DNA from: an uncultured Bacilli bacterium
Lineage (GTDB): Bacteria; Bacillota_I; Bacilli_A; RFN20; CAG-826
Length of the DNA: 42,657 nucleotides
Direction of reading: 5' to 3'
Assembly (NCBI GenBank): GCA_905235705.1
Contig: CAJOML010000003.1
Location: 1-42,657, forward strand
Shown here: positions 1 through 42,657 of the stretch, piece after piece
How positions within the stretch are numbered: position 1 is the stretch's first letter
Layout: each line of letters begins with the position of its first letter
Translations under genes and position numbers: made by a program
The notes under the pieces: model-generated
Databases searched by the model: none
What the model saw: only the letters and a program-made list of their open reading frames with translations
What the model was told of the DNA's origin: nothing

Positions 1-9
1 AATATCCAT
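1..9 (-). CDS. 5' end of a minus-strand gene running off the left edge
   Basis: Reverse complement reads acAAGGAGActtcccATGGATATT: SD-like AAGGAGA 6 nt before an ATG at position 9. Only three codons visible. Confidence 0.5.
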
Positions 10-106
10 GGGAAGTCTCCTTGTGATGTGAGCGATCAACATTGTAAGACTTCCTTTTTTCTTTGTTACCTACAAATAGCTAACGGTATCGCAACTTTTC
101 TCTTTT

Positions 107-691
107 TTGACTTTCCTGAGTTATGGCCCTATACTCGATACCATGTTAAGCGAAATTGAAGAAATGATCGTTTCAATGCAAACCATTTTAGGTAAGCAAA
201 GCGATTTTGAAGTCACGGTCAGACATTTTAATAGCCTAAAAGGGGTCACTGACATTGTTGGTCAAGGCTTCCTTAGCCGAGAAGAAGGGTATTATTTAGA
301 TGCGTCTTTCCTTTTCACCAAAGGGAAGAAATATCTTTATCTTTCCGATAACCAAGAGGTGAATTGCATTGGCGAAGGAGAGCCCCTTTCCCTTCGCGAT
401 TTTTTGCCGCAAAGCCTGGTTAAAAGCTTAGATGAAGCAAAGAAAGAGTTCGCTTCGATTGATAAAAGGGGAGCGTTATCTTTAAGGCGGGGCAGACAAA
501 TCAATATCATCATCAAAGATGACTTTATCAAAGAAATATCAGTGGTGGAGATGGATGATGTTTGCGTTGCCCCAAATGTCTATTCATCTGTCGAAAACGA
601 AACGACTTATTCCTTTACCCCAATCGAAAAAGGAAGCCGTCATTTAGACCAAGGGCGTCTTCAACATTTTAAGGATGCGAAGATAATTTAA
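107..691 (+). CDS. Hypothetical protein (start may be the internal ATG at 143)
   Basis: ORF of 194 aa, no family recognised; 7-nt gap to the next plus-strand ORF. Confidence 0.6.
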   Translation: MTFLSYGPILDTMLSEIEEMIVSMQTILGKQSDFEVTVRHFNSLKGVTDIVGQGFLSREEGYYLDASFLFTKGKKYLYLSDNQEVNCIGEGEPLSLRDFLPQSLVKSLDEAKKEFASIDKRGALSLRRGRQINIIIKDDFIKEISVVEMDDVCVAPNVYSSVENETTYSFTPIEKGSRHLDQGRLQHFKDAKII

Positions 692-698
692 GATACAC

Positions 699-1421
699 GT
701 GAGTTTATTTATGGTGGCGAAAAAGAGATTATTGATATATATCATTGTCGAAGTCGCTTTACTCCTAACTTTGGTTGGCTTTCAAATCGCAACCGTGATA
801 CAGGGCTATAAAGTCTACGATAAAAGCGCCCCCCTGTTTTATCCCTATATCGCCTTATTCCAGGTGAGTTTAACATTTATCTCACTTGCCTTTGCTTTAA
901 TCGAATTCATCATCAGCAAAAGGAAAAAGGCTTATTTTGTTTGGCCTTTATATTTTTTGATCATTTCCATCGCCGATATCTTCTTTTCCTTAACCCCATA
1001 TGTCCTCGGTGGTCATATTGGCTTTACGTGCGCTTATTTGTTGTTTCTTTTCTACCGTAAGCCTAAACGTTTCGAATATGTCATCTACGGGGTTTTAATT
1101 GCCGCTGGAATTTCAATCCTAGCCATCATCAAAAAACTTAGCCCGATGATTGGGGTTGATATAGCTTTAGGGGTGCTTCTCATATCGAATTTAGTTGCCA
1201 CGTGGATTAAATATGGGAAAAGCAAAGACAAAAATATCAGACTTTTCGCCATCGCCTTAACCATTATCGTCATCAGCGATTTGACTATCGCCTTAAGGGC
1301 CGTGATTTCAAATCCATTGGCTTTAAATCATGCCATTAGCCTTATCACGTGGCCGACCTATATTGCCGGGAATATCCTGTTAGTTATCGCTTTCTTAAGA
1401 AAGCAGGAAAGCCTCTTATAA
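699..1421 (+). CDS. Polytopic membrane protein, unknown function
   Basis: 240 aa with multiple hydrophobic segments; GTG start at 699 or ATG at 711; tail-to-tail overlap with the 1416-3524 gene. Confidence 0.65.
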   Translation: MSLFMVAKKRLLIYIIVEVALLLTLVGFQIATVIQGYKVYDKSAPLFYPYIALFQVSLTFISLAFALIEFIISKRKKAYFVWPLYFLIISIADIFFSLTPYVLGGHIGFTCAYLLFLFYRKPKRFEYVIYGVLIAAGISILAIIKKLSPMIGVDIALGVLLISNLVATWIKYGKSKDKNIRLFAIALTIIVISDLTIALRAVISNPLALNHAISLITWPTYIAGNILLVIAFLRKQESLL

Positions 1422-3524
1422 AGTGATATTTAAAATGTTTTCCTGATTGGAATAGGTGTAATCCACTTTTTTGGCAAGGCTACGGACAACCGATATTCCT
1501 AAGCCTCCGACTAAACCTTCTTCCAGACTATCTTGGACTAGTCTTTTTTTGGTTTCGAGGGGGTTAAATCTCTTTCCGTTATCTTTGATACGAAGGGTGA
1601 TTCCTTCCTCTTCACGAAAAAGGGAAATCTCGATATATTTTTTGCCCTTGGTTTTGGCGTAAGAAATGATGTTATTCATCACTTCATCTAAGATAACGCC
1701 GGCTTTTGAGGCGATGGCGATATCATCTTTTTCCAGGAGTTCACCGACTTTATCGCTTGCATCGGAGATATTTTCGAAGGTCGGGTTTTCATAATATAGA
1801 TGAAGGTCTTCTTGATTGAATTTAATGGCCATCATCGTCATATCGTCAAAGGCTTCCCCTTTGGCAAAGGCGGCCACCTCCGCGGTGACGTGATCAATCA
1901 ATTCCAGGGGCGAAGCGCCTTTGCCTAGGGCTTGGATAAGGCGCTGCTGACCGAATTCTTCTTCCTTTTCGTCGATCGATTCGTTGACCCCATCGGTATA
2001 AAGGAAAAGGATATCGTCTTTTCCAAGTTGGATTTCCTGCTCTTCAAAGGTCATGTTTTCAACTGCCCCAAGGACGAAATTGGGGGAGACTTCGATAGGC
2101 TTGGCATCTTTCCCTTTTTCAAGGCGAAGTGGGGCAAGGTGAGCGGCATTGGCGTAACGAAGAAGATATGTCTTTAAATCGATGATCCCGAAGAAAAGGG
2201 TGACGAAATAGTTTTCTTTATTGTTCTGGCAAAGACGGTTATTCGCCTCATATAGGATTTGGCCGGGGGTCTTGATGCTAGTAAGGGCAACCGACTTTAC
2301 CGCCTCCTTGGCCTTCATCATGAATAAAGCGGCCGGGATGCCTTTCCCTGAAACATCGGCGATGACGATGCCAAGGTGTTGATTATCGATGGGGAAATAA
2401 TCGTAAAAATCGCCGCCCACGGTCTTGGCTGGTTTCATGCTGGCGCGAAGTTCAATGCCATGAGTGAAGAAAGAGCCTTCGGGTAAGGATTCGAGTTGGA
2501 TTTTGCTGGCGACTTGAAGCTCGGCTTCCATTCTTTGCTGGATGGCGGCGTCTTTTTTAATATGGTCGACGTAGGTGATGATTTGCTTTTCCATGATGAT
2601 GATATCGCGGTAAAGATCGCTGATTTCATCATGGGTTCTGATGTTTGCCTCCACCTCTTTTAAGGGGAGGTTATTATTCATCATCGCCACAAAATCCTGC
2701 GCAGATCGCGAGGCTTTTTTGACGTTATTGACGATAAAAGCCTTAGCAAGGAAGGCGTAAGCGGTAACTAAAATCAAGGAAACGCCTAAGCAAGCAAGAA
2801 GCTCGGAAGCCACTTGTTCGGTTGTGTTTTTATTTAACGTGCCTAAGAGGATGACGTTTGTCGAATAGAAGATATAGGTCTTGCCATTAACTTCCCTAGT
2901 TAGGCTTTTGGCATAGGATCGGATGAAGTCGTTGTTAGAAGAAACGGTTTCGGTTAGTTCGCTTTGGGCAAAGAAAGCATTGGCCTCCTCGCTAGCGTTA
3001 GTGATGTATCCGCTGGGATTATCGGCGATGCCTTGGGTAGGGACGAAAAAGGAGATATCTTTCTTTCTTGCGACGTCATAAATGGAAATATCCATAAGCA
3101 TGGTGTCGTAATAGGCGTTGATGGTGGAGGCCTTTGTCAATAAATCGTTATAGATGTTGGCTCTTCTCCCCATATCTTGGCTAAATCCAAGGGTGCCGTT
3201 TCCTCCTCCGCCATAAAGAGAACGATTGAAGTCTTTAATATAAATAACCTTATCTTCCTCGCTTAGGGTGTCATAACGGTCGGCCATACCCTCATATTGC
3301 GCGAATAATGTATCGAAAATGTTGGTATCAGGACCAACCGAATCAAGAAAAAAGCCTGACATCAGGTGGTTAGCATCGCCACAATCATTGACATAGGATT
3401 GCTTCAATTTGTTATAAGAGACTATTGAAGAAATCGTTAAAGTGATGGCGGTGACGAAAAGAGTCAGCCCACCGGTCAGGGCGATGATTTTGGTTAGGAT
3501 TTGCGACCGCCTGATTTTAGCCAT
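1416..3524 (-). CDS. Membrane SpoIIE/RsbU-type PP2C phosphatase with HAMP-like linker and C-terminal RsbW-like HATPase domain
   Basis: N-terminal TM, extracytoplasmic region, second TM and HAMP-like region; PP2C core (GGDFYDYFPID, VIADVSGKGIPAALFM, LFLYTDGVNESID); C-terminal HATPase motifs (ILDEVMNNIISYA, LRIKDNGKRFNP, GGLGISVVRSLA). Confidence 0.9.
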   Translation of the reverse strand: MAKIRRSQILTKIIALTGGLTLFVTAITLTISSIVSYNKLKQSYVNDCGDANHLMSGFFLDSVGPDTNIFDTLFAQYEGMADRYDTLSEEDKVIYIKDFNRSLYGGGGNGTLGFSQDMGRRANIYNDLLTKASTINAYYDTMLMDISIYDVARKKDISFFVPTQGIADNPSGYITNASEEANAFFAQSELTETVSSNNDFIRSYAKSLTREVNGKTYIFYSTNVILLGTLNKNTTEQVASELLACLGVSLILVTAYAFLAKAFIVNNVKKASRSAQDFVAMMNNNLPLKEVEANIRTHDEISDLYRDIIIMEKQIITYVDHIKKDAAIQQRMEAELQVASKIQLESLPEGSFFTHGIELRASMKPAKTVGGDFYDYFPIDNQHLGIVIADVSGKGIPAALFMMKAKEAVKSVALTSIKTPGQILYEANNRLCQNNKENYFVTLFFGIIDLKTYLLRYANAAHLAPLRLEKGKDAKPIEVSPNFVLGAVENMTFEEQEIQLGKDDILFLYTDGVNESIDEKEEEFGQQRLIQALGKGASPLELIDHVTAEVAAFAKGEAFDDMTMMAIKFNQEDLHLYYENPTFENISDASDKVGELLEKDDIAIASKAGVILDEVMNNIISYAKTKGKKYIEISLFREEEGITLRIKDNGKRFNPLETKKRLVQDSLEEGLVGGLGISVVRSLAKKVDYTYSNQENILNITL

Positions 3525-3528
3525 GTTT

Positions 3529-3828
3529 TTATTCGATATTCAGGAAACGGTTAAAGCCGGTCGCTTGGAAGATTTCGGTAACGACGGGATTGACGTGGGT
3601 GATTTTCAATGTCTTGCCTTCGGCTTCGGCGTCTTTCTTAAAGACGATGAGGGCTCTTAAGCCAGCCGAGGAGATATATTGGAGTTTGGCAAAATCAAGG
3701 ACCAAGTCGAATCCTTTTCTTTCCTCCAAGGTGATTTTATCGGTCAATTCTTGGGCACCGACGGTATCCATTCTTCCTTCTAAGAAGATGGTGAGGGTGC
3801 CTTCTACTTTATTTGAGGTGATTTCCAT
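3529..3828 (-). CDS. STAS-domain anti-sigma factor antagonist (RsbV/SpoIIAA-like)
   Basis: 99 aa; GRMDTVGAQEL and phosphoacceptor-type motif LQYISSAGLRALI; 4-nt gap to the phosphatase gene. Confidence 0.9.
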   Translation of the reverse strand: MEITSNKVEGTLTIFLEGRMDTVGAQELTDKITLEERKGFDLVLDFAKLQYISSAGLRALIVFKKDAEAEGKTLKITHVNPVVTEIFQATGFNRFLNIE

Positions 3829-3846
3829 ATGGGTAACATCCTTTCT

Positions 3847-6800
3847 TTATATATCATCCCGGTCGAAGAAGCCGAGGGTTTCAAGCGCTTCGATGGCTTT
3901 CTTGAGGTATTCGAAGTCGGTAATGGGCCAACGATACCCTAGACGATACAGGGCCTGCACTGAATAGGATACATCGGAATCGATGAATTCGTGAGAGCGA
4001 TTATCACTTGAAGCGTAAGAAATAAGCGAAGAGACGATAGGCGCTTTCTTTTCGTCTAACATGGCTCCCTTCATGTTTGCTTTGAAGGTTTCGTCGTCGA
4101 CATTATCGATTTTGATGCCGATAAGATTCATGGCGGCGATGATATCGGCCATCTGGACGCGGTGGCAATTGAAGGAATGGAAGACGGTATATTCTACGGG
4201 TGTGGTGGCGAGTAAAAGAATCGTCTTCGCCGTTTCGTCGATCGGTGAGAAGTCGGTTTCCTTATGAAGCCCGGAGATGGGGAATTGGCCAAGGACCTTA
4301 TAACCTTTAAGGTTACGCATGAAGGCGTTGGTGACGGAATTGATTTGGAATTCGCCGTCGCTTTGTCTAGGCATAAGGTTGCCAACGCGGATGATTTTGG
4401 CATCCAGACCATCGTTTTCGATGGCGTCTAAGATGGCTTCTTCGGCTTTGAATTTGGAATGGCAATATTTATTGGAGATATCCTGCCCGAAATAGAGCTG
4501 ATCCTCTTTCATCTTATAATTAGAAGGGAATTTATGGTCGATGTTTTCGCCGGCTACCGATAAGGTCGAGACTTGGATGAATCTGGCTTTTTTCGCTTTG
4601 GCGACTTCGATGAGGTTTTTTACCCCGCCGACATTGACTTTTTCGATGATGTCGGAGCTAGCGAAGTGTTTGACGATCGCGGCCGCGTTAATGATGGTAT
4701 CGAATTCCATTCCCTCAAGACGTTCGAGAAGGTGGTCATCGGTGATATCCTCGCCGACGACTTTGACATATTTTTCGACCTCCTCTTCCAAAGGAGAATC
4801 GAAATAATACATGAGTAACCCTTTGATACGGTCAAGGGGGTCAAGTGTTTTCGAACGGACCAAAATGGTGGTTTCTATTCCTTGGGCAAGCAATTCGCGG
4901 AAGATATGGATGCCAAGGAAGCCAGTGGCCCCGGCAAGGAGGACTTTGCCGAGTTCCCTTTCTTTCTTAATGCCACCAAGGAAGGCGACGTTATTATGGG
5001 ATAAGGAAGAACGCTCGGCATCGTCGAGTGAGACGACTTTTTCTTCTTTGGGGGCGTTATCTTTATTCGATTCCATATAGGCGGCAAGTTCACGTGGGGA
5101 AGGATGGGCGAAGATGTCTTGATATGAGAGCGAATATCCCTTATTTAAGGCGAAAACGACGACTTTTGCGGCGCTTAAGGAAGTTCCGCCGATATCAAAG
5201 AAGCTATCATTTGCCCCGACTTTATCTAGCCCAAGGATTTGCTGATATGCCTCGGCAAATTCTTTTTCCAAAGGCGTTTCAGGGGCGACATATTCGGAGG
5301 AAGAATCAACGAAGACGGGTTTAGGAAGGGCGCGCTTATTGACTTTCTGATTTTGGTTAAGGGGGATCGCATCAAGCTGCATGATAGAAGAAGGCACCAT
5401 ATAAGCGGGTTTATTTTGCTTGATATGGGCTTTTATGGCATTGATGTCCAAATTGCTGGAGGCGGTGAAATAAGCGGCGAGGAATTTGCCGCCGGACTCG
5501 CTATCGAAAGCCTGGACGGTCGCATCTTTAATCCCGGGGAAGGAACGGATAGCCATTTCGACTTCCCCAAGTTCGATACGGAAGCCACGGATTTTCACCT
5601 GCCCGTCATTACGTCCGATAAAGTCGATTTCGCCATTATATAGACGCCTGACGATATCGCCGGTTCGATAGGCACGTTCATATCCTTTTTCATCGGAAAA
5701 AGGGTTTTTGACGAAAGAAGCAGCCGTTTTTTCGGGCAAATTCAAATATCCTAAGCCAACCCCATATCCGGAAATATAGAGTTCGCCAAGGGCACCGATA
5801 GGAAGCTCTTTGCCTAACCGATCAACGACATAGAGACAGTAATTATCCAATGGTTTTCCAATTGGCACGCGGAGATCTAATCCACTCACCGGATGAGCGG
5901 TGGAGAAGATCGTGCATTCCGTCGGTCCATAGCCATTGTGGAGAGTATAACCGGCAGGAGGTTCAATCGGGACGAGCTTTTCTCCGCCGACGGAGAGGTG
6001 ATGGAGGGAGCTCTTGCCGATTTCGCTAGCGAATAGACGTCCGACCTGCGTCGTCATGAAGCTATGGGTAACCCCATTTTTCTCAAAATAGGCTTCGAGT
6101 TGGTCGAGGTTCATGCGGATATCATCGGGCACGACGCAGACACCGGCCCCGCAAGTCAAGGCCGGATATAAATCCATCATCGAGGCGTCAAAGCCGAATC
6201 CGGCATAGGCGGCGACGACGTGATTGGGTTTCAAATCATAATAGCGATGATACCAGTGGCAGAAATTGATGAGGTTGCCTTGGGTTAACATCACCCCTTT
6301 AGGTGTACCGGTGGTGCCGGAGGTATAAAGAAGAATCATCAAATCGTCAAAAGAAGGACCCTGCAAGGCAATGTCTTCTTTAGGAAGGGAAGCGAAATCT
6401 TTGGTGAAGAGGACGGGCTTATTCCAGCTTGGTAGTTTGGAAAGAAGTTCTTCATCGGCGATAAGAATCATCGAAGAGGCGTCTTCGACCATAAAGAGCA
6501 AACGCTCTTCCGGATAAGAGCAATCCAAAGGTTGGTAGGCAGCCCCTGTCTTCATCACGCCTAAGGTGGATAAGACCATATTTTGGCTGCGGTTAATCAA
6601 GATAGAAGCGACTTTTCCTTTGCCTAAGCCTTGCTTAGCCAAAGCAAAGGCGATGCGGTCGGTGATTTCATCGACTTCTCGATATGTGAGTTTTTTGTCC
6701 TTATAGATGACGGCGACGTTGTTTGGATAGGTTTTGGCCGCTTTCTTGAAGGTGCTAATTAAGTCGGTTCTTTCAATCGGGGAATCAGTCGCATTCCACT

Positions 6801-9800
6801 GATCTAATTGGGCCTTCTTTTCTTCATTTAAGAAGGACATGTCATCGGGATCAACGCCATGGAGGAGTTGATTAAAGGCAAGCGAGGTGGCTTCTAATAA
6901 AGAAGTGACACTCCAAGCCTGATAACGGTCGCCATCATATTCGAAATGGAGACGATATCCTTCTTGCGTATCGGAAATGCTTAGCAATAAGGCGGCTTTG
7001 GCTTCGTTAAGGGAAAGCAAATCGATTCCTTCGATGGGCATATCGCCAAAGCTATAGCCTTGGGCGATTTTTCCTTCATAGACGAAGAGGATATCCGCCC
7101 TCATCTCGAATTCGTGGGCGATATCGGCAAAGGAGAAGGAATCATTAGCCATGCTTTTTTTGATTTGTTCGGCCACGTCTTGGACGTAACTTGTCCCCTT
7201 TTTACCGGGGAAGGGATCGCAGGTCACGGGTAAGGTATGAACGAACATACCGATGGAAGAACGAAGTCTTGCGTCGTTTCTGCCGTTATAAACGGTTGCA
7301 AAAATGGCATCATTTCGATTTAAGAATTTCGCAAGGGCTAGACCGAAAGAAGCAATCCAAAGGCTATTGGGGGTGGTTTTGGTGGAGGAGAGGAAGCTTT
7401 CGACTTCTTCTTTATCCGCTTTTACATCGATTTCGACTTCTTGTTTGCCCCTTCCTTTTTCGGCGTGATCGGGGACGGGGAGGCAATCGATGTCGCGACC
7501 TTCCAAGATGCTTGCATAATGCTGTTTTGCCTGATTGTATTCCTCACCTTGACGGAGCTTTTCTTCATCAAGGGACAAATCGAATTCGCTGTAGGCTTCT
7601 TTTTCTAGTTTCTCCCCCTTATAGGCGCGGTCGATATCTTTCATCAAGACGTCAAGGGATTCGCCATCGAAAATCATATGGTGGGCATCGAAGAAGAAGA
7701 CGTTTTCGGATTTGCCCTTAAGTAAGGCAACGCGAGTTAAGGGATCGTGGATGATATCAAAAGGCCTAACTAGGCTTTGCGCCCCGCCTTCTAAAGTATC
7801 GAGGTCAAAATGTCCGATAGGAAGGTCGCTTTCATCTTGGCGGAGAATCCTAAATTGCCCTTCTTCGTTGCTAATCAAACGGACTTTTAGATAAGGGTGG
7901 GCATCGAGAGCCTCTTTAACCGCTTTTGCGAAACGGTCGAGGTCGATTCCTTTAGGCAAGGTGATGGCGGTCGGCACGTTATAGATGGTGGTGTCAGGAT
8001 GGGCTAATGCCTCGGTAAGGATGCCTTGTTGGGCGGAAGTAAGAGGGTAATCTTTTTGTAAGGCATGGGTCTCGTCATTGTCTTTTTCGTTTAAATAGGC
8101 AAGGAGCTTCTCAATGCTTGAATGATTGACGAGTTCGCTTACGCGGACCGATTTATGAAGGAGGGAAGAAAGCTCGGATGTGAATTGCATGGCGCTAAGG
8201 GAGGTAAGGCCGATTAAATCGAAATCATCGGTAACCCCGAAATCACCATAGCCAACGATGCGGGCCAAGGCTTGATAGACTTTTTCCTCAAGTTCGTTAC
8301 GCGGGGCAATCGATGCGATGGAGGCGTGAGTTGGTTCAGGCAAGGCTTTGCGGTCGATTTTGCCACCGGGAGTCATTGGCATTTCATCAAGACGGATGAA
8401 AACGGTGGGGACCATGTATTCGGTTAAGCGCGAACCCATCTTGGCCTTGAGGTCGTTTTCATCAATTTCCCCTTCGGCTGAATAATAAAGGACAAGTTGC
8501 TTGTTTTTGACGCTGGCGAGGACTTGTTTGATATGAGGATAAGAGGAAGCGGCGTTTTCGACTTCGCCAAGTTCGATGCGGAAACCTCTAAGTTTGACTT
8601 GGAAGTCGATGCGTCCGCAGTATTCGAGTTCGCCTTCTTCGTTATATTTGGCGAGGTCACCTGTTTTATACATCTTCTCTCCAGGTAAGAAGGGGCAGGG
8701 GATGAAGCGTTCTTCGTTGAGTTCGGGACGATTATAGTAGCCACAGCTCATTTGAATGCCAGAAAGGCAAAGCTCGCCGATCATGCCACGAGGCAAAAGA
8801 TTCCCGAAAGGATCGCAGATGAAAGAATAAGAATTCGGGACGGCCCGACCAATGGGAATATCTTTGTCTTTTTCCTGGTCGACTAAATGGGCGGATGAAC
8901 AAACCGTGAATTCGGTTGGGCCATAGCCGTTATAGACGCGGATATTCGTCTTTTTGGTGGGCAGTAATTTTTCACCACCGACGACCATGTAATTGAGCTT
9001 TAAATCGGGATGGGCATTGATTAAGGACATACCGATTTGGGTGGACATCGTCAAGCCGGTGATTTTGTTGTCGCGAAGATAAGCGTAAATCAAATCCAAA
9101 TCCATGCGCACTTCTTCGGAGATGATATGAAGTTCCCCTCCGACGGATAAGGAAGCGAAGATATCGTGGACGGAGGCATCGAAAGAGAAGGAGGCGTGGA
9201 CGGCGGCGACGCTTTGCTCGGAAAGATCAAATGCGGCGATATGCCAAGAGAATTCGGCCACAAGCGATTTATGGAGGATAACGACGCCTTTAGGCTTGCC
9301 CGTTGAGCCCGAGGTATAAATCATATAGGCACGTCCATCAAGTTTGGAAAGATTGATCGGTTCGGCTTGTTTGCATTCTTCGAGCATTTTTTCGATGAAT
9401 GGTTCGTCTAAAACGAATTTCGCGCCGGAATCCTCGATCATATATTGGATACGGTCGGCGGGATAAGTGGGGTCAACCGGGATATAAGCCCCGCCGGCTT
9501 TCATAATCCCAACCAGGGAAGAGATGAATTCTTTGACTCGTTCGGTTTTGATGACGACGAAATCATTAGGCTGCAAGCCGTGATTAAGCAAATAGGAAGC
9601 GATGCGGTTAGAGACTTCATCTAATTCGCCATAGGTATATGACCCGTTTTTCGCGATGACGGCCTTTTTATTTGGATGTTTCTTGATTTGCTCCAAGAGG
9701 ATATCGATGAAAGTTTTATCTTTTTGATAATCGAGGTCTCCACCATAGGAAAGGGCGATAAGTTCTTTCGTTTCTTTTTCATCGACGATCGTGATTTCTT

Positions 9801-11052
9801 TTGTTTTTGCCTTGGTGAGGAAGCCAAGTAGCACTTTGCCGTAAGAAACGAGAAAGCCTTCGATAAAAGCTTCGCTATAGAGGTTAGCTTGATATTGGAT
9901 GGAAGCGACCATTTTGCCATTTTCGACATAGACGGAAAACGACATCTTCTCGCCGGTGGCTTGATAAGGTAAATGCTCAAATGGGGCTTTCTCCTCTCCC
10001 CATTTTTGCATGTCATAGAGGGTGCCTTGATAAGCGAAAAGGATATCGCTGGTATAGCCGCTACTGGAGGCAAGTTCGGAGAATGAATAAGCGTCATTGG
10101 CCCTTGTCCCCATGATCTGGGCTTTCATCTTGGCTAGATGTTGTAAGGTTGTTTCTTTGGGATCGATGATAGATAAGACGGGGAGGGTGCGGACAAACAT
10201 CGAGACGGTGCGATCGGTGGAATGGTCGTGACGTCCGATATAGATGGTGGCAAAAGCGGTCTTCTTCGTATTTGCATATTCGCTAAGAAGATAACCAAAT
10301 GCGGAGGTGGTTAAAACGGCGGGGGTGATATCGTTTTCTTTGTAAAAGGCCTTGATTTTATCGAAATCGATATCATATGAGGCTTTCTTTTCTTGAATCG
10401 AAACGGTGGTTTCTTTTTTATCTCCGGCGGGGATAGTGACTTCTTCGACGTCCCGGAAAGTCTCCAAATACCATTTCTTCGCTTCTTCGAAAGATTGTTC
10501 CCTTCTTTTGAGCTCGTCATTAGCGGCATCGAAGGCGGTGTAGGTTTCTTTTTCGATTTCCTTGCCTTCATAAGAAGCGGCCATATCCTGAAGAAGGATT
10601 GTCATAGAGAATCCATCGTAGACGATGTGATGGATATCCATAAATAGATAAACGGTGCCTTCGACTTCATATATGGCAAAACGGAAGAGACGGTCTTTAT
10701 CAAGATTAAAGGGGACGATGAGGCTTTCTTTTGCCTTGGTCCATTCTTGCTGATTTAAATGAACGACTTTAACGATTTCTTCCTTTTCTTCTAAGGGATG
10801 ATAGCGCATTAAGGGGAGACCGTCCTCGCCAAAAGCGATTTGCGAAAGCAGACCTGGGTGGCAAGCGAGCGTTTTTTCAACGGCGATTTTTAAGCGATCG
10901 ATATCGATTCCTTCAAAACGAAGCAAAGTCGGATTGTTATAGACGCTTTCGCCAACCCGTTGCATGCAGGATAGATAAATCCCCAATTGGGCTTGGTTAA
11001 GTGGCGCTTCTGATGTAGAAGCAAACGACTCGCCAGCAGATAAAGAAGACAT
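3847..11052 (-). CDS. Dimodular NRPS, C-A-PCP-C-A-PCP-R (terminal thioester reductase)
   Basis: C motifs HHIVYDG and HHMIFDG; A motifs YTSGSTGKPKG and YTSGTTGTPKG with YGPTE, YKTGD and YRTGD; PCP motifs DLIGLTSLSA and DIGGTSLSA; C-terminal Rossmann GATGFLG plus YCHSK (YxxxK). SD AGGGGGA upstream of ATG. Confidence 0.95.
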   Translation of the reverse strand: MSSLSAGESFASTSEAPLNQAQLGIYLSCMQRVGESVYNNPTLLRFEGIDIDRLKIAVEKTLACHPGLLSQIAFGEDGLPLMRYHPLEEKEEIVKVVHLNQQEWTKAKESLIVPFNLDKDRLFRFAIYEVEGTVYLFMDIHHIVYDGFSMTILLQDMAASYEGKEIEKETYTAFDAANDELKRREQSFEEAKKWYLETFRDVEEVTIPAGDKKETTVSIQEKKASYDIDFDKIKAFYKENDITPAVLTTSAFGYLLSEYANTKKTAFATIYIGRHDHSTDRTVSMFVRTLPVLSIIDPKETTLQHLAKMKAQIMGTRANDAYSFSELASSSGYTSDILFAYQGTLYDMQKWGEEKAPFEHLPYQATGEKMSFSVYVENGKMVASIQYQANLYSEAFIEGFLVSYGKVLLGFLTKAKTKEITIVDEKETKELIALSYGGDLDYQKDKTFIDILLEQIKKHPNKKAVIAKNGSYTYGELDEVSNRIASYLLNHGLQPNDFVVIKTERVKEFISSLVGIMKAGGAYIPVDPTYPADRIQYMIEDSGAKFVLDEPFIEKMLEECKQAEPINLSKLDGRAYMIYTSGSTGKPKGVVILHKSLVAEFSWHIAAFDLSEQSVAAVHASFSFDASVHDIFASLSVGGELHIISEEVRMDLDLIYAYLRDNKITGLTMSTQIGMSLINAHPDLKLNYMVVGGEKLLPTKKTNIRVYNGYGPTEFTVCSSAHLVDQEKDKDIPIGRAVPNSYSFICDPFGNLLPRGMIGELCLSGIQMSCGYYNRPELNEERFIPCPFLPGEKMYKTGDLAKYNEEGELEYCGRIDFQVKLRGFRIELGEVENAASSYPHIKQVLASVKNKQLVLYYSAEGEIDENDLKAKMGSRLTEYMVPTVFIRLDEMPMTPGGKIDRKALPEPTHASIASIAPRNELEEKVYQALARIVGYGDFGVTDDFDLIGLTSLSAMQFTSELSSLLHKSVRVSELVNHSSIEKLLAYLNEKDNDETHALQKDYPLTSAQQGILTEALAHPDTTIYNVPTAITLPKGIDLDRFAKAVKEALDAHPYLKVRLISNEEGQFRILRQDESDLPIGHFDLDTLEGGAQSLVRPFDIIHDPLTRVALLKGKSENVFFFDAHHMIFDGESLDVLMKDIDRAYKGEKLEKEAYSEFDLSLDEEKLRQGEEYNQAKQHYASILEGRDIDCLPVPDHAEKGRGKQEVEIDVKADKEEVESFLSSTKTTPNSLWIASFGLALAKFLNRNDAIFATVYNGRNDARLRSSIGMFVHTLPVTCDPFPGKKGTSYVQDVAEQIKKSMANDSFSFADIAHEFEMRADILFVYEGKIAQGYSFGDMPIEGIDLLSLNEAKAALLLSISDTQEGYRLHFEYDGDRYQAWSVTSLLEATSLAFNQLLHGVDPDDMSFLNEEKKAQLDQWNATDSPIERTDLISTFKKAAKTYPNNVAVIYKDKKLTYREVDEITDRIAFALAKQGLGKGKVASILINRSQNMVLSTLGVMKTGAAYQPLDCSYPEERLLFMVEDASSMILIADEELLSKLPSWNKPVLFTKDFASLPKEDIALQGPSFDDLMILLYTSGTTGTPKGVMLTQGNLINFCHWYHRYYDLKPNHVVAAYAGFGFDASMMDLYPALTCGAGVCVVPDDIRMNLDQLEAYFEKNGVTHSFMTTQVGRLFASEIGKSSLHHLSVGGEKLVPIEPPAGYTLHNGYGPTECTIFSTAHPVSGLDLRVPIGKPLDNYCLYVVDRLGKELPIGALGELYISGYGVGLGYLNLPEKTAASFVKNPFSDEKGYERAYRTGDIVRRLYNGEIDFIGRNDGQVKIRGFRIELGEVEMAIRSFPGIKDATVQAFDSESGGKFLAAYFTASSNLDINAIKAHIKQNKPAYMVPSSIMQLDAIPLNQNQKVNKRALPKPVFVDSSSEYVAPETPLEKEFAEAYQQILGLDKVGANDSFFDIGGTSLSAAKVVVFALNKGYSLSYQDIFAHPSPRELAAYMESNKDNAPKEEKVVSLDDAERSSLSHNNVAFLGGIKKERELGKVLLAGATGFLGIHIFRELLAQGIETTILVRSKTLDPLDRIKGLLMYYFDSPLEEEVEKYVKVVGEDITDDHLLERLEGMEFDTIINAAAIVKHFASSDIIEKVNVGGVKNLIEVAKAKKARFIQVSTLSVAGENIDHKFPSNYKMKEDQLYFGQDISNKYCHSKFKAEEAILDAIENDGLDAKIIRVGNLMPRQSDGEFQINSVTNAFMRNLKGYKVLGQFPISGLHKETDFSPIDETAKTILLLATTPVEYTVFHSFNCHRVQMADIIAAMNLIGIKIDNVDDETFKANMKGAMLDEKKAPIVSSLISYASSDNRSHEFIDSDVSYSVQALYRLGYRWPITDFEYLKKAIEALETLGFFDRDDI

Positions 11053-11188
11053 AGAATTCCCCCTAAATAATCTTAAAAAGATTTTTTAACATCTTGTAGG
11101 ATAGTATAGTCTAAGGTCACTTTGCAAAAAAGGAAAAAACATTGAGGTAAGCCCCTAAGGGGATTAAAATTCTCCATGAGGTAAAATT

Positions 11189-12079
11189 ATGAAACAGATG
11201 CGTATTCCTTTATATGTTGTTCTTGGCATTGCCGTCATCGGAATCATCTTCGGTTCGTTCTTCGATCTGCAGATTTCTTCGGCGATTGCTTCCTCCACCA
11301 GCGGATTCGGCTTAGGCGTATCCATCGTCGGCCCAACCATCGGCTTTATGGGATTAGCTTTATTTGGAGGTGGATTCATTGGCTTAGCGATCCATGGCCA
11401 ATATCCAAAATGGGCCAAAGCCTTATTTTGGGTTGCCGGCATTGCCAGTTATGTCGTCTCCGTTTATTTTTCCGGCACCGAATATTTCGGCGTCAACGGA
11501 TTCTATGGCAATATCCCCGAATGGGTTGGCTTTATCATCGCCGCTATTCCTTTGGCCGGGGCTGAAGTCGGTGGCTATTTCTTATTTAGAAAAACCGAAA
11601 ATAAATATGCATGGGTTATCTATCTTATCGCCTTCGCCGTCTTGTTATTGACCCTTGTTGGTGGCGTTACGGGTTTAAAGGCGATTTTCCATCGTCCCCG
11701 GTTCCGCACCGTTTCGACAACTGCGATCGACTTCCATAATTGGTGGCAGCCCTGTCGCGATTATAAGAATTTGATGCAAGCATATGGGCTCGTCTCCGAA
11801 GAATTTAAATCCTTCCCCAGTGGCCATACCGCCGAAGCTAGCATTCTTCTTGTCACGACGACTTTCGCTCCGCTTGTGAATCCGAAATTAAAGAAGATTC
11901 AGCTTCCTTGTTTCATCGTCGCCTTTGCCTTTGTCATGTTAGTCGCCTTTGCCCGTATCTTAGCCGCCGCCCATTATTTAAGCGATGTCTCCATGGGGGC
12001 AACGATTACCACTATCTTCACCGTCATCGCCAACGAAATCGTGATTCACAACAAGCGACTTCAAGAAACAGCGAAATAA
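11189..12079 (+). CDS. PAP2-superfamily phosphatase, integral membrane
   Basis: Motifs KAIFHRPRFR, FPSGHTAEAS, AAAHYLSDVSMGA; several TM segments. Confidence 0.88.
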   Translation: MKQMRIPLYVVLGIAVIGIIFGSFFDLQISSAIASSTSGFGLGVSIVGPTIGFMGLALFGGGFIGLAIHGQYPKWAKALFWVAGIASYVVSVYFSGTEYFGVNGFYGNIPEWVGFIIAAIPLAGAEVGGYFLFRKTENKYAWVIYLIAFAVLLLTLVGGVTGLKAIFHRPRFRTVSTTAIDFHNWWQPCRDYKNLMQAYGLVSEEFKSFPSGHTAEASILLVTTTFAPLVNPKLKKIQLPCFIVAFAFVMLVAFARILAAAHYLSDVSMGATITTIFTVIANEIVIHNKRLQETAK

Positions 12080-12086
12080 AGCCTTA

Positions 12087-12117
12087 ACAGCCAGGTGATG
12101 ACTTGGCTGTTTTTATT
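12087..12117 (+). terminator. Rho-independent terminator after PAP2 gene
   Basis: ACAGCCAggtgatgacTTGGCTGTttttatt. Confidence 0.75.
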
Positions 12118-12161
12118 GAATATCCAGGGCGCTTTGATATGCTTTTAGGCGGAGGAAAATT

Positions 12162-12845
12162 ATGAAAAGAATCCAAGAAACCGTCGTTGCCTATATTTCC
12201 ATCATCTTTGGGGCTTTGCTCTTATTGATCTATCTCAATGCTTTAGGAGGTGGCAATGGATTAGGCATTGTCCTTGGCGTCATCGCTTTAGTCATGGCGA
12301 TTTATTATATCGCCATCGGCGTTATCGATGCTGTGGCAGGGGACAAATTACCCGCAAAAGCCAATAAAATCTTTGGCATCATTTCGATTGCCGCTTACCC
12401 CGTTTTATTCTTCGTCCAACTTTTGATCGTCATGATTGGGAATAAAGATTTCTTCGTCCCGACTGGTTGGGTGATTTCCATCTTAGGTATGGTCGCTTCG
12501 CTTGGTTTTGCCATTATCTACGTCGTTTCCAAATTCGCAGGCTCCTTAGCCTTAAAGAAGATTACCCGTCTTTGCGGTATGGTCTTTGCTTTGGTGATGC
12601 TACTCAACGTCTTATTCGATGCCTTTGGCGCACCTAACGCATTAGGACAGATTTCCCTGATCGGAACCATCACCTATATTGCTTATGGTTTTATGCTTTA
12701 CACGGCTTTAAAAGAGAAAGAAGAAGCGGTCGAGCCCGTCCCTGCCCCAGTCCAAGAAGAAGCCGAAGAAGCCCCCACTGAGATTGCTCCGGAAGAAGCT
12801 GAGCCTGAAGAAGAACCAAAAGAAGAACCTAAAGTCGAGGAATAA
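12162..12845 (+). CDS. Small polytopic membrane protein with acidic Glu/Pro-rich C-terminal tail
   Basis: SD GGAGG before ATG; hydrophobic body; tail EEAVEPVPAPVQEEAEEAPTEIAPEEAEPEEEPKEEPKVEE. Confidence 0.75.
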   Translation: MKRIQETVVAYISIIFGALLLLIYLNALGGGNGLGIVLGVIALVMAIYYIAIGVIDAVAGDKLPAKANKIFGIISIAAYPVLFFVQLLIVMIGNKDFFVPTGWVISILGMVASLGFAIIYVVSKFAGSLALKKITRLCGMVFALVMLLNVLFDAFGAPNALGQISLIGTITYIAYGFMLYTALKEKEEAVEPVPAPVQEEAEEAPTEIAPEEAEPEEEPKEEPKVEE

Positions 12846-12860
12846 GCAATCAAAAAAATT

Positions 12861-12884
12861 GACCAGCGCCCGCTGGTCTTTTTC
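12861..12884. terminator. Probable bidirectional terminator between convergent genes
   Basis: GACCAGCgcccGCTGGTCtttttct, with an A-tract on the left flank. Confidence 0.7.
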
Positions 12885-14062
12885 TATTCACGTCCTTCTT
12901 CTTTATTTTCGCTTGGGACAGTTTCTTCAGGTTTGGTTTCGCCTTTTTCCATTTTGCCAACCCGAATTTCGAAAACAAGGGAAGTAATAAAGGAAAAGAT
13001 GAGGATCATATAGAAAGAAATGCCTCTAGATAATAATGAAACGGCTTGGGCGACGTTATAGTCTAAAGCCTGCCCAGAACCTACGGTGATTGAGCCTAAG
13101 ACCACAGCCCCGACAAGCTCTCCTGCCCCAACTGCCCCGGGAGTAGGGAACCAAGCGACGCAGACGGTGGCGAAGGCATTTCCCAATAAGCAGACCCAGA
13201 AATCTTCGATCCCGATTTGTAAAGACGGCATTGCCATCATCAGAAAGAAGGGTATCGCGTAGCAAAAGCAAAGGATGACCATGCGTAAAACAACGGCCAA
13301 GATAAACGTCTTCCAATGTTTGATGACTTCTTTGGCGGCGGATTGGGCCTTTTCCAAATAGGCATCAAGAGCAGGTTGGAATTTAGAAAGCTTCCTTAGG
13401 AATTTGGGTTTTGTGATGAGTCTAAATAAGGCTGAGATGATTCTTCTTGCCGTTTTGGAGAATCCTAAGACGGTGAAGAAAGCAAGGTTAATGGAATTCA
13501 GGATAATCCCGGCGACGGCAATCCATTGTAAGGAAGATAAATCCATATCAAGGCCTTGGATATTGGAAAGCCCTTGGACGTAACGAGGGTAATAAATCAA
13601 GGAGATAAAGCCGAATAAGACCGAGCATAAAACGATGTTGATGTAATTCATCAAAATGACGCCTGTGGCTTTTCCCCCGTCGTCTCCGCTTTGATGGAGG
13701 GCGAAGGCTTGGAAAGGCTGTCCCCCGACGGAAGAGGGGGTGACGCCATTATAAAAATGCTCGCAGTTGCCAATTAAATATAAGTCGCTGGTTTTTGATT
13801 TTAAGCCCGATTTGCGGCTAATTAGAAGCAAAGGAAGGGGATATAAGGCAAAGAAAGCGACGCCGCAAAGGATAGCCAAAATCAAATAAACGACATTGCC
13901 GCCTTGGACCATTTCATTAAAAGCCCCAGCCATGCGGGAGAGGTCGCCGAAGGAGAAGATCAAAAACGCCACCAAAGCGACTAAGCAAATGAAAATGAAA
14001 ACGTAAATCGCGTTTTTCCTGAATCTCTTTTTCCGTTGGGTGTCCGTCGGCTTTTCGCTCAT
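12884..14062 (-). CDS. Lysylphosphatidylglycerol synthase TM-domain/UPF0104-type membrane protein
   Basis: 392 aa polytopic; motif YNGVTPSSVGGQPFQAFALHQSG and PTPGAVGAGE typical of the AglD/MprF-N-terminal-like family. Confidence 0.8.
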   Translation of the reverse strand: MSEKPTDTQRKKRFRKNAIYVFIFICLVALVAFLIFSFGDLSRMAGAFNEMVQGGNVVYLILAILCGVAFFALYPLPLLLISRKSGLKSKTSDLYLIGNCEHFYNGVTPSSVGGQPFQAFALHQSGDDGGKATGVILMNYINIVLCSVLFGFISLIYYPRYVQGLSNIQGLDMDLSSLQWIAVAGIILNSINLAFFTVLGFSKTARRIISALFRLITKPKFLRKLSKFQPALDAYLEKAQSAAKEVIKHWKTFILAVVLRMVILCFCYAIPFFLMMAMPSLQIGIEDFWVCLLGNAFATVCVAWFPTPGAVGAGELVGAVVLGSITVGSGQALDYNVAQAVSLLSRGISFYMILIFSFITSLVFEIRVGKMEKGETKPEETVPSENKEEGRE

Positions 14063-14877
14063 TGTTTCTCGAATTCCTCGATACGTTGACTATATTGCCC
14101 TAGCACATCGTCATATCGGTTTGATTTTTCCCATGAGGCGACTTTATCGACATGCCAAGGTTTCACCGAGACGGTGTGGAAGAAGGGAAAGAAACGGATG
14201 GTCTTGGAGAAATGACGGATGACCGTATCGTCATGCCCGCGGGTTTGCTCGTTATAAATTTGGGGCAGGAATTTTTTCTTTTTGACGCAGCGGTTGAGGG
14301 CGTCTTGATCGGCAAGGATCGGGTGTTTCTTTTTTAGGTAATCGCGACAAGAGGCGAATAGGCCCGTTTCCTTGCATCTAGCCATATTAAAGAGAAGGAC
14401 GCCTGAATTTTGATAAGTCGCCCCAATCCAGAAAGTCCCCAATTGGTCATAGCATCCGGCGAATTCATAATCTTCCATATCGGTATGATATAGAGGCGAG
14501 ATATTGCCTAAAATGAAGGTATCGGTATCCAGATAAAGGACTTTTTCGGGAAGGGGAAGGAAGTCGGCGAAAAGTCGGCATAAGGCATAAGGGGTATAGG
14601 CCGAACGTTTGAATTTCTTGTGCCAGGTCTGGGCTTGATATTCTTTGCCGACATCATAAACGATGATGGAGGATTCTTCGTTTTTTTGTTTTAGAAGGGA
14701 ATCGATATAGGCGATTTGTCCCTCGCTAGGCGGGATAAATGAGGCGCCAAGATGATGCAGATCCATCGAAAGGAAATGGATGGTGACGGCCTCATCGTTA
14801 TAGGCTAGGTAAGATAAAACGACGACCAATAGGCCTTTCCCTACATTTTTATTCCCGGCTAACATTAAATGGATCAC
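14059..14877 (-). CDS. Glycosyltransferase family 8-like protein
   Basis: LYLDTDTFILGNISPLY (DxD motif), FNMARC, DQDALN; 4-nt overlap with the flippase-like gene; GTG start. Confidence 0.82.
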   Translation of the reverse strand: MIHLMLAGNKNVGKGLLVVVLSYLAYNDEAVTIHFLSMDLHHLGASFIPPSEGQIAYIDSLLKQKNEESSIIVYDVGKEYQAQTWHKKFKRSAYTPYALCRLFADFLPLPEKVLYLDTDTFILGNISPLYHTDMEDYEFAGCYDQLGTFWIGATYQNSGVLLFNMARCKETGLFASCRDYLKKKHPILADQDALNRCVKKKKFLPQIYNEQTRGHDDTVIRHFSKTIRFFPFFHTVSVKPWHVDKVASWEKSNRYDDVLGQYSQRIEEFEKQ

Positions 14878-14922
14878 GAAGGCAATTTACCATAGTTTTC
14901 CTCTAAATGCACGTAAAAGGGT

Positions 14923-14936
14923 TGAAACGGTTTTCA
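14923..14936. promoter_or_regulatory. cre/LacI-type palindrome upstream of the GT8 gene
   Basis: TGAAACGGTTTTCA; one mismatch to TGNAANCGNTNNCA and closely similar to the site at 25899. Confidence 0.5.
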
Positions 14937-14954
14937 TTTAATGAAAAATCCATA

Positions 14955-14986
14955 TAAAAAGGAAAACCCATCGCGAGGATGGGCTT
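14955..14986 (-). terminator. Terminator of the galactan operon
   Basis: Minus strand: CCCATCctcgcGATGGGttttcctttttat. Confidence 0.8.
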
Positions 14987-15007
14987 TCCCGAAAGGAGAG
15001 AGGAAGG

Positions 15008-16123
15008 TTATTTACGTTTTCGGAAGGCGAATAAGCCAAGGGTTCCATCGCCATCATAATCGAATAAGCATTGGTTTGCCCATTCGTTGGTGGTCGGTTT
15101 TTCGGTCTCGTGGATATATTCTTCGCCTTCTTTGCTGGCCCAGCTAAGCCCTGGCAAAGGAAGCCATAAAGGCTCCCAGTAGATTATCGCATCGACGTGA
15201 TGCGATTTGGCTTTCTTTAGAAGGGTGGAAAGGAAGGATGCTTGCCCTTGTTGGGTCAAAGGATAAGGTTCACTTGCATCGCCTTTTTCAAATAAGGTCT
15301 TGTCGACGAGGGGTTTGAAGGGGATGGAGTCCTTATAAGCCGTCTCATAGGTGAAACCATAAGAGGTCTCGACAATCCAAACCGTCTTTCCATAACGCGT
15401 CCTAACGAAATCGACGTTAGAGAAGAATTCGTCAAAGCCGTGATGCCAATATGGGTAATAAGAGAGGCCGATGATATCAAAGGGAAGTTTCGCTTTGGTG
15501 ACTTCGTCGAAGAATTCGCCATAGACGTCCTTATCGTAGCTTCGTTCCAAGTGGATGACGATTTTCGCTTCAGGATAGATTTTCTTGGCCGATACGATTC
15601 CTTGCTTTAAAAGAGGGATAAAAGAATCATAGCCTTGACGGGGGCTTCCTTCTTCGCCGCTAAGTTTGCCATAGGGCCAAAGCATCCCGTTGGTAATCTC
15701 GTTGCCGATTTGGATGGCTTCGAGTTCAATCCCCTCTTCATGAACGGTTTTAAGGGAGGATTCAACGTAATTTTGCAAGATTTCAATGAGTTCTTGCAGG
15801 CTTTTCGGCTTCCATGATTTGGGGAGGAATTGCTTGCCTGGATCGCACCAAAAGTCAGAAAAATGGAAATCAAGGAGAATCTTATACCCCTTGTCCATAC
15901 CGACTTTGGCAAGGCGAAGGAAAGAATCCATATCGCTACTGCCGCCACCATAAGGGCGGCCCTCCTCATCATAAGGATTCACCCAAAGACGAAGGCGCAT
16001 GATGTCGCATCCGTTGACGTCATGAAGATAGCTTACAGGGTCAACGCGGCGACGGAAAACCGTATAGGAGGCGCCGGCTTCTAGACATTCTAGGTACGAT
16101 GAAATATCAATTCCTAATCTCAT
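15008..16123 (-). CDS. GH53 endo-beta-1,4-galactanase-like protein, no signal peptide
   Basis: MRLGIDISSYLECLEAG..., LDFHFSDFWCDPGKQFLPKSW, acid/base IQIGNEI, nucleophile VWIVETSYGFT; no N-terminal hydrophobic segment. Confidence 0.9.
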   Translation of the reverse strand: MRLGIDISSYLECLEAGASYTVFRRRVDPVSYLHDVNGCDIMRLRLWVNPYDEEGRPYGGGSSDMDSFLRLAKVGMDKGYKILLDFHFSDFWCDPGKQFLPKSWKPKSLQELIEILQNYVESSLKTVHEEGIELEAIQIGNEITNGMLWPYGKLSGEEGSPRQGYDSFIPLLKQGIVSAKKIYPEAKIVIHLERSYDKDVYGEFFDEVTKAKLPFDIIGLSYYPYWHHGFDEFFSNVDFVRTRYGKTVWIVETSYGFTYETAYKDSIPFKPLVDKTLFEKGDASEPYPLTQQGQASFLSTLLKKAKSHHVDAIIYWEPLWLPLPGLSWASKEGEEYIHETEKPTTNEWANQCLFDYDGDGTLGLFAFRKRK

Positions 16124-16380
16124 TGTTCGCCCGCCTTATAAGGATGGAAGGAAAGGGGCTCGTTATCTTTGCCAATACCATCGATTCTATCCCCATAATG
16201 GGCATATTTCTCTTTGCAGTTTTCGTTCCAATGGAGGACTTTTTCCTCATCGCCATGGAAACAGCAACGGATGCAATAATATTCTTTCTTCTCCTCGTCA
16301 TAGAACATGTCGATGTCGAGGTCGCGTTCAAAACAAACGGGGCAACGGAAATTTAGTTTGCCTTTTTTACTTTGAGCCAA
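16120..16380 (-). CDS. Small zinc-ribbon-like protein, unknown function
   Basis: 86 aa with CPVC...CIRC spacing; start overlaps upstream gene and stop overlaps downstream GH53 gene. Confidence 0.75.
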   Translation of the reverse strand: MAQSKKGKLNFRCPVCFERDLDIDMFYDEEKKEYYCIRCCFHGDEEKVLHWNENCKEKYAHYGDRIDGIGKDNEPLSFHPYKAGEQ

Positions 16381-18173
16381 GAGCTAACCCTCCCTTCTTT
16401 GATATTCTTTTTTGCGGATAAACGGAACATCGGGGAGAAGGCGATGCCTTCTTCGATCCTTGCCCTAGTTCCGTCGCCACCGACTTCCAAACGGGCTTGG
16501 ATTTGGGGGACGTTGGCATAAGCGACCCCATCTTTCCCTTCGATGTGACGGTATTTATAAAGGTAATCGATTTGGCAAGGTTCGCTTCCCTCGATACCTA
16601 AGGTGATGCCAGTCATATCCAAGGAATATTCTTCCTTGCCATAGGTGGCAACGATATAGTCCTCGATTTCGACTTCAAGTTGATTGGGGTTATCGAGGAT
16701 GATACGTTCGAAGACGATTTCCCCTTTCCCTTTCTTGAAGATGAAACGGGATTGCATTTTGATGGTCCCATCGCTAAAAGCAACGTCGAATGGGTCGGTT
16801 GTAAGGACGGTATCTTCGCCTTCTTTGCAGTAGGTTGCCATCGTCCTTTCCAAAGCCAAATCGACGATTTCGTCTTTATATTTGACTTGGCAGGATTTTA
16901 AGGTCCCTTGTCCGGCGTAATGGGTGAAGTAGCCAGCCCTATAATTGGCTTGGATCATGTAAGGGTAAGACGCGTTATAGGCATTCCCGGTGCCAATGCC
17001 AACGGGGATCTCGAGCTTAGCGGCATAGTTGCGAAGATCGATCATGGCCCCGCCTTGGTTGAAGTCAAGACAGCAACGTAAATAGGGGTCATAATACCAG
17101 AAATACTGCTTATCCGAGCCATAAAGGATATCTTTCCATAAAGCCACTTCGGGGGTCTTATAGTCAGGATGTTCTTTCCGGTAATAGGCTGCATATTCTT
17201 CCATCGTCATATCGATGAGGCGGCCTTCCTTTTTGAGTTTGCCATAATAATCCAAGGCATCCTCATAGGACTTCTTCAATAAAGAATAAGGGGCTTCCCA
17301 ACGGCCGAGCTTATTTAACCAGCCCGGTCCGACGAACATCATATTATAGGCGTGTCCATCATTATATTTGGCTTGGTGGGCAAACATGTCGACGAGGTTA
17401 TAGAAATAGGGGATTTCGTTATTTTTATAAATCATCCCACGGAGGACATTCTGCGGATGGGTGCCAAAGTTGGAGCCGTTGCCGTCAAAGCAAGCCATCG
17501 GGTCACGGCTAAGGTGGGGGATGGCGACGATGCCGGAATCCTCTTCTTCGTTTTCCGCCGGCATCGCCGAGTTGATTTTAGAGGGGATCCAAGGGGCCCA
17601 AGGTCCGCCATCCATAAACGTATACCAGGAATTGTTGGTCGTGTGGTATGCCTTAACCCCTTCTTCGAAGCAGGTGGCAACCGCGCAAGTCACGGATGGA
17701 TAAGTGGCCTTGATGTAATTGATGGTAAAAGCGTCAAGATAGTAAGACCCGGTGGAAGCGGGATAGAACCCGAATTTCTCTTTGAAGAGGGCAAAGCAAT
17801 CATCGACGATGGCTTTTTTGTCTTCATCGGAGAACATCCAGATGCAGAAATCCTTTGTTTTGTATTTTTCTTCGAACTGAGGGCAAGGAAGGCCAAGCAA
17901 AGTCAACGCGATTTCATCGCCATAAAGTTCGTGGTGCTTTTTGGCAAGGGAGACAACCGTGTCGTTAAATAAGGAGGCGTAGGTCATCTCGATGGTGGTT
18001 TTTAAGCCACGGGAATGGGCGCATTCTTGCTGAAAGAGGAAGATGGAAAGGGATTCGTCTAGCAGCGCATCATCGCCTAGTTCGTCCTTTTTGCCGTTTT
18101 GCGTCAGCTTTTGCGCGTATTCAGGGGCCATTTCGGGCCGATGAATTAAGGTGAGGATAAAATCGTTTTTCAT
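16353..18173 (-). CDS. Uncharacterised 606-aa protein, possible GH57/NodB-like barrel plus C-terminal beta domain
   Basis: Intact ORF in the galactan operon, no signal peptide; long aromatic-rich conserved-looking region (FGFYPASTGSYYLDAFTINYIKATYPSV..., WYTFMDGGPWAPWIPSK). Family not identified with confidence. Confidence 0.7.
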   Translation of the reverse strand: MKNDFILTLIHRPEMAPEYAQKLTQNGKKDELGDDALLDESLSIFLFQQECAHSRGLKTTIEMTYASLFNDTVVSLAKKHHELYGDEIALTLLGLPCPQFEEKYKTKDFCIWMFSDEDKKAIVDDCFALFKEKFGFYPASTGSYYLDAFTINYIKATYPSVTCAVATCFEEGVKAYHTTNNSWYTFMDGGPWAPWIPSKINSAMPAENEEEDSGIVAIPHLSRDPMACFDGNGSNFGTHPQNVLRGMIYKNNEIPYFYNLVDMFAHQAKYNDGHAYNMMFVGPGWLNKLGRWEAPYSLLKKSYEDALDYYGKLKKEGRLIDMTMEEYAAYYRKEHPDYKTPEVALWKDILYGSDKQYFWYYDPYLRCCLDFNQGGAMIDLRNYAAKLEIPVGIGTGNAYNASYPYMIQANYRAGYFTHYAGQGTLKSCQVKYKDEIVDLALERTMATYCKEGEDTVLTTDPFDVAFSDGTIKMQSRFIFKKGKGEIVFERIILDNPNQLEVEIEDYIVATYGKEEYSLDMTGITLGIEGSEPCQIDYLYKYRHIEGKDGVAYANVPQIQARLEVGGDGTRARIEEGIAFSPMFRLSAKKNIKEGRVSSWLKVKKAN

Positions 18174-18181
18174 AATGGTAA

Positions 18182-20815
18182 TTATTTATGGGTAAGGGCG
18201 AAGTCGGTCATTCTTCCCCAGGCGCCGCCTTTGGCATTGACTTCCAAGCCGACGGTGACTTTTTTGCCTTCGGGGATATTGATCCCTTCTAATAAGACGT
18301 CTTTGGTTGAGGCAACGTCAGAAGTCGTCCAGGGAAGGAGATAGGTATCGCTATTGAGGTCGAATGTCACTTTCTCGGCGCCTTCGACTTGGTAATAGAA
18401 GACGAATGATTCGTACTTATCCTTGGTGGCGGAAAGGAGATGGAAAGAGAAAGTGTATTCCCCGGCGGTGAGGCCTTTGATGTTTTGATGGACGTCGAAG
18501 GAGAAAGCGGATTCGGCCCACCATTTGAAGTAATTGCTGGTGCCTTCTTCTTTCTTCATGGATTCGTTATCGGCGACGGATAAGATATTGCTTTCATCAT
18601 GTCCGACAATCCAAGGAGAGTTAGGAGCGGCCCATAAGGTTTGGGCGGCGAGGTTACCGTCTTCAAGAGCGCCAGTGGCGACGTATTCCTCTTCGGGGAG
18701 GATCTCTTGATGCTTGGCAAAGGACCAAAGATCATTATGACCCCAAGCCGAACCGACGGCTTCAACCGTCATACCGACGGTGATATCGGTGCCGTTAGCA
18801 GGGATTTCGATATTTTGGATGAGGCCGTGTTGCATATATCTAGCTAAGGGGGCGCCCCAACCTTTGACGAGGACGGAAATCATATCGACGGTGACTCTTT
18901 CTTGGCCATCGATTTGATACCAGAGGTCGAACTTCTTATATAAGGAAGCGGTGTCACCGGCCATGACATAGGTGGAAAGGTCGTAGTTGCCCTCTTTTAC
19001 GTTGGTGATTTTTTGCTGCAAGGTGAAGCCGAAATCGGAGACGTTATACCAGTGGAAATATTTATTCCCATCGAGGTTACCGGCCGATTTTTCTTCGATC
19101 CAGACGACGTGTTTGCCGGTGACTTTGGAAAGTTCCCAAGGCTCTTTGACTTCGACTTCTTCTCCGCTTCCTTGGTTTTCGAAGGAATAATCGGCGATAT
19201 AGTTGGTCTCGGCTTTGACTTTGGCGACGACGTCGAAGGTGTTATCGACTTTGCCGTTAACTTCATAATCACCATCGCCATCTTCTAAGATTTTGGCGAT
19301 TTTGGCTTCGTCCCAAGTCACGGGGCGGGCACGTAAGGCGTCGAGGTTGGTCTTAACCTGCAAAGTGGTGGGCAAATTGACTTTGCCATCGAGGAGGTTG
19401 ACGTTGACTTCGATTTCGTCTGCGACTAACCCAGCGGCGACTTCTTCGACTTTGCGGTCGCCTTCTTGGATATGGCGATAGGCGCTTGCCCCAGGAAGGG
19501 CTTTGCCGGTGTAGGAGAACCAGCCTTGGTTGCACCAAGAAGGCAAGCAGGATTTATCGGTATAGGCTTCGAATTGCATAAGCGAGGTGGCGTCTTTGCC
19601 GTTGTCGTTATAATATTGGCCCGCTTTAGAAGCCCAGGTTGAACCAGCGACGGGAAGCCAAGCGGGTTCCCAATAGAAGATGCCGCGTCCGCCTTGATTT
19701 TTCACTTCGGAAAGCAAGGAGACGAGATCGGCTAATAAAGTGGCTTGGCCTTGGTCGCCGGTGATATAACCACCGGTGGATTCGAAGGTGGAGGAATGGT
19801 ATTGGTTTTGGCAATTTTCGTTAGGATCATCGGTCACGCCATAGGCGGTTTCGGCGATGATGCAGGGCTTGCCGTAATTATCCTGGATGGTGTTCATGAT
19901 ATTGAGGAGGTTTTCCTGGCTACCATGCCAATAGGGATAATAAGAAAGGCCGACCATGTCATAATCGATATCTTTGACGGCATCGAGGAAACGATAGACG
20001 CCTCTGGGGGATTTGATATTGGTCAAATGGACGAGGGCCTGGATGCTAGGGAAGACGGATTTGGCGCCTTTAACGCCAGCATCGACCATTTCGGCGATGG
20101 TTTCGCCTTCGGAGGTCGGGATTTCCGCGATGGCGGTATTGGTTTCGTTACCGATTTGGACCGAATCGACGGTGATACCGGCATCTTTGAAGGCTTGGAG
20201 GGATTCCTTGGTGAAATTGCCGATTAATTCGGGCAGTTCATTGGGCAAGGCATCGGCCCAGGCTTTGGGGAGCCATTGCTTGCTGGGGTCGGCCCAGGAG
20301 TCACTATAATGGAAGTCGATAAGGACTTTCATGCCGGCTGCTTTGGCGCGTCTAGCCAAAGCGATATCGGTGGCTAAATCGTTGGTGCCGCCGCCATAGG
20401 GAAGGGGCTTTCCGTTTTCATCTTTTAATTTCTCGGAATAGGGGTTATTCCAAAGACGGAAACGGGCATAGTTGACGCCATCGTTATAAAGAAGTTTGAA
20501 GATGTCTTGTTCTTTTCCTTCTTCGTTATAGTAAACGCCGCCATTGGCTTCGATTTCGGCGACGATGGAAAGGTCGGCGCCATAGGCGAAATCGTTGACG
20601 AGGGCATTCTTGGGGGTGTTGACCTTTAAGGAAGCGTAGTCATGAGGCTCATCGTTGGTTTTTCCTTCGGGCTTGGGTTGCCAAGATGTGGAGATCTCTC
20701 TTTCGCTTGAGGAGGTCTCGCTTTGCTTGGTGGATTCGCTGCTATTTCCTCCCCCTCCGCAAGAAGCGAGGGTCAACGCGGAGAGAAGCAGGAATAAGGG
20801 GCTTAGTTTTTTCAT
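18182..20815 (-). CDS. Secreted lipoprotein GH53 endo-beta-1,4-galactanase with Ig-like and tandem C-terminal CBM-like modules
   Basis: Lipobox LASC; GH53 core (NYARFRLWNNPY, LIDFHYSDSWADPSKQWLPKAW, VQIGNET, IIAETAYGVT); Ig-like VTWDEAKIAKILEDGDGDYEVNGKV; two related C-terminal modules. Confidence 0.93.
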   Translation of the reverse strand: MKKLSPLFLLLSALTLASCGGGGNSSESTKQSETSSSEREISTSWQPKPEGKTNDEPHDYASLKVNTPKNALVNDFAYGADLSIVAEIEANGGVYYNEEGKEQDIFKLLYNDGVNYARFRLWNNPYSEKLKDENGKPLPYGGGTNDLATDIALARRAKAAGMKVLIDFHYSDSWADPSKQWLPKAWADALPNELPELIGNFTKESLQAFKDAGITVDSVQIGNETNTAIAEIPTSEGETIAEMVDAGVKGAKSVFPSIQALVHLTNIKSPRGVYRFLDAVKDIDYDMVGLSYYPYWHGSQENLLNIMNTIQDNYGKPCIIAETAYGVTDDPNENCQNQYHSSTFESTGGYITGDQGQATLLADLVSLLSEVKNQGGRGIFYWEPAWLPVAGSTWASKAGQYYNDNGKDATSLMQFEAYTDKSCLPSWCNQGWFSYTGKALPGASAYRHIQEGDRKVEEVAAGLVADEIEVNVNLLDGKVNLPTTLQVKTNLDALRARPVTWDEAKIAKILEDGDGDYEVNGKVDNTFDVVAKVKAETNYIADYSFENQGSGEEVEVKEPWELSKVTGKHVVWIEEKSAGNLDGNKYFHWYNVSDFGFTLQQKITNVKEGNYDLSTYVMAGDTASLYKKFDLWYQIDGQERVTVDMISVLVKGWGAPLARYMQHGLIQNIEIPANGTDITVGMTVEAVGSAWGHNDLWSFAKHQEILPEEEYVATGALEDGNLAAQTLWAAPNSPWIVGHDESNILSVADNESMKKEEGTSNYFKWWAESAFSFDVHQNIKGLTAGEYTFSFHLLSATKDKYESFVFYYQVEGAEKVTFDLNSDTYLLPWTTSDVASTKDVLLEGINIPEGKKVTVGLEVNAKGGAWGRMTDFALTHK

Positions 20816-21630
20816 TTGTCTTTCGTCCTCCTGTTTTCTTGACGATAGGCTTGGGGTGATAAGCCATAATAGGCATGGAAGGCTTTGGAGAAGTGGAGGG
20901 GGTTAGGGTAACCAACCGATATGGCCACTTCGGTGATGGAACGCGAGGTGAAGCTCAATAAACGAGCCGCCTCTTCCATCCGCAGCCTCGTCAATAAGGT
21001 TTTGGGGTTTTCCTCCCCTTCCCTTTTAAATAAATTGGCGAGGTAGTTGGGGGAGACGCCGATACTTCTAGCGACGTCTAAGATGGAGATTTTGAATTGG
21101 TAATTGTTGGCAATGAAGGCTTTGGCGGCCTGGATATGCCCTTTTTCTTTGAATTGTTTCGGGGTTTCTTTGCCCTTGACCATCTTATCTAATAAAGCGT
21201 AGGCTTCGGCAAGGCAATCTAGCCCGAACTTGCCATTTAGGAAATAGGATTCGTAAATGGCTTCGAAGTGGGAACGTCCTTCTTTTTTCTGATCGTGGAG
21301 GACGGGGACTTCTTGGCTAAATCCAGCCAAATTCAGAAGCGCGTTGATACGACTTCCCCCAAGTCCCACCCAAAGGTAGGACCAGGGGTTATCTTTTTCG
21401 GCTTGGTAAGAGGCTGAATCGCCAGCCCGAATCAAGAAGCAATCACCGGCTTTTAGGCGATAACTCACCCCGTTACGGGTAAATATCCCGCGCCCTGCAT
21501 AGACATAATGCAAGGTGGCATAGGGTTTCGGGGTGAAGACGATGTTTTTATCCGCGATGCAGGTTTCTCTTCCCGCCTCGGCGACAGAGACGTCGAGAAA
21601 GGAAGAGGAGTCGACTAGGCTTAAATCCAT
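20812..21630 (-). CDS. AraC-family regulator with cupin-like N-terminal domain
   Basis: C-terminal HTH motifs (ISILDVARSIGVSPNYLANLFKREG, ITEVAISVGYPNPLHFSKAFHAYYGLSPQAYR); start placed at the internal ATG at 21630, ORF extends to 21666. Confidence 0.92.
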   Translation of the reverse strand: MDLSLVDSSSFLDVSVAEAGRETCIADKNIVFTPKPYATLHYVYAGRGIFTRNGVSYRLKAGDCFLIRAGDSASYQAEKDNPWSYLWVGLGGSRINALLNLAGFSQEVPVLHDQKKEGRSHFEAIYESYFLNGKFGLDCLAEAYALLDKMVKGKETPKQFKEKGHIQAAKAFIANNYQFKISILDVARSIGVSPNYLANLFKREGEENPKTLLTRLRMEEAARLLSFTSRSITEVAISVGYPNPLHFSKAFHAYYGLSPQAYRQENRRTKDK

Positions 21631-21637
21631 GTTGGGT

Positions 21638-22867
21638 TTATCCTTTGACAGCACCACCGGTAACACCGCCTACATAGTATTTCTGGACGACCATAAATAA
21701 GGTCGACAGCGGGATGGAGACTAACACCGCCCCGGCGGCGAAGACGCCGAACCAGTCCGCGATATTGCCTTCACCTAACATCGTGAATAAGCCGATCGCG
21801 ACGGTGTAATTATTGGCTTGGGCTTGCGGACCAAGGATGATCTTGGCGAAGACGAAGTCAACCCAAGGTGACATGAATGAAGTGATGATCGTATAAACGA
21901 TGATCGGCTTAGAAAGAGGAACCAAGATCTGGAAGAAGACACGGGCTGCGGAAGCGCCGTCGATCTTGGCCGCTTCGTCGATATCCATCGGGATGGTGTC
22001 GAAGAAGCCCTTTGCCACGAGATAGCCAAGTCCAGCACCGGCGGAATAAGCGATGATAAGACGGACTAGACCGGCATCGATATGGAAGACGTATTCGAAT
22101 AAGTAATAGGATACGAGCATCGTAAGCATCCCTGGGAAAAGGGAGACGATCATCGAGAGGTTCATCAAGCCTTTTCTCTTCTTGAAACGGAAACGAGAGA
22201 AGGCGAAGGCGGTTGCTAGGACAAACAAGGTGGAGACGATGGTCGAGCAAACCGAGACCAATAAGGTATTGGCCAGCCAAGTGGGGAATTGGTTGACCCC
22301 ACCGGTGCGGGTGAAGAGATCGATATAATGACGGAAGGTGCCGGCTTTGGGGAAGAAGCTCGACATCGAAGGACCATGGAGCCCATCGGTAAAGCTAACC
22401 AGAATCAGCCAAACAACCGGGATAAGCCAGAAGAGGACAAGGGCGGCGATAAAGACGTTATGGAAGACGGTAAGGGAGACGTCCCCGACTTTATGACGGA
22501 CCATGCGTCCATGGTTATGACGTTGCGTTTTGGCTAGGCTAACCGAGTTTTCGTCGGATTCGTAGATGAGGAGTTTTTCCTCGCCGCGGATATAGGTTTC
22601 AAGATGGATATCATATGTTCCATCACGACCGATGATGACTTTACGACCTTCTTCATCGGGCATGGCTTCGGCATCGTTTGCCCCAAGGGCGCGATATCCG
22701 ACGGTACGGTCGCCTTGGGTAAGATAGAGGATATCGCCTTTTTTCAGTTCGACGAAGAAAGCGATGACTTCGTCTTTGGCGGAAGCCCCGCCGGCAAGGG
22801 TGATGCGTTTTAAGAGTTTGCCATCACGGATAATATGGGCTTTCCAAGCGCCAGATTTATATTCCAT
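21638..22867 (-). CDS. ganQ: MalG/GanQ-type ABC sugar permease with ~135-aa N-terminal extension
   Basis: EAA-type loop MDIDEAAKIDGASAARVFFQILVPLSKP; long hydrophilic N-terminal domain before the first TM. Confidence 0.88.
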   Translation of the reverse strand: MEYKSGAWKAHIIRDGKLLKRITLAGGASAKDEVIAFFVELKKGDILYLTQGDRTVGYRALGANDAEAMPDEEGRKVIIGRDGTYDIHLETYIRGEEKLLIYESDENSVSLAKTQRHNHGRMVRHKVGDVSLTVFHNVFIAALVLFWLIPVVWLILVSFTDGLHGPSMSSFFPKAGTFRHYIDLFTRTGGVNQFPTWLANTLLVSVCSTIVSTLFVLATAFAFSRFRFKKRKGLMNLSMIVSLFPGMLTMLVSYYLFEYVFHIDAGLVRLIIAYSAGAGLGYLVAKGFFDTIPMDIDEAAKIDGASAARVFFQILVPLSKPIIVYTIITSFMSPWVDFVFAKIILGPQAQANNYTVAIGLFTMLGEGNIADWFGVFAAGAVLVSIPLSTLFMVVQKYYVGGVTGGAVKG

Positions 22868-24459
22868 TATTGCATCCTCCTTTCGCGGTTACCTTTGGTC
22901 GACTGAGTGAAGGTGACCAAGGTGAAGATCGTCGAGATGGTGAACATCATGATACCGACGATGGAGGCCATGTAGTATTCGTGCTTGGCTCCGCCGGCGA
23001 TCATGTTGTAAAGCCAGGTGATGAGGAGGTCGCTTTCCTTGGCCGAGACGTTGATGTAGTCCTGGTTTTGGGTGACCCCGTCACTGGTAAGAAGATAGAT
23101 AACGTTGAAGTTATTGATGTTGGAAACGAAGCTGGAAATCAAGTAAGGAGTGCAAACCTGAAGGATATAAGGCATCGTAATGGAACGGAACATCCTGGCT
23201 TTGGAAGCCCCGTCAATTCGCGCGGATTCGTAGAGATCTGCGGGGATATTCATCAAAATACCCGAGATCATTAACATCAAATAGGGGAAGCCGACCCAGC
23301 AGTTGACGATGATGACGGTGACCTTCGTCCAAGTGGGGTCGCTAAGGAAGGGGAAGTAGGGGGTGGAGATAAATCCGGAAGCCTGGGCGGCTTGGGTCCA
23401 ACCCCATTGCGACAATAAGTTATTGACGATGCCATTATCGGCTAAGAAGTAACGGACTAACATCAAGGACACGAATTGAGGAACGGCAATGGTAATGACA
23501 AAGCCGGTTCTCCAAACCTTGGGGAATTTGGTCCGTTTGGAATTAAGGAGCAAGGCAAGTAATAAACCACCGAAGAAGCAGGTGAAGGTGGCAAAGAAGG
23601 CCCAGACCAATGTCCAGATCAACTGTTGACCAAAGACGACGAGGAAGGATGAGGAGTTAAGGTTAAACAAAGAGCTCCATAAATTGAATCCTTCCCATTT
23701 GAAGGCATCGATGGTGACGGTCGCCCCACCGGCGTCTTTGGCGCCATAGTTAGTGAAGGCGATGAGGATCATCATGATGGTCGGGACGACGGTGAAGACC
23801 AAGATGCCAAGGATTGGGAGGGCCAAAACGGTCATGTAGAAATGATCGTTGATTAATGAGCCCATGTCGTCTTTGGCGGAGTTGATATGCTTGCCTTCGG
23901 CGATGTTTTCTTCGTTACGATAGACGCTCTTGATGGAGGCGATATGGATAAAGAAGAAGGCGACGATGACAAGGATTGCCATGACCGAGTTCAAGACGAC
24001 TAAGAATGCGTTGTCGCCTTTGACACAGTCGAGTTCACCGGTCTCGAAATTGATTTCACAGCCGCCGTTTTCAAGCGTTCCGGCAGGGGTGAGATTATTT
24101 AAACCGAGTTTGGGGAAGTTGGGGACGCCCCAGAAGATGATGGCCAAAATGGCGAGAACCTCAATGAGGAGGAAGAAGACGCCACGGAGCCATTGAACGA
24201 CGTGGACGCGACGCTTGATGGCGACCGAATCGGGGTGGCCTTGTTCGTCGGTGATGATCTCGTGTTCAATGACTTCCTGATATTGGTGGTGGACAAAGAA
24301 CCCAAAGCCCGAAATGAGGAAGGATAGGCGCGTGGCCCAATCGCCATAGCGCATCGCATCACCCAAAGGGGCAAAGTAGCCTTTGAAAGAGCGTCCGATT
24401 TTCTTCCAAAAGGAATACTTCTCTTTCGGTCCCTTTTCTTTTTTCTTAGGCTTAGACAT
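22867..24459 (-). CDS. ganP: MalF/GanP-type ABC sugar permease
   Basis: Multiple TM; EAA loop IPADLYESARIDGASKARMFRSITMPYILQ. Confidence 0.9.
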   Translation of the reverse strand: MSKPKKKEKGPKEKYSFWKKIGRSFKGYFAPLGDAMRYGDWATRLSFLISGFGFFVHHQYQEVIEHEIITDEQGHPDSVAIKRRVHVVQWLRGVFFLLIEVLAILAIIFWGVPNFPKLGLNNLTPAGTLENGGCEINFETGELDCVKGDNAFLVVLNSVMAILVIVAFFFIHIASIKSVYRNEENIAEGKHINSAKDDMGSLINDHFYMTVLALPILGILVFTVVPTIMMILIAFTNYGAKDAGGATVTIDAFKWEGFNLWSSLFNLNSSSFLVVFGQQLIWTLVWAFFATFTCFFGGLLLALLLNSKRTKFPKVWRTGFVITIAVPQFVSLMLVRYFLADNGIVNNLLSQWGWTQAAQASGFISTPYFPFLSDPTWTKVTVIIVNCWVGFPYLMLMISGILMNIPADLYESARIDGASKARMFRSITMPYILQVCTPYLISSFVSNINNFNVIYLLTSDGVTQNQDYINVSAKESDLLITWLYNMIAGGAKHEYYMASIVGIMMFTISTIFTLVTFTQSTKGNRERRMQ

Positions 24460-24486
24460 GAAGGGATTTCCTTTTCCTATGAATGA

Positions 24487-25854
24487 TTAATTGCCAGAGA
24501 GCGCGTTAACGCATGCGTCAAGGGCGGCTTGGACGGCGGCTTTGTCGATGACGATGTCGGCAGTTCCTTCGCCGGAGGTGATGAAGGAAGCGCTGGCGCC
24601 GGCACTGCCTGCGCAAAGCTGGTCGGATAAACCGTTGGAAGGATTCCAGAAGGCTTCGTTGACCTTTTCGGTGAAGGCGCCTTTGGCCCATTGCTCGTCT
24701 AAGGCTTTGACGGCCGGATTTGTGGTGGTGTCAACCTTGGAAGCGGCTTCCGTGTTGGTGGGCGCTTCGGAAAGCGAATTGAAGCGGAGGATTTGGTTAT
24801 CGTAGTTGGTGAGGAATTCGGCGAATTTGGCGGAATCGATGAGGGTTTTGGCACGCTTTGCGTTAACGATACCGATCTTGAAGCCTTTGACCGATTGCAT
24901 GGAGAAGTCTTTGCTAGCTTCGTCAACGTGGTAGCTAGGCAAGACGGTCGCGGCGGTGTTATCACCCCAGGCGGCTTTGATACGTTTGTAGTTCCAAGTG
25001 CCGTTAATGGTGGCGATGATTTGGTTAGGCTGGGCATCATCGATTTGGGTCATCAAAAGGGCTTGGGTTTGGCTGGTCCATTGGTTCTTATATTCGCCAT
25101 GGGCCAATTTGACTAAGGAAGAAGCGACGTCGACGCCTTTGACGCCATTGACTTCTTTATTCCAGTCGCATTGGACAGTGGTGGAACCCGCTTCGCCAAG
25201 GACACTGAAACCAGCGCCACGGAACCAGCCGTCTAAATACCAGCCAGAGTGGTGGGGGAAGCCGAAGCGGAAGTTCTTCCCATATTGTTCGGAAGCGCGC
25301 TTAACGGCGGCAAGGAGGGAAGAGAAACTCGTGGTGTCTTCTTTGTTGATGTATTTGGAGTTGTAATAGAGGATATAGCCGTTGGAAGCGGAGACGGGGA
25401 AGCCATAGGTCTTGCCTTCACTGGTGACCATATCGATGGATTCTTTGGAGTTCCTGGTCTTGATGGTATCGGAGAGTCCTTCGATATAACGATCAAGGGG
25501 TTCCAAGCTTTGGATGAGGTTGGATTTGATCATGGCCGGGATTTGGTCATCGGCGGCGATGGCGAAATCGGCAGCTTGAGAAGGGTCAGCCGCCCAGTCG
25601 CCCGATACTGAAGATTCGGAGACGGCTTTGACGGTAAAGTTATATTCTTTCTCGGGATGGGCTTTCTTGAAGGCTTCGGCGACTTCATTGACGTAAGCTA
25701 ATGAGTCTTCGGTTTCCCCAGCCCACACGGTGATGTTGGTGACGCCGCCGGCACTAGAGGCAGCTGAACTGCTAGCTTGGGACGATTCACCTCCCCCTCC
25801 GCAGCTAACAAGGGCGATGAGGGAAAGGGCTGACATTAAATATTTGGCTTTCAT
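24487..25854 (-). CDS. ganS: Extracellular sugar-binding lipoprotein (ABC transporter)
   Basis: Lipobox LVSC followed by GGGGESSQASSSAASSAGG; family-1-type binding-protein features (ITVWAGETEDSLAYVNEVAEAFKKAHPE). Confidence 0.88.
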   Translation of the reverse strand: MKAKYLMSALSLIALVSCGGGGESSQASSSAASSAGGVTNITVWAGETEDSLAYVNEVAEAFKKAHPEKEYNFTVKAVSESSVSGDWAADPSQAADFAIAADDQIPAMIKSNLIQSLEPLDRYIEGLSDTIKTRNSKESIDMVTSEGKTYGFPVSASNGYILYYNSKYINKEDTTSFSSLLAAVKRASEQYGKNFRFGFPHHSGWYLDGWFRGAGFSVLGEAGSTTVQCDWNKEVNGVKGVDVASSLVKLAHGEYKNQWTSQTQALLMTQIDDAQPNQIIATINGTWNYKRIKAAWGDNTAATVLPSYHVDEASKDFSMQSVKGFKIGIVNAKRAKTLIDSAKFAEFLTNYDNQILRFNSLSEAPTNTEAASKVDTTTNPAVKALDEQWAKGAFTEKVNEAFWNPSNGLSDQLCAGSAGASASFITSGEGTADIVIDKAAVQAALDACVNALSGN

Positions 25855-25898
25855 GGTTTTCTCCTTCTAAACGATTTTCAGTCAGCAAAATTATAGTA

Positions 25899-25912
25899 TG
25901 AAACCGCTTACA
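25899..25912. promoter_or_regulatory. cre-like operator in the galactan operon promoter
   Basis: TGAAACCGCTTACA matches TGNAANCGNTNNCA at every fixed position; lies just upstream of a minus-strand TATAAT. Confidence 0.7.
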
Positions 25913-26035
25913 TTCATATGTAAAAAATTATGCTCAAACATTATCTTTATAGCCAAATTATGCGATTGGAAGCCTATTATGTAGAAATTTGGTATGGAAA
26001 AAACTAAGTTATCTGAGGAAAGTTCATGTTTGATA

Positions 26036-26063
26036 AAAAGAAAACCCCACCGCGAAGGTGAGG
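26036..26063 (-). terminator. Terminator of the 26085-26609 gene
   Basis: Minus strand: CCTCACCttcgcGGTGGGGttttctttt. Confidence 0.75.
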
Positions 26064-26084
26064 CTAACTGAATAAGGGACTTGC

Positions 26085-26609
26085 TTATTTGCTTTTCTTG
26101 TCAAAGACAAACATGAAGACGACGGACAAGACGGCGTAAACGGCCATCAAGATACCGACGATGATCCAGAACGCTTGACGGAAGTCGGGGATGGCGAGAT
26201 AGAGTGAGGCAATCAAGACCGCGACGGCGCCGAAGACGATTTGGGCAATGCCCGTGGGAACAAGATCACGGCCACGGGTGAGAGTGTAGATGCCATAAAG
26301 GATAAGTCCAGCGCCACCACCAAGAACGACTAAGACAAGGGCGTTGATGAGCGGGGCAATCGTGAACCATTCCGTAAAGATGCCAACGCCAAGGCCGATT
26401 AAGGCGCCACCGCCAAGAACGACGGCAGGGCCAAGGGGGCGCTTAGTCGCCAATAAGACGATAGTAAGAATCGCAAGGGCGCCACCTAAGACAAGGCAAA
26501 CGACACCGAAATATTTATCCAAGACGGCTCCGCCACCATAGATGGCAACAAGGACACCGAGGATAAATAACACGGCAGCTTCGACAATCATTGTAACTTT
26601 TTTGTTCAT
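26085..26609 (-). CDS. Small polytopic membrane protein, unknown function
   Basis: 174 aa, Gly/Val/Leu-rich with several TM segments; SD-like AAAGGAA upstream and own terminator. Confidence 0.7.
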   Translation of the reverse strand: MNKKVTMIVEAAVLFILGVLVAIYGGGAVLDKYFGVVCLVLGGALAILTIVLLATKRPLGPAVVLGGGALIGLGVGIFTEWFTIAPLINALVLVVLGGGAGLILYGIYTLTRGRDLVPTGIAQIVFGAVAVLIASLYLAIPDFRQAFWIIVGILMAVYAVLSVVFMFVFDKKSK

Positions 26610-26752
26610 TTTTCCTATTATTCCTTTCGCGGATTATTGTAGCGGTCTTTCCCCGTCAATCAACAAAAAAAGAAACAAGAAGATATCGCTTTTATGGATG
26701 AAATACTTCCTATTGCTAGAAAACATTCTTTTGCCATACAATACTTCGGCTT

Positions 26753-29683
26753 ATGAATGGCAACGTATTATCTTTGGGTATCGATTTAGGTTCTACGACG
26801 GTTAAAACCGTCATTTTGGATGAGAATGGGAAATTGCTCTTTGGCAAATATCTTCGTCATGGGTCGAAAGCCAAAGATACATTACTTAGCGAATTAAAAG
26901 AAATCCAAACCCAATTCGGCGATATCGCGGTCTATCCATGCATGACGGGTTCGGCTGGGTTAGGCTTATCCAAACGTAGCGGCATCCCTTTCATCCAAGA
27001 GGTCGAAAGTTCTTTTGCCGCGATTAAAGCCCTATATCCGAAAACCGACTGCGCCGTCGAACTTGGCGGGGAAGATGCCAAAATCATCTTCGTCACCGGC
27101 GGGGTAGAGGAAAGAATGAACGGCCAATGCGCCGGTGGGACTGGAGCGTTTATCGACCAAATGGCGACTTTGCTTAATGTCGATGTCTCCGCATTGAACG
27201 AAATGGCAAAAAGGGCCGAAAAGGCTTATCCCATCGCTTCCCGTTGCGGGGTCTTTGCCAAAAGCGATATCCAATCCATCCTTAACCAGGGGGCTTCCAA
27301 AGAAGATATCGCCCGTTCCATCTTCTATGCCGTTGCCGATCAAACGATCGCCGGTTTAGCCCAAGGTAGGGAAATCGGCGGACATGTCCTTTTCTTAGGC
27401 GGTCCTCTCCATTTTATGCCTTCTTTGCGCGATGCTTTCCGTAAGAGATTAAACCTCACTGAGGAAGATGCCTTTGCTCCCGAAGAAGCGCCTCTATTTG
27501 TTGCCATTGGGGCAGCGCGTCAAGCTAAGACCTTAGGCCAACCGATTCTTGTCTCTGAGTTAATCAAAAATATTCAAAATTCAGGACATGGCGATGAAGT
27601 AAGCCACGGCAAACCCTTATTCAATAACGAAGAAGAATATGAAGCGTTCAAAGCGCGTCACCGTGACGTCGATTTGAAACGGGCTAAATTAGAAGAATAT
27701 CAAGGCAAAGCATATCTAGGGATCGATGAAGGTTCGACCACGACAAAAGTGGTTTTGCTATCCGAAAATAATGAGATTTTGTATCAATCTTACCAGTCTA
27801 ACGAAGGCTTGCCCTTAGACAATTTATTGCTTCGTTTACGGGAGATTTGCGCCAAAAAACACCCAAATTGCGAGATTGTTTCCTCTGCCGTTACAGGATA
27901 TGGCGAGGATTTAATCCGTTCCGCCTTTGGGGTGGATTATGGCTTAGTCGAAACCTTGGCCCATTTAAAGGCGGCTTCTTATTTCGAACCTGACGTCGAA
28001 TTCATTTTGGATATCGGCGGGCAGGATATCAAATGCTTCAAAGTCAGCAACGGGGCGATTGATTCCATCATGCTAAATGAGGCATGTTCGTCGGGCTGCG
28101 GATCGTTCTTGCAGTCCCTTGCCACTTCTTTAGGATATCCCTTAACCGAATTCGTCCATCTTGGCTATTTTGCCAAGAACCCGGTTGAATTAGGGTCACG
28201 TTGCACCGTCTTCATGAATTCTTCCATTAAGCAAGCTCAACGCGAAGGGGCAAACATCCAAGATATCTCGGCTGGGTTAAGCCGTTCGATTGTGAAGAAC
28301 GCCTTATATAAGGTGATCCGTGTCTCCAAAGCCGAAGACCTTGGCAAGAAAATCGTCGTCCAAGGCGGGACCTTCCTTAACGATGCCGTCCTCCGCGCTT
28401 TCGAACAAGAAATCGGTCACGAGGTTATCCGTCCTTCTATTTCTGGTTTGATGGGGGCTTTTGGCGCCGCCTTATATGCGAAAGAAAAAGGCGTGGGGGG
28501 AGGGCTCCTTAACGAAGAGCAACTTGCTTCCTTCACTTATAAATCACGTCACTTAACCTGCAATGGCTGCACTGCCCATTGCGCCCTTTCCTTGCTGGAA
28601 TTCCCCGGCGGAAAACGTTTCCTCTCGGGCAACAAATGCGGTAAGCCCGAAGGCAAAAAAGAAGCGACCGACGAATACAATATCTTCGCCTGGAAGAGAA
28701 AACGTCTTCTTTCCCTTGCTCCGAATCCGGAGAAGCCTATCGGGACGGTCGGTTTACCTTTATGCCTATCGATGTATGAGCAACTTCCGTTATGGGATAC
28801 CTTCTTTAAGGAATTAGGCTTTGCCACCATCACCACCAAAGAATCGACAAGGGCGATGTACCGCGCCGGACAAAAGACGATTCCTAGCGATACCGCCTGC
28901 TATCCCGCCAAGCTTTTCCATGGACACGTGGACTCTCTTTTAAAGGAAAACGTGGATTTTATCTTCTATCCTTCCGAGTCTTATAACACTGATGAAAAAC
29001 GTGGCGATAACCATTTCCATTGTCCAGTGGTCGCTTATTATGGAGAATTACTAAAGAGAAATGACGTGCGTTTAAATGAAGAGAATTTCTTTGATCCGTT
29101 CGTCTTTGTCGACGACATCAAAACCACGGCCAAAACGCTTACCGATGTGCTAAAGAAATACAACATCAAATTCGCCGATGCCAAGAAAGCTTTCGCCAAA
29201 GGCTACCAAGCGATGATGGATTATCGCGAAGATACCAAAAAAGAAGCTGACCGTCTTGTTCAAGAAGCCAAAGAAAAAGGTCGGCGCATCATTGTTTTAT
29301 GCGGACGTCCATATCATATCGATCCGGAAGTGAGCCATGGCATCGACAAGTTGCTTGTTGGCATGAATTGCTCCGTCTTATCCGAAGATTCACTTCGTTT
29401 TGAAGAGAAAATTAGGCCGCACGTCCTTAACCAATGGACGTATCACGCAAGGCTTTTCGATGCCGCCAATTATGTTAGCGAACACCCTGAAATGGAACTT
29501 GTCCAACTTGTTTCTTTCGGTTGCGGCATTGACGCGATTACCGGTGACGAAGTCCGTTCGATCCTAGAAGCAAAAGGCAGACTTTATACCCAAATCAAGA
29601 TCGATGAAATTCAAAACCTCGGGGCGGTGAAGATTCGTTTGCGTTCCCTTTTAGGCGCGATTGAAGAAAGAGAAAAAAGATGA
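26753..29683 (+). CDS. Fused acyl-CoA dehydratase activase: two ASKHA ATPase domains plus DUF2229-like region
   Basis: LGIDLGSTTVKTVILDENG and YLGIDEGSTTTKVVLL; NGQCAGGTGAF and NEACSSGCGSF; ASRCGVF and GSRCTVF; C-terminal CYPAKLFHGH, IIVLCGRPYHIDPEVSHGI. Confidence 0.93.
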   Translation: MNGNVLSLGIDLGSTTVKTVILDENGKLLFGKYLRHGSKAKDTLLSELKEIQTQFGDIAVYPCMTGSAGLGLSKRSGIPFIQEVESSFAAIKALYPKTDCAVELGGEDAKIIFVTGGVEERMNGQCAGGTGAFIDQMATLLNVDVSALNEMAKRAEKAYPIASRCGVFAKSDIQSILNQGASKEDIARSIFYAVADQTIAGLAQGREIGGHVLFLGGPLHFMPSLRDAFRKRLNLTEEDAFAPEEAPLFVAIGAARQAKTLGQPILVSELIKNIQNSGHGDEVSHGKPLFNNEEEYEAFKARHRDVDLKRAKLEEYQGKAYLGIDEGSTTTKVVLLSENNEILYQSYQSNEGLPLDNLLLRLREICAKKHPNCEIVSSAVTGYGEDLIRSAFGVDYGLVETLAHLKAASYFEPDVEFILDIGGQDIKCFKVSNGAIDSIMLNEACSSGCGSFLQSLATSLGYPLTEFVHLGYFAKNPVELGSRCTVFMNSSIKQAQREGANIQDISAGLSRSIVKNALYKVIRVSKAEDLGKKIVVQGGTFLNDAVLRAFEQEIGHEVIRPSISGLMGAFGAALYAKEKGVGGGLLNEEQLASFTYKSRHLTCNGCTAHCALSLLEFPGGKRFLSGNKCGKPEGKKEATDEYNIFAWKRKRLLSLAPNPEKPIGTVGLPLCLSMYEQLPLWDTFFKELGFATITTKESTRAMYRAGQKTIPSDTACYPAKLFHGHVDSLLKENVDFIFYPSESYNTDEKRGDNHFHCPVVAYYGELLKRNDVRLNEENFFDPFVFVDDIKTTAKTLTDVLKKYNIKFADAKKAFAKGYQAMMDYREDTKKEADRLVQEAKEKGRRIIVLCGRPYHIDPEVSHGIDKLLVGMNCSVLSEDSLRFEEKIRPHVLNQWTYHARLFDAANYVSEHPEMELVQLVSFGCGIDAITGDEVRSILEAKGRLYTQIKIDEIQNLGAVKIRLRSLLGAIEEREKR

Positions 29684-30909
29684 GCAAGGCAAAAAGAGAG
29701 AAGAAAGCGTTATTCAAACGTTTAGTCGATGAGGGCTATACCGTTTTAGTGCCGGATATGTGCCCCATCCAGTTTCATTTGATTTCACGTGTCGCGGCTT
29801 TAGATGGACTGAAGTTTGTCGTGATTTCCCCGACCGACCAAAAAGCCAAAGACGATGGACTTTCCGTCATCCATAACGATGCTTGCTACCCCGTTGTCAT
29901 TGTCGCCGGGGCATTTATGAACGCGTTACGTTCAGGTAAATATGACGTGAATAAGACAGCTGTCTTAATCACCCAAACCGGCGGGGGATGCCGCGCCTCT
30001 AATTATTTATCTTTGTTTAAAAAGGCGTTCGCCAAAGAATTCCCGAAAGTTCCCGTTCTGTCTTTGAATTTTTCAGGTTTATCTGAAGAATATTCGCTGC
30101 CGTTATCGTTGCCTAGATTGATTCAACTTTTCTATGGAATCCTATATGGGGACATGCTGATGAACCTATATTTGCAGGCACGTCCTTATTATCCTGAAGA
30201 CGTGGTGGAGAAAGCGTTAAACGATACCTTGGCCAAACTTGATGCCCAAATTGGGACAAGGCGGTTCCTCCAAAAGAAAAAGAATTATGGCCTTATCCTT
30301 CATCATTTTAAGAATCTTCAGCCCCCGGCTAAGCGTAAACCCCTTGTCGGCATCGTCGGGGAAATCTATGTGAAGTATTCGCCTTTTGCCAATAACCATC
30401 TTTCCGATTTCCTCCATAAGGAAGGCTGCGAGGTCGTTTATCCGTCTTTGATGGAGTTCCTTCAGTATTTCGTTTATAACTGCATCAATGACCACGATCT
30501 TTATAAGATGAATCGCCGCACCTATCTCCTTTGGAAGATCGCTTACCGGTATTCGCTCCGGATTTGCAAAGAAGCGGCGAAAGCATTAGAAGGAACTTCC
30601 TTCCGTCCTTTCGAGGATTTCCAAGCCCTTGTCAAAGCCGGCCAAAAAGTCATCTCGACCGGCGTGAAGATGGGAGAAGGCTGGCTTATCCCGGCCGAGA
30701 TGGTCGAATATACCTCTGGCGCGGTCAAAAATATCGTGGTCGTGCAACCGTTTGGCTGCCTTCCTAACCATATCGTCGGCAAAGGAATGATTCGCCCGGT
30801 CAAGCAGCTTAACCCTGACGCGAATATCGTCGCTATCGATTTCGATGCCTCATCGACATCGGTTAACCAAGAAAACAGACTTAAACTGATGCTTGCAAAT
30901 TTGAATTAA
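29680..30909 (+). CDS. 2-hydroxyacyl-CoA dehydratase-like (HgdB/HgdC partner) protein
   Basis: NDACYPVVIVAGAF, TQTGGGCRASNY, VGEIYVKYSPFANNHL, VVQPFGCLPNHIVGKG; overlaps the activase stop by 4 nt. Confidence 0.88.
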   Translation: MSKAKREKKALFKRLVDEGYTVLVPDMCPIQFHLISRVAALDGLKFVVISPTDQKAKDDGLSVIHNDACYPVVIVAGAFMNALRSGKYDVNKTAVLITQTGGGCRASNYLSLFKKAFAKEFPKVPVLSLNFSGLSEEYSLPLSLPRLIQLFYGILYGDMLMNLYLQARPYYPEDVVEKALNDTLAKLDAQIGTRRFLQKKKNYGLILHHFKNLQPPAKRKPLVGIVGEIYVKYSPFANNHLSDFLHKEGCEVVYPSLMEFLQYFVYNCINDHDLYKMNRRTYLLWKIAYRYSLRICKEAAKALEGTSFRPFEDFQALVKAGQKVISTGVKMGEGWLIPAEMVEYTSGAVKNIVVVQPFGCLPNHIVGKGMIRPVKQLNPDANIVAIDFDASSTSVNQENRLKLMLANLN

Positions 30910-31004
30910 TTTTCCCTCAAAAACATCTTTTTTGCGGGTTTTATCGAAAATTAATCGTTTTCGCCTTTGGTTTATGTGCGCAAGCGTGCTAGGATAATGT
31001 CGCT

Positions 31005-31826
31005 ATGTTTAGATTTGCTCCGTTATTACAATTAGTCGGCCCAATTGCCCACATGAATGAGTACCAAAATTATTTGGGCTTAGTCTTTGCCATCTTGATT
31101 TTTATTGGCTTGGATGTCGTCTTTTTCATCATGATTAAGCGTTCCTTACCCCGTGGGTTTGTTATCGGCGCCGAAATCGCCCTTCTTCTCTTCTGGCTTT
31201 TTGGCCTTGATATTGGGGTTATCGTTACCTCGATTGCCCTTGTTTCTGGATGCACGTTATTCTTCGTTGCCAATATCAACGAGAACCGCACTTTCATCGG
31301 AAACAATATGCTGAACAAGGTGGCAAAACCGCGAAAACGTCGTGCACGTCCCGAGTCTTTGTTCGATCGCGAGGCGATGTATCATAAAGTCGAAAACGCC
31401 GTTATCACCTTATCCAGAAAGAAAACCGGCGTGCTGATTACTTTCCAAAAGAAGGATTTGCTTTCTTCCGTGATGAAGACCGGCACCCCAATCAACGCAC
31501 CTGTCTCTTCTGAATTGCTCCAAACCATCTTCTATCCTGGCACCCGTCTCCACGATGGGGCCGTCATCATCATCGAAGATCAAATTGCAGCCGCTTCCGT
31601 TTATTTCACCCCGACCACCCGCCCGTTAACCGGCAAATATGGATCTCGTCACCGCGCGGCTATCGGCATTTCGGAAGTTTCCGATGCCGTCACCGTTATC
31701 GTTTCCGAAGAAACGGGACGTATCTCCATCGCCTATGAGGGTGAATTGCAGACCGTTGGTCCCGATACTTTCTATGACACGTTATTAAGCTACATGTCCT
31801 TGGAAAAACAGGAAGACGAAGAATGA
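31005..31826 (+). CDS. cdaA: Diadenylate cyclase, membrane-bound CdaA type
   Basis: N-terminal TM helices; DAC motifs LHDGAVIII and TGKYGSRHRAAIGISE. Confidence 0.95.
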   Translation: MFRFAPLLQLVGPIAHMNEYQNYLGLVFAILIFIGLDVVFFIMIKRSLPRGFVIGAEIALLLFWLFGLDIGVIVTSIALVSGCTLFFVANINENRTFIGNNMLNKVAKPRKRRARPESLFDREAMYHKVENAVITLSRKKTGVLITFQKKDLLSSVMKTGTPINAPVSSELLQTIFYPGTRLHDGAVIIIEDQIAAASVYFTPTTRPLTGKYGSRHRAAIGISEVSDAVTVIVSEETGRISIAYEGELQTVGPDTFYDTLLSYMSLEKQEDEE

Positions 31827-33112
31827 CCACCTTTCCGCCTTTTGGAACCGATGGAATCCGTGGGGTTTATGGAAAAACCATAACCCCTTTTTTCTCCTAT
31901 GCCTTAGGTAAGGCAATTTTCAAATTAGGAAATATCAAGCGTCTAGCCATCGGCATGGATAACCGTCAAAGCGGGTCTCCTTTAATGCTTACTTTAGCTC
32001 AAGGGTTTGGTGAGAAAGTCGAAAGCTATGGCCCTTTGACAACACCTGCTTTTTCCTCGGTTTTAAGAAAAGGCAATTATGATTTAGGGGTAATGATCAC
32101 CGCTTCGCACAACGGACCTGAATATAACGGCTTTAAATTGCTAAACCCCGATGGAAGCAAAATAGACGTTAAATTAGAAAAACAAATCTCCTCTTTGCTA
32201 GAAATAGAAACCAATCCAAGCGGACCTATACATTTGAAAGAAAAAGACTTTTTTGATATCTACCGTGCAGGCTTTGTTTCATTTAAGACTAAAGGAAAAT
32301 ATGTCTTTGACCTTGCTTCCGGGGCAAGTCAATTTGTGGCGCCTGGAATCTGCGCTTTATTAGGAATCGATGCGACTTATATTGGCCTAGGAGAAGGAAG
32401 CACGATTAATCAAGGATGCGGCTGTCTCCATATGGAAAATCTGGCTAAGGCCATGGCCGCCGGGAATTATGATTTAGGTTTTTCTTTCGATGGCGATGGC
32501 GACCGTGTTTTGGCGATGGATAAAGAAGGCCATATCCTTGATGGGGACGATTTCTTATATTTGTTCGCCCTTTCTTTTAAACAAGATAATCGATTAAAAG
32601 GAAATGCCATTGTTTCGACAATCTATTCGAATTCATTCCTAAAAGAAGCGTTAAAGGAAGAAGGGATAGATTGCTTTGAAGCAGATGTGGGGGACCATAA
32701 TGTCTATCTCAAGCTCCAAGAGAATGATTTTCTTCTAGGTGGGGAGAATTCCGGACATATCATCGTTATGGATGAACTCCCTAGTGGGGATGGGCTCGCC
32801 AATGCGTTAAGGCTTATCGACATCTACGAAAACAAATCCCCCATTTTTGAGAAATTTAAAACCCTTTCCCATACACCAAGATCTGAAAAGGATGTTCATT
32901 TCGCCGCCGCGACTAAAGCCAAAGAAGCCTATGAATCAATTTCCTTTGCGAAAGCCGTAAAAGAAGGCCAAGCGAAAATCGAAGGGAAAGGGAAATTAGT
33001 CACCCGCCTTTCTGGGACCGAACCGTTAATTCGCGTTTTCGTGGAATCCCAAGACAAGGTGAAAAATGATACAATCGTTAGCGATATCGTTTCTTCGCTT
33101 AAAGAAAACTAA
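31823..33112 (+). CDS. glmM: Phosphoglucosamine mutase-type phosphohexomutase
   Basis: FGTDGIRG start, ITASHNGPEYNG, FDGDGDRVLAMD, RLSGTEPLIRVFVE. Confidence 0.92.
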   Translation: MTTFPPFGTDGIRGVYGKTITPFFSYALGKAIFKLGNIKRLAIGMDNRQSGSPLMLTLAQGFGEKVESYGPLTTPAFSSVLRKGNYDLGVMITASHNGPEYNGFKLLNPDGSKIDVKLEKQISSLLEIETNPSGPIHLKEKDFFDIYRAGFVSFKTKGKYVFDLASGASQFVAPGICALLGIDATYIGLGEGSTINQGCGCLHMENLAKAMAAGNYDLGFSFDGDGDRVLAMDKEGHILDGDDFLYLFALSFKQDNRLKGNAIVSTIYSNSFLKEALKEEGIDCFEADVGDHNVYLKLQENDFLLGGENSGHIIVMDELPSGDGLANALRLIDIYENKSPIFEKFKTLSHTPRSEKDVHFAAATKAKEAYESISFAKAVKEGQAKIEGKGKLVTRLSGTEPLIRVFVESQDKVKNDTIVSDIVSSLKEN

Positions 33113-33115
33113 ATT

Positions 33116-34879
33116 ATGTGTGGGATTATCGGCGCTTGCGGCAAAGTCAATTTCAAAGAATATTTAACCGCCCAATTACGGAAACTCGACTACCGAGGAT
33201 ATGACTCCGCGGGGATTGGCTATTTCGTTTCTGATAAAATAGAGGTAAAGAAAGTTTTTGGTCGTGTCTCTTCGCTTGAATCTCTTCTCCCACCTAATAT
33301 CGATTCGCGCGTTGGCATTGGTCATACCCGCTGGGCGACGCACGGTCGTCCTAACGCCACTAACGCCCATCCTCAATGCTCAAATGATGGGAAAATCGCA
33401 CTTGTCCATAATGGGGTGATTTCCAACTATAAAACCCTGCAAAACCAACTTAAAGTCCGCAATTACCGCTTCTTTTCCGAAACCGATACAGAGGTGATTG
33501 TGAATCTTTTGGATTGGTATTATCGTCGTTCGGGCTCTTTTATCGAAGCCTTAGCCGAGGCAAGCGAAAACCTTGAAGGAACCTATGCCTGCGCGATTAT
33601 CGTCGAAGATGAACCTAACCGTCTTTTCTTTTTGAAAAAGGGCTCACCCTTATTAATATGCAAAGGTGAAGAAACGACCTATGTTAGCTCCGATCCGATT
33701 TCATTTGAAAAGGAAGCCGGACCCGTCTATGAACTTGAAGATGGAAGTTATGGCTATCTTAGCGATAAAGAGATTTCGGTTTATCAGAAAGGGGAACTAG
33801 TTTGCCCTAAACAAATTACGTTGCCGACTTCTTCTAACGACCTGGAATTAAATGGCTACTCCTATTATATGGAAAAGGAAATTCACCAAATTCCCCAATG
33901 CTTGGATAATCTCGTTTCCAATTATTTTGGTGAGGGCAAATTGAATTTCGAGTCTTCTTTGCTTGAAGCGATCGACAAAGCCAAAGAAGTTGAAATCTTA
34001 GGATGTGGCAGTTCTTATTTTGCCGCTTCTTCATCTTCTTTTTGTTTCCGCAAAAACGGGAAAAGATGCAGAGCCCAAATCGCTTCGGAATGGGATGAAG
34101 ACCAATTACGGCAGGAGGACGCTTTCTATATCCTTCTTTCGCAATCGGGTGAAACGGCTGATTTAATCCGTTGCCAAAATATCTTAAATCAAAGGGCCAT
34201 CCCCCATTTGGTGATTACCAACAAGAAAGGTTCGACCTTAGAAAGGAAGGCGACCTATTGTTTGCTTCTTTATGCCGGCGATGAAGTCGCGGTCGCTTCG
34301 ACTAAGACTTTCGCTTGCGAAGTGGGCTTGCTTTATCTTCTTTCTAGCCACGGCCGAGCTCTGGATGAACTTTCTTCCTCTTTTAAGCAATTAGGCGAAT
34401 GCATCGAAGATATTTTGTCGCGAAAAAAAGAAATCCAAAATCTCTCCGCTAAGCTTAGCGGCTCCTTATATGTTTTAGGGAAAGGGGAGTCTTATCCTTC
34501 CAGCCAGGAAGTCGCACTCAAATTCAAAGAAGTTTCTTATATTCATGCCGAGGCTTTCCCCAGTGGCGAATTCAAGCACGGCCCCATCGCCTTAATCGAA
34601 AACGATTTCCCTGTTTTAGTCCTCATTTCTTCTTCCAAAAACAACGCTTCCCTGCGGCTAGACACCGAAGGAATCAAATCACGTCAAGGCAATCCTATCA
34701 TCATTTGCAATGGTCCTTTTGCCTTAGATGGGGATGACTTCGCCTTTAAGGAAATCGAACCCGAATTAAACGCGATTGCCTTTGGTTGCATTGGGGCATT
34801 GCTATCTTTCTTTTATGCCTTAAATCAAGGTTATTCCATCGATAGGCCAAGAAATTTGGCCAAATCAGTCACCGTTTAG
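33116..34879 (+). CDS. glmS: Glutamine-fructose-6-phosphate aminotransferase
   Basis: MCGIIGACG Ntn start, LRKLDYRGYDSAG, GHTRWATHG, SIS-domain motifs, terminal KSVTV. Confidence 0.96.
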   Translation: MCGIIGACGKVNFKEYLTAQLRKLDYRGYDSAGIGYFVSDKIEVKKVFGRVSSLESLLPPNIDSRVGIGHTRWATHGRPNATNAHPQCSNDGKIALVHNGVISNYKTLQNQLKVRNYRFFSETDTEVIVNLLDWYYRRSGSFIEALAEASENLEGTYACAIIVEDEPNRLFFLKKGSPLLICKGEETTYVSSDPISFEKEAGPVYELEDGSYGYLSDKEISVYQKGELVCPKQITLPTSSNDLELNGYSYYMEKEIHQIPQCLDNLVSNYFGEGKLNFESSLLEAIDKAKEVEILGCGSSYFAASSSSFCFRKNGKRCRAQIASEWDEDQLRQEDAFYILLSQSGETADLIRCQNILNQRAIPHLVITNKKGSTLERKATYCLLLYAGDEVAVASTKTFACEVGLLYLLSSHGRALDELSSSFKQLGECIEDILSRKKEIQNLSAKLSGSLYVLGKGESYPSSQEVALKFKEVSYIHAEAFPSGEFKHGPIALIENDFPVLVLISSSKNNASLRLDTEGIKSRQGNPIIICNGPFALDGDDFAFKEIEPELNAIAFGCIGALLSFFYALNQGYSIDRPRNLAKSVTV

Positions 34880-34889
34880 TAGAAATTGG

Positions 34890-34910
34890 CTATGGGAATT
34901 TTTCCCATAG
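34890..34910. repeat. Perfect inverted repeat between glmS and deoD
   Basis: CTATGGGAA-TTT-TTCCCATAG, 9-bp arms. Confidence 0.8.
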
Positions 34911-34944
34911 TGATAAAATCAAATTAACCACCAGGAGATTTTTT

Positions 34945-35664
34945 ATGCCTACCCCTCACAATGAAGCAAAAGCTGGCGAATTCGCCAAAGTCGTCCTTAT
35001 GCCGGGCGATCCTTTACGTGCCCAATGGATCGTCGATACCTTCCTTCATGATGCCAAGCGCGTCAATAACCTCCGCGGCATCAACGGCTACACCGGTTTC
35101 ACCAAAAACGGAAAACGGATTTCCGTCATGGCTTCCGGTATGGGCCTTCCCTCCATCGGTATCTATAGCCATGAACTTTATGACCAATATGACGTCGATC
35201 TCATCATTCGCGTCGGCACCGCCGGAAGCTATAACCCGAAAGTGAAAGTCGGGGATATCGTCATCGCCGAAGGGGCATCCACCAATTCCAATTGGCCCGC
35301 CCAATTTAATCTCCGTGGCGGCACATATTCGGCAACCGCCGATTTCGATTCGCTTCTTGCCGCCGTCGAAGTTTGCAAAGAAAAAGGCAAAAAATTTCAT
35401 GTCGGCAATACTTTATCCTCCGATATCTTCTATGACGTCGACCCCGTTTTCTGGAAAAAATGGGCCGAACTTGGCGTCCTTGCCGTTGAAATGGAAGCCT
35501 ATGCCCTTTATACCAACGCCGCAAGATTCGGTAGACGTGGGCTTTGCATCTTAACGATGTCGGATTCTTTCGTCGCCAAAGAAATCCTCTCGCCCGAAGA
35601 AAGGCAAACCGGGCTTGTCGATATGATTGAAGTGGCGATTGCCACGGCGGAGAAATTTGCCTAA
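34945..35664 (+). CDS. deoD: Purine-nucleoside phosphorylase, DeoD type
   Basis: MPTPHNEAKAGEFAKVVLMPGDPLRAQWI, RVGTAGSYNPKVKVGDIVIA, AVEMEAYALYTNA; good SD (AGGAG). Confidence 0.96.
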   Translation: MPTPHNEAKAGEFAKVVLMPGDPLRAQWIVDTFLHDAKRVNNLRGINGYTGFTKNGKRISVMASGMGLPSIGIYSHELYDQYDVDLIIRVGTAGSYNPKVKVGDIVIAEGASTNSNWPAQFNLRGGTYSATADFDSLLAAVEVCKEKGKKFHVGNTLSSDIFYDVDPVFWKKWAELGVLAVEMEAYALYTNAARFGRRGLCILTMSDSFVAKEILSPEERQTGLVDMIEVAIATAEKFA

Positions 35665-36284
35665 TGCCCTATAAGGCGGAGCTGACTTTATTTATCGTTC
35701 TCGCGGTTATCGCCGCCTTGTTTTTCCTTTTCTTATTTCTTTATCCGCCGATCAAAAGGTCGTTTTATAAGCATCATACGGTGAGGGCTTATTACAAAAA
35801 AGTCGCCCGCATCGCCGAAGATAATGACTTTTATCTCATCAACAATTTCAAATCCCACACGACCGATTCTTTGACGTTCCATATCGATCATCTTCTTGTT
35901 GGCGATAAATATATTTATTGCATCAGGGATAGATATTATGATGGGGCCCTTTCGGCGAAAGAAGAAGACGAAAGCTGGATATATTACCAAGGCAAAAACG
36001 CCAAATATATCGATAATCCGATGCGCATGAACGAACTCCGCGTTGAGAAGCTTGCTCTTATGTCGGGAATTAAACGGGACATCTTCGTTTCCATCGTTTT
36101 GATTAATGACGATTGTTGGATCACCCCGCTTTCTAATACCGTGTCCCGTTCTTATTTATCTAGTCTAGCGATGTTACCGAAAATCATTAAAACCCTTGAA
36201 TCGGATGATGTGCCCTCCTTAGATCAGTGGGCAGTCGAACGAGTCGTCTCAGATTTCGCCACCTTGAAAAACAATGAAAATTGA
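35664..36284 (+). CDS. Membrane-anchored protein with NERD-like domain
   Basis: One N-terminal TM, then FHIDHLLVGDKYIYCIRDRYYDG, weakly like NERD domain core. Confidence 0.55.
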   Translation: MPYKAELTLFIVLAVIAALFFLFLFLYPPIKRSFYKHHTVRAYYKKVARIAEDNDFYLINNFKSHTTDSLTFHIDHLLVGDKYIYCIRDRYYDGALSAKEEDESWIYYQGKNAKYIDNPMRMNELRVEKLALMSGIKRDIFVSIVLINDDCWITPLSNTVSRSYLSSLAMLPKIIKTLESDDVPSLDQWAVERVVSDFATLKNNEN

Positions 36285-37305
36285 CCCTGCTAAAAGTTAT
36301 CTTCGTGCCGGGGCGACATACGGAAAACATTACCAAGATTATTTAGCCGCCTCAGCTTGGTTTTTCCTTGTTTCTATTTTGCCTATCGTCATTTGCTTAT
36401 TGACCCCTTTAACATTGATTCTCACCTTGCCTTTATTTTATGCCGCCGTCTTTTTTGTCCTTGAATTATATGTGATGGCGAAAAAAGACAACCTAAAGGT
36501 CGGTTTTAACGGGGTGAAGACCTATTATTTCCGTTATTTCTCGCCCTTTTTTAAGCGTATATATCGGGTGTGGGTAGGATGTGGCAAAGCGGTTGGGTTT
36601 GCCGCCGCGATAAGCTTTATCATCGGCTTAACCTATGGATTAATCGCCAATTATTTGAATCCCGAATTCGCCCAGGCGATGAACGAACTCTATTCCAGCT
36701 ATTTACTGATGGATATGCAAATCTTCCTTGCCTTAACGCGGGAAAACGTCCATGTCCTTTCCTTATTAAGAGTGGTGCAATTCGTCGCCGTTTCTGTCTT
36801 TACTTTGGTCTTTGCCGCCCATTTGCTAAGGCATAGCCTAAATGTTTTTGTCCGCGCCCATTATGCCCCTCCTTATCCTTACCAACAGGCAAATGAGGTC
36901 TTCTTATTTGCATATAAAGGACACAAGCGTGAGATTAACCGCCTTTTCTTTCGGTTAGACATCTTGCTGATCTTGGTTCATTTATTAAGTTTCGGCCTAT
37001 TTTTCTTTATCTCGGCTTATTTTAATTTCGATATATTGTATTCTTTGGCTTTGTCTCTTGCCTTATCTTCCCTGATTTTCTCTTTTGCTTTGCCTTTTTA
37101 TCTTTGCCTTATCGAATCGATTTCAAAACCATTTGATTATTATGCCAAACAAAGCGTCATCACCTTGACCTTGCGGGCAATCAAGCAACAAGAAATCATT
37201 TCTAATGGTCCGACTCCCGAAACCGAAGCGACAAAAGAAGAACTAAAGGCTCTCGAAGAAACGCTGAAGCGCCAAGAAGAAAACAAAGACGCTGAAGAGA
37301 AATAA
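36274..37305 (+). CDS. Polytopic membrane protein, unknown function
   Basis: 343 aa, several TM segments, charged C-terminal tail; overlaps the preceding ORF by 11 nt. Confidence 0.75.
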   Translation: MKIDPAKSYLRAGATYGKHYQDYLAASAWFFLVSILPIVICLLTPLTLILTLPLFYAAVFFVLELYVMAKKDNLKVGFNGVKTYYFRYFSPFFKRIYRVWVGCGKAVGFAAAISFIIGLTYGLIANYLNPEFAQAMNELYSSYLLMDMQIFLALTRENVHVLSLLRVVQFVAVSVFTLVFAAHLLRHSLNVFVRAHYAPPYPYQQANEVFLFAYKGHKREINRLFFRLDILLILVHLLSFGLFFFISAYFNFDILYSLALSLALSSLIFSFALPFYLCLIESISKPFDYYAKQSVITLTLRAIKQQEIISNGPTPETEATKEELKALEETLKRQEENKDAEEK

Positions 37306-37328
37306 AAAAGGCCGGAATGAACCGGCCT
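37303..37328 (-). terminator. Terminator of tRNA-Gly (possibly shared with the convergent gene)
   Basis: Minus strand AGGCCGGttcattCCGGCCTttttta. Confidence 0.75.
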
Positions 37329-37338
37329 AATTATCATC

Positions 37339-37412
37339 TGGAGCAAGCGACGGGAATCGGACCCGCATAACTACCTTGGCAAGGTAGTGTTCTACCACTG
37401 AACTACGCCTGC
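37339..37412 (-). tRNA. tRNA-Gly(GCC), CCA encoded
   Basis: Minus strand GCAGGCGTAGTTCAGTGGTAGAACACTACCTTGCCAAGGTAGTTATGCGGGTCCGATTCCCGTCGCTTGCTCCA folds as a cloverleaf; loop TTGCCAA gives GCC. Confidence 0.96.
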
Positions 37413-37442
37413 GACTCACTCCGTTTGATTTGGAGCGTGAGA

Positions 37443-37472
37443 ATTATAAGACCCTTAGAGGGGGGAGTGCAA
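37443..37472 (-). promoter_or_regulatory. Promoter of tRNA-Gly
   Basis: Minus strand TTGCAC-18 nt-TATAAT. Confidence 0.65.
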
Positions 37473-37557
37473 GAGCGAGTTTATCACTTTCTTGTTTCTA
37501 CGCGTGCAAACTCGCCCACGTAGCCTTATAATCACCTCGCCATAAGGAGAGTCAAAG

Positions 37558-39213
37558 ATGAATCCAAATGATGAGCTAGCAGAACTATTATTCCCCGAAA
37601 TCAAGGAGACAATCGAGGATCTTGAAGCCCGTTTCCCGCCGCGTCAGCTTCCCGAAGGTGCCCAAGTCACCCGTTTCGCCCCTTCCCCAACCGGCTTTTT
37701 ACATACCGGCTCTTTGTTCACGGCCATGATCTCTTCGACCGTCGCCAAACAAAGCGGTGGGGTTTATTGCTTCCGCTTAGAAGATACCGACACCAAAAGG
37801 ACGGTCACCGGCAGCGATCAAGATCTAATCGATCAATTGGCCGCTTTCGGAATCGTTGCCGATGAAGGATATTTCCCTAATGGGGACAAAGGAGCTTATG
37901 GCCCTTACCGTCAATCCGACCGCGCCTCCATCTATAAAACCGTCATCAAAGAACTCATCCGCGAAGGCAAAGCCTATCCTGATTTCTGCACCCCCGAAGA
38001 TTTAGATCAAATCCGTAAAATCCAGGAAGAAAAGAAAATCCTTCCCGGCTATTATGGGGAATATGCCCGTGACCGTAACCTCACATCCGAGGAACGTATC
38101 GCCAGAATTAAAGCGGGAACCCCTTGGGTTATCCGTTATCGTAGCAATGGCGACCACGAGAGAAAGACCAAATTCACCGATGTGATCCGCGGCGAAATCG
38201 AGCTTCAGGAAAATGACACCGATGTCGTTATCCTTAAATCCGATGGCCTTCCCACTTATCACTTCGCCCATGTCGTCGATGACCATTTTATGCGCACGAC
38301 AATGGTAACCCGTGGCGAGGAATGGATTCCTTCCACCCCGATTCACCTCGATATGTTCCGTGCCTTAGGATGGAAAGTCCCTAAATACGCCCATCTTCCT
38401 TCCATCATGAAATTGGATAATGGCAATCGCCGTAAATTATCCAAACGTAAAGACAAGGAAGCCGCCGTTTCCTATTTCCTTGATCAAGGTTATCCCGCCG
38501 AAGCGCTTAAGGTGTATTTGATGTCCATCGCCAATTCCAATTTCGAGGAATGGTCCATCACCAATAAGTCATTCGACATCGATAAATTCAAATTCTCCAT
38601 CAAGAAGATGTCCTTCGATGGGGCCTTATTCGACATGGATAAGCTCAATTATTTCTCCCGCGAAGTCATCGTCAGGATGCCGTTAGAGGAAGAATTCGAA
38701 GCCGTTTATGAATACGCCAAAGCCCACGAGGAAGTCTTTGCCAAACGCATCGAAAGCGATCCTATTTATTTCAAACGCATCCTCAATATCGAAAAAGACA
38801 GCAAGAACCCACGTAAGGACTATGCCAAATATAGCGACATCTATCCCATTATCCGTTATTTCTATCCTGACGAATACGATAAAATCGCCGCTTCCGAACT
38901 TCCTTTTAATCCCGCTTATTCGAAAGAATTAATCGCCGCGATGATGGAAGACTTCAAAGGCATGCCTTTCGGGGTCGATGAAAATACCTGGTTCGGCTTT
39001 ATCAAAGAAGTGGGGGCAAAACATGGCTTCGCCTCTTCCAATAAAGATTATAAGACCGACCCCTCCGCCTTCGTTGGTTCACTCTCCGATGCGGCTGGGG
39101 TGCTTCGCGTTGCCATTGTCGGCTCGACCTTATCGCATAACCTCCACGAGATCCTTGATATCCTAGGTCACGATGAAGTGGTGCGCCGCTTAGAAATCAT
39201 TAAATCCAAATAA
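37558..39213 (+). CDS. gltX: Glutamyl-tRNA synthetase (class I)
   Basis: RFAPSPTGFLHTGSL (HIGH-type), FRLEDTDTKR, GLPTYHFAHVVDDH, RKLSKRKD (KMSKS-type); TATAAT at 37527 and SD AAGGAGA. Confidence 0.95.
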   Translation: MNPNDELAELLFPEIKETIEDLEARFPPRQLPEGAQVTRFAPSPTGFLHTGSLFTAMISSTVAKQSGGVYCFRLEDTDTKRTVTGSDQDLIDQLAAFGIVADEGYFPNGDKGAYGPYRQSDRASIYKTVIKELIREGKAYPDFCTPEDLDQIRKIQEEKKILPGYYGEYARDRNLTSEERIARIKAGTPWVIRYRSNGDHERKTKFTDVIRGEIELQENDTDVVILKSDGLPTYHFAHVVDDHFMRTTMVTRGEEWIPSTPIHLDMFRALGWKVPKYAHLPSIMKLDNGNRRKLSKRKDKEAAVSYFLDQGYPAEALKVYLMSIANSNFEEWSITNKSFDIDKFKFSIKKMSFDGALFDMDKLNYFSREVIVRMPLEEEFEAVYEYAKAHEEVFAKRIESDPIYFKRILNIEKDSKNPRKDYAKYSDIYPIIRYFYPDEYDKIAASELPFNPAYSKELIAAMMEDFKGMPFGVDENTWFGFIKEVGAKHGFASSNKDYKTDPSAFVGSLSDAAGVLRVAIVGSTLSHNLHEILDILGHDEVVRRLEIIKSK

Positions 39214-39219
39214 GGAAGG

Positions 39220-39245
39220 TCTCCCAGTTGGGAGATTTTCTTTTT
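39220..39245 (+). terminator. Terminator of gltX
   Basis: TCTCCCagttGGGAGAttttcttttt. Confidence 0.85.
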
Positions 39246-39252
39246 GGCAAAG

Positions 39253-39279
39253 AAAAAACGGCTAGAAGAACCAGCCGTT
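39253..39279 (-). terminator. Terminator of tRNA-Glu
   Basis: Minus strand AACGGCTggttcttctAGCCGTTtttt. Confidence 0.8.
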
Positions 39280-39289
39280 AATGTCAAGA

Positions 39290-39364
39290 TGGTGATCCCA
39301 ACTGGAGTTGAACCAGTCATTCGACCTTGAGAGGGTCGCGTCTTAACCGATTGACCATGGGACC
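39290..39364 (-). tRNA. tRNA-Glu(CTC), CCA encoded
   Basis: Minus strand GGTCCCATGGTCAATCGGTTAAGACGCGACCCTCTCAAGGTCGAATGACTGGTTCAACTCCAGTTGGGATCACCA; loop CTCTCAA gives CTC. Confidence 0.93.
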
Positions 39365-39463
39365 AACCGCATGGCAAATTAAAGCACTTAAATGGGAAGA
39401 GGGCAATCTTTTTCTTACGCTTGGGATTTAAGAAGAAGGCGAAATGGGATAAACTTAGTCGTT

Positions 39464-40468
39464 ATGATTCGACCCCCGTTTTTAGAAAAAGGCGATACGA
39501 TTTATCTTGTCGCCCCTTCCTTCGGCTGCACCGAAGAGCCTTATCTCACCCGTCTTGAAGTTTCTTTGAAGAAATGGAAGAACAAAGGCTATAAAGTCAT
39601 CGAAGGGAAAAATATCCGTAAAGCCGAGGGCGTCGCCGCCTCAACCTCCCCCAAAGAAAGGGCGGAGGAGATTTTAGAAGCCTTTTCTAGCGAGGCCAAA
39701 GCCGTCATTTCCGTCGGCGGTGGCGAATTAATGAACGAGATGCTTGGCAAACTCGATTTCGATGCCTTAAGGAAACTTCCGCCGAAATGGTTCATGGGGT
39801 TCTCCGACAATACGAACCTTACTTTTTTGTTAACGACTAAACTTGGCTGGATGAGTATCTACGGTCCTTGCTTCCCTCAGTTTTTCCAAAAGAAGTGGCG
39901 TCTTTCCGAAGCTGATGGGTTTGCCTTACTTCATGGGGCAACCCATTTGGAAGGATATCCGAAATATTCGATTACGAGGCGAAACGAGAACCCTCTTATC
40001 TCTTATCGATGCACCCAGATGAAAATCATTACCGCGGTCGATTATGAAAAACCGTTGATCGGCACCTTATTAGGTGGATGCATGGATATCTTGCAAATGT
40101 ATCCCGGCACTTCTTTTGATGATGTCGATAAGTTTAACCAAGAACATCCAGAAGGCATCATTTGGTATTTGGAAGCCTGCGACTTAAATCCCCTTGATAT
40201 CCGTCGCGCCTTATGGCGGTTTAAAGAAGCGGGGTGGTTTAAAAACGCGAAAGGCTTCTTATTCGGAAGACCCCGTAATGGACGTTATGAACTTCTTGGG
40301 GTTGATCGCTTCAATGCCGTCATCGATGTCTTGAAACCATTAGGCAAACCCATCCTTCTTGATGTCGATTTGGGTCACGTCTCGCCTTCTTTGCCCATCG
40401 TTAACGGAGCCAAAGCCAAAGTCACTTTGGAAGAAGGCAACATTATCTTTGATTATCTTTATGAATAA
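39464..40468 (+). CDS. S66-family peptidase (LD-carboxypeptidase/MccF-like)
   Basis: FLEKGDTIYLVAPSFG, SVGGGELMNEML, catalytic-type GFSDNT, IGTLLGGCMDIL; start placed at ATG 39464, ORF extends to 39392 into non-homologous-looking sequence. Confidence 0.88.
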   Translation: MIRPPFLEKGDTIYLVAPSFGCTEEPYLTRLEVSLKKWKNKGYKVIEGKNIRKAEGVAASTSPKERAEEILEAFSSEAKAVISVGGGELMNEMLGKLDFDALRKLPPKWFMGFSDNTNLTFLLTTKLGWMSIYGPCFPQFFQKKWRLSEADGFALLHGATHLEGYPKYSITRRNENPLISYRCTQMKIITAVDYEKPLIGTLLGGCMDILQMYPGTSFDDVDKFNQEHPEGIIWYLEACDLNPLDIRRALWRFKEAGWFKNAKGFLFGRPRNGRYELLGVDRFNAVIDVLKPLGKPILLDVDLGHVSPSLPIVNGAKAKVTLEEGNIIFDYLYE

Positions 40469-40480
40469 AAAGGAGAAAAT

Positions 40481-40998
40481 ATGATCATCTTAACGATTAA
40501 AGACCACGGTCAAATCAAACTCGAACTCGACCGTGAAAACGCCCCCATCTCGGCGGCGAACTTCACTTCCTTGCGAACTTCACTTCCTTGGTGAAAAAGG
40601 GCTTCTATAACGGACTGACCTTCCACCGTATCATTAAAGGCTTTATGATCCAAGGCGGCGATCCGCGCGGCAACGGGACGGGAGGACCTGGGTATTCGAT
40701 CAAAGGCGAATTCGCCAAAAACGGGGTCGACAATAAGCTCCGTCATAGCCGTGGCGTCATCTCCTTTGCCCGTAGCGCCCTCCCCAATTCCGCCGGCAGC
40801 CAATTCTTCATCTGCGATAAAGACGATTATTTCCTTGATGGCTCTTATGCCGCCTTCGGCAAAGTCATCGAAGGCATGGAAGTGGTGGATTCCATCGCTT
40901 CTAGCAAGACCGGGCCAAATGACCGTCCGGTTAAACCCGTCGTCATCGAGAAGGCGGAAGCCATCGATGAACCTGACGTCGAATTCGCCAAATTCTAA
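40481..40998 (+). pseudogene. Cyclophilin-type peptidyl-prolyl isomerase, frameshifted
   Basis: SD AGGAG and ATG at 40481 give MIILTIKDHGQIKLELDRENAPISAANFTSL, then a 17-bp tandem duplication shifts frame to RTSLPW*; the downstream frame resumes VKKGFYNGLTFHRIIKGFMIQGGDP.... Confidence 0.9.
40557..40590 (+). repeat. 17-bp tandem duplication inside the cyclophilin gene
   Basis: cgaacttcacttccttg repeated head-to-tail at 40557-40573 and 40574-40590. Confidence 0.97.
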
Positions 40999-41000
40999 TC

Positions 41001-41891
41001 ATGAACCAAGGACGGGCCCTCTTTCTTTATTCAAACGCGACGGGGCGAGGCAAGGTCTTTCGCGACATCGCGAAAATCAAGGCCCGTCTTTCTTTGTGCT
41101 TTGAGGAATTCGTTTCCCATCAAACCTCCTCGATGGAAGAGGGAATGGAACTTGCCCGGAAAGCCTGCGGCAAATACCAATATCTCATCATCGCCGGGGG
41201 AGATGGGACGATGAATCATATCGTCAACGTCCTCGCCAAAGAAGAGAACCCCCCGATACTTGGCTATATCAATGCCGGGACGATTTGCGACATCGGTTCG
41301 GATTTTGGGATACATGGTCATTATCATCGCGCCCTAAAAATCATCGAGGAAGGATATACCAAGCATTTCGACGTCGGAATAATCAATCACCAATATTATT
41401 TTGGCTATGTGGCGGCGATCGGTTCTTTCGCCGATATCCCTTATATCACCCCACGTGCCTATAAAAAACGGATTGGTCGCATCGCCTATTATACCGTCGC
41501 CGCCAAAGAAGCCCTCTTCACCTTTAAGAAAATCCCCGTCCATGTCGAAGTCGATGGCAGGCATTATGATTTGAACGTCCCTTTTGTTTTGCTCCTATCC
41601 GGGAAGAAAGTCGGTGGCTTTGTCGTCAACACAAGCGACCATCGTATTGACGATGGAAAAATGGAACTGTTTTTAACCAAACCGGGGCTATTTAATGGAC
41701 TTGTGCATTATCTTTTCTTTAAGACAAGGACGGTGAAACTGCGCGGTTCCCATTTCAAAATCACCCTCGATTATCCCTACCCTTGGTGCATCGATGGGGA
41801 GGCAGGGCCTAGCGGAAGCGTGGAGATCGAAGTGCTTCCGCGAAAATTGACGATGTTTTGCGCCAAAAAGATTGCGAATAACCGTAAATAG
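41001..41891 (+). CDS. Diacylglycerol kinase-family lipid kinase
   Basis: LIIAGGDGTMNHIVNVL, LGYINAGTICDIGSDFGI, WCIDGEAGPSGSVEIEVLP. Confidence 0.9.
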   Translation: MNQGRALFLYSNATGRGKVFRDIAKIKARLSLCFEEFVSHQTSSMEEGMELARKACGKYQYLIIAGGDGTMNHIVNVLAKEENPPILGYINAGTICDIGSDFGIHGHYHRALKIIEEGYTKHFDVGIINHQYYFGYVAAIGSFADIPYITPRAYKKRIGRIAYYTVAAKEALFTFKKIPVHVEVDGRHYDLNVPFVLLLSGKKVGGFVVNTSDHRIDDGKMELFLTKPGLFNGLVHYLFFKTRTVKLRGSHFKITLDYPYPWCIDGEAGPSGSVEIEVLPRKLTMFCAKKIANNRK

Positions 41892-41912
41892 CGAACATTT
41901 GCGGTTTTTTTC
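41880..41912 (+). terminator. Terminator overlapping the lipid kinase stop codon
   Basis: AACCGTAAATagcgaacATTTGCGGTTttttt, 10-bp stem with one G-T pair. Confidence 0.75.
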
Positions 41913-41976
41913 TCTCTTGTGCTTTTACGCGCGTGACCTTATACTCATTCATAGATAAATTTGCGGAGGAAAGCAA

Positions 41977-42657
41977 ATGAAAAAGAAAGTGATAGTCACA
42001 TCCATCCTCGGCTTCATCTTTATGGCAGCCGGATTTGTGCTCTTCCTTTTCATGGGCAATTTTGTCACCACCGACGGGGCGATCGTTTATTCGTCCGATA
42101 ATTTCTTCGCCGGTGACGTGCTCAAAAACCTGTTCATTGGGGAATTCACAAAACTCCAGGTGATGTCCTATGTCAACATCGGTTTGACCGCCGTTATGCT
42201 GATTTTGGTCATCGCCCACCTCATCATGCTCATTAGCAAGCGTCATGGCGCTGCTTTCTGGGAATTCTTAGTCGCTTTAATCGAAACGGTTGCCCTCTTT
42301 GGCTTTATGACCTTGAGCTTTGCCCCTGGTTATTTCGCTCAGGCCAACGTTTCTTTATATGCCTATGGCGGTATCGAATCCAAGGATATCGTCGGCGGCT
42401 TCTATCAATGGGTCGTCGCCTTGTTCCAAGGCAACCTCATTGGCGTTGGCAATATGTTGGTGTTCTTCATCCCGGCCCTCTTATTTGTCGTCGGTTTGAT
42501 CCTCGCTCTTATCGCCCTCATTGGCGATATGCGTTATCTCGCCTCCCTTAAGAAAGATAAGAAAGGCGAATCCGACGACGAAGTCTTCGTCATCGATGAT
42601 GAAGACCTTGAAGAAGGCGAAAGCAAAGAAGAAGCTCCTGCTCCTGCTTCTTCTCCT
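41977..42657 (+). CDS. Polytopic membrane protein with acidic Ala/Pro/Ser tail, truncated at window edge
   Basis: SD GGAGG, ATG at 41977, open to position 42657 (227 codons, no stop): MKKKVIVTSILGFIFMAAGFVLF...DEDLEEGESKEEAPAPASSP. Confidence 0.75.
   Translation, partial: MKKKVIVTSILGFIFMAAGFVLFLFMGNFVTTDGAIVYSSDNFFAGDVLKNLFIGEFTKLQVMSYVNIGLTAVMLILVIAHLIMLISKRHGAAFWEFLVALIETVALFGFMTLSFAPGYFAQANVSLYAYGGIESKDIVGGFYQWVVALFQGNLIGVGNMLVFFIPALLFVVGLILALIALIGDMRYLASLKKDKKGESDDEVFVIDDEDLEEGESKEEAPAPASSP

Follow-up and report, generated by a model that had tools for sequence, protein, structure and literature searches.

The stretch of DNA that was analysed (the window, 42,657 nucleotides from an uncultured Bacilli bacterium) carries on its reverse strand an NRPS gene, which is followed by the genes for a STAS protein and a membrane-bound phosphatase. 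The features are listed below.

3847..11052, minus strand: NRPS of 2401 aa with the domain order C-A-T-C-A-T-R (Pfam and NCBIfam; motifs intact)
3850..5304, minus strand: terminal carrier protein and thioester reductase of the NRPS (closest solved sequence 6vtj, E=1e-85)
3839..3844, minus strand: AAAGGA, a ribosome-binding-like site upstream of the STAS gene (read from the sequence, 10 nt before the ATG)
3529..3828, minus strand: STAS protein of the anti-sigma-factor-antagonist family, 99 aa (Pfam, TIGR00377 above cut-off, alignment)
1416..3524, minus strand: membrane sensor, SpoIIE phosphatase and RsbW-like HATPase in a single protein of 702 aa
1818..2384, minus strand: SpoIIE phosphatase domain (166 bits; catalytic aspartates invariant in 18 relatives)
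1422..1709, minus strand: RsbW-like HATPase domain (canonical N, G1 and G2 boxes)

All three genes run in the same direction, as the initial annotation had described, with gaps of exactly 18 nt (3829-3846) and 4 nt (3525-3528) between them, and a promoter scan lent no support to internal promoters (7 promoter-like sites, versus 13.3 in shuffles). Within the NRPS, Pfam recognised two Condensation, two AMP-binding and two PP-binding domains and an NAD_binding_4 reductase domain; the other two proteins matched STAS (3e-15) and SpoIIE together with HATPase_c_2 (2e-47 and 3e-14, respectively). Because the latter two domains occur in one open reading frame, the RsbU- and RsbW-like parts are fused, and judging from these profile matches the window does have the kinase half of a partner-switching module, joined to the phosphatase. 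Both HHxxxDG motifs and both carrier serines of the NRPS are intact, and so are GxxGxxG and YxxxK in the reductase domain and D372, D390, D511 and D560/D561 in the phosphatase, while alignment assigns to the STAS protein the conserved phosphorylatable serine motif YISSAGLR. With the phosphatase aspartates, the STAS serine and the ATP motifs of the HATPase all in place, the window can be read as encoding an RsbU/V/W-type module, and the two C-A-T modules with an active-site-intact reductase as a putative reductase-terminated dipeptide NRPS, the products of which are predicted to be small peptide aldehydes.

In agreement with what had been noted before, the Pfam search of the larger open reading frames recognised no sigma factor, drug-type exporter or phosphopantetheinyl transferase (PPTase) in the window; the sole transporters recognised were importer-type ABC components. 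PADLOC returned no defence match. Elsewhere in the window, positions 15008-25854 hold two genes of the endo-galactanase family GH53, an AraC-type regulator and an ABC importer with a solute-binding protein, and this is likely a galactan-use locus. The assembly from which the window derives (1.26 Mb, 77% complete) yielded two STAS and two SpoIIE-HATPase matches and no match for Sigma70_r2, PPTase or MATE-HATPase (a fusion found in relatives, see below). These absences are weak evidence, since the assembly lacks even a primary sigma factor.

To what extent the arrangement recurs was surveyed in 279 genomes of the order, using the carrier-reductase part of the NRPS (window 3850..5304) as query and profile searches to annotate the neighbourhoods. 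The NRPS was present in 49 of the 279 genomes, and in most loci the prevailing order was PPTase (optional), NRPS, MATE-HATPase, STAS and sensor-SpoIIE-HATPase, with typical sizes of ~2410 aa for the NRPS, ~590 aa for the MATE-HATPase, ~98 aa for the STAS protein and ~715 aa for the sensor protein. A PPTase (~200 aa) lies upstream of the NRPS in many loci, and the start of the MATE gene often overlaps the NRPS stop. Among the 35 loci whose downstream sequence extends for 4.7 kb or more, 26 have both STAS and SpoIIE, and the order was unchanged (NRPS, MATE-HATPase, STAS, SpoIIE) in a genome from another family of the class (G610). The suggestion that the association may be recurrent was thus borne out, STAS and SpoIIE being conserved beside most NRPS loci. 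For two of the genomes, G052 and L005 (Bacilli, from the omasum of a roe deer), Pfam confirmed that the MATE protein carries HATPase_c_2 as a C-terminal domain.

The MATE-HATPase occurred in 38 of the 279 genomes, with one match each; all 38 were NRPS-positive and none of the 230 NRPS-negative genomes had it (Fisher p about 2e-37, with the kinship of the genomes ignored). Overall, genome-level co-occurrence was very strong, with Fisher p values of about 1e-28 to 1e-37, again ignoring kinship. Orthologues of the sensor-SpoIIE protein (E below about 1e-90) were recovered from 33 of the 279 genomes, 32 of them NRPS-positive; in the g1-type NRPS branch the SpoIIE protein is more divergent and falls below this cut-off though adjacent to the NRPS. 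The one genome with the sensor protein and no NRPS match (G103) has it on a 4.5-kb contig that ends within a homologue of the gene intervening between NRPS and SpoIIE in L040, so the NRPS may fall in an assembly gap. In six genomes (G180, G185, G113, G120, G112 and G005) the STAS and SpoIIE genes are kept as a pair away from the NRPS, and in G052 it is the MATE-HATPase gene that is unlinked. Co-occurrence with the NRPS is therefore not explained by linkage alone, and from these gene contents and neighbourhoods the joint arrangement of NRPS and module exceeds chance. The plasmid collection contained no full-length MATE-HATPase, and no NRPS place exceeded 30% identity among the matches listed.

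In a tree of the reductase domains the window is grouped, in a well-supported branch, with G207, G066, G058 and several g12 genomes. Within this branch STAS and the sensor-SpoIIE-HATPase accompany the NRPS in the window, and the MATE-HATPase of the wider operon family is absent: it was found in 0 of the 8 genomes of the branch versus 38 of the 41 other NRPS-positive genomes. The second adenylation code (read by motif, in GrsA numbering) is DAMFSGGIF in the branch, where covered, as compared to DAQFDGGIT, or DLQTDGGV followed by T, S or A, in the other branches. The missing MATE-HATPase is thus accompanied by a different predicted product, and an assembly gap is probably not its only cause. The SpoIIE and NRPS trees conflict: the former places the window with L005, L046 and L049, G207 with G211, and the g12 genomes with G218 and others, and the NRPS branch of the window is combined with at least three lineages of the STAS-SpoIIE module. 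In the g12 loci the STAS-SpoIIE pair is on the strand opposite to the NRPS. Two further members deviate in that G066 has an NRPS lacking an adjacent module and G058 an NRPS lacking a SpoIIE match of the orthologue kind. The G066 locus (L045) encodes a 2948-aa NRPS of the window branch, which has three adenylation domains, and neither STAS nor SpoIIE nor MATE lies close by. G207 has two PPTases elsewhere in its genome, and hence an NRPS without a PPTase in its cluster is not necessarily inactive.

In the module the STAS serine motif is conserved, like the phosphatase aspartates. The MATE-fused HATPase has kept the N-box Glu/Asn and the DDG of the G1 box in 35 of 35 copies, where covered, and misses the first Gly of the G2 box. 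In the SpoIIE-fused HATPase the G1 box is degenerate in many relatives, including the MATE-less G207, in which the protein at the NRPS locus is the single HATPase_c_2 protein of the genome. At the MATE-less loci L038 (7522-9672), L039, L040 and L044 the G1 Asp of this domain is replaced, resulting in SNG or NNG. A complementarity of one active and one dead HATPase, divided over the MATE and SpoIIE fusions, is refuted as a general rule, for the sole HATPase of G207 and the g12 genomes is degenerate and there is no MATE copy. As to the input, the envelope signal that had been proposed is plausible, given two predicted membrane helices around ~190 residues, but no ligand-binding fold was identified in this part. 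Among 18 relatives of the sensor protein, Pfam gave weak HAMP matches for 4 and no other sensor domain for any, and AlphaFold, run on an alignment of the sensor protein with one relative, gave a model too poor for a fold search (mean pLDDT 49).

In annotations, partner-switching genes are as a rule taken for regulators of sigma factors. A classical switch, with a remote alternative sigma factor that is held by the HATPase and drives transcription of the NRPS operon or of stress genes, would fit the domain set, which matches RsbU/RsbV/RsbW, the STAS score above the TIGR00377 (ant_ant_sig) cut-off, and the further, smaller sigma factors of some relatives. A Sigma70_r2 search that covered 25 genomes nevertheless found exactly one such protein, of 422-439 aa, in each of six NRPS-positive genomes that are 94-98% complete (G207, G215, G211, G218, G212 and G204). 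This is the size expected of the primary sigma factor, and the search is sensitive enough, as it detects smaller sigma factors in other relatives. A sigma target in these six genomes is on this count very unlikely, while the window's own genome, at 77% completeness, may still hold one; control through a distant sigma factor, one of the two options offered by the initial annotation, is not supported. Since the output HATPase is moreover fused to a transporter in most relatives, we regard the classical scheme as improbable for the family. Equally small is the chance we give to a module that serves some other cell function and merely travelled, or is transcribed, together with a mobile NRPS cluster. 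The patchy presence of the NRPS (49/279), the conflict between the NRPS and SpoIIE trees, which makes transfer common, and the other STAS-SpoIIE loci in the same genomes are in line with such a history, but the co-occurrence persists where the genes are unlinked and the phosphatase residues remain invariant.

The other option, in which STAS acts on a non-sigma partner, is favoured, with the RsbW-like HATPase on the MATE exporter of the relatives as the candidate partner, although the window itself lacks this fusion. Taken together, the loci probably represent a natural-product unit that is governed by partner switching with an output other than a sigma factor, and with slightly more assurance we consider it likely that in the NRPS/STAS/SpoIIE family product formation or export is under non-sigma, post-translational control. 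The membrane sensor would, upon an envelope signal, set the phosphorylation state of STAS; the unphosphorylated STAS protein would dock on the HATPase of the exporter, like RsbV on RsbW; and the docking could, at the post-translational level, gate export or link it to the synthetase. Our confidence in exporter gating as such is lower and stays somewhat short of an even chance. The complete scheme, with a MATE exporter whose fused RsbW-like domain is bound and released by STAS in response to the envelope sensor, and with another target, perhaps the synthetase, being switched in the MATE-less branch, is put forward tentatively. If the gating reading is true, the secretion of peptide aldehydes would be tied to an outside signal without a transcription step. 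As the window has no MATE-HATPase, the exporter mechanism is not directly applicable to it; there STAS would most likely act either on the synthetase, which is the simplest candidate, or on a partner encoded elsewhere, the kinase being the HATPase of the sensor protein itself. The degenerate G1 box of the sole HATPase in the MATE-less G207 and g12 genomes is not accounted for by the exporter/STAS scheme. One could extend the synthetase reading to all members, such that STAS or the HATPase binds the NRPS directly and the MATE-HATPase is a second, separate target. That the window branch retains the module in the absence of the MATE-HATPase, and does so with three or more module lineages, argues for this view, but no STAS-binding-like domain or extension was seen on the NRPS, and G066 and G058 carry the NRPS of the branch with no adjacent module; we hold it to be unlikely, if less so than the two alternatives above.

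Several known systems resemble parts of the unit. The solved structure closest to the carrier-reductase part, 6vtj, is presumably that of the NRPS of Methanobrevibacter ruminantium. AusA (NF047350) was the top NCBIfam match of the window NRPS (1128 bits, below the model cut-off of 2500), and AusB that of the PPTase of the roe deer genome (below its cut-off of 225 bits). The aureusimine synthetase AusA/AusB is likewise a two-module reductase-terminated NRPS with a cluster PPTase, but the loci described here have an additional first condensation domain and the partner-switching module. RsbU/RsbV/RsbW and SpoIIE/SpoIIAA/SpoIIAB share the phosphatase, STAS and RsbW-like kinase domains with their conserved residues; they differ in that here the kinase domain is fused to the phosphatase and, in relatives, also to the MATE exporter, and in that the six near-complete relatives have no alternative sigma factor. 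Partner switching with a non-sigma target, a diguanylate cyclase, is on record for SiaABCD of Pseudomonas aeruginosa (PMC7647112, PMC8457831), which also has a membrane SpoIIE-type phosphatase and a switch protein acting on that target; the SiaA model matched P0001 at 51.8 bits, well below the model cut-off of 700 bits.

The neighbourhood in a rumen methanogen that the initial annotation mentioned does exist: it comprises mru0066, 0067, 0068, 0069 and 0071 of M. ruminantium and was published in 2010, with a regulatory suggestion, as an NRPS/phosphatase/antagonist/MatE neighbourhood (PMC2812497). The NRPS there has a terminal thioester reductase domain (Fig. S8 of PMC2812497) and, like in the window family, a two-module C-A-T NRPS with reductase lies beside a serine phosphatase, an anti-sigma factor antagonist and a MatE protein; the host, however, is an archaeon, and a MatE gene is present where the window has no MATE gene. 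In the open-licence literature we found no report of a MATE-HATPase fusion with an NRPS, this genome paper being the only related item. As far as that literature shows, the fusion and its exclusive co-occurrence with the NRPS in the order are new, as are the absence of alternative sigma factors and a MATE-less branch that was repeatedly paired with modules.

The family thus places a partner-switching module, in genomes apparently devoid of an alternative sigma factor, with natural-product synthesis, and in most members the likely target domain is fused to an exporter. It offers a concrete case, open to testing, in which secondary metabolism of uncultured bacteria would be controlled after translation, and bears on the timing of peptide aldehyde production or release. 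Some related loci were encountered as well. The genome of the window has what by its domains looks to be a second module, on contig C31 (L093, 256-3292), where a STAS domain fused to an APH-type phosphotransferase domain is followed by a membrane SpoIIE-HATPase; a similar pair comes after the NRPS operon in L057. In L068, NHLP-type exporters (TIGR03796 above cut-off) are followed by STAS. Finally, L101 of G066 (2198-12224) encodes a SpoIIE phosphatase, a HipA-like protein, a radical SAM protein and two ABC transporters placed like NHLP bacteriocin exporters, together with STAS, a Nif11-type leader peptide and, on the other strand, a stand-alone RsbW-like HATPase, a gene content that marks it as a putative second natural-product locus with partner switching.
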